Translations under genes and position numbers: made by a program
Notes under the pieces: model-generated
The model's input: the letters and a program-made list of their open reading frames with translations, nothing else
Told to the model about the DNA's origin: nothing
Database searches by the model: none
Part shown: positions 1-60,362 of the stretch, piece by piece
How positions within the stretch are numbered: the first letter of the stretch is position 1
Layout of the letters: every line of letters starts with the position of its first letter
Origin: Nitrospirota bacterium
Lineage (GTDB): Bacteria; Nitrospirota; Thermodesulfovibrionia; Thermodesulfovibrionales; UBA6898
DNA: 60,362 bases
Reading direction: 5' to 3'
Assembly (NCBI GenBank): GCA_004321925.1
Contig: SCQH01000024.1
Location: 1-60,362 of the forward strand

Positions 1-1
1 C

Positions 2-196
2 CCTACGGTTGCCAGAAAGGTCTACGACGTTACCGGAGCAGGGGATACGGTCATTGCGGCCTTTACTCTGGCCCACGCTGCGGGAGCGGCGATGGAGGAG
101 GCAGCGGTCATTGCCAATCACGCTGCCGGGGTTGTCGTGGCCGAGGTGGGGACCGCGGTTGCCACTCCCGGCCAGGTCATGGAATCATTCCTGTGA
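2..196 (+). CDS. hldA: D-glycero-beta-D-manno-heptose-7-phosphate kinase, 3' end only
   Basis: C-terminal 64 codons of a PfkB-family sugar kinase whose start lies outside the window. The motif DVTGAGDT holds the GAGD anion hole and the catalytic Asp of this family. The tail (ANHAAG, then GTA) resembles the kinase half of HldE/RfaE, which makes ADP-heptose precursors for the LPS inner core in the cytoplasm. The stop overlaps the GTG start of the next gene by 4 bases (GTGA), so the two are probably translationally coupled. Another PfkB sugar kinase is possible because only the tail is visible. Confidence 0.7.
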
Positions 197-1233
197 GCAG
201 GGTAAGGGCTGTCGCGCTTTACTCAGGGGGACTTGACAGCACCCTGGCCATACTGGCAGTGATGAGGCAGGGGATCGAGGTCAAGGCGGTCACGTTCCTG
301 AACCATTTCGGCTGTGAAATCTCCGACAAGTCATCCTGTTCGAAAGATCCTTTTTCTGCAGCCACGAAGTTCGGGTTCGAGGTGAAGCTCTGTCATCTCT
401 CGGAAAAATTCATCGATATCGTCAAGAATCCGAAGTTCGGACATGGGAAGAATATGAACCCCTGCATGGACTGCAGGATCCTGATGCTGAAAGAGGCGAA
501 GGAATTCATGCTGATGACCGGCTCTGAATTCATCATTACCGGAGAGGTCATCGGACAGAGGCCGATGAGCCAGAGGCGGGATGCCCTGGACATCATAGAC
601 CGGGAGGCAGGGCTCCGGGGGCTGGTCCTGAGACCTCTGAGCGCAAAGCTGATGAAGCCGACCCTCGCTGAAGAGAGAAACATCGTCGACAGGGAACTGC
701 TCTTCAATTTTGGCGGCCGCACGCGGAAGCCGCAGATGGCGCTTGCCCGGGAATATGGATTGACAGAATATCCGGCTCCTGCGGGGGGGTGCCTGCTCAC
801 CGAGCCGAATTATTCGTTCAGATTACGTGAACTGCTCAGGCATGATCCGTCACCCTCCCTGACCGACCTTCATCTTTTGCGGCTCGGACGGCATTTCAGG
901 CTCAATCAGGGCTGTAAGGTCATCGTCGGAAGGGATAAGTCAGAGAACGAAAAAATGCTCGCCCTGGCTGACGCAGGGACAGTTCTGCTCAGGGTGCCCG
1001 GGTACGGAAGTCCTGTTGCACTGGTTGCCGGACCCATCACCGGGGCTGACCTTGCAACGGCAGCCTCGCTCTGCGCCAGATATTCAGATGCGCGCGGCTT
1101 GTCCGTAGTTGACGTGATCGTTTCTCAGGGGGGTTCTGAACAGGTCCTGCAGGTTGCACCGGCATCTGCCGGGTTGGTAGAGGAACTCATGCTCGATATG
1201 GCCAGAAAGAGCCGGATCGGGCTGCCTGCCTGA
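193..1233 (+). CDS. PP-loop ATPase, MnmA/ThiI-like tRNA thiolation-type enzyme
   Basis: A 346-residue cytoplasmic protein with an N-terminal PP-loop (SGGLDS, about residues 11-16), the ATP-pyrophosphatase signature of enzymes that adenylate uridine or a carboxylate before sulfur or nitrogen transfer. A CxxC-type pair (PCMDC) near residue 96 and a further Cys in a GGCLL motif near 200 could be the sulfur-carrying cysteines, as in MnmA and ThiI. The C-terminal third (about 230-346) is a separate small domain. Related proteins are often annotated as tRNA 4-thiouridine synthase, but no THUMP domain is apparent, so the substrate is uncertain. The GTG start overlaps the heptose kinase stop. Confidence 0.65.
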
Positions 1234-1289
1234 GTTTTCGAAGCCTTCTGAACGGTCATTTCCGGCCGGTTACATCAGCCCCCTCTTTC

Positions 1290-1319
1290 TTGACTTAGCA
1301 ATATTTACTCGGATAAGAT
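1290..1319 (+). promoter_or_regulatory. putative sigma-70 promoter for rpiB-glyA-nrdR
   Basis: TTGACT (1290-1295), 18-base spacer, TAAGAT (1314-1319), in a 159-base gap. It lies about 75 bases upstream of rpiB and is the only recognisable promoter ahead of the rpiB-glyA-nrdR run. Assigned by sequence match only. Confidence 0.45.
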
Positions 1320-1392
1320 ATTACGTATCATCGATATAACCCTGTTGAGATCCTGATGCAGATACCCGGGGATATTCAGAAAGGCAGCGGAA

Positions 1393-1851
1393 ATGAAGGT
1401 AGCTCTTGGCAGTGATCATGCCGGATATGGTCTGAAGGAAGTCATCAAGGAAGTGCTGAAAGATCTCCAGGTGGATGTTGTTGACTGCGGAACTGACAGC
1501 CTTGAATCTGTTGACTACCCTGACTTTGGGGGGAAGGTTTCAGGCCTGGTATCATCCGGCGAGATCGAAAAAGGCATCCTCATCTGCGGCACAGGGCTCG
1601 GCATGTCAATGGTAGCAAATAAGTTCCCTCATGTTCGGGCCGCGCTCTGCAACGATCTTTTCTGTGCAAAGATGAGCCGAATGCATAATGATGCCAATAT
1701 CCTGGTGATGGGCGGCCGCATCATCGGCAGGGACCTTGCCGCGGAGATCGTTAAGGTATGGCTGGCAACCCCGTTTGAGGGCTCACGCCACCTTCAGAGA
1801 ATAAATAAAATACAGAAGATAGAGGAAGACATTAATATCCATGGCAACTGA
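1393..1851 (+). CDS. rpiB: ribose-5-phosphate isomerase B
   Basis: Interconverts ribose 5-phosphate and ribulose 5-phosphate in the non-oxidative pentose phosphate pathway. The 152-residue length is typical of the family. It shows the opening GSDHAG motif (Asp8, His9), the catalytic-base Cys65 within [12 protein letters not shown], and His99 in RMHND. LacA/B-type isomerases share the fold, but the CGTG motif and the neighbourhood fit RpiB. The last 11 bases overlap glyA, and rpiB-glyA-nrdR is a recurrent order in Nitrospirota and Desulfobacterota. Confidence 0.93.
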
Positions 1852-3079
1852 CAGGCTTGAGATAACCGATCCCATCGTCTTTGATGCAATCAGGAATGAG
1901 CGAAACAGGGAGCATGAGAAGATCCTCCTGATAGCCTCAGAAAATTATGTCAGTGCGGCAGTGCTTGAGGCCCAGGGGTCGGTGTTGACCAATAAATATG
2001 CCGAAGGCTATCCCGGCCGCCGGTATTATGGCGGCTGCGAGTATGCAGACGTCGTCGAAACGGTTGCAATTGAACGGGCAAAGGCGTTATTCGGGGCCGA
2101 GCACGTTAATGTGCAGCCCCATTCCGGGTCGCAGGCGAACATGGCGGTCTATTTCTCGATGCTGAAGCCGGGAGACAGGATCCTCGGGATGAACCTCAGC
2201 CACGGCGGGCATCTGACCCACGGGGCATCAGTGAACTTTTCCGGCATGCTGTACAAAAACCTGCCTTACGGTGTCAACAAGGACGGCTATCTGGATTATG
2301 ACAATGTCAGGAAGCTTGCTCAGGAGCACCGTCCGCAGATGATCGTCGTTGGCGCCAGCGCGTATTCCCGGACAATAGATTTCAAGGCATTCGCTGATAT
2401 CGCTCATGAGGTTGGTGCATATCTTATGGCGGACATCGCCCATATATCCGGACTGGTAGCTGCCGGGCTGCATCCCTCTCCGGTACCCCATGCCGACTTT
2501 GTGACAACCACAACGCACAAGACGCTGCGCGGGCCCCGCGGGGGCATGATCATGTGCAGGGGCGACTATGGCAAGGCCATCGATAAGATGATCTTCCCCG
2601 GAATCCAGGGCGGCCCTCTGGTGCACACCGTCGCTGCAAAGGCCGTAGCCTTCAAGGAGGCCATGACTGAGGATTTCCGCAGATACCAGAAGAATGTTGT
2701 CGAAAACGCCAGCGCGCTTGCCGGACGACTCATGACGCATGGCTTCAGGATCATCTCCGGCGGGACCGATAACCATCTTATGCTGGTTGACCTTACCAGC
2801 AAGGGCATTACCGGAAAAGAGGCTGAAGAGGCGCTGGACAAGGCCGGTATTACCGTTAACAAGAATGCCATCCCTTATGACGAGAGGCCTCCTGCGGTCA
2901 CGAGTGGTATCCGGTTGGGGACCCCGTGCGTTACGACCCGGGGGATGGGGGCGGACGACATGATCGTGATCGGTGACCTGATAGCATCGGTCATAGCCGG
3001 CAGCACTGATCAGGCGGTGATCGGCGCATGTGCCGAAAAGGTCAGGACACTCTGTGACCGGTTCCCGATCTACCGCTGA
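1841..3079 (+). CDS. glyA: serine hydroxymethyltransferase
   Basis: PLP enzyme (412 residues) that converts serine and tetrahydrofolate to glycine and 5,10-methylene-THF, the main one-carbon entry point. Diagnostic sequences are the N-terminal LIASENYVS, the [13 protein letters not shown] substrate loop, and [14 protein letters not shown], whose Lys forms the Schiff base with PLP. Full length. It starts inside the 3' end of rpiB, which suggests coupling, and is followed 30 bases later by nrdR. Confidence 0.97.
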
Positions 3080-3109
3080 GAAGAGGTTGTTCTCTCTTCG
3101 TAAGATCGT

Positions 3110-3580
3110 ATGAAGTGTCCGTTCTGCGACGGCGTTGAAGACCGGGTCATCGATTCACGGACCAGCAAAGAAGGGGATGCCATCCGCCGCCGGAGGGAAT
3201 GCCTGAAATGCGGGGAGCGGTTCACCTCTTACGAACGGGTTGAAGAGGTCGTACCGATGGTCGTCAAGAAGGACGGCAGGCGTGAACCGTTCGATATGGG
3301 GAAGATCAAGTCCGGCCTTCTGATATCCTGCAAAAAGCGGCCCATCGGGACCGACCAGCTGGATGCCATCGTGGGGACCATTGAGAAGAAACTTGTCGGA
3401 CTTGGGGTCAAAGAGGTGCAGAGCACCTGGATCGGGGAACAGATCATGGCAGAGCTTAAAGACCTTGACAAGGTAGCCTATGTCAGATTTGCTTCGGTAT
3501 ACCGTCAGTTTAAGGATATCAATGACCTGATGGATGAGGTCAAGACCCTTTTTGAGCAGAAAGACAAAAGGCATCCTTAA
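3110..3580 (+). CDS. nrdR: transcriptional repressor NrdR
   Basis: Repressor of ribonucleotide reductase genes that senses ATP/dATP. The 156-residue protein has an N-terminal zinc ribbon (Cys3, Cys6, Cys31, Cys34) with the basic stretch RRRRECLKCGERF, followed by an ATP-cone domain (about 46-136). Third gene of the rpiB-glyA-nrdR run. No nrd genes or NrdR boxes were recognised in this window. Confidence 0.95.
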   Translation: MKCPFCDGVEDRVIDSRTSKEGDAIRRRRECLKCGERFTSYERVEEVVPMVVKKDGRREPFDMGKIKSGLLISCKKRPIGTDQLDAIVGTIEKKLVGLGVKEVQSTWIGEQIMAELKDLDKVAYVRFASVYRQFKDINDLMDEVKTLFEQKDKRHP

Positions 3581-3647
3581 TTGTCCTGCCAAGACTTTCC
3601 CTTTGCCCGTGTTGGCATAATTCCTGCTGACAATTTAACGAGATCAC

Positions 3648-3665
3648 AGCCATGGTACCATGGCT
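3648..3665. repeat. perfect 18-base palindrome upstream of cheR
   Basis: AGCCATGGTACCATGGCT is a perfect inverted repeat with no spacer, centred at 3656/3657. It ends about 51 bases before the preferred start of the orphan cheR and contains an alternative ATG at 3660. Such a symmetric site could be an operator for a dimeric regulator, but no matching second copy was seen. Confidence 0.5.
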
Positions 3666-3716
3666 ACTGCAGTATGTTTAAGGGGCACAGAGGTAGCACA
3701 TGAGTCGAGAGATCAT

Positions 3717-4562
3717 ATGAATGATGAAGAGTTTGAACTTCTCCGGGGACTGGTCAGCAGAGAGATCGGAATAGTCCTGAAAGGGGCTAAACGGTCTATC
3801 CTGACGACGAAGGTCGCGCAGCGGCTGGGTGTCCTGAAACTTGCAACCTATCAGGATTACTGCAGTTTCATCGTATCGGACCAGGCCAGGGAGGAATTGT
3901 ATCTGCTGGCCTCCCATATAACCAATAATGAGACGTATTTCTTCCGGGAGACACAGCAATTAGACAGTTTCGGCAATCTGCTCAGGGATATCAAGGCAGA
4001 AAAACAGAAGATGGGCTCGAATGTCATCCGGATCTTGTCCCTGGGATCATCAACAGGCGAGGAGGCTTACACCATGAATATCATCCTTCATGAGAGCGGC
4101 CTCTTTGTATGGGACTGGGACATTAAAATAACCGGCATTGATATAGACCGTAACGCCCTCAGGAAGGCGGCGGATGCGGTTTATTCCCAGAACTCCTTCC
4201 GGATGGTCAGCGAAGAGGACGACCGGGTACGAAAAAATTTCACCAGAGAGCATAATCAGTTTGTTCTGAAAAGACATCTGACCAGGAATGTCGGGTTCAG
4301 GCAGGGCAATCTGCTCACCAAAGAGGCTTACGCAGGGTTAGAAAATACCGATGTTGTTTTTTGCAGGAACGTCCTTATCTACATGAACGATGATGCCATC
4401 AAGAAGATAGCCGGGAACCTTCACGGCGTTCTTTCAGACAGGGGGTATCTTTTTGTCGGTGCCTCAGAGAGCCTGATAGAAAAGACAAAACTGTTCTGTC
4501 CGGAGACCCTGTATGGAACAACGGTCTACAGAAAAAAAGTTCCGGCTTTGCCCGGAGCATAA
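3717..4562 (+). CDS. cheR: CheR-type chemoreceptor glutamate methyltransferase (orphan copy)
   Basis: SAM-dependent enzyme predicted to methylate glutamates on chemoreceptors. An N-terminal all-helical CheR domain starts at NDEEFELLRGL. The SAM-binding core contains LSLGSSTGEEAYT (motif I) and DVVFCRNVLIYM. About 281 residues. The ATG at 3717 is chosen because CheR homology begins there; an in-frame ATG at 3660 lies in a palindrome and would add 19 unrelated residues. It stands alone, 7 kb from the main chemosensory cluster, which has its own cheR at 13885, so it may serve other receptors. Confidence 0.88.
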   Translation: MNDEEFELLRGLVSREIGIVLKGAKRSILTTKVAQRLGVLKLATYQDYCSFIVSDQAREELYLLASHITNNETYFFRETQQLDSFGNLLRDIKAEKQKMGSNVIRILSLGSSTGEEAYTMNIILHESGLFVWDWDIKITGIDIDRNALRKAADAVYSQNSFRMVSEEDDRVRKNFTREHNQFVLKRHLTRNVGFRQGNLLTKEAYAGLENTDVVFCRNVLIYMNDDAIKKIAGNLHGVLSDRGYLFVGASESLIEKTKLFCPETLYGTTVYRKKVPALPGA

Positions 4563-4624
4563 ACGGCGGTGCGGCAGCCGGTTGACCGGGCAGGTGCCAA
4601 AAATAGAAATTACCCCTCATTGGC

Positions 4625-4654
4625 TTGACATTAGACCCTGACTCCATATATAAT
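4625..4654 (+). promoter_or_regulatory. consensus sigma-70 promoter for rpmH-rnpA-yidD-yidC-mnmE
   Basis: TTGACA (4625-4630) and TATAAT (4649-4654) with an 18-base spacer: both hexamers match consensus exactly. The expected start near 4661 gives a leader of about 13 bases containing the GGAGA ribosome-binding site at 4663-4667, directly before rpmH. Confidence 0.85.
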
Positions 4655-4673
4655 TCTTCTTCGGAGAAAAGCT

Positions 4674-4814
4674 ATGGGAACATATACAACATTTCGTCCA
4701 CATAATAAGAAAAAGAAGAGAACTCACGGATTTCTCGAGAGGATGAGCACGCCTGGCGGGCGTAACGTTATCAGGAGAAGAAGGAAAAAAGGACGGAAAA
4801 AGCTGGCCTGTTAA
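4674..4814 (+). CDS. rpmH: 50S ribosomal protein L34
   Basis: A 46-residue, very basic protein with the family pattern: [13 protein letters not shown] near the N-terminus and [16 protein letters not shown] near the C-terminus. It is a structural component of the large ribosomal subunit. The start is fixed by GGAGA seven bases upstream and by the consensus promoter. The order rpmH-rnpA-yidD-yidC-mnmE is the classical one; no jag/khg gene lies between yidC and mnmE and no rnpA ATG follows. Confidence 0.95.
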
Positions 4815-5182
4815 GCATTGGCAAGGCTTATGCCCCCCTGAGAAAAAAGGGGGACTTCAAGAAAGTATTCGACCTTGGTCTCAAATTTCCTTCTCAGTAT
4901 CTTGTAATATACGCAAAGCCAAACGGGTTGTCATTCTGCAGACTCGGGTTGGCCGTCAGCAGGAAGACCGGGAATGCTGTCCTCAGAAACAGGATCAAGC
5001 GCCGTCTGCGCGAGATCTTCAGAAGACAGCTCAACGGCATGGCAGTCGGCTACGACCTCGTCGTCGTTGCGAGGCAGGGTGCCTCGGAGGCTGCTTTTGC
5101 TCTTCTGAACAAGGCTGTCCTGAGGTGTCTGTCCGGACTTGCACATGAAGATACTACTGATATCAATAATAAAATTCTATAA
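4808..5182 (+). CDS. rnpA: ribonuclease P protein component, non-canonical start
   Basis: Protein subunit of RNase P, which removes 5' leaders from pre-tRNA. The hallmark [10 protein letters not shown] follows [14 protein letters not shown], as in RnpA. N-terminal family sequence ([14 protein letters not shown]) begins near 4838, yet the frame has no ATG, GTG or TTG from its upstream stop at 4763 until a TTG at 4928, which would remove that region. Candidate starts are CTG 4808 (overlapping rpmH by 7 bases; chosen, with AAGGA at 4789-4793 upstream), ATT 4817 or CTG 4838. The exact start is uncertain; a base error cannot be excluded. Confidence 0.85.
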
Positions 5183-5360
5183 AAATTTTATCTCGCCCTT
5201 CCTTCCTGGAGCCTGCAGGTTTGTCCCGTCCTGTTCAGAATATGCAATGGATGCGATCCGTCTGCACGGAGCCTTGAGGGGTCTTTATCTTGCAAGCAGA
5301 AGGATCCTGAAGTGCCACCCTTTTCATCCCGGCGGATTTGACCCGGTAAAACAACGATGA
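5145..5360 (+). CDS. yidD: membrane protein insertion efficiency factor YidD
   Basis: A 71-residue protein with an N-terminal amphipathic/hydrophobic segment ([14 protein letters not shown]) and the conserved [11 protein letters not shown] and [12 protein letters not shown] motifs of the family. It assists YidC/Sec-dependent insertion at the inner membrane. ATG 5145 fits the family start; a TTG two codons earlier is the alternative. It overlaps rnpA by 38 bases and yidC by 4 bases (ATGA). Confidence 0.93.
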
Positions 5361-6943
5361 TGGATAACCGGACGCTCATTGCCATTGTCCTTTCGATCGC
5401 TGTCATCCTCGGTTTTCAGTTCCTCATGCCGGCCCCAACACCTGTTGCGCCTCCTTCGCCCCCGGTGGCTGATAAGGCAGCCCTTCCGAAGGAGGCCCCG
5501 GCAAAGCCTGCACCACCCGTGTCGGTCCCTGTTGCCCCTGTGGTCCCCGGACCTGAGGTAAAGGATATCAGGGTTGAAAATGATCTCTTTACTGCAGTTC
5601 TTTCATCAAAGGGGGGAACGGTCAAGTTCTGGGAGCTCAAGGCGTTTAAAGACAATAAGGGAAAAGAGGTCGTTATCCTTTCCAAACCCGGGGTCCTGCC
5701 GGCGGTCAGCATCGGGGCGGATACAAATTTTGAGCTTTCAGGCGTCAACTTCCACACGACGGCAAAAGATATTAAACTGGATTCAACCAATAAAACAGGT
5801 GTCGTGGTCTTTGAATATGCCCGGGAAGGGGTTTCTGTCCGGAGGATCTATACCTTTCATCACGGTGCCTATGATGTCGAACTCACTGATGAGGTTTCCG
5901 GCCTTTCTGAGTACTGGATAACCCTCGGCTCGGACTTCGGGATACTTGAAAAGGACGATACGGTGCATGTCGGACCTGCACTCCTGACCGGGACAGACCT
6001 GAAGGAGTTCAAGCCCGAGAAATTGAAGGTTCCGGAGGTCTTTAAGGAGAGTCTGAAGTGGATTGCGCAGGAGGATAAATATTTCTTTGCTGCCCTCGCC
6101 CCGGTAACACCGGTTGAGGAGGCCCGGGCATGGCTGTTCAAGGATGCAGCGGTGGTCGCCTTTAAGGGGAAACCCGGCCAGAACAGCTTCCGTCTCTACG
6201 CAGGACCGAAGGAGCATGACCGCCTCGCTGCCCTGAACCTTGGTCTCGAGCACGTCATTGATTTCGGGTTCTTTTCCATTATAGCCAGGCCGCTCTTCTG
6301 GGTCCTCAAATTCATCTACCGGTTCATCGGCAACTATGGGTGGGCCATCATCCTGCTGACGATCGCCGTGCGGGTACCCTTTATCCCGATCATCAACAAA
6401 GGGCAGAGCTCGATGAAGAAGATGCAGGAGATCCAGCCGAAGATGGCCGAGATCAAGGAAAAGTACAAAAATGACCCGAAGAAGATGCAGACCGAGATGA
6501 CGGAGCTTTATAAAAAATATAAGGTGAACCCCGTGGGCGGCTGTCTGCCGATGCTTCTGCAGATACCGGTCTTTTTAGCCCTCTATAAGGTCCTTCTGAT
6601 CTCGATCGAACTGAGAAACGCGCCGTTCATGTTCTGGATCCAGGACCTTGCCGCACCGGATACGCTCCTGGGTCATATCCCCGGATGGGTACCCCTTATC
6701 GGCGGGTTTGCCGTTGGCCCGCTCCCGATCGCCATGGGCATTACTATGGTCATACAGCAAAAGATGACCCCCTCCAGCATGGACCCTAAACAGGCAAAGA
6801 TGATGATGTGGATGCCGGTTGTTTTTACGTTCATGTTCCTGAACTTTGCGTCCGGCCTTGTTCTGTACTGGCTGGTCAACAACATTCTCGGCATTGCCCA
6901 GCAATACGCTGCCAACAGAAAGCTCGCCCAGCAGACAGACTGA
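5357..6943 (+). CDS. yidC: membrane protein insertase YidC
   Basis: Inner-membrane insertase/chaperone of 528 residues. An N-terminal membrane segment (about 7-24) is followed by a Pro/Ala-rich linker, a large periplasmic beta domain typical of Gram-negative YidC (about 65-320), and a C-terminal five-helix insertase core containing [17 protein letters not shown] and the cytoplasmic coiled coil. The Gram-negative domain layout is informative for taxonomy. The start overlaps yidD; ATG 5360 is an equally possible start. Confidence 0.96.
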
Positions 6944-7003
6944 GCCCTCCATCCGGCTTGCACCGTCCCGGGCTTCTGTCCAGTTACACGATAACGAACT
7001 TCC

Positions 7004-8389
7004 ATGGATTATCTTGACGACACCATAACTGCTATATCCACACCTGTCGGACAGGGGGGGATCGGGATCGTGCGCATCAGCGGCCCTGAAGCCTTCAGGA
7101 TCGCGGGGGGGATGTTTCGCCCGCGCAGGACCGGCAGGGGGCTTGATTCTGCCCGGACATTTACGATGCACTATGGTGAGGTCATTGACCCTCTGACCAG
7201 AGAGGTGATCGACGAGGTCATTGTCTCGGTGATGCGGGCCCCTCATTCATATACGCGTGAGGATGTGGTCGAGATCAACTGCCACGGGGGCATGGCCGCG
7301 GTCAGAAGGACCCTTGAGGCCGTCGTGGGCCAGGGTGCCCGGCTTGCGGCGCCGGGAGAATTCACCCGGCGGGCCTTTCTGAACGGGCGGATAAGCCTTC
7401 CGCAGGCCGAGGCGGTCATGGACCTGATCTCTGCCAGAACTGATGAAAGCAGGCGCATTGCGGTTGATCAGCTCAGGGGAAGATTATCCGGGAAGCTTGA
7501 GGCTCTGAGGCATGCGCTGATAGAAATTGCCGCCTTTGCCGAGGCGCATATAGATTTCCCCGAAGAGGAGATCGAACTGCGGACAGAGCAGGAGATGACC
7601 TCGCGTCTCGAAGTGATTGTCCGGGAGGTCGGGGAATTATCCAGGACGTTTGACGAGGCGCGGTTCTTCAGGGAAGGGCTTTCGGTGGCGATCGTCGGGA
7701 GACCGAATGTCGGCAAGTCCTCTCTCCTGAATGCGCTTCTCAAGAGGGACCGTGCAATCGTTACCGAGCTTCCGGGGACCACCAGGGATACCATCGAGGA
7801 ATGCCTGAATATCAACGGGCTGCCGCTCAGGATCATTGATACGGCAGGGATCAGGCAGGCCGGGGAGGTCATTGAAAAAGAGGGCATCAGGCGCAGCCTT
7901 GATGCGCTGGATACCGCCGATTGCGTCCTGGCGGTCTTTGACGGCAGCGAGGCAGCGCAGACGGATGACCATGAACTCCTCCGGATGATCGGGGGCAAAA
8001 AGACGGTCTTTGTCATCAACAAATCAGACCTGCCGTCACGGCTTGCGTCTGACGACCTGCAGAAGGGCAGGCAGCGATGGCTGAAGATCTCGACGCTTAC
8101 CGGAGAAGGACTCGAGGAATTAAAGACAGAGATCTTCACTATGCATTGTGAGCACTGGCATGAAGACCGCCAGGGGGTAGTGGTAACGAACCTCAGGCAG
8201 AAACTGTCCCTTGACCGGGCAGCAGCAGCTCTGACAAATGCCATTGCCCTTCTGTCCGAAAAGCGGCCGCTTGAGATATTTTCGATCGAGCTCAGGGAGG
8301 CCCTCGACAGCATCGGGGAGCTGACCGGGGCCGTAACAAACGAGATGATCCTCGATAGGATATTCAGCGAATTCTGCATCGGTAAGTAG
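7004..8389 (+). CDS. mnmE: tRNA modification GTPase MnmE
   Basis: With MnmG it installs the 5-carboxymethylaminomethyl group on U34 of certain tRNAs. The 461-residue protein has the N-terminal THF-binding domain (GQGGIGIVRISG), a helical domain, an inserted G domain (P-loop GRPNVGKSS at 232-240, DTAG at 279-282, NKSD), and the C-terminal CIGK whose Cys is conserved. Last gene of the rpmH operon. Its partner mnmG is not in the window. Confidence 0.96.
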   Translation: MDYLDDTITAISTPVGQGGIGIVRISGPEAFRIAGGMFRPRRTGRGLDSARTFTMHYGEVIDPLTREVIDEVIVSVMRAPHSYTREDVVEINCHGGMAAVRRTLEAVVGQGARLAAPGEFTRRAFLNGRISLPQAEAVMDLISARTDESRRIAVDQLRGRLSGKLEALRHALIEIAAFAEAHIDFPEEEIELRTEQEMTSRLEVIVREVGELSRTFDEARFFREGLSVAIVGRPNVGKSSLLNALLKRDRAIVTELPGTTRDTIEECLNINGLPLRIIDTAGIRQAGEVIEKEGIRRSLDALDTADCVLAVFDGSEAAQTDDHELLRMIGGKKTVFVINKSDLPSRLASDDLQKGRQRWLKISTLTGEGLEELKTEIFTMHCEHWHEDRQGVVVTNLRQKLSLDRAAAALTNAIALLSEKRPLEIFSIELREALDSIGELTGAVTNEMILDRIFSEFCIGK

Positions 8390-8416
8390 GACCAACTTTA
8401 GTATAATAGGAGCATT

Positions 8417-10078
8417 ATGAACAGTGATAACTTAAAGATCGTCTATGTGATAGGCCACAAGAATCCTGACACGGATTCCATATGTTCTGCGATCGGGTAT
8501 GCTCATTTCAAGAACGTTACCGACAAGCGGTTCCTCTTTACGCCGGCGCGCGCAGGCGCGCTCAATGAAGAAACGGGCTTTGTCCTGAAGCGCTTCGGGG
8601 TGGCTGTGCCGAACGAGGTCGAGAGCCTTGCGGCAACGGTCAGCGACCTTGAAATGAGGAGGCCGGTCTCTGCGCATATACGGGATTCGGTCCAGGCCCT
8701 GATGCTGCTGATGAGGGAGAAAAATGTGCGGTCTCTGCCGGTGGTTGATGACAATGGCCGCCTTGCCGGCATGGTCGGACTCAAGGATGTTGCGATGCAC
8801 TACATGGACAGTGTCGGTTTTACTGACCTTTCGAAGGCGCCGATCGACCTCAATATCCTGGTCAGGACGCTTGAAGGAAGGGTCGTCTGCAATACAAAGA
8901 GACAGGAGCACCTGACCGGAAAGATCCATATTGCCTCAATGCAGAAGGGAACGCTCCTTAACCGGATCAGTGCGGGTGATGTGGTGATCATCGGCGATCA
9001 GCAGGACATACAGATGGAGCTGATCAGGGGGGGCTGCTCTGCACTGATCGTCGTGAATAACATGCCGGTCAGCAACGACGTCATTGCAGAGGCTGAAAAA
9101 CAGGGGACACTGCTTATCCTCTCCCCGCATCACACCTTTTCGACCGTCCAGCTCATGACCCTTTCGGTGCCGGTCGAAGCGATCATGCAGAAGAAAAATC
9201 CGACGGTCGGACTCTACACCCCGATCTCGGACCTGAGGAAGAAGGTGGTCGAGTCGGAGTACCGCTCAGCGGTCGTCATCGACAATGATGAAAGGCTGAT
9301 CGGGTTCATAACCAGGACGGACCTTTTGAAGCCGGTCAGGAAGCGGGCGATCCTTGTCGATCATAACGAGGTATCCCAGGCTGTCGATAATATTGAAGAT
9401 GCCGAGATCATCGAGATCATCGACCATCACCGCGTCGGCGATATATCCACCGTTGCCCCCATCTTTGTCTATAATGACCCCGTCGGCAGTACCTGCACGG
9501 TCGTTGCCAGCGTTATGCTGCTTTACCAGGTGAACATTCCTGCCGAGATAGCCGGCCTGCTCCTTTCGGGTATACTTTCGGACACACTCATCCTGACGCT
9601 TTCGACGACGACCGACCGGGACAGGGAGGCTGCTCAGCGGCTGGCGGATATTGCAGGGGTCTCGATAAAGGACTATGGCAGGGAACTGCTTCAGGCGAGC
9701 ATTAATGTACAGGGAAAGACCGCGACAGAGCTCATTGCAGCTGATTTCAAGGAATTCCTCATCGGGGGGAAAAAACTCGGGGTGAGTCAGATGATGGTGC
9801 TTGACTGCAAGGACATTGACCTTCGGGAGGGTGACCTCCTTGAGGAACTCGAGCGGCTCCGGCAGGCTAACGGATATGACCTGACGGTCCTTCTCGTCAC
9901 GAATCCGATCAGCTCATCACATGAGCGGGTCCTGGTAAAAGGGGAGGTCTGGATGGTCGAAAAGGCCTTCAGCGTCAAGGTCGAAGACGGCACCTGCATT
10001 CTGCCGCGCGTCATGTCGAGGAAAAAGGACTTCATCCCTTCAATCGGTCAGGCGCTCAGCATGAGCAGGGGACATTAA
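8417..10078 (+). CDS. ppaC: family II manganese-dependent inorganic pyrophosphatase with CBS/DRTGG domains
   Basis: Cytoplasmic enzyme of 553 residues predicted to hydrolyse pyrophosphate. The DHH catalytic domain is split: HKNPDTDS (His14, Asp18, Asp20) binds metal at the N-terminus, then a CBS domain (about 70-125), a DRTGG-like insert, a second CBS domain (about 250-305), and finally IIDHHRVGD. In characterised CBS-PPases the inserted module binds adenine nucleotides and regulates activity, so energy-state control is likely here. An AGGAG site lies 4 bases before the ATG. Confidence 0.88.
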   Translation: MNSDNLKIVYVIGHKNPDTDSICSAIGYAHFKNVTDKRFLFTPARAGALNEETGFVLKRFGVAVPNEVESLAATVSDLEMRRPVSAHIRDSVQALMLLMREKNVRSLPVVDDNGRLAGMVGLKDVAMHYMDSVGFTDLSKAPIDLNILVRTLEGRVVCNTKRQEHLTGKIHIASMQKGTLLNRISAGDVVIIGDQQDIQMELIRGGCSALIVVNNMPVSNDVIAEAEKQGTLLILSPHHTFSTVQLMTLSVPVEAIMQKKNPTVGLYTPISDLRKKVVESEYRSAVVIDNDERLIGFITRTDLLKPVRKRAILVDHNEVSQAVDNIEDAEIIEIIDHHRVGDISTVAPIFVYNDPVGSTCTVVASVMLLYQVNIPAEIAGLLLSGILSDTLILTLSTTTDRDREAAQRLADIAGVSIKDYGRELLQASINVQGKTATELIAADFKEFLIGGKKLGVSQMMVLDCKDIDLREGDLLEELERLRQANGYDLTVLLVTNPISSSHERVLVKGEVWMVEKAFSVKVEDGTCILPRVMSRKKDFIPSIGQALSMSRGH

Positions 10079-10137
10079 ACTGCAGTCGGCTCTCCCGGCA
10101 CCGGGACGGAAGGATTCCCCAATCAGCGACTTCTGAC

Positions 10138-10449
10138 CTATTTCTCTTCAGAGTCCTTTATCCCGATTTCGTTCGCGATCTTCTTTATAAGCTTCCGGTC
10201 ATTTCTGAGGATATTCATGCACCGGGCCCCCTTGTCCATGACTGCTGCAGTAAAAACCTCAACAGTCGGATATTTTTCCCTCAGTGCCTCCTTGCTCAGT
10301 GCTGTTTCTCCGTCATGGCATGAAGCACACATCCTCGGCCAGAGCTTTGCCCGCGCGGCTGCCGGAGCTTCCGCCAAAAAAACAGAAATAATGAACAGGC
10401 CGGCCAGGGAGCTTATAAAAACCTTTTTGCTATAGGTAATGCAAAACAT
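10138..10449 (-). CDS. small periplasmic monohaem cytochrome c
   Basis: A short exported protein (103 residues) with a basic N-terminus, a hydrophobic signal (VFISSLAGLFIISVFLAEAPAAA) and one CASCH haem-attachment motif near residue 42. Met in RCMNIL is a candidate distal ligand. It probably carries electrons in the periplasm; the partner is unknown. ATG 10449 is preferred over ATG 10455 because the GAGGGA site lies 6 bases before the former and abuts the latter. It converges on the pyrophosphatase gene and diverges from the chemosensory cluster. Confidence 0.8.
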   Translation of the reverse strand: MFCITYSKKVFISSLAGLFIISVFLAEAPAAARAKLWPRMCASCHDGETALSKEALREKYPTVEVFTAAVMDKGARCMNILRNDRKLIKKIANEIGIKDSEEK

Positions 10450-10473
10450 GGACATTCCCTCACTTTCAATAAA

Positions 10474-10482
10474 ATTATACCA
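10474..10482 (-). promoter_or_regulatory. extended -10 promoter element for the cytochrome c gene
   Basis: On the minus strand the sequence reads TGGTATAAT, an extended -10 (TGnTATAAT), about 25 bases upstream of the cytochrome start. No clear -35 hexamer was found, which is usual for extended -10 promoters. Confidence 0.5.
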
Positions 10483-10709
10483 GATTCAGCAGGCAGTGTT
10501 TCAGCTCTGACCGCCCGGATGAAAAAATTAGTGAACTGCCATAACGCCCCTGTACTCAATAATATACCTTCATGAGCAACTGCGCTAAGCGGCAATGCAT
10601 CAGTTCAAGAAAATTCAATCGGGCAATATCGAACCGATGAGCAGGCAAAATGCCCTAACATAATCCTATGGTCAGGATTGAAAACTATAATAATCAATAG
10701 GTTATATAA

Positions 10710-10725
10710 CGGCATGCAATTTGCC
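10710..10725 (+). promoter_or_regulatory. sigma-54 (-24/-12) promoter of the chemosensory cluster
   Basis: CGGCATGCAATTTGCC aligns with the RpoN consensus TGGCAY-R-N4-TTGCW, with GG and GC exactly 12 bases apart; only the outermost bases deviate. It lies 50 bases before cheW in a 319-base gap whose remainder shows only AT-rich sequence. A sigma-54 activator is encoded at the 3' end of the same cluster (20525-21844). Confidence 0.7.
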
Positions 10726-10774
10726 AATAGGATGAAGACATCGGTACGGTTGTAATAGGTCGAAGGAGGATCGT

Positions 10775-11257
10775 ATGGCAAAAAATCTTCAGTTCGTGGT
10801 CTTCAGCATTGGGAAGGAACTCTACGGTGTTGGTATTGAGGCCGTGCAGGAGATCGTCCGGGTCCCTGAAATAACGGAGGTGCCTGATGCCCCCGTTTTC
10901 CTGGAAGGGGTGATAAACCTGAGGGGGAAAATTGTGCCGGTGATCGATCTGAGGAAAAGGTTCAGACTCCAGGGGAGGGAAAAGACAAAGTCCACGAGAG
11001 TTCTGATCGCAGACAATGCGGGAAGCCTGGTCGGCCTGCTGGTTGACACAGTCTCCGAGGTCCTCAAGATACAACCCGAGGCAATTGAAGAGCCTCCGCA
11101 GATGATCTCTGCTGTGGGCGTGGAATACATTACGGGTGTGGCAAAGATGGGCGCCGGACTGATAATCATCCTCGATCTCAAACATGTATTAAGCCTTGAG
11201 GAGATCAGTAAGATCGGGAACAGTCCTGAAGCAGGAGTCGCAGCAAGGGCGGCCTGA
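10775..11257 (+). CDS. cheW: chemotaxis coupling protein CheW
   Basis: A 160-residue single CheW domain protein that bridges chemoreceptors and CheA. It shows the pattern FSIGKELYGVGIEAVQEIVR followed by GVINLRGKIVPVIDLRKRF. The C-terminal 20 residues form a short extension. A strong AAGGAGG site is 8 bases upstream. First gene of the chemosensory cluster, directly after the sigma-54-type promoter. Confidence 0.94.
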   Translation: MAKNLQFVVFSIGKELYGVGIEAVQEIVRVPEITEVPDAPVFLEGVINLRGKIVPVIDLRKRFRLQGREKTKSTRVLIADNAGSLVGLLVDTVSEVLKIQPEAIEEPPQMISAVGVEYITGVAKMGAGLIIILDLKHVLSLEEISKIGNSPEAGVAARAA

Positions 11258-11340
11258 AGGGATACGGTGCGCAAGGATCGACGGAAATGCGGTAGCCCGG
11301 AGGGCCCGCGGAAATATAACAAAATGAAAAGGAGTTGCTG

Positions 11341-11811
11341 ATGAAGACAAAATTAGTGGCCGTTGCAGGTGTTCTGTTAAGTCTGTTTATTCTGAATCTT
11401 AACGTGGCGATCAGTGCGGAACAAAGAGGTACGGCGAAGGAGGCAGAGACGCTGGTTAAAAAGGCGATAAGTTTCCTCAAGGCGAACGGGAAGGCCAAGG
11501 CCTTCGCAGAATTCGGGAACAAGCAGGGCCAGTTCGTTGACAGGGACCTCTATATATTTGTCTACGACCTCAACGGCAAGTGTCTGGCGCATGGCCAAAA
11601 TCCTAAGATGGTCGGCAATGACCTCATCGATATGAAAGATCCCGACGGCAAATTATTCGTAAAAGAGAGGGTCGAGATAGCAAAGACAAAGGGGAAAGGG
11701 TGGCAAAACTATAAGTTCACCAATCCTCTCACGAAGAAGGTGGAGGAGAAATCAGCCTACGTTGAAAAATATGAAGATCTCATCGTAGGCAGCGGAATAT
11801 ATAAACAGTAA
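11341..11811 (+). CDS. free-standing periplasmic single-Cache domain protein
   Basis: 156 residues with a cleavable signal peptide (hydrophobic to about residue 25, ending AISA) and one Cache_2-type sensor domain, with YIFVYDLNGKCLAHGQNP and VGSGIY as conserved elements. There is no membrane anchor or signalling domain. It sits between cheW and an MCP that has its own four-helix sensor, so it may bind a ligand and dock on that receptor. The ATG at 11341 follows AAAAGGAG. Role inferred from context. Confidence 0.8.
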   Translation: MKTKLVAVAGVLLSLFILNLNVAISAEQRGTAKEAETLVKKAISFLKANGKAKAFAEFGNKQGQFVDRDLYIFVYDLNGKCLAHGQNPKMVGNDLIDMKDPDGKLFVKERVEIAKTKGKGWQNYKFTNPLTKKVEEKSAYVEKYEDLIVGSGIYKQ

Positions 11812-11884
11812 TGTTCGGGGGATGTGCCCCCGGAACCCGTGGACTGTCCGTTTGCGGACAGCAGCAACGCACAAGGAGAAGCTG

Positions 11885-13885
11885 ATGAAACTGAAAATTG
11901 GACAGAAACTGTTGGCGGGGTTCATGGGCCTCGTGCTGCTCTCGATCATCGTCGGGGGGACCGCATACGTTAGCTTCAACAGTCTTTCGCGAAGCGCACT
12001 GCAATTGGCGGCCGCCGCCGAACTAAAGGACAATATCAATAAGCTCAATCTCTATCTCGTCCACACGCAGGACAGCCTCACGGATTTCTCCCTGACCGGC
12101 AATAAGGATGCCCGGCAGGATGTCGATACTTATTCGAAACTGTTTGATAAGCAGGAAGAAGTTCTGCGTAAATCCATTCCTGACAAGGAAATGATCACGG
12201 TATTGGAAACGATCGGTAAAAATCATGACGGGATGAAGACCGTCGGCGAGCAGATGGCTAACTTCTTCCTGACCGGGGCGAACGATGAAGGCCGCTCGAC
12301 GATGGAGAAATTCGATACCATCACCGGCGCGATAGAAAAGGAAAGCGCAAAATTGGAGGACTACTCCGGGAAGATCATGGCGGCTTCGCTCGGGGAGATG
12401 TCTGCAGCGAAGAACCGGGCAAATGCGATCATCGTGACCATTTCCCTTCTTTCCGTCATTGCCGGTCTTGGCCTTGGCCTCTCTTTGTCCCGGTCCATAT
12501 CAAGACCGATCGTCAAACTCTCTGAAATGTCCAAACAGATAGCCGGGGGTGACCTGTCGGTCGACGTGGATATCAAAAGGGCGGACGAAATCGGCATTCT
12601 CGCAGACTCATTCAGGGACATGACAACATATCTGAAGTCGGTGGCCGTGGTTGCAGAAGAGGTTGCCGCCGGGGACCTGAGAAGTGACGTGACTCCCAAA
12701 TCGGAGCGTGACGTATTGGGGAATGCCTTTCAGAAGATGACCGGAGGTCTGCGGGCCATCATCACGGAGGTGCGGGTTGGGGCAGACCAGATGTCCTCGT
12801 CGTCAACACAGATAGCTTCGACAGCAGAACAGACGGCGCGGAATAACGAGACAGCGGCGACAGCGGTGGAAGAGACGACCTCGACGATGCATGAGATGTC
12901 GGCAAATATCCAGAACGTGGCGAAGAACACTCAGAGTCAGTCATCAGCCGTTTCCGAGACATCTGCCTCGATCGAGCAGATGGTCACCTCGATACAGAGG
13001 ATCGCACACACGGCCCAGCAGCTCGTTGAGCTGTCGCAGAAGACGAAGAAAGGTGTTGCCCTGGGTCTGGAGTCTGTCGACAAGTCCATACGGGGCACAG
13101 ACGAGACGAGCAAGGCAATATCCCGTTCAGCGGACACCATCGCGGCGCTCGGCTCAAGGGCCGAGGACATTGGCAAGATAGTCGACGTCATCGATGACAT
13201 TGCCGAACAGACGAACCTGCTGGCATTGAACGCAGCGATAGAGGCGGCAAGGGCCGGCGAACAGGGGCTCGGTTTTGCCGTTGTCGCTGAAGAGGTCAGA
13301 AAGCTCGCCGAACGTTCCGCAAAGTCGACAAAGGAGATCGCGGAACTCATCACCGGGATACAGCGGGAGGCTCAGGAGGCGGTCAAACTTATGGACAAGT
13401 CCACCGGCCTGGTCGAAAAAGGGATCGAATTAAGCAGGCAGGTGGGAGAATCCCTTAAGGATATTGACGGCAATGTTGTCGAGGTGGACCGGTATGCCAG
13501 AGAGATCGGGGCCGCCACGCAGGAACAGTCCAGCGGGAGCACACAGATCGCCAAAGCGTCGGAGAGCCTCAGGGAGGTAACCCAGGAGATCCTGTCGGCT
13601 ACCGAAGAGCAGGCGTCTGCGGCCGAGCAGATCGTGAAGACCTCGGAGAAGATGAGGGAGATGATCCAGCAGAACGCTTCCGGCTCCGTTGAACTTGCTT
13701 CTTCTGCAGAGCAGCTGAGCTCACAGGCGGACAGATTTCAGCAGATCGTCGAAAAGTTCATGCTCAACGGCGGTTCCCGTGAGCCTGCAGCACAAAGGAA
13801 AACGGGATTTGAAGCCAGACCTAAGAATGGCGGCAACGGGTCTTCGCACCGGACCGCTGAAGATATGTATGAAAAGGTAGCCTGA
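11885..13885 (+). CDS. methyl-accepting chemotaxis protein
   Basis: Inner-membrane chemoreceptor of 666 residues. TM1 is about 10-32, a periplasmic four-helix-bundle sensor about 33-188, TM2 about 189-208. Two successive HAMP units follow (SISRPIVKLSEMSKQIAGGDLS and a second ending GGLRAI). The long cytoplasmic coiled coil has the conserved hairpin EQTNLLALNAAIEAARAGE...GFAVVAEEVRKLAERS. ATG 11885 is chosen because AAGGAG precedes it. The stop overlaps the start of cheR (TGATG). Confidence 0.92.
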   Translation: MKLKIGQKLLAGFMGLVLLSIIVGGTAYVSFNSLSRSALQLAAAAELKDNINKLNLYLVHTQDSLTDFSLTGNKDARQDVDTYSKLFDKQEEVLRKSIPDKEMITVLETIGKNHDGMKTVGEQMANFFLTGANDEGRSTMEKFDTITGAIEKESAKLEDYSGKIMAASLGEMSAAKNRANAIIVTISLLSVIAGLGLGLSLSRSISRPIVKLSEMSKQIAGGDLSVDVDIKRADEIGILADSFRDMTTYLKSVAVVAEEVAAGDLRSDVTPKSERDVLGNAFQKMTGGLRAIITEVRVGADQMSSSSTQIASTAEQTARNNETAATAVEETTSTMHEMSANIQNVAKNTQSQSSAVSETSASIEQMVTSIQRIAHTAQQLVELSQKTKKGVALGLESVDKSIRGTDETSKAISRSADTIAALGSRAEDIGKIVDVIDDIAEQTNLLALNAAIEAARAGEQGLGFAVVAEEVRKLAERSAKSTKEIAELITGIQREAQEAVKLMDKSTGLVEKGIELSRQVGESLKDIDGNVVEVDRYAREIGAATQEQSSGSTQIAKASESLREVTQEILSATEEQASAAEQIVKTSEKMREMIQQNASGSVELASSAEQLSSQADRFQQIVEKFMLNGGSREPAAQRKTGFEARPKNGGNGSSHRTAEDMYEKVA

Positions 13886-14715
13886 TGCTGACTGACGAGG
13901 AATTCAGGCTGTTCCGGAACCTGATCTACGAAGAATCAGGGATCTTCCTTAAGGACACCCGTAAAGAGTTCCTCGAGCACCGGCTGGCGAAAAGAATGCT
14001 GGCAAACAATGTGGTGAGTCCTTATTGGTACTACCGGCAGGTTGCCGAAAAGAAGAAAGAGCTGCTCATACTCCTTGATATCCTCACGGTGAACGAGACC
14101 TCTTTTTTCAGGAACAGGCCGCAGATAGACCTGTTTCGGGACATTGTGCTGCCTGAGCTGTTTGATAAAAAAAGAGGGACCGGCCAGAAGAGCCTCAGGA
14201 TATGGTCAGCAGGCTGTTCGACCGGCGAAGAACCATATACCCTTGCAATGGTGACCCATGAGGTCATAAACCCTTATGCCGGCTGGCAGGTCCGGATATT
14301 CGCCTCGGACCTCAGCCTTACGGCGCTGGATACAGCGGCAAAGGGCCTGTACGACCCCGATAAGGTCCAGGCGACGGTTGAAGACCATTACATAACCAGA
14401 TATTTTGACAAAAGCGAAGGACAGCTGCGGGTCAAGGACCAGATTAAAAAAATGGTGATCTTTGATTTTCATAACCTGAAAAATGACAACGGGCTTGCCG
14501 ACCTGGACGTGATCTTCTGCAGGAACGTCATGATATATTTCAACCTCGACGACCAGAAGACGCTTGTTGAAAAATTTTACCGGAGTCTTAGCCCGGGCGG
14601 CTACCTGATCGTCGGACATGCAGAGAGCCTGCAGGGCATGGACACGCCTTTTCAGTTCATTTACAACAATAAGGGAACGGCATACAGAAAACCTGAGGGG
14701 AGGGAACATGTCTAG
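13885..14715 (+). CDS. cheR: chemoreceptor methyltransferase CheR (cluster copy)
   Basis: 276-residue CheR: N-terminal helical domain beginning TDEEFRLFRNL, then a SAM-binding core with IWSAGCSTGEEPYT and DVIFCRNVMIYF. Predicted to methylate the MCP encoded immediately upstream, opposite to the CheB encoded downstream. It starts inside the MCP stop codon and overlaps the next receiver gene by 8 bases. Confidence 0.94.
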   Translation: MLTDEEFRLFRNLIYEESGIFLKDTRKEFLEHRLAKRMLANNVVSPYWYYRQVAEKKKELLILLDILTVNETSFFRNRPQIDLFRDIVLPELFDKKRGTGQKSLRIWSAGCSTGEEPYTLAMVTHEVINPYAGWQVRIFASDLSLTALDTAAKGLYDPDKVQATVEDHYITRYFDKSEGQLRVKDQIKKMVIFDFHNLKNDNGLADLDVIFCRNVMIYFNLDDQKTLVEKFYRSLSPGGYLIVGHAESLQGMDTPFQFIYNNKGTAYRKPEGREHV

Positions 14716-15085
14716 AATTCTGCTGGCTGATGACGACCGGAATTTCGGAACTGTCCTGAGAAGCGAGCTGGAGAGGGACGGGTATAAAGTGACGCTTGTA
14801 ACGGACGGGGTAGAAGCGGTCATGAACTTTATTGACGGCGGGGAGGCCTATGCGTTCGTCCTCCTCGATATAAAAATGCCGCGTCTCGACGGCATAAACG
14901 CCCTGCGGATAATAAAGAAGCTCAATCCTGATGTGCTCGCCATCACCTTTTCAGGCAACGCCGGGAGCGGCGAGATGGCGGAGTCCGTCCGGGCCGGGGC
15001 CATACGATGTCTTACCAAGCCGTTCGGGATTTCGCAGCTTACAGAGGACCTAAAGAAATATCTAGCAAGACATACGGAAGTCTGA
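14708..15085 (+). CDS. single-domain response regulator
   Basis: A 125-residue receiver domain with acidic DDDR near the N-terminus, phospho-acceptor Asp in LLDIKMP, and Lys in LTKPFG. No output domain. The ATG at 14708 follows GGGGAGGG and gives a normal CheY-like start; an in-frame start further upstream lies inside cheR and is rejected. Probably phosphorylated by the adjacent CheA or the HisKA kinase; target unknown. Confidence 0.88.
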   Translation: MSRILLADDDRNFGTVLRSELERDGYKVTLVTDGVEAVMNFIDGGEAYAFVLLDIKMPRLDGINALRIIKKLNPDVLAITFSGNAGSGEMAESVRAGAIRCLTKPFGISQLTEDLKKYLARHTEV

Positions 15086-15090
15086 AAGCT

Positions 15091-17103
15091 ATGGCCGACA
15101 ATTTCGAACATCTGAGCGAAACTGAGTTTGAGGAGATCAAAAGGATCTTCTATTCCCAGTCGTATGAGATCGTGGAGACGCTTCAGGAATCACTGATCGC
15201 CCTGGAAGGTCATCCCGGGGATGACGCCATCCTTAAGAATATCAAGCGTTATATCCACACGCTCAAGGGCGACTCTAATTCTATCGGGCTCACGTCGATA
15301 GGGGGCCTCTGCCACAGTATGGAGGACGTTCTGGCGGCGGTCATTGACAGCTCAGGGTGCAATGGCCGCGATGCGGTGGACCTCCTGCTTGAGTGCGCCG
15401 ATGCGGTCAACGCCCTGCTTTCCGAAAGCGAGGCAGGCGGCAAGGGTGCCGACACGGTAAAGATCATCGGGAAGATCGAGGCGCTTCTCAGGCATGCCGG
15501 CGGGGCCCCGGAGGGGACGAAGCGTTCACCGGTGCAGTACTCGGAATATCAGGAACTGCAGGCGCAGGATGCCGCTGAAAAGGGACTGAACGTCTTTGAG
15601 GTCGATATACTCTTTCATCCCCTGTGCAGGGAAAAGAGCGTGGCCGCCTTCATGATAATGCAGCGGCTCAACAGCGTCGGACAGGTCATTCGGGCAATAC
15701 CCGATATGGAATCCGACGACATCGATACTGCCGTGCAGATCAGCCTTCTTTTCAGCACCGGCTTCGCAGCTGACGCAGTCATCCGGGACGCATCCATCCC
15801 CGGGATCACTGCTGAGGTTATCGTCAGGGGCTATCTGCATCCCGAGAGAAAAGGCCCGGTCACGGATGACAGGCAGGAGCAGGGGGCAAAGGGGATCATA
15901 AACCAGATGCTGATGATCGAGTCCTCAAAGGTCGACAGGGTCATGAACCTTGTCGGCGAGCTGATCATCGGGCGGTCGATGGTCGAGCATATCGCGCTGG
16001 ATGTTGCCGATGGGGCCGGCTCGGGAGATATAGCCTCCAGACTGCTCGCGGCCAATGCCTACATGGAGCGTACCGTCTCCGACCTCCAGAAGGGCATCAT
16101 GAAGATGAGGATGGTGCCGGTCAATCAGGTCTTCAGGAAGTTCCCGAAGATAGTCAGGGACCTCGCTGCGGAAGAACATAAGAAGGTGCGCCTCGTCATC
16201 CTCGGCAGGGAGACGGAGCTCGACAAGGCGATCGTTGACGCGCTCGGCGAGCCGCTTGCGCATATCATACGCAATATGATCGCCCACGGCATCGAGGCCC
16301 CGGAACTCCGCAGTGCAGCGGGGAAGGGCGAGGAGGGGACCATAACGCTCAAAGCCTTCCACGAGGCCGCGCAGATCGTCATAGAGGCAGCTGATGACGG
16401 ACGGGGGATCGATACCTCGGCCCTGAAGCTGAAGGCGGTTGCGGACGGTCATCTGAGCCCGGAGGACGCGGAAAGGCTCTCTGAAAGTGATTCCCTGAAT
16501 CTCGTGTTCCTGCACGGTCTCAGCACCTCAGCCACGGTAAGCGAGATCTCGGGAAGGGGTGTGGGGATGGCCGCTGTCAAGTCCGCGGTCGAGGGCCTCA
16601 GGGGCTTTATGGAGATAGAGTCCACTCCTGAAAAGGGCACAACGTTCAGACTCCGGCTGCCGCTGACCCTTGCGGTGATAAAAGCCATGCTCTTTGAGGT
16701 GGGCGAAAAGCTCTATGCGATCCCGATTTCCGCCGTATCAGAGGTTGCGAGGGTCCATCAGGATGAGCTGGTGAGCGTCGACGGGAAAGATACGCTTATT
16801 CTCAGAGACCGGATAATTTCCTTGATACACCTGCACGGTCTGCTCGGGACCCGGTCGTCCGAGGGGGACAGGAAATTCATCCTCATCCTCGAAAGGGGGG
16901 GCAGAAGCATCGGGCTCGTCACCGACCGCCTGCTGGGCAAGCAGGAACTGGTAATCAAGGCTATAGACTCCGGGCATGCCCGGTCAGACTATGTGGCAGG
17001 AGCCTCCATCCTCGGGGACGGGCGGATCGTCCTCATTCTTGACGCCCCATCCATAATCAGAAAAGCGATTGAAAATGAAAAAGCGAGGCTCGCGGCGCTA
17101 TGA
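15091..17103 (+). CDS. cheA: chemotaxis histidine kinase CheA
   Basis: 670 residues. HPt domain with phospho-acceptor His56 (IHTLKGD), a middle region (about 140-265) resembling a response-regulator-binding P2, dimerisation helices (VDRVMNLVGELIIGRS, about 270-345), HATPase with N-box HIIRNMIAHGIE (391-402), G1 DDGRGI (435-440) and G2 GRGVGMAAV, and a C-terminal CheW-like domain from about 530. The usual Asp of the N-box (NSLDHG) is Ala here. ATG 15091 matches the HPt start; an in-frame start at 15007 lies in the receiver gene. cheB overlaps its 3' end. Confidence 0.94.
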   Translation: MADNFEHLSETEFEEIKRIFYSQSYEIVETLQESLIALEGHPGDDAILKNIKRYIHTLKGDSNSIGLTSIGGLCHSMEDVLAAVIDSSGCNGRDAVDLLLECADAVNALLSESEAGGKGADTVKIIGKIEALLRHAGGAPEGTKRSPVQYSEYQELQAQDAAEKGLNVFEVDILFHPLCREKSVAAFMIMQRLNSVGQVIRAIPDMESDDIDTAVQISLLFSTGFAADAVIRDASIPGITAEVIVRGYLHPERKGPVTDDRQEQGAKGIINQMLMIESSKVDRVMNLVGELIIGRSMVEHIALDVADGAGSGDIASRLLAANAYMERTVSDLQKGIMKMRMVPVNQVFRKFPKIVRDLAAEEHKKVRLVILGRETELDKAIVDALGEPLAHIIRNMIAHGIEAPELRSAAGKGEEGTITLKAFHEAAQIVIEAADDGRGIDTSALKLKAVADGHLSPEDAERLSESDSLNLVFLHGLSTSATVSEISGRGVGMAAVKSAVEGLRGFMEIESTPEKGTTFRLRLPLTLAVIKAMLFEVGEKLYAIPISAVSEVARVHQDELVSVDGKDTLILRDRIISLIHLHGLLGTRSSEGDRKFILILERGGRSIGLVTDRLLGKQELVIKAIDSGHARSDYVAGASILGDGRIVLILDAPSIIRKAIENEKARLAAL

Positions 17104-18179
17104 ATAAAATAAGGGTCCTTGTCGTGGATGATTCGGCCCTCATGCGCAAGATGATCCCCCGGATGCTGAAGACGGACCCCGGGATCGAAGTCGTGGGTAC
17201 CGCCATGGACGGCGTTTTTGCCCTGAGCAAGATAAGGGACCTGAGACCTGATGTCGTGACCCTTGACATGGACATGCCGAGGATGGACGGCATGGAGACC
17301 CTGAGGCATATCGTTGAGGATTTCGGGATCCCGACCATCGTGGTGAGTTCGCTCGCGAAGAAGGATGCCGAACTCACCTTCAGAGCCCTCAATATCGGGG
17401 CCTTTGATTTTGTGGCAAAACCCCGGGACGCGATCTCCCTTCACATAAATGAGATAGACAGGGAACTGATAGAAAAGATAAGAGCTGCCAGTCAAAATCC
17501 TGTTGCACGCCTGAGGATCAAGAAAGTGCAGTCCCTCAACCCGCGGGAGAACAAGAAGCATCCTGCCGTAAAGCCTGCGGATAAACTGCTTGTCATCGGC
17601 ATATCTACCGGCGGGCCGAACGCCCTGAGTTATTTACTCCCCCGGCTGCCCGAGGACTTCCCCGCATCTATTTTGATCGTGCAGCATATGCCGGCCGGAT
17701 TTACTGAAATGTTCGCCTCACGCCTTAATACCACCTGCGGGATCGAAGTGAAGGAGGCACGGGAAGGCGACCTTGTCCTCCCCGGACGGGCGCTCATTGC
17801 ACCGGGCAGCCAGCACCTGAAGATCAAGCGCCTCCCCCTCGGCACGATCGCAGTCCTCAGCAGTGCGGCCCCGGTGAACGGGCATAAACCCTCGGCAGAT
17901 GTTCTTTTCCGTTCGGCGGCTGAAGAATATGGCCCTATGGTTACGGGCCTGATCATGACGGGGATGGGGGCTGACGGAGCTCAGGGCATGTCGGAGATCA
18001 GAGAGAACGGCGGTTTTACCATCGCCCAGGATGAAAAGAGCTGCGTCGTGTTCGGGATGCCGAAGGCAGCCGTAGAACGGGGTGCGATCAAGCAGATCGT
18101 GGCACTTGAAGAGATGGCCGATCATCTAATACAGCGGTTTTGCTGGAAGGAGAAAGAATATGGGACAGTCAGGAATTGA
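17100..18179 (+). CDS. cheB: protein-glutamate methylesterase/deamidase CheB
   Basis: 359-residue response regulator-enzyme. Receiver domain with VDDSALMRKM and acceptor Asp in TLDMDMPRMDG, a linker of about 30 residues, then the methylesterase domain with the Ser-His-Asp triad (GISTGG, QHMP, MGADGA). It removes methyl groups from MCP glutamates and deamidates glutamines. The ATGA overlap with cheA indicates coupling. Confidence 0.95.
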   Translation: MNKIRVLVVDDSALMRKMIPRMLKTDPGIEVVGTAMDGVFALSKIRDLRPDVVTLDMDMPRMDGMETLRHIVEDFGIPTIVVSSLAKKDAELTFRALNIGAFDFVAKPRDAISLHINEIDRELIEKIRAASQNPVARLRIKKVQSLNPRENKKHPAVKPADKLLVIGISTGGPNALSYLLPRLPEDFPASILIVQHMPAGFTEMFASRLNTTCGIEVKEAREGDLVLPGRALIAPGSQHLKIKRLPLGTIAVLSSAAPVNGHKPSADVLFRSAAEEYGPMVTGLIMTGMGADGAQGMSEIRENGGFTIAQDEKSCVVFGMPKAAVERGAIKQIVALEEMADHLIQRFCWKEKEYGTVRN

Positions 18180-18564
18180 CAGGGAAACAAAAGAATTTAC
18201 ATGTCTTGTTGCGGACGATTCGGAATTCGCCCGCCGGACCCTCGCCCGCGTGGTAACGACCATCGGCGGGAATGTTGTAGCCGAGGCCTCGAACGGGCAG
18301 GAGGCTGTTGATCTGTTCAAGAAACTGAAGCCGGACCTTGTGCTGCTGGATGTGACCATGCCGGTGCTCGACGGGGTTGATACGCTCCGCAGGATACTCG
18401 AAGTCAACGGCCTGGCGCGCGTCATCATGGTGAGCGCGGTCGGCCATCGGGAGATGATCTGGAAGGCCATCTGTATCGGAGCGAAGCACTATGTGACCAA
18501 ACCGTATTCTCCCGATTATGCCGGCATGATCATCCGGTCCGTTCTGAACGGGGGAGGTGTGTGA
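18160..18564 (+). CDS. CheY-like response regulator
   Basis: 134-residue receiver with a short N-terminal extension, VADDSEFARRT, acceptor Asp in LLDVTMPVLDG, and KPY. It overlaps cheB by 20 bases but has its own GGAAGGAG site before ATG 18160. Followed without gap by cheX (TGATG), which suggests that CheX dephosphorylates it or the next CheY. Confidence 0.9.
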   Translation: MGQSGIDRETKEFTCLVADDSEFARRTLARVVTTIGGNVVAEASNGQEAVDLFKKLKPDLVLLDVTMPVLDGVDTLRRILEVNGLARVIMVSAVGHREMIWKAICIGAKHYVTKPYSPDYAGMIIRSVLNGGGV

Positions 18565-19025
18565 TGAGGTATGAGTTTATCGGTCCCTTTGTCTCGTCCA
18601 CCATGCAGGTACTCGACAAGGTCGTCCAGTGCGACATAACGAGGGGCAGTCTCAGCCTCGTCAGCAGCAGGGACATGCACGGTGAGATCGCCGTTATGAT
18701 CGAGATCCAGGACCATGCCCCGGGCAGCATCATCGTGAACATGAACCGGGCGACTGCGGTCAGCATCAGCAATGTCATGAACGGAGAGGATGCTGATTCC
18801 CTCAGCATGCTTGACATGGACTCCATCGCAGAGCTTGCCAATATGATCGTAGGGAATGCCGTCAGCACGCTCAACGATCTCGGGTTCGATTTCAGGATGC
18901 AGACCCCGAAAGTCCTGACGACGGAGGCCATTTCAAGCCACCGCACCGGCCTGGAGATATTCCAGGTCCCCCTGTTCACCGAATTCGGCGAAATTACGGT
19001 CAATGCACTCATGGAGGAACACTGA
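18564..19025 (+). CDS. cheX: CheX-type CheY-P phosphatase
   Basis: 153-residue protein of the CheC/CheX/FliY family. The motif SIAELANMIVGNAVS contains the ExxN pair used to attack phospho-CheY; a single such motif is expected for CheX. It lies between two cheY-type genes, both joined by TGATG overlaps, which supports its role as their phosphatase. ATG 18564 is preferred to the GTG three bases earlier, with GGGGGAGG upstream. Confidence 0.85.
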   Translation: MRYEFIGPFVSSTMQVLDKVVQCDITRGSLSLVSSRDMHGEIAVMIEIQDHAPGSIIVNMNRATAVSISNVMNGEDADSLSMLDMDSIAELANMIVGNAVSTLNDLGFDFRMQTPKVLTTEAISSHRTGLEIFQVPLFTEFGEITVNALMEEH

Positions 19026-19396
19026 TGGCACAGCGGAACATTCTTGTTGTTGATGATTCGGCAATGATGCGGCAGCTCCTTACCATGACCATGCGAAAGG
19101 CGCTGCCCGATGTTCTGATCTTTGAGGCGGCAAACGGCCGCGAAGCGCTGGAGAGGATCAGGACCGGGCAGTTCGATCTCGTTCTGACCGACATGCAGAT
19201 GCCGGAGATGAACGGCAGGCAATTGATCGAAGCGGTCAGGAAGGGTCTTGGCAGTATGCTCCCCATCGTCGTTGTCACGACGCAGGGCGAGGAGCAGGAC
19301 AGGGAATCGGGGCTGGCCAGCGGGGCGGATGGCTATCTCACCAAGCCGGTGAAACCGTTAGAGCTGAGAGAAACGGTCAGCAGATTCCTTCGATGA
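19025..19396 (+). CDS. cheY: chemotaxis response regulator CheY
   Basis: 123-residue receiver closest to canonical CheY: VDDSAMMRQLL, acceptor Asp in LTDMQMPEMNG, Thr in VVTTQG, and Lys in LTKPVKP. It probably carries the phosphoryl signal from CheA to the motor or another target. Its start overlaps the cheX stop and its stop overlaps the HD-GYP gene. Confidence 0.92.
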   Translation: MAQRNILVVDDSAMMRQLLTMTMRKALPDVLIFEAANGREALERIRTGQFDLVLTDMQMPEMNGRQLIEAVRKGLGSMLPIVVVTTQGEEQDRESGLASGADGYLTKPVKPLELRETVSRFLR

Positions 19397-20433
19397 CCAC
19401 CCTCTATTCTGCCAGGACGGCGTTGAGCCTCCTCTTTGTTGATGACGAAAAGAGGGTCCTCGACTCCTTCCGCCTGCTCATCGGCGATCTCGGGTACCGT
19501 GTAGTGACGGCCTCGAACGATGATGATGCCGTGGCCCTTGTCTCGCAGCAGCGGTTCGACATCATATTTCTTGACCAGTTCCTCGGGAACGTCCGGGGCC
19601 TTGATCTTATGCGGCGGCTGGCCGTGCAGGACCCGAATGCCTACTTTGTGCTCATTACGGCCAACAGCACGCCTGCCCTTGCGGTGGAGGCGATGAAACA
19701 AGGGGCTGCTGACTTCATGGGCAAGCCCTTTTCCGCAACAGAGGTGATCAAGAGCATCGAGTATGTCATGAAGAAGCGGGAGCTGGAAAGTGAGAGAAAA
19801 GAGATGGTCACCACTCTTGAGAAACTCGTGGATAGGAAGAACGAAGAGCTGAAAAATGTCTTCTGTAATGTTCTCTCCTCCCTGGCCCAGGCAATGGAGA
19901 AAAGGGATTTCGGCACTTACGGACACTGCAGGCGGGTCAGCCAGGTCGCCTGCCTGATCGCTGCCGCCCTTGATCTTGATGACACAGAACGCGACAGGCT
20001 CAGGGCGGCGGCCCTGCTCCACGATATCGGAAAGATAGGGATCAGTGATTCTGTCCTCGGCAAAACAGGGCCGCTTACGGCCGAGGAATGGCTCCAGATA
20101 AAGCACCACCCGGTCAAGGGGGTGGAGATCCTGGAGCCGATCAGGCAGTTCTCGGCAATTCTTCCGAGCATCCTTCATCATCACGAGAACTACGATGGTT
20201 CAGGTTACCCGCACGGGATCGCCGGGGAAAAGATCCCCCGTGCATCAAGAATCATCGCAGTCGCTGATGCCTACGATGCCATCCTCTCTGAAAGACCCTA
20301 CCGGTCCGCGGCGAACCGGGAGCAGGCGCTTAACGAACTGGCTGCCTGCGCCGGCAGTCAGTTCGATCCCGGGATCGTTGAGGCCTTCGTGAAGGTCGAT
20401 TCCCGCTATCAAAAGATGTTCGGAACAAACTGA
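19393..20433 (+). CDS. response regulator with HD-GYP c-di-GMP phosphodiesterase domain
   Basis: 346 residues: receiver (about 12-130, acceptor Asp in IFLDQFLG), a short coiled linker, and an HD-GYP domain with HDIGKIGI, HHP, HHENYDGSGYP and DAYDA, i.e. the metal ligands and the GYP signature are intact. Predicted to degrade cyclic di-GMP when activated, which would connect the chemosensory cluster to c-di-GMP output. ATGA overlap with cheY. Confidence 0.92.
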   Translation: MTTLYSARTALSLLFVDDEKRVLDSFRLLIGDLGYRVVTASNDDDAVALVSQQRFDIIFLDQFLGNVRGLDLMRRLAVQDPNAYFVLITANSTPALAVEAMKQGAADFMGKPFSATEVIKSIEYVMKKRELESERKEMVTTLEKLVDRKNEELKNVFCNVLSSLAQAMEKRDFGTYGHCRRVSQVACLIAAALDLDDTERDRLRAAALLHDIGKIGISDSVLGKTGPLTAEEWLQIKHHPVKGVEILEPIRQFSAILPSILHHHENYDGSGYPHGIAGEKIPRASRIIAVADAYDAILSERPYRSAANREQALNELAACAGSQFDPGIVEAFVKVDSRYQKMFGTN

Positions 20434-20461
20434 TAGTGGTAAACTAAAGCGACAGGCTTGA

Positions 20462-20502
20462 TACCGGCATCCGGGGACCCTTACCCGTTCCCCGGGCCGG
20501 TA
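20462..20502 (+). promoter_or_regulatory. interrupted RNA hairpin before the sigma-54 activator gene
   Basis: TACCGG (20462-20467) pairs with CCGGTA (20497-20502), and CCGGGGA (20471-20477) with TCCCCGG (20489-20495), leaving a 3-base and a 1-base bulge and an 11-base loop. No T-tract follows, so it is not a typical terminator. It ends about 10 bases before the GCAGGAG ribosome-binding region of the next gene. Confidence 0.5.
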
Positions 20503-20524
20503 GAGGAAACAGGGCAGGAGTGTA

Positions 20525-21840
<1,316 letters not shown>

Positions 21841-21844
<4 letters not shown>

Positions 21845-24800
21845 ATATCGGCCAGAAATTTACCCTCTGGGTCAGCGTGGTGGTGGTGGTCATCGGGTTG
21901 TTCTCCGGTTTTATCTTCTACCATCTCGAAATGCATCAGGAGCTTGACGTCTACGAGTCGATGGGCCGGAAGATGGGGCCTATCCTCGAGCAGAGCATCA
22001 TTTCTTCGATGATGACCAGGCAGCGGGACGCGGTCCAGAAGATCTTTCAGGACCTTGCCGTCGGTGAAACGATCACGGGTATCCATCTCATAGACAAGGA
22101 CCGGACCGTCAGGGCGGGGACCGACAAGGCCCTGCTCGGGAAGACCATCTCCTCCGAACTCCTCAGATGTCACGGCTGTCATGAGCGCGGTCAGGGCGGC
22201 CTGTTCTACCGCCTGCAGGACAATGTCCGCTACGTTCAGCATCTCAGCAACAGGACTGAATGTCATGGGTGTCATGATGCGCGCCTGAAGTTCAACGGGG
22301 TCATCATCTTCGATTTCTCGGTTTCAGAGGTCGCCAGGCATATCCGGCGCGAGATGATCCTCGGATATCTCATCTTCATCCCCACGTTGTTTGTGGTCGG
22401 CCTCATGACGATAATCCTCTCCCGGCAGCTTGTCCAGAAGAGGATCGAAGCCCTGAACGCGGGGGTCCGGAGCATGAGGGAGGGAAACTACAGCGCCCGC
22501 CTGCCCCTTCGCAATGACGACGAGATCACGCGGTTCAGCGAGGCCTTTAATGATATGGCCGGGGCGATTAGCGAACGCAACCAGGAGAAGGACCTTCTCC
22601 TGAAGCAGGTTTCAGGCTCCTTTGAGATGTGGCAGAGCACGTTTGACAGTATCAGCGACCTAATCACGGTCTGCGACTCCGACGGATTTGTTATTCTGGC
22701 CAACAGGGCATATCAGGCATATTATGGATTATCGGCGCAGGATCTTGCCCAGAGCCACTGCATGTCCCTCATCGCCGGCCGCAGCTGTTCCAACGATGAA
22801 TTCCCGGTCAGTGTGACGGTACGTGAGCAGCGGATGGCCTCGGTAGAGATGACCAACCAAAAGACGGGGGAGATCTTTCAGGTGACGACCTATCCTTTCC
22901 GGCCATCCGCAATGACAGAGCCGGGCTTCATCATGGTGGCCCGGGACATCACCCTGCAAAAGACTGCGGAACGGACCTATATGGAGCAGTTCGAGTTCCT
23001 CCGGACGATGATGGATACGATCCCCAATCCTGTTTTTTACAAGGACGCCGAAGGGCGATACCTGGGCTGCAACAGGGCCTTTGAGGAATTTCTCGGGAGG
23101 TCAAAGGACGAGATCATCGGAAAGACGGTCTACGATATGGGACCGAAGGAGATCGCTGATCTTTATTACCGGGCAGACCGGGAATTGTTCAGCAATCCCG
23201 GACAACAGTGCTATGAGTGGAGGGTGCTGGGCAAAAATAAAGAGGTCCGGGAGGTCATCTTCAACAAGGCGACGTTCCCTGACGCCACCGGCAGGGTGGC
23301 GGGGTTGATCGGCATAATAACGGATATTACGCAGCGCAAGAGGGCTGAGGAGGCACTCAGGGAGAGCGAGGCGAAGTTCCGGACGATCTTCGAAAATTCG
23401 CTCGATGCGATCAGGGTCGCCAAAAACGGCATCTATGATTATGCCAACCCTTCCTATCTTGCGCTCTTCGGCTATTCCCGGCAGGAGGAACTGAGCGGCC
23501 AGGCGGTCCTCGACATGATTGCGCTTTCCGAGCGGCCGCAGGTCGAAAAGATAATGCAGCAGCGGATAAGGGGTGAAGACGTGCCCTCAGTGTATGCGAC
23601 ACGCGGCATTCGCCGGGACGGGACAGAATTTGATATGGAGGTGCGCGTCTCCCTCTATACGGTCTCCGGAGACGTATTTACGGTCGCCAATATCCGGGAT
23701 ATCAGCGACCGGAAAAGGCACGAGGAGATCATCCGGCATAACTACGATACCCAGACCGTGATCAATACGATCCTGAAGACCGGCCTGAAAAATATCTCCC
23801 TCGATGAGATCCTCCAGGAAACGCTTGATATCATCCTTTCCCTGCCGTGGCTTTCGGTCGAGGCAAAGGGCTGCATCTTCCTGCTGGAGGAGGGGAAAAA
23901 GACGCTTGTCATGAAGGCGATGAAGGGGCTTAGCGAATGCGTCGAGGAAAGTTGCATGGTCGTCCCGCTCGGGAAATGCCTCTGCGGCCGGGCCGCACTT
24001 TCGGAGGAGGTCGTGTATGCCTCTGCGATCGACGAGCGGCATGAGCTCTGCCTGAATACGGCACCACCGCATGGCCATTACTGCATCCCGATCCTTTTGA
24101 GGGGCAAGGCGCTCGGCGTGCTCAACCTGTATCTCAGCGAAGGGCATGCTCGGGACACCATGGAGGTTGAGTTCCTCGATGCCGTGGCCGGGACGCTTGC
24201 CGGGATCATTACCCGCAAGCGGACAGAGCGGGAGCGAGAGAGGCTGATGCAGGACCTGGACGAGGCCTTGTATAAGGTGATCAAGGCCCAGAAGGAATGG
24301 ATCTCCACCTTTGACAGCATCACGGACATGATCGCGATCATTGACCGGGATTTCATCATCACCAGGGTGAATAAGGCCTTTGCCCACTACTTCGGCATGG
24401 TCCCTCAGGAAGTCCTCGGCAAAAAATGCCATGACCTCGTCCATGAGCAGGGCACGCCCATCGGGATATGCCCTCACCTGGAGACGCTCAGACACCACCA
24501 TACTTCGTCGGCAGAGGTCGTTGACCATAAGAGACAGCGCACCTTCAAGGTCACGACGTTCCCTTTTTACTCCCCACAGGGTGATGTGATCGGCTCGATA
24601 CATATCTCCCGGGACATAACCGAGGAGCGCAACAAGGAACTGCGGCTTATTCTGAACGAGAGGCTCGCGTCGCTTGGCCAGATGGCCTCGGGGATCGCGC
24701 ACGAGATCAACAACCCTCTGGCCGCGATCGGCGGGTGCGCTGAAGGCCTTCTCAACCGCACCAGACAGGGCAGGATCGACCCGGAATTGTTTGAGAACTA

Positions 24801-25350
24801 TCTGCAGATAATCCAGGAGGAGGTGATGCGCTGTTCGAGCATTACAGGAGGCATGCTTTCGATCGTGCGGCAGTCGTCATATGAAACGCGCATACTGAAC
24901 CTGAACGAACTCCTGCATAAAACGATAGAGCTTGTGAACTTCCAGGGGAGGCTCAGGTCTGTTCAGGTCCTGGAACGCTATGCTGATGCGCTCCCGCCCA
25001 TCACCGGGAACGAGGGGGAACTGAAGCAGGCATTCCTTGCGATCATCACGAACGCCCTCGATGCCATGGAAGACAGCGGCACCCTGACGGTGGAGACATC
25101 CGAAAAGGGAGGCAGGGTGGTCGTGAGCATTGAGGACACCGGTTGCGGTATCCCCGAAGAGCACCTCGGCCGCATCTTCGATCCGTTCTTTACCCTCAGG
25201 GGCGGCAAAGGGGGCACGGGCCTCGGGCTCTCGATCGCAAACAAGATCGTCGGGAATCATCAGGGAGAGATCAGCGTGTCTTCGGAAGAGGGCAGGGGCA
25301 CGGTCTTTACCATCTCTTTTGCGGCAGAGAAGACTGAATCTATTTCTTGA
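21841..25350 (+). CDS. multi-PAS sensor histidine kinase with a di-haem-type periplasmic domain
   Basis: Large kinase of 1169 residues, GTG start in a GTGA overlap with the sigma-54 regulator. TM1 about 8-28; periplasmic sensor about 29-171 carrying two CHGCH motifs (110-114 and 141-145) that match covalent haem c attachment sites; TM2 about 172-193; HAMP about 195-247; PAS about 260-370, 385-500 and 505-630; GAF about 645-800; PAS about 815-930; HisKA with phospho-acceptor His954 (SGIAHEINNP); HATPase (ITNALDA, DTGCGIP, GTGLGLSI). Predicted to sense redox state, a gas or an electron-transfer partner at the membrane. Haem binding is inferred from the motifs. Confidence 0.9.
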
Positions 25351-26959
25351 GGAGTCTGAAGACCGACAAAAGACTGAGGAATACGGCCGACCCGGCTGCC
25401 ACAACCGAGGATGTCTGGTTGCCCAAAAAAGCAAAGAAGAGCGCTGCCGAGGATGCATTGACCGTAAGGATCACCAGGAGCATCACGTCAGAGAGGGAGC
25501 TGATCCGGTTCGACAGTCCAACCATATCAGCCTTGCCGAGCCTGACCGAAAGGTCTCCACGGTTTGCCTTCTTCAGAAAAGAGTGCGCCTGGGAAGGCAG
25601 GTCAAAGAGTTCCAGCATTTTTTTCTTCACGGTCTCGATGGCCTGATCCATCCCCTCTTCGCCCGTTCCCCTGAAAAAAGCCTTTATGTAGGGCTTTGAA
25701 ATATCCAGGATATTCACCTCGGGACTGAGGCGGTATGTCATGCCATTGAGCATGCCGACCGTCCTCAGGAGGAGTATGAAATAGTTGGGGACCTGGAAAT
25801 TATTGATGACACCGCGGATGCTCTCTATCTCGTCGGCTATGTCGTCGACGGTCAGTGCCTTGAGCTCTTCCGGGGTGCTGTACCGGTACTTGTCTATCAG
25901 GTCCTGGGTGACCTCTTCTATCGCTGTATAGTCCGCCCCTTCGATCAGAAATTTCATCTTCCCGAGAGCCTCCACTATGGCGGCCGCATCGTTCTCAACA
26001 ACAGCATGAGCATAGCGGCGAAGGCTCCTCTTGGTGGTTTCCGGGATCGCCTGTACCATACCGAAATCCACAAAGACGACCGTCGGCCCTTCCGCAACAA
26101 AGATATTGCCCGGATGGGGGTCGCAGTGGAAAAAACCATGGATGAAGATCATCTTTGCATAGGTCTCTACCAGCAGGTTGACCAGTTCCCGGCAGTCGAG
26201 GCCCGAGGCCTTGATGATCGCGCACTCGCTTATCTTGATGCCCGTGACAAACTCCAGCGTAAGGACCTTGCCGCCTGAATATTTCCAGTACACCCGTGGG
26301 ATGACCACCCGCTGATCTGAGCTGAAATTCTGCCTGAACCTTTCGGCATTTCTTCCCTCAAGCATGTAATCGAGTTCGGCCCGGACACTCTTTGAGAACT
26401 CCTCATGGACCACCTTCAGGTCGATCCAGCCCATCCTGCCATGCAGCAGGGCTATGAGAACCTCGAACATCCTGATATCGGTCTCTATGACATGCTCGAT
26501 GCCGGGGTACTGGACCTTCACAGCTGCGGTGCGCCCGTCGGGCAGGACAGCCCGGTGCACCTGGCCGAGGGAGGCGGCCGCTATCGGCTCCCGGTCAAAT
26601 TCCGCGAAGATCTCTTCAGGAGAGGACCCGAGGTCATCGATGATCCTCTGCCGTATCTCCTCATAATCATGCGGGGGGACCTGGTCCTGCAGTTCAGAAA
26701 GTTCTTCAATATATTCATTCGGCAGGAAGTCCTTCCGGGAGCTCAGGAACTGACCGACCTTGATCATCACCCCCTTCATCTCCAGTGCTTTTTCCCTGAT
26801 GAGCACGGCATTTTTCCTGTGGAGGCGGCTGAGGCGGGCTGCCCGGTCCTCCCGTGAAAGCACGAGACCGGCCAGGCCGGCGAGCTTATAGGAAACGAGG
26901 ATCCTCAGGGAGATGAACAGACCCTTCAGAAATCTCTGACGGTAGCGGACCCTTGTCAT
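25340..26959 (-). CDS. ubiB: UbiB/ABC1/AarF-family atypical kinase
   Basis: 539 residues. The N-terminal extension contains the KxGQ motif (MIKVGQFLSSR) that defines this protein-kinase-like family, followed by AAASLGQVH (A-rich loop), VKVQYPG (catalytic Lys), HCDPHPGN and FVDFGM (metal-binding Asp), and two C-terminal membrane helices. UbiB supports quinone biosynthesis or lipid handling, probably as an ATPase. It is downstream of ubiE on the same strand. Its last 11 bases overlap the convergent kinase gene. Confidence 0.9.
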   Translation of the reverse strand: MTRVRYRQRFLKGLFISLRILVSYKLAGLAGLVLSREDRAARLSRLHRKNAVLIREKALEMKGVMIKVGQFLSSRKDFLPNEYIEELSELQDQVPPHDYEEIRQRIIDDLGSSPEEIFAEFDREPIAAASLGQVHRAVLPDGRTAAVKVQYPGIEHVIETDIRMFEVLIALLHGRMGWIDLKVVHEEFSKSVRAELDYMLEGRNAERFRQNFSSDQRVVIPRVYWKYSGGKVLTLEFVTGIKISECAIIKASGLDCRELVNLLVETYAKMIFIHGFFHCDPHPGNIFVAEGPTVVFVDFGMVQAIPETTKRSLRRYAHAVVENDAAAIVEALGKMKFLIEGADYTAIEEVTQDLIDKYRYSTPEELKALTVDDIADEIESIRGVINNFQVPNYFILLLRTVGMLNGMTYRLSPEVNILDISKPYIKAFFRGTGEEGMDQAIETVKKKMLELFDLPSQAHSFLKKANRGDLSVRLGKADMVGLSNRISSLSDVMLLVILTVNASSAALFFAFLGNQTSSVVAAGSAVFLSLLSVFRLLKK

Positions 26960-27012
26960 GACGCTGGCCCGAGGGGGAAGAAGTATTTCATCATGTTCTT
27001 GTCTTATGCCCC

Positions 27013-27789
27013 TTATCGGGCCTTGCGGGCCCCGTAGATAGTCGCAATGCCGAAGGTCATCGGGTGCACCGTGACCGCGGTAAAACCGCAGGTCTCGATC
27101 GTTCGTCTGAATTCTGCAGAAGGCGGAAACGCATCGATCGACCTCGGCAGATAGTTATAGGGTACGGCCGTGTTGAGGACCTTCATCGCAATAAAGGGCA
27201 TCACCTTAAAACAGTATAGTTTATAAAGAGGCTTGATCCAGCGGCCCGTCGGCGGAGTCAGTTCGAGGCAGCAGAACTTTCCCCCGGGTTTCAGGACCCT
27301 GATCGCCTGACGAAGGGCAGCAGCGGTATCGGGGATATTTCTCATCCCGAAAGAGACGGTCACGGCGTCGAAGGAATTTTCCGGGAAGTCCAGAGCCTTA
27401 GCATCAGAAAAGGAAAAGGCGATATTGGAGCAGCGCGGACTCAGCTTTCCGCGAGCCTCCCGGAGCATCTCCCTGCTGAAATCAACGCCCTGAACAGAGC
27501 CTCCCCGAACCACTTTTTCGGCAAGGAGGAATGCCAGCTTCCCTGTCCCCGTGCAGACGTCGAGCACCTGCTCGTCACCGTTAAGTTCGAGGGACGAGAC
27601 AAGCTTTGTTCTCCAGACATGGTCGAGCCCAAAGCTGAAAAAGGAGCTGAGGAAGTCGATTCTGGAGGCTATGGTGGAGAATATCTCCTGAATAAAACTG
27701 TCCCTGCTGCCCTGGGTCCCGTGTATCTCAAACGCACCAGCTGCACAGGACTTTTCTTCACTGGCCGCTTTATATTTACCTGTGGACAT
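27013..27789 (-). CDS. ubiE: demethylmenaquinone/ubiquinone methyltransferase UbiE/MenG family
   Basis: About 258 residues. SAM-dependent C-methyltransferase with motif I VLDVCTGTGKLAF, ALDFPENSFDAVTVSFGMRNIPD, and LKPGGKFCCLELTPP, all typical of UbiE/MenG. It catalyses the last methylation of menaquinone (or ubiquinone) biosynthesis. The first 30 or so residues are not conserved; GTG 27798 is an alternative start. ubiB follows 53 bases downstream, so quinone synthesis is the likely shared role. Confidence 0.88.
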   Translation of the reverse strand: MSTGKYKAASEEKSCAAGAFEIHGTQGSRDSFIQEIFSTIASRIDFLSSFFSFGLDHVWRTKLVSSLELNGDEQVLDVCTGTGKLAFLLAEKVVRGGSVQGVDFSREMLREARGKLSPRCSNIAFSFSDAKALDFPENSFDAVTVSFGMRNIPDTAAALRQAIRVLKPGGKFCCLELTPPTGRWIKPLYKLYCFKVMPFIAMKVLNTAVPYNYLPRSIDAFPPSAEFRRTIETCGFTAVTVHPMTFGIATIYGARKAR

Positions 27790-28000
27790 GTTCTGCACCG
27801 GTCGTTCAGATACCCTCTTTCATTTATTTTGCGGATTTCCTGCCTGGTATTAATAAAATTGTTGCACAAAGTCAGGAAGATTGCATCTTTTATTAGCAGC
27901 AATGCAAAGAAAAGATGGAAAGAGGCAGCCGTATGTTGCAGTTGAAAAAAATCTGTGTTCCCGATTTATCCTTCCCGAGGCGTGCCCTGTCAAAAGCAGA

Positions 28001-29059
28001 TCATTTCAGAACGACAGGGCCGAGCCTGGCAGGGCCGATAGTGATCGCCAGGTCACCGGTCTGCAGAGGGAAGGTCCTTCCGATATTAAGCATGCTCTTG
28101 CCGGCACGCCGCAGACCAACGGCGATATGGCCAAGGGAGCCGCAGGCATCCGCCAGGTCGGAAAATGTTGAAACGCCTGACAGGGTGACGGGAGTAATGT
28201 AGATCTGCTGCCCTGCGGCATTGCTCAGCAGCTCATCCATCACCTCCTGTGTACCGGGGTTCAGCAGTTCCTGGCTGACAAAGTGCGAGTCGAAACGGGA
28301 GATGCAGACGATACGGTCTGCCCCCGCCTTTCTGAGAAGCTCCTCTGTAGCAGGGTCGAAGCACTCGACAACCGTATTGATCTTCCGGCTTCTTGCCTCG
28401 ATAGCCAGCGCGATCGATACATTCAGCGTTTCAGCATTCGGGTCGCCGGATCTTCTGCTCAGTATCACCGCGTGTGCAGCAGTGTCGATGCCGGCACGGG
28501 TCAGTGTTTCGTCACGTGTCGGATTTCCCCGGACGTAATGGACCCCGAGCTCTGCCAGTTCCTGCGGCAGTTCCTCCAGATCGCTGTCGACCAGGATCAC
28601 GCCTGTGTGGCGCCCGAAGACCGGGTCTCTCCTGAGTTCGCTGAGCAGGCCGTCAACCTTTGTGAGACCGGCATAATTGAATATGACGAGATGTTGTTTC
28701 AGTTGAAACGCGTTCATTCCTCTTATCTCCTTGTTTTTCGCAGTTATCAATGCCGCAGCAACTACCGACAGGGTATAGCCGAGCAGGCCGATCCCGAGGA
28801 CCATCAGCGGGGCCCCGATAAAGAACCGGCCTGCTGAGGATTTAGGGAAGAAGTCGCCGTAGCCAACGGTCGTCATGGTGACGACCGAGTACCAGAGACC
28901 ATCACTCCAGCTCAGGTCCGGGTTCTGGGGCAGTTCAAAATAGAGGAACCCGGTCGTCCCGTACAGTAAAATTGCGGCAAGAAGAAAAAAAACCCGTATC
29001 GGGACTGCGGGCACAAATACCATCTGGCGGAGATAGGCCCTAATCAGAAGCAGCATCAT
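28001..29059 (-). CDS. two-TM potassium channel with RCK (TrkA-N) domain
   Basis: 352 residues. TM1 (about 22-40), a pore helix with selectivity filter TVGYGD, TM2 (about 78-100), then a cytoplasmic RCK/TrkA-N domain (LVIFNYAG and following) and a TrkA-C-like tail, the architecture of MthK-type ligand-gated K+ channels. The usual Rossmann glycines are altered (IFNYAG), so nucleotide binding is uncertain. ATG 29059 is preferred: it overlaps the upstream stop (ATGA) and has GGAGAG 9 bases before it; ATG 29077 has poorly spaced signals. Confidence 0.88.
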   Translation of the reverse strand: MMLLLIRAYLRQMVFVPAVPIRVFFLLAAILLYGTTGFLYFELPQNPDLSWSDGLWYSVVTMTTVGYGDFFPKSSAGRFFIGAPLMVLGIGLLGYTLSVVAAALITAKNKEIRGMNAFQLKQHLVIFNYAGLTKVDGLLSELRRDPVFGRHTGVILVDSDLEELPQELAELGVHYVRGNPTRDETLTRAGIDTAAHAVILSRRSGDPNAETLNVSIALAIEARSRKINTVVECFDPATEELLRKAGADRIVCISRFDSHFVSQELLNPGTQEVMDELLSNAAGQQIYITPVTLSGVSTFSDLADACGSLGHIAVGLRRAGKSMLNIGRTFPLQTGDLAITIGPARLGPVVLK

Positions 29060-29640
29060 TTGGCCTGTCTCTCCCATTCCCGGATCAGGGAGTTTGCCCG
29101 GGCAGTCACTTCACTGTTTTCCCAGAAGCCGCGCGGTGCGGAACGCGCCTTCTCCTGCTCCTGCAGATACATCGGCATTGCCGGGAAAGGATACACGGTA
29201 TAGACCAGCACGAGCCCCTGCTGCACCAGCCAGAGGCCAAGGTCCTGGTCTCCCGAAAAGAGGGTCGCGAGCGTTCTCCCGCGATCGTCTTTCGGAGGGG
29301 CATTCAGCATGATCCGGAAGTATTTTCCTGCAGCAAACCTCCTGATCGCATCCTCTGAGGCGCGGCCGTAAGGTGCGACTATGTCATGCTCGATTTTCGA
29401 CTCAAATGCCTTGATGCCGAGGATGCGAACGGTGACATTGTCAGCCCCCTCCTTCCCCACAACGATCGTATCACCGTCGACAACGCTGACCAGTTGCACG
29501 AGATCGCCGTTTTCGAGGGCACCTGCCGCCTTATGTAAACTGCGGCGCTGCTGCATGACATTGAACCCAAAAAATGCCGAGGCAGTCAGCAGCATTATAA
29601 TGAGGCCCCAGAAGACAGCGGTAGAACGATCCATTATCAA
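29056..29640 (-). CDS. membrane-anchored staphylococcal-nuclease-like protein
   Basis: 194 residues with an N-terminal membrane anchor (about 8-28) and an SNase-like OB-fold: VVDGDTIVV, VRILGI, a GRASEDAIRR helix and DDRGRTLATL, which contains the Arg expected at the active site. The usual RLIGID reads RILGIK, so the Asp that follows is replaced. It may cleave nucleic acid outside the membrane or be a non-catalytic relative. Overlaps the K+ channel gene by 4 bases, an unusual pairing. Confidence 0.75.
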   Translation of the reverse strand: MIMDRSTAVFWGLIIMLLTASAFFGFNVMQQRRSLHKAAGALENGDLVQLVSVVDGDTIVVGKEGADNVTVRILGIKAFESKIEHDIVAPYGRASEDAIRRFAAGKYFRIMLNAPPKDDRGRTLATLFSGDQDLGLWLVQQGLVLVYTVYPFPAMPMYLQEQEKARSAPRGFWENSEVTARANSLIREWERQAK

Positions 29641-29815
29641 AGTCCACTGTCAGGGGACAGTTTCCCCTGCGCCCATGAATCCCCGGTCTGTATTTCAGGC
29701 GATCTCATAAGATGAGAATACGAAATATGATGCCGGATAGTCAATATTGACCGGCGCAAGAGCGGCCGTATCCTGAATATTTGCCGGAATTCTGCCTGAA
29801 TCAGAATGAGCATGG

Positions 29816-29845
29816 TTGCAGAAAAGTCAAAAATTACTTTAGAAT
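29816..29845 (+). promoter_or_regulatory. putative sigma-70 promoter for tRNA-Leu
   Basis: TTGCAG (29816-29821), 18-base spacer, TAGAAT (29840-29845), 19 bases before the tRNA 5' end. Sequence match only. The rest of the 224-base gap to the nuclease gene shows no other feature I can name. Confidence 0.5.
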
Positions 29846-29864
29846 TAAGAACTAAACAGGCTGA

Positions 29865-29951
29865 GCCGATGTGGTGGAACTGGCAGACGCGCCGGACTCA
29901 AAATCCGGTGGGGGCAACCCCGTGAGAGTTCGATTCTCTCCATCGGCACCA
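29865..29951 (+). tRNA. tRNA-Leu (anticodon CAA), CCA encoded
   Basis: 87 bases. Acceptor stem GCCGATG (29865-29871) pairs perfectly with CATCGGC (29941-29947); discriminator A and encoded CCA follow. The anticodon stem CCGGA/TCCGG encloses loop CTCAAAA, giving anticodon CAA (reads UUG). The long variable arm (GGGGGCAACCCC) makes it class II, and GTTCGATTC is the T-loop. Confidence 0.97.
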
Positions 29952-30023
29952 ATCTACAAACGGATTGGAGCGCTCCCGGGCGTCAAGTGGGCATATGAAA
30001 TCCATCGTGGTGACAGGTAACAG

Positions 30024-31106
30024 ATGAACCAAATGATTGACATCGAAGGAGAGATCCTGGTCGTCGATGACGAACCGTCGATCCGGAGCTATCTCCTGTC
30101 CCTGCTGAAGAAGCGCGGTTTTTCGGTCATCACCTGCGACAGCGCACAGACGGCTATCGATCAGCTTGAGCAGATAACGACCATTGCGCTTGTCCTGACC
30201 GATATCAGGATGCCGGAGATGACCGGTATCGAGCTCCTTGCAGAGGTCAACCGGATCAATGCTGAAATACCGGTGATCCTGATGACCGGGTATGCCGACC
30301 TCGACGTTGCGATCGGGGCGGTCAATGCAGGGGCATTCGGGTTCCTCACCAAGCCGTTCAATCAACAATACCTGATGACGCTGATCAGCCGGGGCCTTGA
30401 GCGGAACCGCCTTATCCAGAGCGAAAAGAACTATCTGATGAGTCTCGAGAACGCGGTGATGCGGAAGACCCGTGAGCTTGAGGATACGGCGCAAATGGCC
30501 AACCGGCTGAGCATTGAGATCGTTCAGCGGCTTTCGGCTGTGGCTGAATCACGGGACAGCTATACGGCTGCCCATATTCAGAGGATCGGGCTGTATTCCC
30601 GCTGTATCGCCGAGGCCATGGATATGTATGCGGATTTCGTTGAAGGGGTGACCGTTGCCAGTTCGCTGCATGACATCGGAAAGATAGGGATCCCCGACAA
30701 TATATTGCTGAAAAAGAGCATGCTGGATGAAGCAGAGAGCAAGGTCATGCGCGAGCATACCGTGATCGGCCACCGGATCCTCTCCGGGTCCTCCCATCCG
30801 GCCATCCAGCTGGCAAGTTCCATAGCGCTCAGTCACCACGAGAGATGGGACGGGAACGGGTATCCCGCCGGGCTGAGGGGGAAGGATATTCCTGTTGAGG
30901 CTCGGATCGTTCAGCTTGCCGACCAGTATGATGCGCTGAGGAATGTCAGATCGTATAAGCCGTCCCTTGCCCATCAGGAGACCTACCGCATCATTACGCA
31001 GGGTGATGGACGGACCTCTCCCGCACATTTTGATCCGGAAGTGCTTGCCGCTTTTGTGGCTGTGGCCGACCGGTTCGACGAGATATTCAACACAACCCAG
31101 GACTGA
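30024..31106 (+). CDS. response regulator with HD-GYP domain
   Basis: 360 residues. Receiver (DDEPSIRSYL; acceptor Asp in LTDIRMPEMTG; KPF), coiled linker about 135-160, then HD-GYP with HDIGKIGIP, HHERWDGNGYP and LADQYDAL. All metal ligands and the GYP triplet are present, so cyclic di-GMP hydrolysis is expected. It is monocistronic, after tRNA-Leu and before the tpsB promoter. No cognate kinase is adjacent. It is the second HD-GYP regulator in the window. Confidence 0.92.
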   Translation: MNQMIDIEGEILVVDDEPSIRSYLLSLLKKRGFSVITCDSAQTAIDQLEQITTIALVLTDIRMPEMTGIELLAEVNRINAEIPVILMTGYADLDVAIGAVNAGAFGFLTKPFNQQYLMTLISRGLERNRLIQSEKNYLMSLENAVMRKTRELEDTAQMANRLSIEIVQRLSAVAESRDSYTAAHIQRIGLYSRCIAEAMDMYADFVEGVTVASSLHDIGKIGIPDNILLKKSMLDEAESKVMREHTVIGHRILSGSSHPAIQLASSIALSHHERWDGNGYPAGLRGKDIPVEARIVQLADQYDALRNVRSYKPSLAHQETYRIITQGDGRTSPAHFDPEVLAAFVAVADRFDEIFNTTQD

Positions 31107-31149
31107 TCAGCCCCAACCACAATAGAGACATCTCTCCTGAAAATCCTTA

Positions 31150-31178
31150 TTGCGTGTCGGACCGGGATTGGCTATAGT
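31150..31178 (+). promoter_or_regulatory. putative sigma-70 promoter for tpsB-tpsA
   Basis: TTGCGT (31150-31155), 17-base spacer, TATAGT (31173-31178). The expected start near 31185 lies just before the AGGG ribosome-binding site and ATG 31201, and excludes the in-frame TTG at 31150 as a start codon. Confidence 0.5.
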
Positions 31179-31200
31179 ATGCTTAAACAGGGCGATGTCT

Positions 31201-32871
31201 ATGGGAAACTACTGCAGGTCAATACTCCTCCTCATTGCGCTTATCCTGCTGCATCCCGGCAGTATTGCTGCCGGGCAAGCAGGCGATGTTCCATCTCTAA
31301 CAGTCCCTGAGACCGGCCTTTCACCGGCGGTCCGGGGGGAGCAGGTTTCTGATGTCAGCGGTCCAGCGGATGATTTCATTATTGCACCTAAGGTCCGGGT
31401 CAGCGGCTTTGCCCTTGCCGGCAATACGGTGCTGTCGCAGGAGGAACTTTCAGCCGCAACCAGACCGTATATTGGCCGGGAGATATCCTTCGAGGAGCTT
31501 CAGGAACTCAGACAGAAGCTGACGACCCTTTATGTTGAGAAGGGCTACATCAACTCCGGCGTCCTCATCCCTGATCAGAAGGTCGAGGCCGGGATCGTCA
31601 GCCTGACGGCTGCTGAGGGACGCCTGAGCGGTCTGGTGGTCGAGGGAACAAAACGGTTAAGGCCCCGTTATATAACCAGCAGGCTTGAACCCTATCTGAC
31701 ACAGCCGATAAATGTCTTTGAGCTGCAGGAGGGCCTGCAGCTGCTTCAGCAGAACCCCCGTCTGCAGAAGATCAATGCGGTGCTCAGTCCCGGCATATCC
31801 CCCGGCGAGGCGGAACTGAAGGTGAAGGTCGAAGAGGAAAGGCCTTACCGGCTATGGATCTCGGCTGCCAATGATTATTCCCCGAGCATCGGCTCCTATG
31901 GCTCCGAGCTCGAATTCTCTCATAACGATCTGACCGGCTACGGGGATACCCTCTCTGCCACCCTAGGCCTCACGCTCGAAAATGCCCTGATAGACGGCGA
32001 CCTGAGCTATACGGTTCCTCTTTCCGGCCGTGATACTTTACTGAGATTTAATTACCGGGTGAATGAGACGACCGTGGTTGAGGAACCCTTTAAGAACCTC
32101 GACATACGGAGCAGGAACAGGACCTTCGGGGTGACCCTCAGCCATCCGTTTCACCGGACCGCCTATCATGAATTTTCGATGGGTGTCACCGGAGAGCTCC
32201 GGCAGAGCAGAACGTTTCTCCTGGGGAGGGCCTTTTCATTTACTGATGGTTCTGACGACGGCAGGTCACGTGAGACCGTCCTGAGGTTTTTCCAGGAATG
32301 GTCAAGCCGCAGCCAGCAGCAGGTGCTGGCCCTGAGATCGACCTTCAGCTTCGGGGTCGACGCGTTCCATGCCTCGCTTACTGAAACAGGCCCTGATCCC
32401 AAATTCCTTACGTGGCTTTCCCAGTTCCAATGGATACGAAGGCTTGGGGATAAGGGCATCCAGGCCCTGTTCAGGGCCGATATGCAGTTGTCGCGCGACC
32501 CGCTGCTTTCGATCGAGAAGTTCTCTGTCGGGGGGATGAACAGTGTCAGGGGGTACAGAAAAAATGCGCTTGTCCGGGATAACGGGATAGCAGCTTCAGT
32601 GGAGCTGAGGTTCCCCCTGGTCAATTCTGAAAAAAGAGGGGACATCCTTCAACTGATACCCTTTATGGATTATGGGAAGTCATGGAACACCCGCACACCG
32701 ACCCCGTCTCCCACAGATATCGGGAGCGCGGGGGTCGGATTTAAGTGGATGGCAACAGATGCGATCACTGTCCAGGCATATCTGGGCATTCCTCTGAAGC
32801 AGGTGCCGGTATCAGAAAAAGACCTCCAGGACAGAGGTCTTCATTTTAAGATCTCAGCGAGGCTGCTATGA
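31201..32871 (+). CDS. two-partner secretion outer-membrane transporter (TpsB, ShlB/FhaC type)
   Basis: 556 residues with a signal peptide (hydrophobic core ILLLIALILL). Two POTRA-type periplasmic domains (about 60-135 with VRVSGFALAGNT, and about 140-215 with GLVVEGTKRL) precede a C-terminal 16-strand beta-barrel (from about 220) containing the SVGGMNSVRGY motif of the Omp85/TpsB superfamily that contributes to loop L6. It would translocate the TpsA protein encoded in the next gene, with which it overlaps by 4 bases. ATG 31201 is spaced 8 bases from AGGG. Confidence 0.92.
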   Translation: MGNYCRSILLLIALILLHPGSIAAGQAGDVPSLTVPETGLSPAVRGEQVSDVSGPADDFIIAPKVRVSGFALAGNTVLSQEELSAATRPYIGREISFEELQELRQKLTTLYVEKGYINSGVLIPDQKVEAGIVSLTAAEGRLSGLVVEGTKRLRPRYITSRLEPYLTQPINVFELQEGLQLLQQNPRLQKINAVLSPGISPGEAELKVKVEEERPYRLWISAANDYSPSIGSYGSELEFSHNDLTGYGDTLSATLGLTLENALIDGDLSYTVPLSGRDTLLRFNYRVNETTVVEEPFKNLDIRSRNRTFGVTLSHPFHRTAYHEFSMGVTGELRQSRTFLLGRAFSFTDGSDDGRSRETVLRFFQEWSSRSQQQVLALRSTFSFGVDAFHASLTETGPDPKFLTWLSQFQWIRRLGDKGIQALFRADMQLSRDPLLSIEKFSVGGMNSVRGYRKNALVRDNGIAASVELRFPLVNSEKRGDILQLIPFMDYGKSWNTRTPTPSPTDIGSAGVGFKWMATDAITVQAYLGIPLKQVPVSEKDLQDRGLHFKISARLL

Positions 32872-35603
32872 AGACGGCAATACTATTTCTGATGCTTGTC
32901 TGTATGCCCTTCCTCTGCTGTCCTGCCGGTGCAGAGGTGGTCCTTGACGGCAGCATGGGCCGGTCCGGCCCTGTCAGCGGGCCGAACTTTCTGGTCTCCT
33001 CTGATATGGGGAGGCAGACCGGGGCCAACCTTTTTCACAGCTTTACCCGGTTCAATATCGGCAATACCGAGACAGCGACCTTTACCGGGCCTGAGAGCGT
33101 CAGGAATGTCATATCCCGGGTGACGGGCGGAAGTGTCTCGAATATCAACGGCCTGCTGCGGTCGACGATCCCGGGGGCTGATTTTTACTTTATCAATCCC
33201 GCAGGGGTATTTTTCGGCCAGGGGGCGGAACTCGATATCCATGGTTCATTTTATGTCAGTACTGCAGACTACCTGAGGCTCGGGACCGATGGCCGGTTCA
33301 ATGCAACAGATCCGGGGGAGAGCCTCCTGAGCACTGCCCCGCCTTCTGCCTTCGGTTTCCTGAGCCAGAACCCTGCGTCGATATTTGTCAATAACGCGAG
33401 GCTTGATGCCGCTGCCGGGAGAGATCTTTCTATCATAGGCGGGGACCTTGTCCTTGATAATGCCGTGCTCTTTGCGCCGGAGGGAAGGATAAACATCCTG
33501 AATGTCGCCTCTTCGGGAGAGATCCTGCCGGGTCAGCCTGACTGGAATGCCGGGTCGTTTTCGAGACTTGGCAGCAGCTTTGTGTATGGAGGATTTATCG
33601 TCACAAGCGGCGGGGAGGAGAGCGGCATATATATCAGGGGCGACGGTTTTTATGCGCGAGGTGCTGTCATAGAAGCCGGTACTGGTCTAGGTCCGGCAGG
33701 CGGCATGATCGACATCAAGCTGAACGATCTGTTGATCCTGGAAGGAGGCCTCCTCAGGACGATCACTGAAGGCGCAGGCCGGGGCGGCGAGTTAAAGCTG
33801 CGGGCACGCGGTCTGCTTCTTGCCGCGGGCGTATCAGCGGGGACAACCACCCTTGGAAGCGGAGACAGCGGAGATGTCATTATCAGTGTTGCCGAGAGGT
33901 TTGAAATATCAGGGACCGACCGGGATGGCTTCAGAAGCGCTCTCTTCAGTTTAGGCGGATCCGCCTCGACAGGGACGAGCGGGAAGATCTCGGTGTCTGC
34001 CCCTCTCCTTGACCTGGCGGACGGGGGGCTGATCACCACCAGCTCCGGATCAAGGGGACAGAGGGGTGACATCCATATCAGCGCCGACCATTTGACGCTC
34101 GCCACTAACAGCCGGATACAGGGCGGGAATATCCTCTTTGACGTCGGGACCCTCGAGATCAGCAGTGGTGCATTCATCTGGAGCCCTGCGCAGGGGCCTG
34201 ATGTCGGCCGCACGATCACGGTCAATGCACGGGAGTCCGTCCTGATCACCGGGGAGGGTCAGAATGAGGCGCCCTGGAAGAACAAGACAGAGCCGCTTTA
34301 TACCGGGATACACTCGGACGTATTTAGCAATGTAGACGGCAATGCCGGTGATATACATATTTCAAGCCCGCTGCTCAGGATAACAGACTCTGGCCAGATC
34401 GGCGCACGAACACATACCGACGGACACGGCGGAAATATCACTATCGATGCAGGAAAAGTGGAGCTGCTCTCCGGCGGACAGATCGCAGCAGACAGTTTCG
34501 GATCCTCCATCTTTGAAGGCCCGGCCGGTAATGTGACGATCAACGCCAGTGAGGAAGTCCTGATGTCAGGCAGTAATGGAGAGCTCTTCAGCGGCATTTC
34601 TTCGAGCACCCGGAGCGATGCGGACGCAGGCCGGATCTTTGTGAAGACCCCTCTGCTCCGGATGGAAGACCAAAGCAGTATCCTGGTGGCAACCGGGGTC
34701 TTCGGTGAAGGCAGAGCCGGGGACATCACGCTTGATGTCGGAAAGCTATCAATAGTATCAGGGGCCGCCATATCGAGCGCTTCAAGCGGACATGGGCAGG
34801 GAGGGTCGATCGATATAACCGCGTCCGGGTCTGTTGTGCTCGACAACGGAGTTATAACAAGTTTGGGGACCAGGTCAGGAGGGGCTGGAAATATCTCGAT
34901 AATAACCCCTTTACTGATATTAAAGGATGAAAGCGGGATCACAACACTTGCTTCGATACATTTAGCTACCGGAGAGCTCCCGGAGACCGATGCCGGAGAT
35001 ATAAGCATCAATGTCAACAACCTGGTTCTTTCCGAAGGATCGACGATTTCATCAGAGAGCCAGGGATATGGCAAGGCCGGATCAATTTCTATCATTGCCA
35101 GAGACAGAATAGAAAGTGCCAACAGTTCGATAACGACGGCTTCTTTTTTTTCAACAGGCGGCAATATCTCGGTCAGCAGCGGTGATGTAATTCTGACGCA
35201 GGGGAGTCACATTACTGCGACCGTGGGCGGCGGCAGTGGTAACGGCGGAAATGTCAGCATAAAGACAGATGCCCTGGCTGTGATCGAACAGAGCGACATC
35301 ACCGCAAAGGCGGACCAGGGTTTCGGCGGCAACATAACCATCCAGGCTCAGGCGGTGATCTTTTCGAATAACAGCGAGGCGAATGCCTCCTCGAATATCA
35401 GCGGCAAAGAAGGGACGGTCCGGGTCAATGCCCCTGATATCGACTTCAGCGGCTTCCTGGGTATCCTTCCCTCAAACTACCTGAATGCCGACCTGCTGCT
35501 TCCGAAGAGCTGCTCTGCACGGACAGGCGAACCGAACTCCTTTGTGATCGTCGGCCGGGATTCCCTGCCTCTCTCACCTGAGGGCTTTCTCCCCGCGCAG
35601 TAG
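32868..35603 (+). CDS. two-partner secretion exoprotein (TpsA, filamentous haemagglutinin-type)
   Basis: 911-residue exported protein. Signal peptide to about residue 22; TPS secretion domain (about 25-290) with RFNIGNTETATF and FINPAGVFFG, the haemagglutination-activity signature; then a long repeat-rich region of short beta turns (DISI, GNISI, GGNIT) expected to fold as a right-handed beta-helix. The C-terminus has a compact non-repetitive motif (LLPKSCS...FVIVGRDSLPLSPEGF) seen, to my knowledge, in many TpsA proteins of cyanobacterial type. Likely an adhesin or surface structural protein secreted by the upstream TpsB. Confidence 0.9.
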   Translation: MKTAILFLMLVCMPFLCCPAGAEVVLDGSMGRSGPVSGPNFLVSSDMGRQTGANLFHSFTRFNIGNTETATFTGPESVRNVISRVTGGSVSNINGLLRSTIPGADFYFINPAGVFFGQGAELDIHGSFYVSTADYLRLGTDGRFNATDPGESLLSTAPPSAFGFLSQNPASIFVNNARLDAAAGRDLSIIGGDLVLDNAVLFAPEGRINILNVASSGEILPGQPDWNAGSFSRLGSSFVYGGFIVTSGGEESGIYIRGDGFYARGAVIEAGTGLGPAGGMIDIKLNDLLILEGGLLRTITEGAGRGGELKLRARGLLLAAGVSAGTTTLGSGDSGDVIISVAERFEISGTDRDGFRSALFSLGGSASTGTSGKISVSAPLLDLADGGLITTSSGSRGQRGDIHISADHLTLATNSRIQGGNILFDVGTLEISSGAFIWSPAQGPDVGRTITVNARESVLITGEGQNEAPWKNKTEPLYTGIHSDVFSNVDGNAGDIHISSPLLRITDSGQIGARTHTDGHGGNITIDAGKVELLSGGQIAADSFGSSIFEGPAGNVTINASEEVLMSGSNGELFSGISSSTRSDADAGRIFVKTPLLRMEDQSSILVATGVFGEGRAGDITLDVGKLSIVSGAAISSASSGHGQGGSIDITASGSVVLDNGVITSLGTRSGGAGNISIITPLLILKDESGITTLASIHLATGELPETDAGDISINVNNLVLSEGSTISSESQGYGKAGSISIIARDRIESANSSITTASFFSTGGNISVSSGDVILTQGSHITATVGGGSGNGGNVSIKTDALAVIEQSDITAKADQGFGGNITIQAQAVIFSNNSEANASSNISGKEGTVRVNAPDIDFSGFLGILPSNYLNADLLLPKSCSARTGEPNSFVIVGRDSLPLSPEGFLPAQ

Positions 35604-35608
35604 TTCTG

Positions 35609-36340
35609 CTATTGTCTGTCGAAGGCCGCTGCAGCGGTGAGACCTGCCTGATCAAGCAGCCTGGCCCTTTCAGCACGGAGCCCCCTGTCTTCCTTCTGTT
35701 CGATGATCCGGGCTGAAAGGAGAGAAAGGGCGTCATACCAGATGCCTTCAGAGGCATAGACAGCCGCCTTTCCGAGTTCGCTTCCTGCTGAGCCGAGTTG
35801 TGAGATGAGCTGAGGCGATGGCATAACCCTTTTGATCATGCCGGTGCTGACGATGTCCCTGGACCGGTGCTCAGGGTCGACCACGATGGCAACGAACCAC
35901 TGATATTCGACGTCAGGCGTGAGCGAGACATCATAACCGGCAAGGCTCATGCACTGTATCCCGGGCTCCGTCGCCTCGGTGAACTCGCGCTCGAAGACAG
36001 GCCGGGGAGAGGCCTCGTCATTGATCGTTATCTCAAGCCGGGTCCTGGCCCTGTCAGAGAGGTACCAGCAGAGCGTCGGTTTTTCACGTGTGGTCAGCCC
36101 GACATGGTCCGGGGCCAGTGCAGCCAACACCGGGGTGTTGTACCCTGCGCCTCGTGTCCCGCCTCCGATCCTAAGAACGGGCCTGCCGATCGAGCCTGCT
36201 TTTGGCTTGTAGTTGACAAAAAAGCCGGAATCTTGCTTTTTCCCGTCCTTCTTTACAGCCGGTTCTTTGCCTGCGCCGCTGCTGTTAAGAGGGATGGCCA
36301 GCAGCAGGGCAAGTGTTACAGACAACGCAAATTTTTTCAT
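35609..36340 (-). CDS. exported DUF928-like protein
   Basis: 243 residues with a signal peptide (FALSVTLALLLAIPL). The core (RIGGGTRGAGY, PTLCWYLSDRARTRLEITINDE, YQWFVAIVVDPEHRSRD) resembles the DUF928 family, which is frequent beside CHAT, CHASE2 and haemagglutinin genes in cyanobacteria. Function unknown; the middle looks like an all-beta binding domain and the C-terminal 60 residues are helical. ATG 36340 follows GGAGGAG; an in-frame start at 36388 lies in the cyclase gene. Last gene of a three-gene minus-strand operon; it ends 5 bases from tpsA, tail to tail. Confidence 0.7.
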   Translation of the reverse strand: MKKFALSVTLALLLAIPLNSSGAGKEPAVKKDGKKQDSGFFVNYKPKAGSIGRPVLRIGGGTRGAGYNTPVLAALAPDHVGLTTREKPTLCWYLSDRARTRLEITINDEASPRPVFEREFTEATEPGIQCMSLAGYDVSLTPDVEYQWFVAIVVDPEHRSRDIVSTGMIKRVMPSPQLISQLGSAGSELGKAAVYASEGIWYDALSLLSARIIEQKEDRGLRAERARLLDQAGLTAAAAFDRQ

Positions 36341-36350
36341 AACTCCTCCG

Positions 36351-38309
36351 TTAAGTGGCAGTATTTTTATCCATGACCCCTGAGACACGGTAGACCATTA
36401 TTTTTTCATCCCTGCCCTTCACCTGGAACTCGCCGATCTCCGAGGTCATAAAAGCATTGCCCAGAAGTCTGCGGGTGGCCTCACTGATCAGGATCCGGCA
36501 GTGATCAGCTTCAGGGGAAGGGTCCCCGGGCTGCATCCGGAGACCCTCAAGCCGCGAGGCTATATTGACCGTATCTCCGATGACCGTGTACTCCATCCTT
36601 TCGGCGCCCCCGAGACTGCCTGCGACAAGAGAGCCTGTATGTATGCCGACACGCATACGGATGGTCGGCCTCTTCTCATTTTCCCATTCCCGGTTAAGGT
36701 CCGCAAGCTTATTTTTCATTTCCAGTGCACAGGCAACGGCATTGCGGGCGTCTGCGGTAATGGTCATGTCATCATCATGGGCGACCGGAACGCCGAAAAC
36801 GGCCATTATGGCATCACCGATGAATTTGTTGACGACCCCGTTATGTACCATGACCGTGCCGGTCATGGCATCCATATAGCGGTTCAGCCAGGTCATGAGT
36901 TCACCCGGTTCTGACCTTTCGGCGATGGCGGTGAAGCCGCTGATATCGGTGAACAGCACGGTTGCCGTGAGCTTCCGGGGTATGAGCCTGCCGTCATGTA
37001 TGAAGTTCTGCCTCTCCCTCCAGATCGTCTCGGCAACATCCTTTGAGACATGCCTCGAAAAAAGCTGCATGAGCAGGACCCGGTCATTCTTCTCCCGATA
37101 AGACAGGTAGGCCTTCACAAAGGAGAGAGTCAGGACCCAGGAGACCGCCGGGGGGATGACCGGTATCCACCAGCCCAGCATGAATGACCAGTAGGCAAGG
37201 CCGGTCAGCAAAGTAGTGCCGCCGGCAAGGAAGAGGCCGAAGGCCCAGTACGAACGTCCGCGGACCGCTGCCAGGCCCGCTGCCAGGCTCCAGAGGCATA
37301 TCCATGCCCATGCATATTGTTCATTCAGCGGGCGCAGGGACTTGTGGATGCCCTGTGCAGCCCTGATGATCTGTCCTGTGAGATGGCTATGGATCTCGAC
37401 CCCATGCAGGATGTTAACCCCGGCCTGCCTCCCGCTGACCGGTGCCGCATACATATCTTTCATGCTTTCCGCGGTTGAGCCGATCAGCACGACCCGGTCC
37501 TGAATCACCGCAGGATCGGCCTTTCCATCCAGGACATCTCCGAGGGTTAGTGTTGTAAACGGCCTTGATCTGAAATCAAGCAGGACCTGGTAGCCGCCCG
37601 CGTCGGCCCTCCGGTACCCACCATCATCCGCCCTGAACGGGACAAAGGTCGTTCCGCCCAAGCGCATATGTTCCGGGTTAAGCCGGTCAGGCTGAGGACC
37701 GATTCCTTCGGGCTGAAGATAGTTCAGGGCCAGCAGCAGACCAAAGGAACTGAGCAGTCCGTCCTGGCCATCCATGAAAAGCAGGCCGCGCCGAATGGAA
37801 CCGTCCCTGTCGACCGGCAGGTCATTGAAGCCGATCAGGCTGGGGTCCTTTATCATGTAAGGAGGGGGCACAGAGCCTGAACTCCGGTCGCCGATCTTCA
37901 TGACCGTCACAATGTGCGGATTCTTCGAGATCACGTCCCTAAGCTTGTCGCTTCCCGGCGGCACGGGGATGTCCCGGTAGAGGTCAAGGCCGATCGCCCG
38001 CGGCTTGTCTTTCAGTATCTGCCGGAGGAGGTCGGCAAGCAGGCTGTCCGTAAGCGGCCACTGGTTCAGTTTCTGAATATCAGCCTCGGTTATTGCCACA
38101 AGGGTTATTGGCGCTGCAGCGGCAGAGGACCGCACCTTCTGCCGAAGGAAATAGTCATAGGCTGACAGTTCCGGGGCCTGGAGATAGCCGCCGGCCCTTG
38201 CCAGGATGACCGCTGCAAAGATCAGCAGGCCGGTCACCAGACCGGCGAAGACCGGAGATCCGGTAAGGGACCTGAAAAGTTGACCAGGCGGACGGGCAGG
38301 ATCGCTCAT
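36351..38309 (-). CDS. CHASE2-domain class III adenylate/guanylate cyclase
   Basis: 652-residue membrane protein. TM1 about 20-38; extracytoplasmic CHASE2 sensor (about 40-325, with DLYRDIPVP and LIGFNDLPVDRDGSIRR); three TM helices (about 335-400); class III cyclase domain with both metal-binding Asp (LFTDISGFT and FIGDAIMAVFG), the Lys in VNKF and Thr in EYTVIGDT that specify the base, and Asn/Arg in VNIASRL. Catalytic set complete; the Lys/Thr pair favours ATP. Sits 3 bases after the CHAT gene and overlaps nothing important of the DUF928 gene. Confidence 0.92.
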   Translation of the reverse strand: MSDPARPPGQLFRSLTGSPVFAGLVTGLLIFAAVILARAGGYLQAPELSAYDYFLRQKVRSSAAAAPITLVAITEADIQKLNQWPLTDSLLADLLRQILKDKPRAIGLDLYRDIPVPPGSDKLRDVISKNPHIVTVMKIGDRSSGSVPPPYMIKDPSLIGFNDLPVDRDGSIRRGLLFMDGQDGLLSSFGLLLALNYLQPEGIGPQPDRLNPEHMRLGGTTFVPFRADDGGYRRADAGGYQVLLDFRSRPFTTLTLGDVLDGKADPAVIQDRVVLIGSTAESMKDMYAAPVSGRQAGVNILHGVEIHSHLTGQIIRAAQGIHKSLRPLNEQYAWAWICLWSLAAGLAAVRGRSYWAFGLFLAGGTTLLTGLAYWSFMLGWWIPVIPPAVSWVLTLSFVKAYLSYREKNDRVLLMQLFSRHVSKDVAETIWRERQNFIHDGRLIPRKLTATVLFTDISGFTAIAERSEPGELMTWLNRYMDAMTGTVMVHNGVVNKFIGDAIMAVFGVPVAHDDDMTITADARNAVACALEMKNKLADLNREWENEKRPTIRMRVGIHTGSLVAGSLGGAERMEYTVIGDTVNIASRLEGLRMQPGDPSPEADHCRILISEATRRLLGNAFMTSEIGEFQVKGRDEKIMVYRVSGVMDKNTAT

Positions 38310-38312
38310 GGA

Positions 38313-40613
38313 TCAGAGCCAGTTGCCGATCAGCAGAAAAGGGGCCCAGTAATAGGGATGACGGTAGGGTGAATCCTTCAGGATCTTCAACTGAGCATTC
38401 TGCAACGCCCGGGCCTTTGAGACGGCATGCTGCCGGAACTCGCGGTAGAACTCAACCACGAGCATTGAAGAGGCCTCGTCGCTGACGTACCAGAGCGTTG
38501 CCAAGGCACTCTTTGCCCCTGCCTTGACCGCAACACCGGCAAGGCCGAGCGCGGCCCTGTCATCTCCGCTTGCCGTCTGACAGGCGCTCAGTGTCAGGAT
38601 CTCCACAGGATTTGCACGGAACCGGCCGGACTTCATGGAGCGTTCAAGCTGGTCCATGGTGAGTCTCTCGTCCCATGACAGGAGGAACGACTCCCGTGAG
38701 TCGCCCGAAAACTCACCATGAGAGGCTATATGGACTATCTGAAACGGGCTGCCCTGAAGTTGATCCATAAACCCTGTTGAGAGAAAGGTCCTGTCCTTCA
38801 ACTCCCTTCCCTGGTAAAGCAGCCCGATGTCGGTGAGTTCCTGAGATACGCTGGCCAGGGGCGGATATCCCTGGACCGACTCGGTGAGCCCTGCTGTCAG
38901 AACCTCTATCGTTGCCGGATTAAAAGGCTTGGGGTCGGTGAGGGTAAGTCCCTGCGTGGTGGCCACGGCAAAGCTGCTGATAAGAAAATCTTTCCCATCG
39001 TGAAGGGCGGCAACCGGGATGGTCCTCAGCCATTTGTCAGGGATGATGACAATGGTCCCGATATTTTTTGCAGCAAGCTCAGGCCTGATCGGGGCGATCA
39101 GCCACTCATAAAGCCTCCGGCCGTGGACCATATATTCCCGGGTCGTGCGTTTTTCGAGGGTCCTTCTGAAGGCCTTCACCTCGCTCGTGAAGACATCCTT
39201 TCGGACGTCGACCGGATACCGCCTGATCTCTGACCTGATGCTGAGAAGCAGTTCGAGCCTGTCGGCAAGCGGAATGACATACAGGACAGCAGCTTCATCA
39301 GATATCTGCTCGAGGGTGAGCTGCTTTGAAAGGTAAGCGTCGACGCAGGGGTCCCTGAAATAGTCATAGAGTTCCGCGCCCTTCATGCTCTCGAGGACCT
39401 GGCGGGCCTCCCGGAGATACGCATCTGCCGACCCATGCTCTTCCGGCCGGCCTGCCTGCTCCAGGAGCAGGTCTGCCAGGCCAAAATAGACCGGCTCTAT
39501 TTTATCGCTGAAGAGTTCCTCCCCACAGGTAAAGCAGCCTGAGGAGAGCTCCCCCCTGATCGTCTCCAGGCTCCCGAGCGCCAACCTGTATGACGTTATT
39601 GCCTCCAGGGGCAGTCCCATTTTTTTCAGGATGCGGCCGGACTGCCACTGCCAGAGATACCGGGCCTCGTTCATGCCGATGCGCTCCGCCTCCATGACAG
39701 CCCGGCGCGTGACCTGTAGAGCGCGGCCATAGTCACCGGCCTGTTCATATAATTCACCAAGATATCCATATCCGTATGAAAGGGCACGGCTGTCGGCTAT
39801 CTCGCGGGCTGTTGCTACAGCATTGTTCAGGGCATCAAGGGCCGGCTTTCCGGGATCGGCAGGGAAGTCGGCTGACATGGCCTTTATCGTTTGTAAACCC
39901 CTGGCTATGCCGATGAGCAGAAAGGCCTTGTCATGGCTCGGGCTCAATCCCTGTGCAGAGGGATATGCCTTTAAAAGGAGGTCCCGGGAAACTGCATAAT
40001 TTTTCTGCATGATACGCATCCTGCTCATATTGAGGAGTGCATGGGCAGTCATGCCGTTGTCCCGTAAGCGGGTCGAGAGCTCCAGGGCCTCAGCATAGGC
40101 GGCATGGGCCTCATCGAATTTTTTCTCGAGCGCAGAAAGATTCCCCAGGTTGTTCAATATGGATGCCCTCAGTCTCCCTGCATCGTCGGTTTGAGGCAGC
40201 AGGGTAAGGGCCAGATCCAGATCTGTCCGGGCCTGGCCGGTCCGTCCGGCAGTGAGGTTCAGACTGCCGGAGAGATTCAGAACCTCAGCCCTGTCATCTG
40301 CTGCCCCGTACTGCTCTGAAAGTGCTCGGGCCCTGGTAAGGGCCTCTTCAGCTTTTTTCAGATGTCCAGCCTGCCCGGAGGCGCGGGCCAGGGTCGAGAG
40401 GGCCCTGATTCTTGTTTTCATATCACCCGAAGCCTGCGAGATCCTGTCAGCCTCTGACGCGGTCTTTATCGCCTGCTCAAGATCACCCCGGCCAAGATAC
40501 CCTTCAGCCCTCTCAAGATGTCTGCCGGCATCAGACGCAAAAACGGACGGGCAAAAAAGGATCATCATCACTATTATGAATAACCCCTGTGCGGTCCTGA
40601 CTGCTCGTTTCAT
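38313..40613 (-). CDS. secreted TPR-CHAT caspase-like protease
   Basis: 766 residues. Signal peptide (FIIVMMILFCPSVFA), then tetratricopeptide repeats over about 30-400, a linker, and a C-terminal CHAT domain (caspase HetF associated with TPRs) with the expected catalytic dyad His632 (IASHGEF) and Cys678 (LSACQTA), and the terminal PYYWAPFLLIG. Predicted extracytoplasmic cysteine peptidase. ATG 40613 starts the signal peptide; an in-frame start 237 bases upstream lies in the divergent promoter and PBP1A region and is rejected. First gene of the CHAT-cyclase-DUF928 operon. Confidence 0.9.
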   Translation of the reverse strand: MKRAVRTAQGLFIIVMMILFCPSVFASDAGRHLERAEGYLGRGDLEQAIKTASEADRISQASGDMKTRIRALSTLARASGQAGHLKKAEEALTRARALSEQYGAADDRAEVLNLSGSLNLTAGRTGQARTDLDLALTLLPQTDDAGRLRASILNNLGNLSALEKKFDEAHAAYAEALELSTRLRDNGMTAHALLNMSRMRIMQKNYAVSRDLLLKAYPSAQGLSPSHDKAFLLIGIARGLQTIKAMSADFPADPGKPALDALNNAVATAREIADSRALSYGYGYLGELYEQAGDYGRALQVTRRAVMEAERIGMNEARYLWQWQSGRILKKMGLPLEAITSYRLALGSLETIRGELSSGCFTCGEELFSDKIEPVYFGLADLLLEQAGRPEEHGSADAYLREARQVLESMKGAELYDYFRDPCVDAYLSKQLTLEQISDEAAVLYVIPLADRLELLLSIRSEIRRYPVDVRKDVFTSEVKAFRRTLEKRTTREYMVHGRRLYEWLIAPIRPELAAKNIGTIVIIPDKWLRTIPVAALHDGKDFLISSFAVATTQGLTLTDPKPFNPATIEVLTAGLTESVQGYPPLASVSQELTDIGLLYQGRELKDRTFLSTGFMDQLQGSPFQIVHIASHGEFSGDSRESFLLSWDERLTMDQLERSMKSGRFRANPVEILTLSACQTASGDDRAALGLAGVAVKAGAKSALATLWYVSDEASSMLVVEFYREFRQHAVSKARALQNAQLKILKDSPYRHPYYWAPFLLIGNWL

Positions 40614-40687
40614 GTGCCCTGCCCCCTTAATGCTGTTCAATAAATTATATCCTAAAACCGGCCCCGGCCTAAGGATTTTTTCTATTT

Positions 40688-40717
40688 TTGACTCTCTCCC
40701 AACGGCGGGGGTATAAT
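40688..40717 (+). promoter_or_regulatory. strong sigma-70 promoter abutting PBP1A (leaderless mRNA expected)
   Basis: TTGACT (40688-40693), 18-base spacer, TATAAT (40712-40717). Transcription should start near 40724, only about 4 bases before the ATG at 40728, and no Shine-Dalgarno sequence is present between. Confidence 0.7.
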
Positions 40718-40727
40718 CAAATCCAGT

Positions 40728-43031
40728 ATGAAACTGAAGCTGATCATCATTTTTGCGCTTGTTGCCGTGGTTATGGGCGGGACAGCCGGCGGGTATTTTG
40801 CGATCTCCCGGGGGATGCCCTCGATCCAGGAACTCAAGGAATTCAACCACATTGTGGGGACGAAGATCTATGCCGACGATGACAACCTCATCGGAGAGCT
40901 CAAGGTCGAAAAGGGTATCTTCATCCCCCTGGAGAGCATGCCGAAGAACATGATCAATGCCCTTGTTGCGGTTGAGGACTCAAGGTTCTGGAAGCATAAG
41001 GGTATTGATTACATTGCCATTATGCGGGCCATTGTCAAGGACGTCATCCACGTCAGCCTCAAAGAGGGCGGGTCGACGCTCACCCAGCAGCTTGCAAAGG
41101 TCGTCTTTCTGAGCCCCGAAAAAACTATCAAGAGGAAGCTGATGGAAGCAGCGCTCGCCTTCAAGATAGAGAAGAGCCTGAGCAAAAATGAGATAATCGA
41201 ACTCTACCTCAACCGCGTATATTTCGGGCATGGCGCCTACGGGGTGGAGATGGCTGCAAAGGTCTATTTCGGGAAGTCCGTGAGGAACCTTACCCTTGGC
41301 GAGGCGGCCCTGATAGCAGGTCTTGTCAAGGCGCCGACGGTCTATTCGCCGTTCAATGATCTTTCAAAGGCCAAGGAGAGACAGGCTGTCGTCCTGATGC
41401 GCATGGAAGATGAGGGATACATAAAGAAGAGTGAACGGGAAGGGGCCTATGCCCAGCCGCTGTACCTGTCGAGCCTGAAAAAAGGGGTCGAGGTCCATAA
41501 TTATTTCATTGACTACATAAAGAAATATCTTGAGGAGAAATACGGGGAAGAAGCGGTGTACAAGGGGGGCATGAAGGTTTATACGACGCTCGACAGGACC
41601 ATGCAGTCCTCTGCCGTTATTGCCATGCAGGCCGGGCTCCGTGAGGTCGATAAGCGCAGGGGATGGCGCGGACCGGCAGACCGGAAAAAAGATGTTGACT
41701 TCAGTAAGGAGCTCAAGGGCAAAGAGCTCTCAACGACGGTGGCGATCAATCCCGGCGATATATACTCGGGGGTTGTCCTGAGCGTCTCGGACAAAGAGGC
41801 GGTCATAAAGACTCGCGGGGTTATCGGCAGGCTCCAGGTCAAAGATGCTGCGTGGGCCGCAAAGGTCCTCAACCCCAAAGACGGTTCTTCAAAGGTGCTC
41901 CAGAACTTTGGGCTGACGAAGGTCCTGACGCCCGGGGACATGGTGAAGGTCAGCATCAAGAGCATCCAGAACAGGAATGTCCAGCTGGCCCTCGAACAGG
42001 AGCCTGAGGTTGAAGGGGCCCTGGTTGCGGTCGAGCCTCACACCGGGTTTATCAGGGCCATGGTGGGAGGGTATGATTTTTCGAAGAGCGATTTCAACCG
42101 TGCGATCCATGCAAAGCGCCAGCCCGGGTCCTCTTTCAAGCCCGTGATCTATGCCGCTGCAATGGACCACGGTTTTACGCCGGCAAGCATCATCAATGAC
42201 GAGCCGGTCACCTATATGGGCGGGCCCAAGGGTGAGTGGAGCCCTGAAAACTACGACCATAAGTTCTATGGACCGACCCGGCTGCGCGAGGCGCTTGCCT
42301 TCTCGCGGAATGTCGTGACCGTCAAGCTCGTCGAGTCTGTCGGGATCGACAACCTGATAAATTTTGCGAGGACGGTCGGTTTCCAGGGCGACATGCCGAG
42401 GAACCTGAGCATTGCGCTTGGTTCTTTGAATATCACCCCCTTTGAACTTGCCATGGTCTATAATGTCTTTGCCAGCAACGGCAACAGGATCAAACCGGTG
42501 TCGATCAAGTATATCACTGACCGCAAGGGCAGGATCCTCGAGGCGAACGAACCTGAGTCAGAGCAGGCGATCAGTCCGCAGACCTCGTTCCTGATAACCT
42601 CGATGATGGAGGATGTCGTGAAATACGGCACCGGCTGGAGGGCAAAATCTCTGGGGGTCCCGGTCTCGGGAAAGACCGGCACGACGAACGATTACAAGGA
42701 TGCGTGGTTCGTCGGGTATACCTCAAACCTGGTCGCCAGCGTCTGGGTGGGCTTTGACAACTCCCGGCCGCTCGGTTCGATGGAGACCGGTGCGCGGGCA
42801 GCTTCCCCGATCTGGACCGCCTTTATGGGAAACGCGATACGGGGGCAGGCCGAACCTTTTACCCAGCCTGAAGGGATCGTTTCCTTTCCCGTTGATCCAA
42901 AGACCGGCCTGCTTTCACGGGATGATTCCGGGCTGAAGGAATATTTCAAGGAAGGCAGTCAACCGAAACAGTTTTCGCCGTCACGGTCAGTTTGGGAGAT
43001 CAAGGACCCCTCGCAGTTCAACTTCGATTAG
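40728..43031 (+). CDS. mrcA: penicillin-binding protein 1A (bifunctional glycosyltransferase/transpeptidase)
   Basis: 767 residues. N-terminal TM (about 5-25); GT51 glycosyltransferase with catalytic Glu in VAVEDSRFWKHKG and GGSTLTQQLAK; an OB-like insert; transpeptidase with Ser in GSSFKP (SxxK), SRN and KTGTT. It polymerises and cross-links peptidoglycan from lipid II at the outer face of the inner membrane. The ATG lies directly after a strong promoter without a ribosome-binding site; the next Met (residue 16) would cut into the membrane anchor. Confidence 0.96.
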   Translation: MKLKLIIIFALVAVVMGGTAGGYFAISRGMPSIQELKEFNHIVGTKIYADDDNLIGELKVEKGIFIPLESMPKNMINALVAVEDSRFWKHKGIDYIAIMRAIVKDVIHVSLKEGGSTLTQQLAKVVFLSPEKTIKRKLMEAALAFKIEKSLSKNEIIELYLNRVYFGHGAYGVEMAAKVYFGKSVRNLTLGEAALIAGLVKAPTVYSPFNDLSKAKERQAVVLMRMEDEGYIKKSEREGAYAQPLYLSSLKKGVEVHNYFIDYIKKYLEEKYGEEAVYKGGMKVYTTLDRTMQSSAVIAMQAGLREVDKRRGWRGPADRKKDVDFSKELKGKELSTTVAINPGDIYSGVVLSVSDKEAVIKTRGVIGRLQVKDAAWAAKVLNPKDGSSKVLQNFGLTKVLTPGDMVKVSIKSIQNRNVQLALEQEPEVEGALVAVEPHTGFIRAMVGGYDFSKSDFNRAIHAKRQPGSSFKPVIYAAAMDHGFTPASIINDEPVTYMGGPKGEWSPENYDHKFYGPTRLREALAFSRNVVTVKLVESVGIDNLINFARTVGFQGDMPRNLSIALGSLNITPFELAMVYNVFASNGNRIKPVSIKYITDRKGRILEANEPESEQAISPQTSFLITSMMEDVVKYGTGWRAKSLGVPVSGKTGTTNDYKDAWFVGYTSNLVASVWVGFDNSRPLGSMETGARAASPIWTAFMGNAIRGQAEPFTQPEGIVSFPVDPKTGLLSRDDSGLKEYFKEGSQPKQFSPSRSVWEIKDPSQFNFD

Positions 43032-43041
43032 TCCGGCGGCC

Positions 43042-43476
43042 TTATTTCTTGGCGGTCTTCGAGATATAGACGATGCAGTCTTCGCAGATCCTGCCGGACT
43101 GGGTGTTGCAGATCATACGGTTCAGTTCCCAGCAGGGTTTTGTCTTGTCGATATAGGCAGAACATTTGCCTTTTCTCTCGTCCGGGCAGGAGGTTATCTC
43201 CCAGCAGGGGGCATACTCAAGCAGTTTCTTGATTCCCTCGATGCTGATCTTTTTGTTGTGGATCAATTCCCGGAGACATCTGAGCCACTTGATATCATTC
43301 TCAGAATAGAACCTGTTCTTGTTTCTCCGGGCAGGTCTGATAAGGCCATGTTTTTCATACAGCCTCAGTGTCTGGTCGGTCGTTCCGATCAGTTCGGCAA
43401 CAATGCCGATCGGATAGAGCGGCATATCCTGCTTTTCAGCGTCGCTTATGTCTTTTTTAATTTTTCCGGCTGCCAT
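43042..43476 (-). CDS. MerR-family regulator with cysteine-rich C-terminal domain
   Basis: 144 residues. N-terminal MerR winged helix (YPIGIVAELIGTTDQTLRLYEKHGLI, about 20-85), as in HspR/MerR proteins, then a Cys-rich tail with seven cysteines spaced CWEITSC, GKC, PCWEL, IC and CEDC. The two CW motifs resemble the 'two-CW' module seen in some chemotaxis and regulatory proteins; metal or Fe-S binding is plausible but unproven. ATG 43425 is an alternative start. Divergent from atpB, it may control its own gene and/or atpBE. Convergent with PBP1A. Confidence 0.8.
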   Translation of the reverse strand: MAAGKIKKDISDAEKQDMPLYPIGIVAELIGTTDQTLRLYEKHGLIRPARRNKNRFYSENDIKWLRCLRELIHNKKISIEGIKKLLEYAPCWEITSCPDERKGKCSAYIDKTKPCWELNRMICNTQSGRICEDCIVYISKTAKK

Positions 43477-43561
43477 AGTTTATTATCTGTCAAAGATGCT
43501 TAATAATGCTAATTATTAATACATTATCAAATTAGAAAATGCAAGTATATTATTTTCTTAT

Positions 43562-43591
43562 TTGACAATCCGGTTACCGCTTAGGTAATAT
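43562..43591 (+). promoter_or_regulatory. sigma-70 promoter for atpB-atpE
   Basis: TTGACA (43562-43567), 18-base spacer, TAATAT (43586-43591), followed by AAGGAGG before atpB. The 148-base divergent gap to the MerR gene is AT-rich and holds an inverted pair CTAATT (43509-43514)/AATTAG (43530-43535) and a weak minus-strand promoter (TTGCAT/TATTAA). Confidence 0.65.
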
Positions 43592-43624
43592 TTTAAACGT
43601 TTTAACCCAAGGAGGCGGCCCTAT

Positions 43625-44311
43625 ATGCATGAAGAAAAGCTCTTACTGGATATTCTCGTTAATCCTCACACGGTCCCGCATTTTGTGACCTATTCCTTTC
43701 TTGCCTCCGCACTGCTCATAAGCGTTTCGCTGATGGTAAGGAGCTCACTCGCCCTCGTCCCGACCGGCGTACAGAACTTCATGGAGACGGTCGTCGAGGC
43801 CCTGCTCGGTTTGGTTGAGGACAATATCGGCCACCACTGGGCACGGACGCTTTTCCCGCTCATTGCAACCATAGCGCTGTTCATAGCCGTATGCAATTTC
43901 ATGGGGCTCATCCCGGGGTTCATGTCGCCCACCAGCAATGTCAATACCAATGCCGCACTGGCCATCCCCGTTTTCCTGGCAACCCATTTCTACGGCCTGC
44001 GCGCTCACGGCATCGGGTATTTCAAGCATTTCCTCGGGCCGGTGCGCAATATCTTTGCGTTACCCCTCATGATGCTTATGTTCATCATCGAAGGGATCGG
44101 ACATCTCGTGAGGCCGGTCACCCTTTCGGTGAGGCTTTTTGGTAACATGGTCGCAAAGCATATCATCCTGCTGGTGCTCGGGACCATCGCCCCCTGGGTC
44201 ATCCCCACGGCGATCCTGGCCCTGGGGACCCTGGTCAGTCTCATCCAGGCCTTTGTCTTTACCCTGTTGGTAACCTTATATCTCGCTGGTGCCGTTGAAG
44301 AGGCACATTAA
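43625..44311 (+). CDS. atpB: ATP synthase F0 subunit a
   Basis: 228 residues, multi-pass inner-membrane protein that forms the ion half-channels of F0. The essential Arg is in SVRLFGNM, and the C-terminal helix contains LIQAFVFTLLVTLYLAGA. A strong AAGGAGG site precedes ATG 43625. Followed by atpE; the genes for F0 b and F1 are not in this window, a split arrangement also known in some Desulfobacterota and Nitrospirota. Confidence 0.95.
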   Translation: MHEEKLLLDILVNPHTVPHFVTYSFLASALLISVSLMVRSSLALVPTGVQNFMETVVEALLGLVEDNIGHHWARTLFPLIATIALFIAVCNFMGLIPGFMSPTSNVNTNAALAIPVFLATHFYGLRAHGIGYFKHFLGPVRNIFALPLMMLMFIIEGIGHLVRPVTLSVRLFGNMVAKHIILLVLGTIAPWVIPTAILALGTLVSLIQAFVFTLLVTLYLAGAVEEAH

Positions 44312-44341
44312 ATCAAAGATCATTGGAAAGGAGGAAAAGAA

Positions 44342-44689
44342 ATGAAGAAAACTATCGCTCTCGTACTTGTCGCTCTTTCGCTGATGGTATTGCTTGTTCC
44401 TGTCGTCTTTGCTGAAGAGGCAGCTGCACCTGCAGCCGCCGGCAATGCTTCTGTCAAGACCATGGCAGCGCTCGCAGCGGCTATCGCCATCGGGATCGCA
44501 GCTCTCGGTGCAAGTATCGGCCAGGGCATGGGACTGAAAGGTGCAACTGAGGGTATCGCACGCAACCCCGGCGCATCCGGCAAGATCACCACGACCCTGA
44601 TCATCGGTCTTGCCATGATCGAGTCCCTTGCTATTTATGCTCTGCTGGTCTCACTCGGCCTGCTGATCAACCAGAAGATGTTCTTCTAG
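44342..44689 (+). CDS. atpE: ATP synthase F0 subunit c, with signal-like N-terminal extension
   Basis: 115 residues, longer than the usual 75-90. The first 24 residues ([23 protein letters not shown]) look like a cleavable signal or an additional helix, followed by an Ala-rich linker. The two-helix hairpin has the polar loop ARNPGA and the ion-binding Glu in [11 protein letters not shown]. Gln in SIGQG, Ser after Glu and Tyr four residues further are partners seen in Na+ sites and also in some H+ rings, so coupling ion is undecided. GGAGG upstream; a terminator follows. Confidence 0.95.
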
Positions 44690-44704
44690 ACGTTGCTGAA
44701 CGAT

Positions 44705-44737
44705 AAAAAGGCCACAGTATCCCTGTGGCCTTTTTTT
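44705..44737 (+). terminator. intrinsic terminator after atpE
   Basis: Stem AAAAAGGCCACAG / CTGTGGCCTTTTT with a 5-base loop (TATCC), continuing into a T-tract to 44737. The A-tract also makes it a possible bidirectional terminator for the convergent GAF gene. Confidence 0.93.
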
Positions 44738-44769
44738 ATTCCACGTGCTAACACGTTGTCCTGCCCGCG

Positions 44770-46836
44770 TTATAGACCCTGCAGCCTCTCATACATCCGG
44801 GCATTTTCGATGGCGATCCCCCCCTGTTCGGCAAGGGCGACCGCAAAATCTATTTCGTCCTGGCTGAAATGACGGTACGAATCGGTCAGGAGCCGCATGA
44901 TGCCGATGATCTTCTGCCGCACCACAATAGGGATGACAAGCATGCTCCTGATCCCCTCCTCCCGGGCCTCGTCCCGGTAGTCGATCCTGGGGTCGGTGGT
45001 GGCATCGTATATGGCGACCGGTCTGCCATCGAGGGCAATGGAGATGCTGTCTTCGGCATCGACCGGCCCCCTGCCCAGATAACGGCTGCTCAGTCCGAAC
45101 GAGGCGGTGAGCTCAAGCTTCTTTCCTGTCGCATCAAGAAGCCGTATCGTTGCGGCCTTTGTCGACATGATCTCGGGGATCTTTCTCACGATGGTGTTGA
45201 GGACCTCCCGGCTGTCAAGGGTTGAACTGATCACCCGGGATACTTCCTGGATGGCCTGGAGGTAACGGACCTCTTTATACTGTTTTTCATACATCCGGGC
45301 ATTTTCGATCGCCGTACCGCATTGTTTTGCAAGGGATGAGGCAAAGTCGATCTCCTGTTCCGAAAAGCTCCGGGGCTGTGCCGTGAGCAGCCTGAGGACC
45401 CCGATGACCTTTCCCCGGGCAACGATCGGGAGGGTAAGCATGCTCTTTATGCCTTCTTCCTCAGCCTCCTTCTTATACCGGATGCTGGGATCGGTGGCTG
45501 CATCAAAGATAGTGACAGGCCTGTCATTAAGCGCTGCCTTGATATTATCCTCAGTATCCACCGGGCCCTTGGTGAGGTAGCGCTCACTGAGTCCGTGTGA
45601 GGCAACGAGCCGCAGCTCCTTTCCTGAATCGTCCAGCAGCCGTATGGTCGAACCTTTCAGATGCAGGACCTCAGGGATCTTCCGCGCGATCAGGTCGAGC
45701 ACCTCAGTGACATTAAGGGTGGAGCTGACCGCGTCGGTGATGGTCTGAAAGACCGTCAGGTACTGCTTTTCCTTTGAGACGGTCTTTTCAAAGACCCGGG
45801 CATTCACGATCGCGATCGCCGCCTGCTCGGCAATGGCCGAGACAAATTTCAGGTCTTCGTCGGAATAGGAGACCGGTTCGGCCGTATACATCCTGAGCAC
45901 CCCGATCACTTCATCCCTGAACCGAAGCGGGATCGACAGTATGCTCCTGATGCCCTCCTTTTCAGCCTCCCTGCGGTATTTCGCGTTCCTGTCGGCGGTG
46001 ATGTCGTAGATCGAGACCGGCTTGCCTGCAAGCGCATCGTCGATGCTCGCATCGTACTCGACCGGTCCCTTGTCCGCATAGCTTCTGCTGAGGCCATGAT
46101 AGGCGGCCAGTTCGAGCTGGTTCTTCTCTTTGTTCAGGAGCCTCAGGAGACTGGCCTTGACATTCATGACCTTCACGACGTTGGTCACGATAAGCGTGAG
46201 GACCTCATCAAGCGACAGGCTGGTGCTGATGGACTTGCATATATTCTGGTAGCTCTCCAGGTAGATCTTCTTCGAAAAGATCTTTTCGGCGCATACCGGG
46301 CACATCGAATGGGTAAACTCACCGAGCCCCTCGTCGCTCAGGAACGACTCGATCTGCTCCCAGTCGTCGTCAGTCTTTCTGATCTTCTTGCACCATCCGC
46401 AGATCGGGATCAGCCGAGCAATCTTATCCGTCCTGAGCTGAAAGGGCCTCAGCTGCGTGAATTGGGATATGTCCCGGAACAGGACGATGGCCCCCCTGAG
46501 TTTCCCCCCGGCAGTGAGCGGGGATATGTGCTCCTCGACCAGCACTTTCTCACCATTTTTGGTATGAATAAAGAGGTTTCTCCTTATGGCCTCGCCCGAA
46601 GTCTGAAACAGGGTGAGGGGACATCCGGGACCGCACAGGGCATTGCCGTTCTCATCCTCATGTCTCAGCAGACCTGAGGAGCAGGGCTGCCCCTGCATCT
46701 CCCCGGCGCTGAACCCGGTCATGACCTCGGCCCCTTTGTTCCAGAACTCGACCTTCCGGTCGGAATTGATGAAACATACCCCGTCCGGAATGTTCTGCAG
46801 GACCTGGCTGTGTAGTTTTGATCTTTTGTCGAACAT
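44770..46836 (-). CDS. PAS / zinc-ribbon-like / triple-GAF sensor protein without output domain
   Basis: 688 residues, no signal peptide or membrane segment. A PAS domain (about 10-110), a CGWC...CPVC segment (about 130-180) that resembles the zinc-ribbon-like piece found after PAS in many bacterial sensors, then three tandem GAF domains (about 195-345, 365-515 and 535-688), each with a repeated GPV-D-AL-G-PV-IYD pattern, evidence of internal duplication. No kinase, cyclase or HTH is present. ATG 46836 follows AAGGG; an upstream in-frame TTG is the alternative. Divergent from the HD gene, with only about 30 bases between starts. Confidence 0.85.
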   Translation of the reverse strand: MFDKRSKLHSQVLQNIPDGVCFINSDRKVEFWNKGAEVMTGFSAGEMQGQPCSSGLLRHEDENGNALCGPGCPLTLFQTSGEAIRRNLFIHTKNGEKVLVEEHISPLTAGGKLRGAIVLFRDISQFTQLRPFQLRTDKIARLIPICGWCKKIRKTDDDWEQIESFLSDEGLGEFTHSMCPVCAEKIFSKKIYLESYQNICKSISTSLSLDEVLTLIVTNVVKVMNVKASLLRLLNKEKNQLELAAYHGLSRSYADKGPVEYDASIDDALAGKPVSIYDITADRNAKYRREAEKEGIRSILSIPLRFRDEVIGVLRMYTAEPVSYSDEDLKFVSAIAEQAAIAIVNARVFEKTVSKEKQYLTVFQTITDAVSSTLNVTEVLDLIARKIPEVLHLKGSTIRLLDDSGKELRLVASHGLSERYLTKGPVDTEDNIKAALNDRPVTIFDAATDPSIRYKKEAEEEGIKSMLTLPIVARGKVIGVLRLLTAQPRSFSEQEIDFASSLAKQCGTAIENARMYEKQYKEVRYLQAIQEVSRVISSTLDSREVLNTIVRKIPEIMSTKAATIRLLDATGKKLELTASFGLSSRYLGRGPVDAEDSISIALDGRPVAIYDATTDPRIDYRDEAREEGIRSMLVIPIVVRQKIIGIMRLLTDSYRHFSQDEIDFAVALAEQGGIAIENARMYERLQGL

Positions 46837-46867
46837 GGGTACCCTTTGTTGATCCAAACTTATTATA

Positions 46868-47653
46868 ATGAAAGAATGCTTCTTAATAAAGGCGGCCGGG
46901 TTGGATAGTTCATTTTACAAAAGGCTCAGGGAGATGTCTTTGCAGGCGGCCCAAAAGGTCGGCCAGCCTGTTTTTTATACGCGCTATGAAAAGGAACTGA
47001 GTGAGTCGGCCGCTTTTTTTGAGAGGAACAGCCTTATAGCCCGCTGCCGGGAATTGCTTGGCGATGCAAAGCTGCATCCTGCCCACGGGACCGGGCACTG
47101 CGAAAAGGTTGCCCGGGAGGCCGGGGCACTGGTCAGGATAGAGCGGGCCAAACGGGGAATGCCCGACCCGGATGAGGACCTGATGCTCTGTGTGCAGATC
47201 GCAGGTCTTTTCCATGACATCAAAAGGACAGAGGAGGATCATGCCGTGGCCGGCAGCAGAGAGGTGCAGAGCCTCCTCGAAGCCTTTCCCCTGGATGACC
47301 GGTATAAACGGTATATTGTTGCGGCGGTCAGGAATCACGAGGCATTTAAGAAGGTCCTTGATTCAGAGGACGAAGCAGCGCGGCTGGTGAGCGATGCGCT
47401 GTATGATGCCGATAAGTTCAGATGGGGTCCTGACAATTTTACGGTAACGCTCTGGCTGATAACCGAGCACGGGAGGATCTCTGTCAGGACGCTCTTCGGT
47501 GATTTTGAGGCGAAGATGGAGGGCATAGCCTGGATAAAGGAGACCTTCAGGAGCTCCACCGGGAGGCAGTACGGGCCTGAGTTCATTGACAAGGGCATGG
47601 AGATAGGCAGGGAGATATACAAGGAAATGCTTTCCCTGATAGGTGACGTGTAA
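46868..47653 (+). CDS. HD-domain phosphohydrolase
   Basis: 261 residues, cytoplasmic. An N-terminal helical region of about 65 residues, then an HD domain with HPAHGTGHCEKV, the HD pair in LFHDIKR, and NHEAFKK, typical of metal-dependent phosphohydrolases. Substrate unknown. No Shine-Dalgarno precedes ATG 46868, and a TATAAT (46864-46869) overlaps that codon, so ATG 46934, which follows GGGAG, may be the true start. Its stop overlaps the ribF start (TAATG). Confidence 0.75.
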   Translation: MKECFLIKAAGLDSSFYKRLREMSLQAAQKVGQPVFYTRYEKELSESAAFFERNSLIARCRELLGDAKLHPAHGTGHCEKVAREAGALVRIERAKRGMPDPDEDLMLCVQIAGLFHDIKRTEEDHAVAGSREVQSLLEAFPLDDRYKRYIVAAVRNHEAFKKVLDSEDEAARLVSDALYDADKFRWGPDNFTVTLWLITEHGRISVRTLFGDFEAKMEGIAWIKETFRSSTGRQYGPEFIDKGMEIGREIYKEMLSLIGDV

Positions 47654-48591
47654 TGATCCTCATCACAGACTTAAAGGCGCTTCCCCGCACCTTCAGCAAC
47701 AGCATTATTACGCTGGGTAATTTCGACGGTCTGCACCTCGGGCATCAGGAGCTTATTAAAAAAGTGATCGCGCGGGCAAAAGAGACCGGGGGGACCAGCA
47801 TGGTCGTGACGTTCCGTCCACATCCGCTGAAGATACTCTGCCCTGAAAAATGTCCGCCGCTCATCAGTATCTATGAGGAAAAGATCGGCCTCATCGAGGC
47901 CCTGGGCATCGATGTCCTGGTGAAGATACCCTTTACCCTCGAGTTTGCAAAGATGGCGCCTGAGGATTTTGTGAAGGATGTCCTCTTCGGCCTGCTCGGG
48001 GCAAAGGAGATATTCGTCGGCTACAATTACCGTTTCGGCAGGGACAGGGCCGGGAATATTGAGATGCTGAAGGACCTGGGCAGCCGCTACGGGTTTGCGG
48101 TCAGGCAGGTTGAGCAGATATCCCTGCGCGGTGAGGTGATCAGCAGTACGAAGATCAGGCATCTCCTGAGGGAGGGCGAGGTCGAGCAGGCTGCCCGTCT
48201 CCTGGGGAGAGATTATGCGATCACCGGGGTGGTGATCAGGGGCGACGGCAGGGGCAGGTCGCTTGGTTTCCCGACGGCGAACATCGCCCCGAAACATGCG
48301 ATCATCCCTTCCAACGGGGTCTATGCGGTCAGGCTCTTTGTGAGGGACCGGCTGTATGACGGGATAGCCAATATCGGCATGCGGCCGACCTTTGACAAAA
48401 AAACGCTCTCGATCGAGGCCTATATCTTTGATTTTGATGAGGACATATACGGGGAGGAGATCTCCGTTTTTTTTCTGAAGAAAATCAGGGATGAGATAAA
48501 ATTCAACGGCATTGACGAACTGATACAGCAGATCACGTCCGATATTGAAGCCTCCCGCCTGGTTCAGGCAGGCAGGGCAGGGCCTGCCTGA
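47653..48591 (+). CDS. ribF: bifunctional riboflavin kinase/FAD synthetase
   Basis: 312 residues. N-terminal FMN adenylyltransferase domain (LGNFDGLHLGHQELI, SSTKIRHLL) and C-terminal riboflavin kinase domain (GRGRSLGFPTANI, NIGMRPTF, IEAYIFDFDEDIYG). It converts riboflavin to FMN and FAD. Typical full length. Coupled to the upstream HD gene by a one-base TAATG overlap. Confidence 0.95.
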   Translation: MILITDLKALPRTFSNSIITLGNFDGLHLGHQELIKKVIARAKETGGTSMVVTFRPHPLKILCPEKCPPLISIYEEKIGLIEALGIDVLVKIPFTLEFAKMAPEDFVKDVLFGLLGAKEIFVGYNYRFGRDRAGNIEMLKDLGSRYGFAVRQVEQISLRGEVISSTKIRHLLREGEVEQAARLLGRDYAITGVVIRGDGRGRSLGFPTANIAPKHAIIPSNGVYAVRLFVRDRLYDGIANIGMRPTFDKKTLSIEAYIFDFDEDIYGEEISVFFLKKIRDEIKFNGIDELIQQITSDIEASRLVQAGRAGPA

Positions 48592-48597
48592 ACTCCA

Positions 48598-48623
48598 GCC
48601 AGGTTTATGGTATAATTCCTGGC
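48598..48623 (+). promoter_or_regulatory. extended -10 promoter within an inverted repeat, before the methyltransferase gene
   Basis: GCCAGG (48598-48603) and CCTGGC (48618-48623) flank TGGTATAAT, an extended -10 whose TATAAT is 48611-48616. Transcription would start near 48623, about 7 bases before ATG 48630, and no ribosome-binding site is visible. The repeat overlapping the -10 could be an operator. Confidence 0.5.
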
Positions 48624-48629
48624 CAAACC

Positions 48630-49394
48630 ATGAAGAACAAAATAATCAGAGAGCAGTTCAACAAACAGGCTGAAAAATTCTCGGAATTTTCATTTACCAA
48701 AAGCAGGGTCATCTATAAATTCATCTATGACTTCTGCCGGATCCAGCCCGGCGATACGCTCCTGGATGTGGCCTGCGGTTCCGGCGCCTTTGCCCTGTTC
48801 TGTGCTGAGAAGGTCAGGTCTGTTTGTGGCGTGGATATATCGGACAGATCAATCACCATGGCAGCCGATACTGCCCGGGGCAGGAACATTCAGAATGCCT
48901 CATTTATCCGCAGTGACGTAGAGGCGATTCCCGTGGCCGACGGATCATTTTCGATCGCAACCTGCAGGATGGCCTTCCATCATATGGGTAATTATCAAAA
49001 GGTTTTTTCAGAAATGGTCCGGTGCGTACAAAAAAACGGCAGGATCTGTATACAGGATATGACCGCCTGCGACCGGAAAGAGACGGATGATTATTTCGAA
49101 GAGATTGATAAACTTGTTGATATCAGTCATAACCGTTCCTTATCGAAAGCGGAAATAATCGATCTTTTTGATGGCCAGGGGGTCAGGATCCTGAATACCT
49201 TTGAAAGCCGGCATGAGTTTGAGATCAACGAGTATGCCAGTCATGCGATACAGGCCCCCGAGAATTTCGAGGCCTTGAACAGGCTTCTTGAAACCGGGCT
49301 GAACGATACAGCATTATCAGCATTGTTGTATAAGAAAGGTGACCAAACCTTTCTCAAGAAGGACGGCATCGTTGTCCTGGGAATAAAAGAATAG
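48630..49394 (+). CDS. SAM-dependent class I methyltransferase
   Basis: 254 residues, UbiE/Methyltransf_11-like. Motif I LLDVACGSGAFALF, VDISDRSI, and DGSFSIATCRMAFHHMGN with MVRCVQKNGRICIQDM are the SAM-binding core. The C-terminal 90 residues are family specific. It faces the PPTase/thioester-reductase operon and may methylate the product of that biosynthetic cluster, but it could equally be a separate housekeeping enzyme. Substrate unknown. Confidence 0.82.
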   Translation: MKNKIIREQFNKQAEKFSEFSFTKSRVIYKFIYDFCRIQPGDTLLDVACGSGAFALFCAEKVRSVCGVDISDRSITMAADTARGRNIQNASFIRSDVEAIPVADGSFSIATCRMAFHHMGNYQKVFSEMVRCVQKNGRICIQDMTACDRKETDDYFEEIDKLVDISHNRSLSKAEIIDLFDGQGVRILNTFESRHEFEINEYASHAIQAPENFEALNRLLETGLNDTALSALLYKKGDQTFLKKDGIVVLGIKE

Positions 49395-49426
49395 ACGAAA
49401 GGCCTGTTCTCTTGTCTGCCCGCGCG

Positions 49427-50203
49427 TCAATCCCTCCGGCCGGGCTGATCATCCGCAGTTGAAATATCAGGACCCTCATGGCAGTGTATTGCCCTGAAAT
49501 GTCCCCCTTCAACGACAAGTGCGGCAACATAACCCGGGGATGGTTCAAACGACAGGGCGGACCATGCCGGTGACGCCTTTCCGGGCCGGTCTTTTAGGAT
49601 CAGGGGTGCAGGGACGCCGCACGACCCTGAACAGGAAACCTCAAGCCCGTGGAGCCCGGCCAGTCCTTCCCCTGTTGCCTTGACATAGGCCTCCTTGAGG
49701 ACCCAGGCCTTGAAGAAGGCCTTTTCCCTTTCATCCGGAGGAAGAGAGTTGATAGCGGAGTGCTCGGCGGGGGTGAAGTAACGCTTTGTCAGCGGTGTCA
49801 GATTCTGTACCGGACGGATCTTTTCGAGATCTATGCCAACCGTCAGTTCTCGCGAAACAGCATACAGGGCCAGGTCTCCGGAGTGTGATATATTGAACTG
49901 AAAGCCGGGTGCACTGCTGGACAGGGAAGGCTTCCCTGTCCTCCCCGGGGAAAAGACCAGCTGTGCCGGATCAGTCTGCAGATATCCTCCGAGCACCTTC
50001 CGGAGAAGGCCGTGGCTGGCTACGAACCTCTGTTTAAGGGTTTCAGACCGAAGGCGGTCACAGCGCTGCTGCTCACCCGGAGAAAGAGTGCTGTAGAGCC
50101 TTTTGAGCAGGGGAGCAGGAAGCCCGAGAGGGATATGCCACACATGGACGGTTCCGCCCTCCAGGCGCAGGTCTGGGGCAGCCGGCTGCCTGGGAGATGG
50201 CAT
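49427..50203 (-). CDS. Sfp-type 4'-phosphopantetheinyl transferase
   Basis: 258 residues. Transfers phosphopantetheine from CoA to a Ser on acyl carrier proteins. The pseudo-dimeric fold is indicated by FNISHSGDLALYA, VGIDLEKI (metal-binding Asp/Glu) and FFKAWVLKEAYVKATGEGL. Sfp-type enzymes usually serve secondary metabolism, in contrast to AcpS. The likely client is the ACP at 54441, whose Ser40 site is intact. 46 bases after the reductase gene on the same strand. A TTG directly before ATG 50203 is an alternative start. Confidence 0.9.
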   Translation of the reverse strand: MPSPRQPAAPDLRLEGGTVHVWHIPLGLPAPLLKRLYSTLSPGEQQRCDRLRSETLKQRFVASHGLLRKVLGGYLQTDPAQLVFSPGRTGKPSLSSSAPGFQFNISHSGDLALYAVSRELTVGIDLEKIRPVQNLTPLTKRYFTPAEHSAINSLPPDEREKAFFKAWVLKEAYVKATGEGLAGLHGLEVSCSGSCGVPAPLILKDRPGKASPAWSALSFEPSPGYVAALVVEGGHFRAIHCHEGPDISTADDQPGRRD

Positions 50204-50252
50204 CAACGGTTACTGCTGATGCCGGGGGAGGAACATTCCCCGCGGCCGGGCT

Positions 50253-51446
50253 TCAGGGGCATTTCTCTTTGAGCCTCCTGCTTTTTAGGATCGCGGCCCG
50301 GTAATATTCATATTCCGGCAGGATGCGGGCCTTCCCCCAGGATGATTCCCTGCAGTATCGAAAGATCTGTTCCTTATAAGCTCCCCATGGCGGGGCGGAG
50401 ATACCGAACCGGGCAAGCATCGCCGCGGAATGCTCGGAATTGAATGGCGCCGATTTCCCCTCAAAATATGAGGTGTAGGGCATGCCGAGCTTCATGATAC
50501 CGAAATATTTCCTCGGTACCATATGCCGGAGAGGGGTCTGCAGGAGATAGTTGGCAAGCCAGATAGGCAGGAACGGTAATTTCTTCAGGTTCAAAGTTGT
50601 GCAGGCATCCCCGATGATTGTTCTCATTTGCACCTCGTTGCCTCTTCCGGCGGTGAGATGAAAGGTCTTGCCCAGGCTTTCGTCATCCTGCATCAGGGCA
50701 ACGATCGCATCAGCGACAAAATCCGACGGCACAATATCGACCCTGGCACCGCCTGACCCAGGGATAAAGTACCGGGGGATCCCGTCTGCCAGGATCTTCA
50801 GCGGCCAGTAGAGCATGCTGAAGCTGCTGACATAACCGGTGCAGGAATCTCCGATCACGATAGAGGGGCGGTAAACCGCGGCCGGCAGCCTCGTGCCATA
50901 TTCCCGGACCAGCAGTTCGGCTTCAAACTTGCTCTGCTCATAGGGATTGGCAAAGGTCTGTCCGCGGTCCAGGTCCTGTTCCGTGGCTTCGCGTTTATGC
51001 ATCCCGGCTACGTACGCAGTCGAAACGTAATCGAATCGTTTCAGCCTGCCCTCTTTGCTGCAGGCCGTTGCCAGTGCAAGCACCTTTTCTGTCCCGCCGA
51101 CATTGATCTTTCGTGCCGTTTCGATCGGGGAGCCAAAATCGGTTATGGCCCCCAGATGCAGGATCTGGTCCACAGAATGCACGAGTTCACTCCGGTCATC
51201 AGCCGACAGGCCCAGCTCCGGCAGGACAAAATCGCCGGAAACCGCTTTTATTTTCCCCGCAGCCAACGGGACAAGCTCAGGGGGCACAATAGTCCGCAAA
51301 AGCTCATCTCTGCGCTCTGCGACCGATCTTCTGTGCGACGGCCGCAAGAGCAGGTAAATTGTTTCGTACTGCGGATCATCAATCAGCCGCGCTACGATCA
51401 ACTTGCCAATAAAACCGCTGCCGCCAGTAATAAATATCTTCTGCAT
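50253..51446 (-). CDS. NAD(P)-binding thioester-reductase-like SDR (NAD_binding_4 type)
   Basis: 397 residues. Extended SDR with FITGGSGFIGKLIVARL, HLGAITDF, NVGGTEKVLALA, and catalytic YEQSK (YxxxK). The pattern resembles fatty acyl-CoA reductases and carrier-protein thioester reductases, which release acyl chains as aldehyde or alcohol using NADPH. The C-terminal 90 residues are not membrane spanning. ATG 51446 starts the Rossmann fold; an in-frame GTG-type start at 51476 adds ten unconserved residues. Together with the PPTase and the divergent FAS genes it suggests a reduced lipid product; an epimerase-like role cannot be excluded. Confidence 0.78.
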   Translation of the reverse strand: MQKIFITGGSGFIGKLIVARLIDDPQYETIYLLLRPSHRRSVAERRDELLRTIVPPELVPLAAGKIKAVSGDFVLPELGLSADDRSELVHSVDQILHLGAITDFGSPIETARKINVGGTEKVLALATACSKEGRLKRFDYVSTAYVAGMHKREATEQDLDRGQTFANPYEQSKFEAELLVREYGTRLPAAVYRPSIVIGDSCTGYVSSFSMLYWPLKILADGIPRYFIPGSGGARVDIVPSDFVADAIVALMQDDESLGKTFHLTAGRGNEVQMRTIIGDACTTLNLKKLPFLPIWLANYLLQTPLRHMVPRKYFGIMKLGMPYTSYFEGKSAPFNSEHSAAMLARFGISAPPWGAYKEQIFRYCRESSWGKARILPEYEYYRAAILKSRRLKEKCP

Positions 51447-51626
51447 AATTATCGGGGGTGAACCCGGACCTGACACTGCCCTGTATCCCGGCTCACTCGT
51501 TGAAAAGGGAATTTATGGATATCCTCTTAATAAATATGAAATTAACGACGCAAATATTATATATTATCATGGACGTTATTATGTTTAATTTTATACGGAT
51601 CGTTAAATGCGAGAGAGGCTTCATCG
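51447..51626. promoter_or_regulatory. divergent AT-rich promoter region between reductase and ligase genes
   Basis: 180 bases that become markedly AT-rich over about 51500-51605, with several weak -10-like hexamers (TATCAT at 51571, preceded 17 bases upstream by TTAACG). No conserved operator was recognised. GAGAGAGG at 51611-51618 is the ribosome-binding site for the TTG-initiated ligase gene. Confidence 0.4.
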
Positions 51627-53273
51627 TTGGTAAACCTGCTGAAAACTATGCCTGATCGGACAATAAGCGAGGGCTTGTCTGACCGTATCTACGGGACGAT
51701 CAGCCGGTATCCTCAAAAAGTGCTCTTATCTGATGAGTCGGTAGATTTTACCGGAGACGATATACACGCCTTTATCAGTGAGATCAGGCCCCTTATAACG
51801 ATCTTTTCACAGAGGCGCGGGAGGATCGGGATATTAATTCCGAATTCGGCTGTATTGGCAGTGGCAATTCTGGCTGTAATTGCGCTGGGACGGATACCGG
51901 TAATCCTCAATTCATCTGCGCGGAGAGAACAGGTCGAGGCCTTACTACCGGCCTTGAACCTCGACCTCCTGATCGTGTCAAAGGCGGCATACCCGGAGCT
52001 CGATAGCGCCTGCAATATCGTGAGCATAACCATGTCCGGCTGCATGACGTTCATTCAAAGGGACGGGCCCGGAAGATGGCATAAACTGCCCCGTGAGGGG
52101 ACGGCGATCATTCTGTATACCTCCGGCTCGGAAGGCGAGCCAAAGGGGGTGCAGCTCTCTGGTCCGGGGATCAGTTACACGATAAACCATCTGATCGATT
52201 ATTTTGAACTCGACGGATCGACGGTCTCGGCCTGCATCATGCCTCTGTGCCATACCATGGGCCTCAATACGCAATTTTTGCCGGTCTTCTTTGCAGGGGG
52301 GAGGTCTGTTTTTTTTGAGATAGCCATGAGCCTGGGGAAGATATACCGGCAGATCATACAGGCAGAAGCCACGTTTGCAGGCCTGATCCCGGAATTTTTG
52401 CAGCTCTGTTATGAGGAAAAAATGCGGCGGGGCATTGAACCTGCCCTGAATGTCCGGCATCTGCAGATCGCCGGGGGGCCCATCCGGGAGGACCACCTGC
52501 GCAGGGCCATGCACCTTTTCCCTCATGCGGTCGTTCACAAGGGATATGGTTTGACCGAGGCCATACGGGTATCATCGATCAGCAGCTCGGACCCCCTGTT
52601 TTTCGGCAATAACGAAGGGTATGTCCTGCCCGGGCAGACGGTGGTAATACGTGATGAGGCAGGGAATGTCCTGCCCGCCGGCAGTATCGGGAGGATCCAC
52701 GTAAAAGGCTCAAATGTCATGCTGGGCTATGACAATGACACTATCGACGCACCGGTTACCGACGGGTTTCTGAATACCGGAGACCTGGGGTCTTTAACGC
52801 CTGACAACTGCCTCTTCATTCATGGGAGGCACGACAGCATCTTTAAGATAAGCGGGGAGCGCATTTCGGGTTACGAGATAGAAAACGCCGCCCGTGCCAT
52901 ATCGGCATACTTTCGGGATGTCAGATGCCTGCCTCTGGAGCGTTCCGGAAGAGTGCGGCCTGTCTTATTTGTGGAACTGAGCCAGGTCCCGCCGGCAGAC
53001 GCTTTTGCGGAACTCAGGCTCGGGTTCGGCAGGCAGCTGTTACAGCGCCTCGGTCATAAGCTCAAAATGCCCGGTGACATCTATTTTATGGAGAATTTCC
53101 CCCGGACACATAACGGCAAGATTCGCAATAAGGAGCTTAAAAATATAATAATAGATGAACGTGCAGAATATCTCGGCACTGACGGGGGGCTTCGTTTCTT
53201 TTTCGTACCGGGATGCAGCGGGAAACATTTATGCGGAGAGGGCAACAGAGATGCGATGGATATTTGTAGATAA
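51627..53273 (+). CDS. AMP-binding acyl-CoA/acyl-ACP ligase
   Basis: 548 residues of the ANL superfamily. Core motifs: LYTSGSEGEPKGV (P-loop-like A3), GYGLTEAI (A5), LNTGDLGS (A7), GRHDSIFKISGERISGYEIE (A8) and HNGKIRNKEL with the A10 Lys. It adenylates a carboxylate and loads it onto CoA or a carrier protein, here probably the ACP at 54441. TTG 51627 is chosen because GAGAGAGG lies 8 bases upstream; ATG 51648 has no such site. The C-terminal 40 residues overlap the next gene and look unconserved. Substrate unknown. Confidence 0.85.
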   Translation: MVNLLKTMPDRTISEGLSDRIYGTISRYPQKVLLSDESVDFTGDDIHAFISEIRPLITIFSQRRGRIGILIPNSAVLAVAILAVIALGRIPVILNSSARREQVEALLPALNLDLLIVSKAAYPELDSACNIVSITMSGCMTFIQRDGPGRWHKLPREGTAIILYTSGSEGEPKGVQLSGPGISYTINHLIDYFELDGSTVSACIMPLCHTMGLNTQFLPVFFAGGRSVFFEIAMSLGKIYRQIIQAEATFAGLIPEFLQLCYEEKMRRGIEPALNVRHLQIAGGPIREDHLRRAMHLFPHAVVHKGYGLTEAIRVSSISSSDPLFFGNNEGYVLPGQTVVIRDEAGNVLPAGSIGRIHVKGSNVMLGYDNDTIDAPVTDGFLNTGDLGSLTPDNCLFIHGRHDSIFKISGERISGYEIENAARAISAYFRDVRCLPLERSGRVRPVLFVELSQVPPADAFAELRLGFGRQLLQRLGHKLKMPGDIYFMENFPRTHNGKIRNKELKNIIIDERAEYLGTDGGLRFFFVPGCSGKHLCGEGNRDAMDICR

Positions 53274-53715
53274 GATCATAGAGATGGACCCCGGAAAATC
53301 AGCGGTCGCAGTCCGGAACTTCTCACGCTCAGAACTGTTCTTCCTGGACCATTTCCCCGGGTTTCCTCTTGTTCCCGGGGTGCTGCAGATCGAAATGATC
53401 GCGCAGCTCGGAGGCAAATGTGTCATGGCGGGGCATCCCGGCATCATGCCGGTCCTTGGTTCAGTGAAGAGCGCCAAGTTCTATCATAAAATAGTGCCGG
53501 GGGACCAGGCCGTTATTAAGGTCGAGATTACGGTCCGCACGTCCTTTACGATGGCTCAGGGCCGGATAGAGGTTGACGGCAACAGGGTTTCAGCGGCAGA
53601 GGTCATCCTTGCGCACCTTCCGGCGCCTGAGGATCTTATCAGAAAAAAAATGGCAGGCGACGGGTTTGGTGACTGGCTGCAAGCGGGGGGACATGGGTCG
53701 GATCCAGTGGTGTGA
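53251..53715 (+). CDS. FabZ-like 3-hydroxyacyl-ACP dehydratase
   Basis: 154 residues of hot-dog fold. The catalytic pair is intact: His34 in LDHFPGFPLVPG and Glu48 in LQIEMIAQLGG. Length matches FabZ. It would dehydrate the 3-hydroxyacyl intermediate made by the cluster ketoreductase. ATG 53251 follows GAGAGG; it overlaps the ligase gene by 23 bases and the next gene by 23. An in-frame start at 53155 lies in the ligase gene and is rejected. Confidence 0.87.
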   Translation: MRWIFVDKIIEMDPGKSAVAVRNFSRSELFFLDHFPGFPLVPGVLQIEMIAQLGGKCVMAGHPGIMPVLGSVKSAKFYHKIVPGDQAVIKVEITVRTSFTMAQGRIEVDGNRVSAAEVILAHLPAPEDLIRKKMAGDGFGDWLQAGGHGSDPVV

Positions 53716-54451
53716 TGCGTTGCTGCCCGGAGAGGACATCCCGGCCGGGGAGTTCATATCTGAATATTATGACGGGAAGATACGCCTGGAAAAAGCCAGG
53801 GCACTCCCTCTGATCGACAGACAGGCCGAGCTTCCTGACCGCAGGGTCTATCGTTCGATGAGCAGGGCCGGCATCCTGCTCTCTCTGGTCTGTTTAAAGG
53901 CCAGGGAAGAACTCAGTGGTTTCCTCCGGCAGGACCCCTTCAGGGTCGGGATCTACTGTGCCATTGAAAATGGCCCTGTTGATTTTGCGTCGACAAAGCA
54001 GATGGTTGGCGTACCCGGTGAGGCTTTTGCCGAAACGTACAAAAAACTTTTTAATCCGAAGATGTACCTGCGGCAGTTGCCGAATCTGGCGGCAAGCCAG
54101 ATGGGGATCTTCCTGAACATACTGGGGCCGCTGCATGTCTTTAATAACTCCCTGTATGGCAGTCTCCATGCCCTGCAGCAGGCCGAGCTTGACCTTGCTG
54201 ACGACAGGGTCAATGCAGCCCTGATATGCAGTGCCTTCAGTTTTGAGAATCCGCTGATCCTGGAGCGCACCCGCAGGTCGGTCCTGAAGGGACGTGTGCT
54301 TTGTGAAGGCTCCGGCGCGATGCTGCTCGTGCCTGGCGGCGAGGAGAACACATGGCATGACATGGACTATGAAAATACCGGAGAATATTTCGGCATAAGC
54401 CATCAGATAATCAGTCAAATAATGAAAAGGAGGACCCAACATGACAACTGA
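53693..54451 (+). CDS. half-size ketosynthase-like protein lacking catalytic residues
   Basis: 252 residues resembling only the N-terminal half of a beta-ketoacyl synthase: SRAGILLSLVCLKA, GIYCAIENGP, and GPLHVFNNSLYGSLHALQQAELDLADDRVNAALICSAFSF in separate segments. Where ketosynthases have the nucleophilic Cys, the sequence around residues 153-156 has Ser-Leu-Tyr-Gly, and the C-terminal half with both active-site His is absent. It is not broken by a frameshift: a GGGGGG site precedes ATG 53693 and both neighbours overlap it. It could be a chain-length-factor-like partner of the active KS at 54727. Confidence 0.7.
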   Translation: MGRIQWCDALLPGEDIPAGEFISEYYDGKIRLEKARALPLIDRQAELPDRRVYRSMSRAGILLSLVCLKAREELSGFLRQDPFRVGIYCAIENGPVDFASTKQMVGVPGEAFAETYKKLFNPKMYLRQLPNLAASQMGIFLNILGPLHVFNNSLYGSLHALQQAELDLADDRVNAALICSAFSFENPLILERTRRSVLKGRVLCEGSGAMLLVPGGEENTWHDMDYENTGEYFGISHQIISQIMKRRTQHDN

Positions 54452-54722
54452 AGAGGAACTTTTTCTCCAGGTGGCAGATGCCGTCCGTGCGGTACTGAAC
54501 ACTGAAGAGGGTGAGATCAAGATGGAGAGCATGTTCCGTGCTGATCTTAATACAGAAAGCATCGATTTTCTCGACATCAGTTTCGAGATCGAGAAGCGGA
54601 CCGGGGTAGAACTGGATTTCCCGGCAGTGCTTAAGTTTATCATGGAGAAAAAAGGCTCGGAAATAACTGATTTTTCCGTAGCAGATCTTGTCGGTTACCT
54701 GAGCCACGTAAAGAACTCATAA
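54441..54722 (+). CDS. acyl carrier protein
   Basis: 93-residue acidic protein with the phosphopantetheine attachment site at Ser40 (LNTESIDFLD), the DSL-like motif read here as ESI, followed by the typical helix SFEIEKRTGVELDF. Expected to be primed by the PPTase at 49427 and to carry the growing chain. AGGAGG lies 6 bases before ATG 54441, inside the end of the previous gene; the KS gene starts 4 bases after its stop. Confidence 0.92.
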   Translation: MTTEEELFLQVADAVRAVLNTEEGEIKMESMFRADLNTESIDFLDISFEIEKRTGVELDFPAVLKFIMEKKGSEITDFSVADLVGYLSHVKNS

Positions 54723-54726
54723 TCGT

Positions 54727-55959
54727 ATGAACAGTGTGGTGATAACCGGATGCGGCCTGATAACCCCTCTGGGCAATAGTATCGGTGAGTTTGAGCGCAG
54801 GATGTTTGCCGGGGATTCCGGCATCAGGGATATCCGTGGAACGCTGGTCGCCGATAATTTCCCCGTGCCTTTTGCCGGGATCATCGACGATACGGGCCTG
54901 CCCTCGGCAGAGGCCCTCGGCCTCCCCTCCGGGAGGAACAGCCGGGGCCTGCGGTATGCCGTGCTTGCGACACGCCAGGCAGTGCATGATTTCCCGGAGG
55001 GCCTGCCTCTGGACGGGATCATCTACGGGACCCCGGGTGGTGTTTTCTTTGAGCTAGTGGTCGATACCTACCGGGATATTGATACTGACAGGATTCAGTG
55101 GAACCGGAGCAGGGCCGAATATCTGCTGGAAGTCATGGCCAAAGATCTGGCAGAACGGGGTCACGGAGAAATAGCTCCCGAGCGGCTCATCAGTATCAAC
55201 TCTGCCTGCGCAAGCGGTATCCACTGTATCGGCATGGCCTTTCAGTTCCTGAAAGCAGGCCTGTGGCAGCGCTGCATCGTGGGAGGCATCGATGCCGGGG
55301 CCTGGGAAAGCAGCCTGATGAACTTTCACCTGCTGAACGCACTGACGACCGCTGACGTCCCTGCAGGGGAGGCCAGCAGACCTTTTTCCCCCGACAGGTC
55401 CGGGTTTGTCAAGAGCGAGGCAGCGGCCACCCTGCTCATGGAAACCCGGAAGTCTGCCGAGCAGCGGGGGGCGAGGATACTTGCCGAGGTCTGTGGGTTT
55501 GGGCTGACCTCTGACGCCTATCGCCTGACCGACGGTCGCGAGGATAATCTCAGTGTGATCAGGGCGATGGAGCAGGCAATTGAAACAGCAGGCATTCAGA
55601 AAGAAGATATTGATTATATCAGTGCCCATGGGACCTCCACGCAGCTCAATGACAGGCTGGAAACCATGGCAATAAAAAAAGTATTCGGGGATCATGCCTA
55701 TAAGATCCCGGTCAGCTCCTTAAAGTCGCAGACCGGCCACCCTACGGTGGCTTCGGGGGCAATGGAGACGGTGGCCTGCATCCTGATGTTTCAGCGGCAG
55801 AGACTGGCCCCTACGATCAACTTTAGGGCCGGCGACCCGGAATGCGATCTGGACTATGTCCCGCATAAGAGCCGGCCGGCAGAAGTGAAATATATTCTGA
55901 ACAATGCCTTTGGCTTTGGCGGGCAGAACGCATGTATCGTATTGAGGAAGGCGGACTGA
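54727..55959 (+). CDS. beta-ketoacyl-ACP synthase (FabF-like), catalytically complete
   Basis: 410 residues. Thiolase-fold condensing enzyme with Cys161 (NSACASG), His301 (SAHGTST), Lys333 and His338 (SLKSQTGH) and the C-terminal NNAFGFGGQNA, the full Cys-His-His set of elongating KS I/II enzymes. It would condense malonyl-ACP with the acyl chain in this cluster. Divergence from housekeeping FabF in the N-terminal 150 residues, and its neighbours, favour a specialised pathway. Confidence 0.92.
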   Translation: MNSVVITGCGLITPLGNSIGEFERRMFAGDSGIRDIRGTLVADNFPVPFAGIIDDTGLPSAEALGLPSGRNSRGLRYAVLATRQAVHDFPEGLPLDGIIYGTPGGVFFELVVDTYRDIDTDRIQWNRSRAEYLLEVMAKDLAERGHGEIAPERLISINSACASGIHCIGMAFQFLKAGLWQRCIVGGIDAGAWESSLMNFHLLNALTTADVPAGEASRPFSPDRSGFVKSEAAATLLMETRKSAEQRGARILAEVCGFGLTSDAYRLTDGREDNLSVIRAMEQAIETAGIQKEDIDYISAHGTSTQLNDRLETMAIKKVFGDHAYKIPVSSLKSQTGHPTVASGAMETVACILMFQRQRLAPTINFRAGDPECDLDYVPHKSRPAEVKYILNNAFGFGGQNACIVLRKAD

Positions 55960-55960
55960 A

Positions 55961-56725
55961 ATGGTAAAGCGTTTGGCGCTTATCACCGGCGGGACCTCGG
56001 GCATCGGGCTTGGTGCTGCGCGAAAGCTTGCGCCCTCATGTGACCTTGCCCTGGCCTATGCAGGCAATCATGAAAGGGCTGAGAAGGCACGGCAGGAGTT
56101 TGAGGCGCTGGGGGTGCATGCAGAGATCTTTGCCCGGCCTCTGGGATCCTATGAAGATGCCGGGGAACTGCTGGAGCAGGTGAAATCGTCATATAAGCGA
56201 TCCCCCGATATCCTGGTGAACTCAGCAGGCAGCATACATGACGGATTCTTCATGACCACTGATTTTGCCCATCACGAAAAGATAATCAGGGAGCATCTTG
56301 TCGTGACCATGGCCTTATGCCACCTCACGGTCAAGGGAATGTACGGAAATAAGTTCGGCAGGATAGTGAACCTGAGTTCGATAAGCGGCTCGTATGCAAA
56401 AAGGGGACAGACCAGCTATGCAGCTGCCAAGGCAGCGATCACCGGGTTCACCAAGACCCTGGCCCTGGAGGTCGCCCACAGGGGAATAACCGTTAACGCC
56501 GTTGCCCCCGGTCTGATCGCTACGCCGATGACAGAGGGGATAATGCAATTCCTCGAAAAAGATCCAAAGAGGACGATCAAGAAGGTCGTCCCCGCCGGAT
56601 ATGCGGGGACCACCGAGGATGTCGGCAGCCTGATCGCCTTTTTATGCTCGGATGAGGCCCGGTATATTACGGGGGCGCTCATGGTCATAGATGGCGGCAG
56701 GTCTTTGGGAGACCCGGGCTCATGA
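55961..56725 (+). CDS. 3-oxoacyl-ACP reductase (FabG-like SDR)
   Basis: 254 residues. Classical SDR: TGGTSGIGLG cofactor motif, NSAG, catalytic Ser in NLSSISG, and Tyr/Lys in SYAAAK (YxxxK), plus MVIDGGRS at the C-terminus. The YxxxK spacing and VNAVAPGLIATPMT fit a ketoreductase acting after the KS at 54727. One base separates it from the KS gene and it overlaps the next gene by 4. Confidence 0.88.
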   Translation: MVKRLALITGGTSGIGLGAARKLAPSCDLALAYAGNHERAEKARQEFEALGVHAEIFARPLGSYEDAGELLEQVKSSYKRSPDILVNSAGSIHDGFFMTTDFAHHEKIIREHLVVTMALCHLTVKGMYGNKFGRIVNLSSISGSYAKRGQTSYAAAKAAITGFTKTLALEVAHRGITVNAVAPGLIATPMTEGIMQFLEKDPKRTIKKVVPAGYAGTTEDVGSLIAFLCSDEARYITGALMVIDGGRSLGDPGS

Positions 56726-57474
56726 TGGACCTCAGCGGGAAAAATGCGGTGATCACCGGCGGCACGCGCGGCATAGGGAGGGCGATCGCCCTGGACCTTG
56801 CCGGATGCGGCGCCCGTGTCTATGCCCTGTATGCCCGGGACCGCAAGAGCGCAGAGGCCCTTGAGCAGGAGGCAGGTCATAAAGGCCTGGGAATAATAAC
56901 GATCCGCGGCGACCTGGCACGGCAGGAGACCTTTCAGGCCTCAGTTGATCAGGTCAAAGAGGCCTGTGAGACCATAGACATCCTTGTCCATGCAGCGGCC
57001 AGCGGGGTCCACAAAAGCGCCATGGAACTCACGGACAGGCATATGCGCTGGACCTTCGATATCAACTTTTTTGCCGTGCATAAACTGACGGTGGCTTTGA
57101 TCGGGAAGATGAAGAAAGGCGGCCGCATTATTGGTGTTACGTCGCCCGGAGGCGAGCGGGTCATCCCGCATTATGCGGCGATCGGGGCCAGCAAGGGGGC
57201 ACTTGAAGCCCTTTTCAGACATTATGCCCGGGAGCTTGCCCCTCAGGGGATCATGGTGAACCTTGTCTGCCCGGGCATGGTCATGACCGATGCAGCGCAG
57301 GCATTTCCCCAGCTCGCTGAGAGGTTGGCCATGACCCTCGAATATACGCCTACCGGGGACCTGACGAGGCCGGAACAGGTTGCGGCACTGGTGAGGTTCC
57401 TCTGCAGTGAAGAGGCTAAACAGATAGTCGGTCAGACGCTCGTGATGGACGGTGGAAAGGGTTTGCTGGCCTAG
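56722..57474 (+). CDS. enoyl-ACP reductase, FabL-like SDR
   Basis: 250 residues. SDR with TGGTRGIGRA and C-terminal LVMDGGKGLL. The active-site spacing is Tyr-x6-Lys (HYAAIGASK), the signature of FabI/FabL enoyl reductases, not the Tyr-x3-Lys of ketoreductases. The following ALEALFRHYARELAP resembles Bacillus FabL. It would saturate the enoyl intermediate, so the cluster encodes a complete elongation and reduction cycle. Confidence 0.82.
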   Translation: MMDLSGKNAVITGGTRGIGRAIALDLAGCGARVYALYARDRKSAEALEQEAGHKGLGIITIRGDLARQETFQASVDQVKEACETIDILVHAAASGVHKSAMELTDRHMRWTFDINFFAVHKLTVALIGKMKKGGRIIGVTSPGGERVIPHYAAIGASKGALEALFRHYARELAPQGIMVNLVCPGMVMTDAAQAFPQLAERLAMTLEYTPTGDLTRPEQVAALVRFLCSEEAKQIVGQTLVMDGGKGLLA

Positions 57475-57510
57475 TCTTCCATCCCCCGTTTCATTCTTCC
57501 CGCGGGGTGG

Positions 57511-58638
57511 ATGGTGAAGAGGCCCTCCCCGGGATTAAGCAGGGTATGCAGCCTTTTCCTCCTCTTCCACCTCGGTCTGCTTTTCAGCGGTTGTTCCCAC
57601 ACGGGTGCACTGCAGGAACAGGAGATTCAGGGCAGCTCAACTGCATATTGGCCTGTTGGCAGCTGGCGGACCTCCTCCCCTGAAGCTCAGGGCATCGACC
57701 CCCAAAAGATCTCTGCCATGATACGTGACATCAGGGCCGGGCAGAAAAAGATCCATAGTCTGCTCATCGTGAGAAACGGGTATCTCATTACAGAAGAGTA
57801 CTTCCCCCCGTATAGTAAAGATTCCGGGCATATGCTGTATTCCTGCACAAAGAGCGTAATCTCAGCCCTTGTGGGGATAGCTGTCAGCGACGGGTTCATA
57901 AAGGGTCTGGATGAAAAGGTGACCGGTTATTTTACGGACCTGGACATTGACAATAAGGACGGACGAAAGGATGCCATAACCATAAAGCATCTTCTTGAGA
58001 TGTCGGCCGGGCTTGACTGGGTTGAAGACGGCAATTACGGCAGCCCCGCAGATTCAGTGACCCGGATGCGGCTCAGCGGGGACCAGATCAAGTTCGTCCT
58101 TGACCGGCCCATGAAAGAGGACCCGGGCAAGACCTTTTATTACTGCAGCGGTGCTTCCCACCTGTTGTCCGGGATCCTTCAACGGACCACAGGGAGAAGC
58201 TCTTTTGAATACGGCAAACAGAGATTATTCGACCCCCTGGGGATCAAAGATATTTCATGGACGTCGGATGAGGACGGGATCAGTAACGGCGCTGACGGCA
58301 TAAGTATGACACCGGCTGACATGGCACGGTTCGGATATCTCTTCCTGAGAAACGGCAGATGGAACAACAGGCAGGTCGTCCCGGCAGTGTGGGTAGCAGA
58401 GTCGACGAAAACACATATCGATACCCCTGACGGGCTTGCAGGCAGGTATGGATACGGTTACCAGTGGTGGAGGAACAGATTCGGCGGATACTCAGCCCGG
58501 GGATACGGTGGCCAATATATCTTTGTTATCCCCGAATATGACATGGTCATTGTCTTTACCGGGGAACTGTCTTTGCGTGACCTTTTCTTGCCAGAGAACC
58601 TGGTAGAGGCATATCTAATATCCGCTGTTATTTTCTAA
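57511..58638 (+). CDS. lipoprotein serine hydrolase, class C beta-lactamase family
   Basis: 375 residues. A signal peptide ends in lipobox LFSGC (Cys28), so an outer- or inner-membrane lipoprotein is expected. The beta-lactamase/esterase fold shows SxxK as SCTK (residues about 110-113), and YCS (in FYYCSGASHL) in place of YxN; the third motif is replaced by GYGGQY. Such proteins include esterases, D-amino peptidases and transacylases (LovD/EstB type). It follows the enoyl reductase gene by 36 bases and may finish or transfer the acyl product. Function unknown. Confidence 0.83.
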   Translation: MVKRPSPGLSRVCSLFLLFHLGLLFSGCSHTGALQEQEIQGSSTAYWPVGSWRTSSPEAQGIDPQKISAMIRDIRAGQKKIHSLLIVRNGYLITEEYFPPYSKDSGHMLYSCTKSVISALVGIAVSDGFIKGLDEKVTGYFTDLDIDNKDGRKDAITIKHLLEMSAGLDWVEDGNYGSPADSVTRMRLSGDQIKFVLDRPMKEDPGKTFYYCSGASHLLSGILQRTTGRSSFEYGKQRLFDPLGIKDISWTSDEDGISNGADGISMTPADMARFGYLFLRNGRWNNRQVVPAVWVAESTKTHIDTPDGLAGRYGYGYQWWRNRFGGYSARGYGGQYIFVIPEYDMVIVFTGELSLRDLFLPENLVEAYLISAVIF

Positions 58639-58694
58639 ACCTTTTTGATATAGTGAAAATATAGGTGTCGAATCCTGAAGGAGGTATCTCTGAT

Positions 58695-60362
58695 ATGAAG
58701 AAGGTAACCCGACGGCAGTTTCTCAAGGTTTCGGCAGGGACCATCGGCACGGCTGTTGCCCTGGAGGCAGCTGGCCTGGGATTGGATATGGCCGGAGCGC
58801 AGGAGCGTTCTCTGAGCATGCCGATCAAGAAGGGAAAGCAGGTCCCCAGTGTCTGCCCCTTCTGCTCTGTCGGCTGCGGCCAGATCGTCATGGTGGACGA
58901 TTCGGGCAAGATCATCGATATCCAGGGGAATCCGGACTCCCCCTTAAGCGAGGGGACCCTTTGTCCCAAGGGGGCCGCGACGTATCAACTCGTCATGAAC
59001 GAGCATCGCTGGACAAAGGTCAAATACCGCGCGCCGGGCAGCGACCACTGGGAAGAGAAAACGCTTGAGTGGGCGATGAACCGTGTGGCCGAACTGGTCA
59101 AAAAGACGCGGGACGCGAACTTTAACGAGTTTGAGGATGTCCCTGACAGCAAAGGCAAACCGGTCAAAAAACGGGTCATGAACACCTATTCGATCGCCTC
59201 TCTCGGGGGAGCGACCATCGACAATGAATGGAACTACACCCATCAGAAACTGATGCACGGCCTGGGGATCATCTATGTTGAAAACCAGGCACGAATATGA
59301 CACTCTTCCACTGTCCCCGGTCTGGGGGTAAGTTTTGGCCGCGGGGGTTCCACAACCTTTCCGCGTGATCTTGTAAACTCTGATGCCGTCATGATCATGG
59401 GCTCGAACATGGCCGAATGCCATCCGGTAGCCTTCCGCTGGCCGCTGAAGGCCAAGACAGACCACGGCGCTGTGCTGATGCATGTCGATCCCCGATTCAC
59501 CCGTACCTCGGCGCTTTGCGACATACATGCTCAGATCAGGGCCGGGTCAGACATTGTCTTCCTCGGGGCGCTGATCAGCCATGTCATCAACAGCGAACGC
59601 TGGAACACGGACCCGTTCTTCAAAGAGTATGTTGCCAATTATACGAATGCCGCAACCCTTGTGCATCCTGACTTCAAGGACACCGAGGACCTCGACGGAC
59701 TCTTCTCCGGCATGTCCGCGGACGGCAAGGTCTACTCGCGTGAGACCTGGTCTTACCAGCGAAATCCTGCGCCCAAGTCTCCGGTCACCGACCCCAAGAC
59801 CTTCACCGATCTCCTCCTTCAGCGGATCCCGGGACGGCCGAAGACCGATCCGACGCTGAAGGATCCGCAGTGCGTCTTCCAGATCGTCAAAAAGCACTAC
59901 AAGAGATATACGCCTGAAATGGTGGAGCGGGTATGCGGCTGTTCGAAAGAGGCGTTCCTGAAGGTCGCCGAAACGCTCCTGAAGAACTCCGGCAGGGACC
60001 GGACCTCCAATATCACCTATGCGGTGGGCTGGACCCAGCACACGGTCGGCGTCCAGATAATCCGGACCGCAGGCATGCTCCAGGCCCTGCTCGGCAACAT
60101 CGGCAGACCGGGGGGAGGCGTGCTGGCGCTCCGCGGACATTCGACGATCCAGGGTTCTACCGATATCGCAACGCTGTATCACTCGCTGCCGGGCTACCTT
60201 AATATGCCCGATGCCCGGATCGCCCACGATTCGCTGAAGGACTTCATCCTGACCGAGGCAGGTCCTGTCTCGACGAGCTACTGGGGCAACTATCCGAAAT
60301 TTGCTGTCTCGTATTTCAAGGCCCAGTTCGGTGACGCTGCAACGAAAGAGAACGACTATGGG
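58695..60362 (+). CDS. fdnG: formate dehydrogenase major (alpha) subunit, selenocysteine-containing, 3' truncated by window
   Basis: 556 codons are visible and the gene runs off the window. Twin-arginine signal TRRQFLKVSAG marks export of the folded protein. A 4Fe-4S cluster is ligated by Cys54, Cys57, Cys61 and Cys90 (CPFCSVGC...C), followed by the molybdopterin-binding core. An in-frame TGA at 59298-59300 (codon 202) sits in VENQARI-U-HSS, the position of Sec in FdnG-type enzymes, and the frame continues with SFGRGGSTTFPRD and MGSNMAECHPV. ATG 58695 is chosen for AAGGAGG 10 bases upstream; an upstream GTG is rejected. It oxidises formate in the periplasm and feeds quinone-linked respiration. 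Confidence 0.95.
59298..59338 (+). promoter_or_regulatory. bacterial SECIS element with in-frame UGA (Sec) codon
   Basis: TGA at 59298-59300 is followed 18 bases later by the loop GGTCT (59319-59323), closed by CCCC (59315-59318) and GGGG (59324-59327) and extended by T-G, G-T and T-A pairs to 59312/59330. The GGU(C/U) apical loop and the spacing match the SelB-binding hairpin of E. coli fdhF as I recall it. Reading through at this UGA requires selABCD, not visible here. Confidence 0.9.

Follow-up and report, generated by a model that had tools for sequence, protein, structure and literature searches.

A TpsA-CHAT-DUF928-CHASE2 gene cassette of Nitrospirota as a very probable surface-to-cytoplasm signalling unit

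Why should an operon for a secreted surface protein run, almost stop to stop, into an operon that encodes a protease-like protein, a membrane receptor and a protein of an uncharacterised family? The question is raised by five adjacent genes in the open reading frame list of a Nitrospirota contig (the window, the whole stretch of 60,362 nucleotides that was analysed), where a TpsB-TpsA operon on the forward strand converges with a CHAT/CHASE2-cyclase/DUF928 operon on the reverse strand and 5 bases lie between the TpsA and DUF928 stops (Table 1). Several lines of evidence indicate that the five genes very probably form a functional unit. To the full proposal, a self-contained envelope-spanning module for signalling and processing, we assign a probability of about 0.5.

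Table 1. Coordinates of the cassette, its domains and motifs, and the flanking genes
Feature	Positions	Strand	Remarks
Response regulator with HD-GYP-type domain	30024..31106	+	left flank, outside unit; Pfam
tpsB	31201-32871	+	ATG start; alternative TTG 31150
tpsA	32868-35603	+	911 aa product
TPS domain of TpsA	33012-33524
TpsA C-terminal conserved segment CSARTGEPNSFVIVGRDSLPLSPEGFLPAQ	35511..35600	+	consensus C-x(n)-SSF-x(2-3)-GRDxLP-x-P
DUF928 gene	35609-36340	-	ATG start; alternative GTG 36388; 243 aa product
DUF928 linker motif IGRPVLRIGGGTRG	36149..36190	-	P54, R63 >90% conserved
CHASE2-cyclase gene	36351-38309	-	652 aa product
Cyclase domain	about 36390-36968		Pfam
CHASE2 domain	37275-38222		Pfam
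TPR-CHAT gene	38313-40613	-	766 aa product
CHAT domain	38322-39122		Pfam
CHAT Cys678	38580-38582		catalytic dyad
CHAT His632	38718-38720		catalytic dyad
Penicillin-binding protein 1A (PBP1A)	40728..43031	+	right flank, outside unit; Pfam

Domains and folds of the five products

All cassette domains score far above the Pfam cut-off. TpsB combines POTRA_2 (PF08479, 5e-22) and ShlB (PF03865, 3e-29) domains of the outer-membrane transporter type, and TpsA carries an N-terminal TPS domain (PF05860, 9e-32 in Pfam; TIGR01901, 4e-19 in NCBIfam) that marks the sole TPS gene in a genome-wide profile search. The tpsA start overlaps the tpsB stop by 4 bases. A TPS domain beside an adjoining POTRA and ShlB transporter in an overlapping operon is the arrangement of two-partner secretion (type Vb; FhaB/FhaC, HMW1A/B, ShlA/ShlB), from which this locus differs in the genes for a CHAT protease, a DUF928 protein and a CHASE2 receptor that are linked to it, in the C-SSF-GRDxLP segment that ends TpsA, and in that some relatives of this TpsA bear TPR-CHAT as their own C-terminus.

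The TPR-CHAT product (PF12770, 1.4e-52) is predicted to be a caspase-like cysteine protease of the separase/Csx29 type. Its dyad is conserved across aligned CHAT homologues (His 165/165, Cys 164/165), and the best PDB fold match of the model is Csx29 (7y84_C; Z 31.2, rmsd 5.3 over 563), with separase also aligning (5fby_A; Z 24.5, rmsd 3.2 over 309); by sequence, no CHAT domain was found in the PDB, the matches being to TPR only. A TPR superhelix joined to a caspase-like CHAT with His and Cys is shared with Craspase Csx29 and separase. Unlike Craspase, the CHAT protein here is probably exported, and there are no type III-E CRISPR genes among those identified: the scanned window genes include neither gRAMP/Cas7-11 nor another Cas gene, and the flanks are the HD-GYP-type regulator and PBP1A. 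A structural match to the whole TPR-CHAT model (Z 22.2, 547 residues aligned) also comes from the C-terminal region of DdvA (8rw5, 8rot), although that transmembrane anti-sigma factor is a single chain.

The receptor gene joins CHASE2 (4e-56) to a Guanylate_cyc domain (4e-29). In class III cyclases the roles of the metal-binding Asp, Lys/Thr, Asn and Arg residues are well established. Aligned to CyaB (PDB 3r5g, 5e-27), the domain retains both metal Asp, the adenine-selecting Lys and Thr, Asn and Arg, and judged by these residues the protein should be a membrane receptor that makes cAMP. An earlier sequence-only reading had described convergence within 5 bases, an intact set of cyclase residues, CHAT His632 and Cys678, and signal peptides on the CHAT and DUF928 proteins; the coordinates agree with the first, the CyaB alignment with the second, both dyad residues occupy exactly those positions, and the N-termini are Sec-like.

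Linkage across genomes and movement as a unit

That the neighbourhood arose by chance in one genome is vanishingly improbable. The convergent operons mean that the cassette is not one transcript, which would suit such an account, but the survey excludes it. Among 39 Nitrospirota DUF928 loci picked regardless of their neighbours, CHAT lies within 10 kb in 33 and CHAT together with TPS in 32, against a chance expectation for CHAT of about 1% (1-6 CHAT genes per ~4 Mb genome); in 24/39 of these loci the CHAT and DUF928 genes are direct neighbours with the same orientation. TPS is found at 33 of the 45 CHAT-centred loci of at least 15 kb, and in 82/88 genomes with DUF928 versus 50/307 others, a count that, like all association statistics here, takes no account of phylogeny. 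One mis-centred region (L206) was excluded. Gene clustering is far above chance. Similar linkage occurs in cyanobacteria, Desulfonema, Marithrix, one proteobacterial MAG and one Lentisphaeria MAG, and single proteins that fuse TPS to CHAT are encoded at L024, L045, L071, L072, L243, L248 and L263. Co-occurrence outside this genome, which the sequence-only reading had left to a neighbourhood survey, is thus present in several phyla; its statement that CHASE2, CHAT, DUF928 and haemagglutinin genes combine in cyanobacteria holds, with the qualification that such linkage is not confined to them.

The cassette also behaves as one unit in position. In a congener (G184), short flanks place the HD-GYP-type regulator and PBP1A genes ~1.2 kb apart with the cassette absent between them, and the same five-gene cassette lies at another site, so that an identical gene order stands at two different chromosomal sites within one genus. 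This order argues against a distinctly improbable alternative, that TPS plus CHAT and DUF928 plus CHASE2 are two independent modules, often co-inherited as envelope islands with no direct functional chain. Each pair is indeed found alone: 12/59 cyanobacterial regions hold CHASE2 and DUF928 only, and CHAT with TPS occurs without nearby DUF928 at L026, L060, L165, L178, L179 and L189. The adjacency of CHAT and DUF928 without CHASE2 in most Nitrospirota loci, however, crosses the proposed division. Since relatives of the genes recur together in several phyla with differing receptor outputs, the TpsA-CHAT-DUF928-CHASE2 set very probably constitutes one surface-to-cytoplasm signalling unit, of which we found no description in the searchable literature.

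The protease and its candidate substrates

The N-termini of the CHAT protein, MKRAVRTAQGLFIIVMMILFCPSVFA, and the DUF928 protein, MKKFALSVTLALLLAIPL, resemble Sec signals. By a crude rule, signals are called in 78/110 linked CHAT and 140/190 DUF928 proteins, against a background of 124/494 unlabelled ORFs (~25%) and 10/54 histidine kinases. These signals, and single chains of the form TPS-solenoid-TPR-CHAT, make unlikely the cytoplasmic location that would have counted against the sequence-only reading; an extracytoplasmic CHAT is highly likely on these features. The probable placement of caspase/separase-type proteases outside the cytoplasm, beside a secretion system, is one reason the locus matters. 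The LapG/LapD/LapA system works similarly, with a periplasmic cysteine protease that acts on a secreted adhesin and is tied to a cyclic-nucleotide membrane protein, although protease family, adhesin and receptor are all unrelated to those of the cassette. No LapG-type protease is found in the cassette, CHAT being its sole protease family.

What the protease acts on is less certain. Nitrospirota TpsAs carry the strict C-terminal motif in 31/33 cases when linked to CHAT and in 1/9 when unlinked, which marks this segment as a candidate CHAT recognition region; in TPS-CHAT fused proteins the count is uninformative because CHAT occupies the searched stretch. A fixed cleavage site is doubtful, since the motif Arg is not universal (GSGGLP, GNGGLP and GHGGLP are found in CHAT-linked TpsAs) and the sites cut by Craspase orthologues are not conserved (PMC11106740). 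That CHAT cleaves TpsA is put forward tentatively, at somewhat less than even odds.

By analogy with Craspase and Csx30, CHAT might instead cut DUF928 at its RxGGGTRG linker, and the freed FN3-TPR part would activate CHASE2. We consider this improbable. The linker is flexible, conserved and in several cyanobacterial homologues tandemly repeated, and the same-strand neighbourhood of the two genes in Nitrospirota would fit, but CHAT-TPS pairs exist without nearby DUF928, as listed above, and the linker motif is kept at loci without CHAT or TPS nearby, including a complete genome (G083) whose sole CHAT gene is distant and divergent. Because of this persistence the motif is not simply a CHAT site. 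An Arg-specific cut at a GR/GGGTRG site shared by TpsA and DUF928 was also considered; it is weakened by the loss of Arg from several CHAT-linked TpsAs, and further by the DUF928 motif without nearby CHAT and the lack of a fixed site in Craspase orthologues.

DUF928, CHASE2 and exchanged receptor outputs

The DUF928 product (PF06051, 2.6e-35; 122 bits versus a cut-off of 26) is modelled (AF2, pLDDT 87.8) as a putative signal peptide, a flexible linker, an FN3/Ig-like domain and a five-helix TPR-like tail, with strands then helices over residues 72-242. Its closest PDB fold is MtxA (4z29; Z 10.6, rmsd 4.2 over 153; next <= 6.6), at 15-16% identity in the structure alignment. No sequence homologue in the PDB, 4z29 included, is matched by the DUF928 profile at E up to 10. 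According to the accessible part of its report (PMC4439547), MtxA of the magnetotactic Magnetospirillum is an exported protein of an Ig/FN3 domain then five TPR-like helices, and mtxA precedes a CHASE2-adenylyl cyclase gene, as DUF928 adjoins one here; that part mentions no TPS or CHAT partner, and sequence similarity to DUF928 is undetectable. In cyanobacterial regions with CHASE2, DUF928 lies <1 kb away in 35/37 and on the same strand in 30. A Nostoc punctiforme CHASE2-DUF928-WD40 cluster, described as specific to one species, has the same adjacency, with WD40 proteins in place of TPS/CHAT (PMC5587647). We judge it reasonably likely that DUF928 partners CHASE2, and by gene linkage DUF928, to which the sequence-only reading gave no role, is the apparent link between the TpsA-TpsB-CHAT core and the CHASE2 half.

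CHASE2 itself is optional. It is absent at 24/33 CHAT-positive Nitrospirota loci, and a complete genome (G147) has a TPS-CHAT-DUF928 operon with a single, distant CHASE2, which indicates that the CHASE2 step can be omitted; in Nitrospirota the core consists of TpsA, TpsB, CHAT and DUF928. Among the loci its outputs comprise cyclase, histidine kinase, Ser/Thr kinase, GGDEF/EAL, AAA-like ATPase, caspase, TIR and cytosolic CHAT. The surface system of the sequence-only reading therefore survives as a functional unit in which TpsA is exported, CHAT probably so, and CHASE2 serves as the receptor, and gives way where CHASE2 and cAMP were made a constant part.

In the envelope-spanning module that we favour, TpsB would export TpsA, by family a beta-helix surface protein, and TPR-CHAT, exported to the periplasm as signal peptides and fusions suggest, would act there on the TpsA C-terminal region bearing the C...SSFxxxGRDxLP segment. 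DUF928, an MtxA-like FN3 and TPR protein, would be a periplasmic go-between that works with CHAT, since their genes are adjacent even where CHASE2 is absent, and would contact the inner-membrane receptor by docking on its CHASE2 domain in the periplasm. The output at this locus would be cAMP, a second messenger to which the secretion or processing state of the surface protein would thus be coupled. At other loci this front end would drive kinases, c-di-GMP enzymes, caspase, TIR, ATPase or cytosolic CHAT.

The replacement of the cyclase by TIR, caspase or cytosolic CHAT in relatives, the Csx29-like fold of TPR-CHAT, and a constant sensor with swappable effectors, which recalls conflict systems (PMC8195603), could also point to a conflict or programmed-cell-death module in which TpsA/CHAT would detect kin or an attacker at the cell surface and CHASE2 would trigger toxic or alarm outputs. 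This seems very unlikely, as the outputs are mostly ordinary signalling domains, with TIR and C14 seen once each behind CHASE2, and PADLOC gives no complete system, its matches limited to profiles for TPR, part of CHAT and class III cyclase. PycC (Pycsar) profiles match the cyclase domain only (7e-29), its residues look adenylyl-type, and the neighbours are not Pyc effectors.

A broader and rather unlikely reading makes DUF928/MtxA-CHASE2 a widespread but so far unrecognised bacterial receptor system, in which a single periplasmic ligand-receptor front end, fed by TpsA-CHAT, is combined with freely exchangeable cytosolic outputs; in some lineages it would be wired to cell-death effectors. If the module proposed here is correct, it would also point to a role for MtxA, which has lacked an explanation since the publication of its structure in 2015. 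The uncharacterised DUF928 family gains a predicted fold, a crystal-structure relative and two candidate partners, and the output behind the exposed front end varies over at least eight enzyme types, which should allow sensing to be separated from output experimentally. Under the DUF928/MtxA-CHASE2 reading, protease-gated surface receptors would have a counterpart in bacteria. Cyanobacterial genomes carry up to 20 copies of the DUF928 family.

Organization and mobility of the cassette

The five genes proposed from sequence alone, tpsB and tpsA facing DUF928, CHASE2-cyclase and TPR-CHAT genes, were recovered with all of their claimed residues by ORF calls, Pfam domains, the CHAT dyad and the cyclase alignment. 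The host genome (3.23 Mb, 120 contigs) is that of a Nitrospirota congener of Thermodesulfovibrio sp. SW.3.86; CHASE2 occurs in four of its proteins and CHAT in three, with a single TPS domain. Because tpsB and tpsA overlap by 4 bases and the opposing genes are separated by spacers of 3 bases (CHAT to cyclase) and 10 bases (cyclase to the DUF928 ATG), each convergent side looks like a single operon. A paralogue elsewhere in the genome joins a class III cyclase domain (residues 22-200) directly to CHAT (254-569), a further tie between cyclic-nucleotide signalling and CHAT.

Coordinates of features in the window and in surveyed loci
Feature	Locus	Position	Strand
Response-regulator gene with HD-GYP-type domain, left flank	window	30024-31106	
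Cyclase to DUF928 ATG spacer	window	36341-36350	-
CHAT-cyclase spacer	window	38310-38312	-
CHAT Cys423	window	about 39345-39347	-
PBP1A gene, right flank	window	40728-43031	
Caspase cluster, Trichodesmium	L041	5871-15298	
Three-TIR CHASE2 protein, Symploca	L049	290-3547	
Second CHAT protein, Lentisphaeria	L060	884-3061	
Cyclase-CHAT paralogue, contig C119 of the window's genome	L084	658-3204	

The two convergent operons probably belong together, and the best evidence is their different chromosomal site in a congener, G184. Its PBP1A orthologue is 83% identical to that of the window, with about 1.2 kb and one unrelated ORF between it and the point where the left-flank gene ends; the insertion site is therefore empty in G184. 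The congener's own cassette lies on another contig (L002/L119) in identical convergent order, and the cassette thus behaves as one mobile unit.

Co-occurrence across lineages

A neighbourhood survey, proposed in the sequence-only reading, found the co-occurrence beyond the window's genome, in Nitrospirota, cyanobacteria and other lineages. Domains were called with home-made HMMs seeded from the window, with a Pfam check on about 40 proteins; DUF928 loci were picked regardless of neighbours, in regions up to 20 kb, with the window and G184 excluded. DUF928 is present in 88 of 395 Nitrospirota genomes. The 39 regions sampled there held CHAT and TPS (24), CHASE2, CHAT and TPS (8), CHASE2 and CHAT (1) or none of these (6), as raw counts that ignore kinship; the chance expectation of CHAT in such a region is about 1%, given 1-6 CHAT genes per ~4 Mb genome. 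TPS occurs in 82/88 genomes with DUF928 versus 50/307 without (odds ratio 70, ignoring kinship in a sample rich in Nitrospira). Among 40 control TPS loci chosen away from DUF928, CHAT was found in 6 and DUF928 in none. Centring instead on homologues of the window CHAT, TPS was present in 33 of the 45 contigs that span 15 kb or more. Four Nitrospirota loci (L165, L178, L179, L189) carry TpsA-TpsB and CHAT without DUF928, with the TpsA tail variant FVQGARDGVP. DUF928 genes at L122, L123 and L128 have no TPS, CHAT or CHASE2 nearby; the complete genome G083, with such a DUF928 gene, has a single distant CHAT and, at another site, a CHASE2 gene; in two sister genomes, DUF928-type CHASE2 proteins are encoded on different contigs.

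The sequence-only reading cites combinations of CHASE2, CHAT, DUF928 and haemagglutinin genes in cyanobacteria. DUF928 occurs in 48/146 cyanobacterial genomes, in up to 20 copies, and the neighbours in 59 regions, as raw counts, were CHASE2 (37), CHAT (21) and none (14). In Trichodesmium, TpsB-TpsA-CHAT faces DUF928 and a caspase C14-CHASE2 protein, which places the known caspase-CHASE2 protein inside this cluster. Elsewhere, CHAT adjoins DUF928 in Desulfonema (L201, L203), Marithrix (L026) has TpsB, CHAT and TpsA, a proteobacterial MAG (L045) has TpsB with a TPS-CHAT fusion, and a Lentisphaeria MAG has a TpsA-TpsB-CHAT operon. Beside the latter is a second CHAT protein with Thr replacing the catalytic Cys, a possible pseudo-protease partner.

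CHAT, the TpsA tail and DUF928

We propose that TpsB exports TpsA, that a periplasmic CHAT would act on the C-terminal part of TpsA, and that DUF928 would couple the state of CHAT and TpsA to CHASE2, whose cyclase output would raise cAMP. TpsA export and the enzyme identities are suggested by family membership and conserved residues; we infer which substrate CHAT has, what binds and which way the signal runs.

The CHAT N-terminus is Sec-like, and a crude rule calls signals for 71% of the linked CHAT proteins and 74% of the DUF928 proteins; the corresponding figures are 25% for unlabelled ORFs and 19% for histidine kinases. As independent evidence, single chains with N-terminal TPS and C-terminal CHAT occur at seven loci (L024, L045, L071, L072, L243, L248, L263). 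In two of these (L024, L045) TPS and a solenoid lead into a degenerate form of the TpsA tail motif and then TPR and CHAT, exactly the order expected had tpsA fused with its neighbour. Since TPS-bearing proteins are exported, the fused CHAT must exit the cytoplasm or remain periplasmic, and signals and fusions together point to CHAT acting outside the cytoplasm. The predicted TPR-CHAT structure (pLDDT 89.8) matches the folds of Craspase Csx29 (Z 31.2) and of separase, the latter at Z 24.5 with rmsd 3.2 over 309 residues; DdvA, a transmembrane anti-sigma factor, is a further match (Z 22.2). Cys423 is a second nearly invariant Cys (FRDPC) of linked CHATs, in the TPR-to-CHAT linker.

CHAT-linked TpsAs end in a Cys followed by SSF-x(2-3)-GRDxLP-x-P (GRGGLPxxP in cyanobacteria), sometimes with a further tail of 70-100 residues ending near another Cys. 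By a crude motif rule, 31/33 Nitrospirota TpsAs with a CHAT link show the strict pattern, versus 1/9 without one; in another set, 26/45 CHAT-linked TpsAs show it. Degenerate versions also occur in some unlinked TpsAs, and this signal is therefore partly TpsA phylogeny; the segment is a candidate CHAT recognition region rather than a proven cleavage site.

The main rival is that CHAT cleaves DUF928, beside which a same-strand CHAT lies in 24/39 Nitrospirota regions; the DUF928 linker motif P..R.GGGTRG is retained with or without CHAT. Tandem repeats of P..R.GG[GA][TS]R at eight loci (L225, L229, L236, L237, L239, L243, L256, L261) are in keeping with a short binding motif. With CHASE2 within 1 kb of DUF928 in 35 of the 37 regions that have it in cyanobacteria, and CHAT adjoining in Nitrospirota, DUF928 would be the link between the two halves.

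In the DUF928 model (pLDDT 87.8) a disordered linker leads to an FN3/Ig-like sandwich, followed by five TPR-like helices. One solved structure spans both of the folded parts and ranks above generic Ig/FN3 matches: the C-terminal domain of Magnetospirillum MtxA, at Z 10.6 with rmsd 4.2 over 153 (next match 6.6). The authors of the MtxA study describe an Ig-like domain, a five-helix TPR and a signal peptide, suggest that the protein may act in periplasmic signalling, and place a CHASE2-adenylyl cyclase gene after mtxA in the magnetotactic cluster (PMC4439547). MtxA and the modelled DUF928 appear to share both their build and a CHASE2-cyclase gene neighbour, and this pairing in an unrelated genome lends independent support to the DUF928-CHASE2 partnership.

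The CHASE2 receptor and its outputs

Each part belongs to a known family; the conserved combination, MtxA link and output exchange appear undescribed in the 5.4 million papers searched, subscription papers and preprints aside. Within that coverage, the Nostoc CHASE2-DUF928-WD40 cluster (PMC5587647) was the sole mention of DUF928, and no paper joined 'CHAT domain' with 'two-partner secretion'. The Trichodesmium caspase-CHASE2 protein had been noted on its own (PMC3501461, PMC2853523), and EACC2/caspase proteins with CHASE2 have been named as conflict components (PMC8195603).

Adenylyl cyclase is the output of the window CHASE2 and of most CHASE2 proteins beside DUF928, CHAT or TPS; others carry a Ser/Thr kinase or hybrid histidine kinase, GGDEF with or without EAL, or an AAA_35 ATPase. 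In Trichodesmium the output is caspase C14, and in Symploca three TIR domains. A tree built on the CHASE2 domain alone sets the DUF928-associated proteins apart, with support 0.98, from three paralogues in the same genome. Output types are mixed within it (for example, histidine kinase L007 with cyclase L011, and histidine kinase L227 with cyclase L207), which argues for repeated output exchange. Some Nitrospirota, including complete genome G147, have a TPS-CHAT-DUF928 operon and only distant CHASE2 proteins, so the receptor is an add-on. Eight cyanobacterial loci (L204, L209, L217, L219, L238, L245, L252, L262) have an N-terminal, presumably cytosolic CHAT on the CHASE2 protein, and some loci would therefore have CHAT on both sides of the inner membrane. 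The Symploca three-TIR protein lies beside a CHAT gene, and one of its TIR domains matches the Thoeris ThsB-like family.

Follow-up and report, generated by a model that had tools for sequence, protein, structure and literature searches.

What does a compact set of fatty acid synthase-like genes make in a bacterium of the phylum Nitrospirota, and which of these genes belong together? The genes lie between positions 48630 and 58638 of the window, the whole stretch of 60,362 nucleotides that was analysed, where the original prediction had placed an eleven-gene type II FAS/PKS-like lipid cluster made of two facing operons with overlapping genes. ORF listing together with Pfam and NCBIfam searches showed that all the named genes are present as intact ORFs near their predicted positions and match the families assigned to them, with the exception of the half-size ketosynthase, for which no Pfam or NCBIfam model gave a match. 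Rather than facing each other, the two operons point apart: the genes for the reductase (start 51476, minus strand) and the ligase (start 51627, plus strand) diverge from a 150-bp intergenic region (51477..51626), over which a promoter scan produced no promoter-like matches clearly above chance. A convergent pair is formed by a class I SAM methyltransferase gene of UbiE/Methyltransf_11-like type (48630..49394, plus strand; PF13847 2.9e-21, PF08241 9.8e-21) and the gene for an Sfp/HetI-type 4′-phosphopantetheinyl transferase (PPTase; 49427..50206, minus strand; PF01648 5.9e-18, PF22624 8.5e-9). The methyltransferase had been left uncounted by the original prediction though it lies within the limits given for the cluster, and its membership is uncertain. 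Overlaps between genes do exist, of 23, 23, 11 and 4 nt; because the starts of the dehydratase (53251) and of the half-size ketosynthase (53693) were taken from homologues, they are smaller than the longest ORFs imply. As anticipated, there is no malonyl transferase among the genes of the cluster.

The core of the locus (53251-57474) consists of six consecutive genes on the plus strand. The first encodes a FabZ-like dehydratase (DH; 53251..53715; PF07977 3.6e-16), and alignment showed that the His and Glu of its HFPxxP...GVLxxExxAQ hotdog motif are conserved. It is followed by the half-size ketosynthase-like partner (53693..54451) and by a dedicated acyl carrier protein (ACP; 54441..54722; PF00550 3.7e-4) with its serine in DLNTESIDFLDI; this serine, part of an SID motif, is conserved in 10 other loci. 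The next gene encodes a FabF-like ketosynthase (KS; 54727..55959; TIGR03150 2.1e-99, below the equivalog cut-off), the only full-length KS within the cluster, whose Cys161, His301, Lys333 and His338 are invariant in the alignment of 11 loci, that is, the Cys-His-His set, plus Lys, of a catalytic ketosynthase. A FabG-like ketoreductase (KR; 55961..56725; TIGR01830 1.2e-58) carries the Y-x3-K motif, present in 12 loci, and a FabL-like enoyl reductase (ER; 56722..57474) closes the series. The latter is a Y-x6-K SDR nearest to FabL, with the motif present in all 12 loci; its score against the NCBIfam FabL model (NF005975, 7.3e-68) is 228.6 bits, below the equivalog cut-off of 328, and its best PDB relative is the NADPH enoyl-ACP reductase 3oic (4.9e-43), which we take to be FabL of Bacillus subtilis. 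The housekeeping fabG-fabF genes lie apart from the cluster, which, with its own ACP and a FabL-type ER, is a specialised system distinct from housekeeping FAS, as had been proposed. The reading of 53251-57474 as a dedicated type II chain builder, fully reducing and equipped with a half-size partner that resembles a chain-length factor (CLF), is well supported, and its enzymes would together reduce the chain completely.

The half-size protein had been described as half of a KS. Its homologues are 53-58% identical to the window copy, and one of them, from Chlorobium, matches PF00109 at E 7e-5; a PDB sequence search with the alignment returned nothing. A model of moderate confidence (pLDDT 59, pTM 0.62) adopts a ketosynthase fold, with a VIA Z of 17.2 to FabF 8z5e (242 residues, rmsd 4.2) and a Z of 16.9 to the ishigamide KS/CLF entry 6kxf_B, and its Foldseek matches include ApeC (6qsp chain B). 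The protein has no C-terminal half, and in the profile alignment the position of the catalytic Cys is occupied by Leu and varies among homologues. The ketosynthase fold is thus retained in the model, and since the nucleophilic Cys is missing, the protein is best regarded as a putative CLF-like partner rather than a catalytic half. The CLF of aryl polyene (APE) systems is likewise about half the size of its KS partner and consists of one thiolase fold (PMC8358021). From adjacency and conserved gene order we infer that KS and half-size CLF may form a heterodimer.

How far the cluster is conserved as a unit was answered by its distribution. When about 85,000 species genomes were scanned for the half-size protein, ten loci came back, all in Chlorobiaceae MAGs, and in every one of the ten the genes for DH, half-size partner, ACP, KS, KR and ER follow in the order of the window, with roughly 52-67% protein identity. 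Strong matches were found in 10 of 394 sampled genomes of the phylum of the Chlorobiaceae and in 2 of 396 genomes of the phylum of the window, where the only other one belongs to a genome of the same class (G311, 58%). No match was detected among 60 relatives of the window's own group, the six core genes are absent from the four congeners of the window genome, and in a plasmid collection neither the half-size protein nor the ligase found a match, the reductase giving distant matches only. That six genes keep one order in different phyla rules out a chance arrangement. The G311 module has the same gene order, but a deletion fuses the ACP to the end of the KS, a TGA interrupts the stretch of the half-size gene and the neighbouring type III polyketide synthase (PKS) gene is frame-broken, so this copy looks decayed or badly assembled. 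The predicted co-occurrence of eleven genes did not hold, as the six are all that is shared elsewhere: outside the window genome, none of the remaining 395 of 396 genomes of the phylum gave a match to the ligase at E<=1e-60; a search of five Chlorobiaceae genomes yielded distant SDR matches and no close homologue of the reductase; and in no other genome did the PPTase, the methyltransferase or the lipoprotein hydrolase turn up next to the module. We therefore rejected the eleven-gene unit.

In the Chlorobiaceae the core has a neighbourhood of its own. An AcpS gene precedes it, and wherever the locus is long enough, genes for LolD, an FtsX/LolE-like protein, a LolA_like protein and a predicted outer-membrane protein lie downstream; a LolD/FtsX/LolA-like export set likewise follows the G311 module. 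Type III PKS-like genes are among the downstream genes in eight of the ten Chlorobiaceae loci and upstream in a further one (L014), giving 9/10, with none in the stretch of L015 examined, and one is also present beside the G311 module. The encoded proteins fall into two groups, one with Cys-His-Asn (L018, L021 and G311) and one of seven full copies in which Gln replaces His. The canonical enzyme of L018 has its best matches, at 1.1e-106, in 3vs9/3vs8, labelled only 'Type III polyketide synthase' in the table and presumably ArsC of Azotobacter. A phenolic-lipid product is a reasonable guess from sequence for the Cys-His-Asn group only, because the other seven copies carry Gln for His. Builder, type III PKS-like genes and Lol-type export in the Chlorobiaceae and G311 probably serve outer-membrane phenolic or related lipids. 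The open-access literature yielded no paper on type III PKS lipids in green sulfur bacteria.

The site of the cluster in the window differs between close relatives. GAF-HD-ribF genes upstream are common to the window genome and its congeners, and in all four congeners DNA similarity ends near the end of ribF (about 48504-48533). Beyond this point three congeners share a gene set starting with a dGTPase-like gene, and the fourth carries restriction-modification-like genes, as judged by reading. Because similarity stops after ribF and the congeners carry other genes there, the position of the cluster is a variable site. On the far side, about 58695 marks the start of a gene for formate dehydrogenase that contains an in-frame TGA (Sec); the contig itself stops at 60362. 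Protein identities did not support a recent transfer between the lineage of the window and the Chlorobiaceae, as those of the cluster are close to those of housekeeping FabF: the latter is 72% identical between the window genome and G311 and 55-56% between the window genome and Chlorobiaceae, and the corresponding values for the cluster are 73-76% (KS fragment, KR and ER) and, for KS, 58-61%. In a KR tree G311 is the nearest row to the window with weak support (90/61), the Chlorobiaceae not being resolved against these two. As the identities do not point to a recent transfer, either an old one or repeated loss could explain the distribution.

What the builder makes in the window organism depends on the genes that flank it there. 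The AMP-forming acyl ligase (51627..53273, plus strand; PF00501 6.3e-45) retains the C-terminal lysine of the GKI motif, and its weak PDB relatives are of the CoA ligase/NRPS type. The sole domain of the reductase (50253..51476, minus strand) is an NAD_binding_4, thioester-reductase-like SDR (PF07993 2.2e-56), whose 191 bits exceed the curated cut-off of 20.1; against TIGR01746 (8.4e-42) it reaches 143.7 bits, below the cut-off of 213.35, and its best solved relative is the MxaA terminal reductase 4u7w (2.9e-28). Standalone NAD_binding_4 SDRs are widespread. A 35% match to the reductase in G311 lies near another KS-CLF-ACP-DH-KR set with unrelated genes between, which makes it a further, if weaker, example of a type II system with this kind of reductase in its vicinity. 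The best NCBIfam match of the PPTase is HetI, at 187 bits below the cut-off of 370. About 37 bp after the ER stop begins the gene for a probable lipoprotein with a beta-lactamase-fold hydrolase/acyltransferase domain (57511..58638, plus strand; PF00144 1.2e-38); its best NCBIfam relative is the succinyl-transferring NF045925 (1.2e-54, below cut-off), and whether it is an accessory to the cluster is uncertain.

These genes suggest a dedicated type II pathway in which the adjacent PPTase would activate the cluster ACP, the KS, paired with its half-size CLF-like protein, would extend malonyl units on that ACP, and KR, DH and the FabL-like ER would fully reduce each unit to give a saturated acyl-ACP. 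Judged from their families and adjacency, the ligase most likely primes or reloads the ACP with a starter or recycled acid and the reductase most likely releases the chain as aldehyde or alcohol. Priming, reductive release, chain length and product are all predicted features, and we hold the scheme as a whole with about as much confidence as doubt: ligase and reductase are unlinked to the module in every other genome found, and the reductase is encoded on the opposite strand, belongs to a widespread type of standalone SDR and scores below the curated thioester-reductase cut-off, while the model of the half-size protein is of moderate confidence. The strand of the reductase speaks for an alternative in which the same builder operates and the two enzymes neither prime nor release, the reductase acting on another substrate and the chain passing to an acceptor, for instance through the lipoprotein, which would act as an acyltransferase. 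We consider this unlikely: the lipoprotein gene does follow closely behind the ER and does have a succinyl-transferring, beta-lactamase-fold enzyme as its best relative, albeit below cut-off, but the protein would sit outside the cytoplasm, away from acyl-ACP, and its gene is not beside the module elsewhere. It is also quite improbable that the cluster is an accessory fatty acid synthase that supplies ordinary membrane lipids under some condition and has no special product; KS, KR, DH and ER are all FAS-like, yet the dedicated divergent ACP, the CLF-like partner, the patchy distribution and the specialised genes linked to the module both in the window and in Chlorobiaceae argue against it.

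In nine of the ten Chlorobiaceae loci, and in G311, type III PKS-like genes accompany the homologous module. By analogy, the window cluster might supply the alkyl chain of a phenolic lipid, its type III PKS being encoded at another place in the genome. However, in the window genome, which is listed as 100% complete, no type III PKS was found (PF00195 gave only a match below cut-off, PF02797 and the L018 protein gave none), and none of the genes that accompany the Chlorobiaceae module adjoins the core in the window. This explanation is very improbable and, unless the gene is missing from the assembly, largely refuted. A LolD-FtsX-LolA set on another contig of the genome (C99) was considered as the missing exporter and rejected, since it is 33-53% identical, is not accompanied by the outer-membrane protein and, by reading, lies near NosL-like and unrelated genes. 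An aryl polyene or other polyene system, which the half-size CLF, FabZ-like DH and dedicated ACP would fit, is highly improbable given a FabL-type ER with conserved Y-x6-K in 12 of 12 loci and cluster genes that include no acyltransferase, ammonia-lyase or second full KS.

A broader reading, which we offer tentatively, is that the six-gene builder is a portable, exchangeable front end: green sulfur bacteria would have coupled it to a Lol-type exporter together with type III PKS-like enzymes, and the window organism to a split carboxylic-acid-reductase-like pair that would yield a fatty aldehyde or alcohol. If true, a shared builder that meets different release enzymes in two phyla would show how specialised lipid pathways are put together from exchangeable parts, and uncultured green sulfur bacteria would possess a lipid pathway, apparently undescribed, whose product could be exported to the outer membrane. 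Likewise, full reduction by a type II system that has a half-size CLF would offer a direct way to ask how a factor of this kind determines the length of a saturated product.

A search of the open-access literature found no description of this gene set and no type II FAS tied to a thioester reductase in a cluster of this kind, so that complete reduction by type II enzymes in combination with a half-size chain-length factor is apparently without prior description there. As in carboxylic acid reductases and in NRPS-PKS terminal reductase domains such as that of MxaA, an AMP ligase, an ACP and an NAD_binding_4 reductase are present in the window, in this case unfused, and their coupling is putative. 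The ER shares Y-x6-K with B. subtilis FabL, to which its best solved relative presumably corresponds, but scores below the NCBIfam FabL cut-off and is encoded within a specialised cluster. The described enzymes of aryl polyene clusters are KS-CLF, KR and DH, and two KS enzymes operate there, ApeO-ApeC and the FabB-like ApeR (PMC8358021). The window cluster resembles the ApeO-ApeC system in being type II, with a half-size, single-thiolase-fold CLF, a FabZ-type DH, a FabG-type KR and its own ACP; the predicted distinction from it is borne out by the FabL-type enoyl reductase. Unlike aryl polyene clusters, it also has a single full KS, no aromatic starter genes or acyltransferase, and a half-size protein whose sequence escapes the Pfam and NCBIfam models. 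In Azotobacter, the phenolic-lipid chain is made by type I FAS genes that flank two type III PKS genes (PMC3098273). The Ars system of A. vinelandii thus places a dedicated chain builder beside type III PKS genes, as the Chlorobiaceae and G311 versions do with type III PKS-like genes; its supplier is a type I FAS and it includes type III PKS, whereas the window builder consists of separate type II proteins and its cluster has no such enzyme. If the six genes are indeed an exchangeable front end, green sulfur bacteria would pass chains from a type II builder to type III PKS-like enzymes much as Azotobacter passes them from a type I FAS to type III PKS.

The DNA directly past ribF in the window (48504-48630) is a variable site: three of the congeners of the window genome share one version of the continuation, the congener G004 has a different one, and the window genome differs again. 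Two further features of the window were recorded. Two neighbouring ORFs at 31150-35603 resemble, by reading, a transporter for two-partner secretion and an exoprotein of the haemagglutinin type. At 58695-60359 lies a gene for a molybdopterin formate dehydrogenase with an N-terminal Tat signal, in which one TGA is read through as selenocysteine (residue 202, in the context ARIUH); this gene is incomplete, as the contig end cuts it.

The window genome carries a second type II system on contig C51 (L012 9520-18871). By reading, its genes comprise four of KS/CLF type and two for FabZ-like DH, together with those for an SDR, an ACP, a KR and an LpxL-like acyltransferase. In the congener G001, two KS genes lie about 3 kb from each other on contig C129, and this pair may be the counterpart of the L012 system.

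In G311, a genome of the same class as the window, the copy of the six-gene module (L013 9235-13168) looks decayed or misassembled: a deletion joins the ACP and the KS, and at the same locus frameshifts interrupt the type III PKS gene. Contig C29 of G311 holds another set, KR-CLF-ACP-DH-KS (L065 4594-13465). A few genes beyond this set, the contig encodes an NAD_binding_4 reductase, which matches the thioester-reductase-like SDR of the window at 35%, and, by reading, a CrtI-like oxidoreductase.

Type III PKS-like proteins also adjoin the module in Chlorobiaceae MAGs. In one group of them, encoded at loci L014, L016, L017, L018, L020, L022 and L023, Gln replaces the His of the canonical Cys-His-Asn triad. 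Locus L018 encodes both forms, the Gln-bearing one and the one with the canonical Cys-His-Asn triad.
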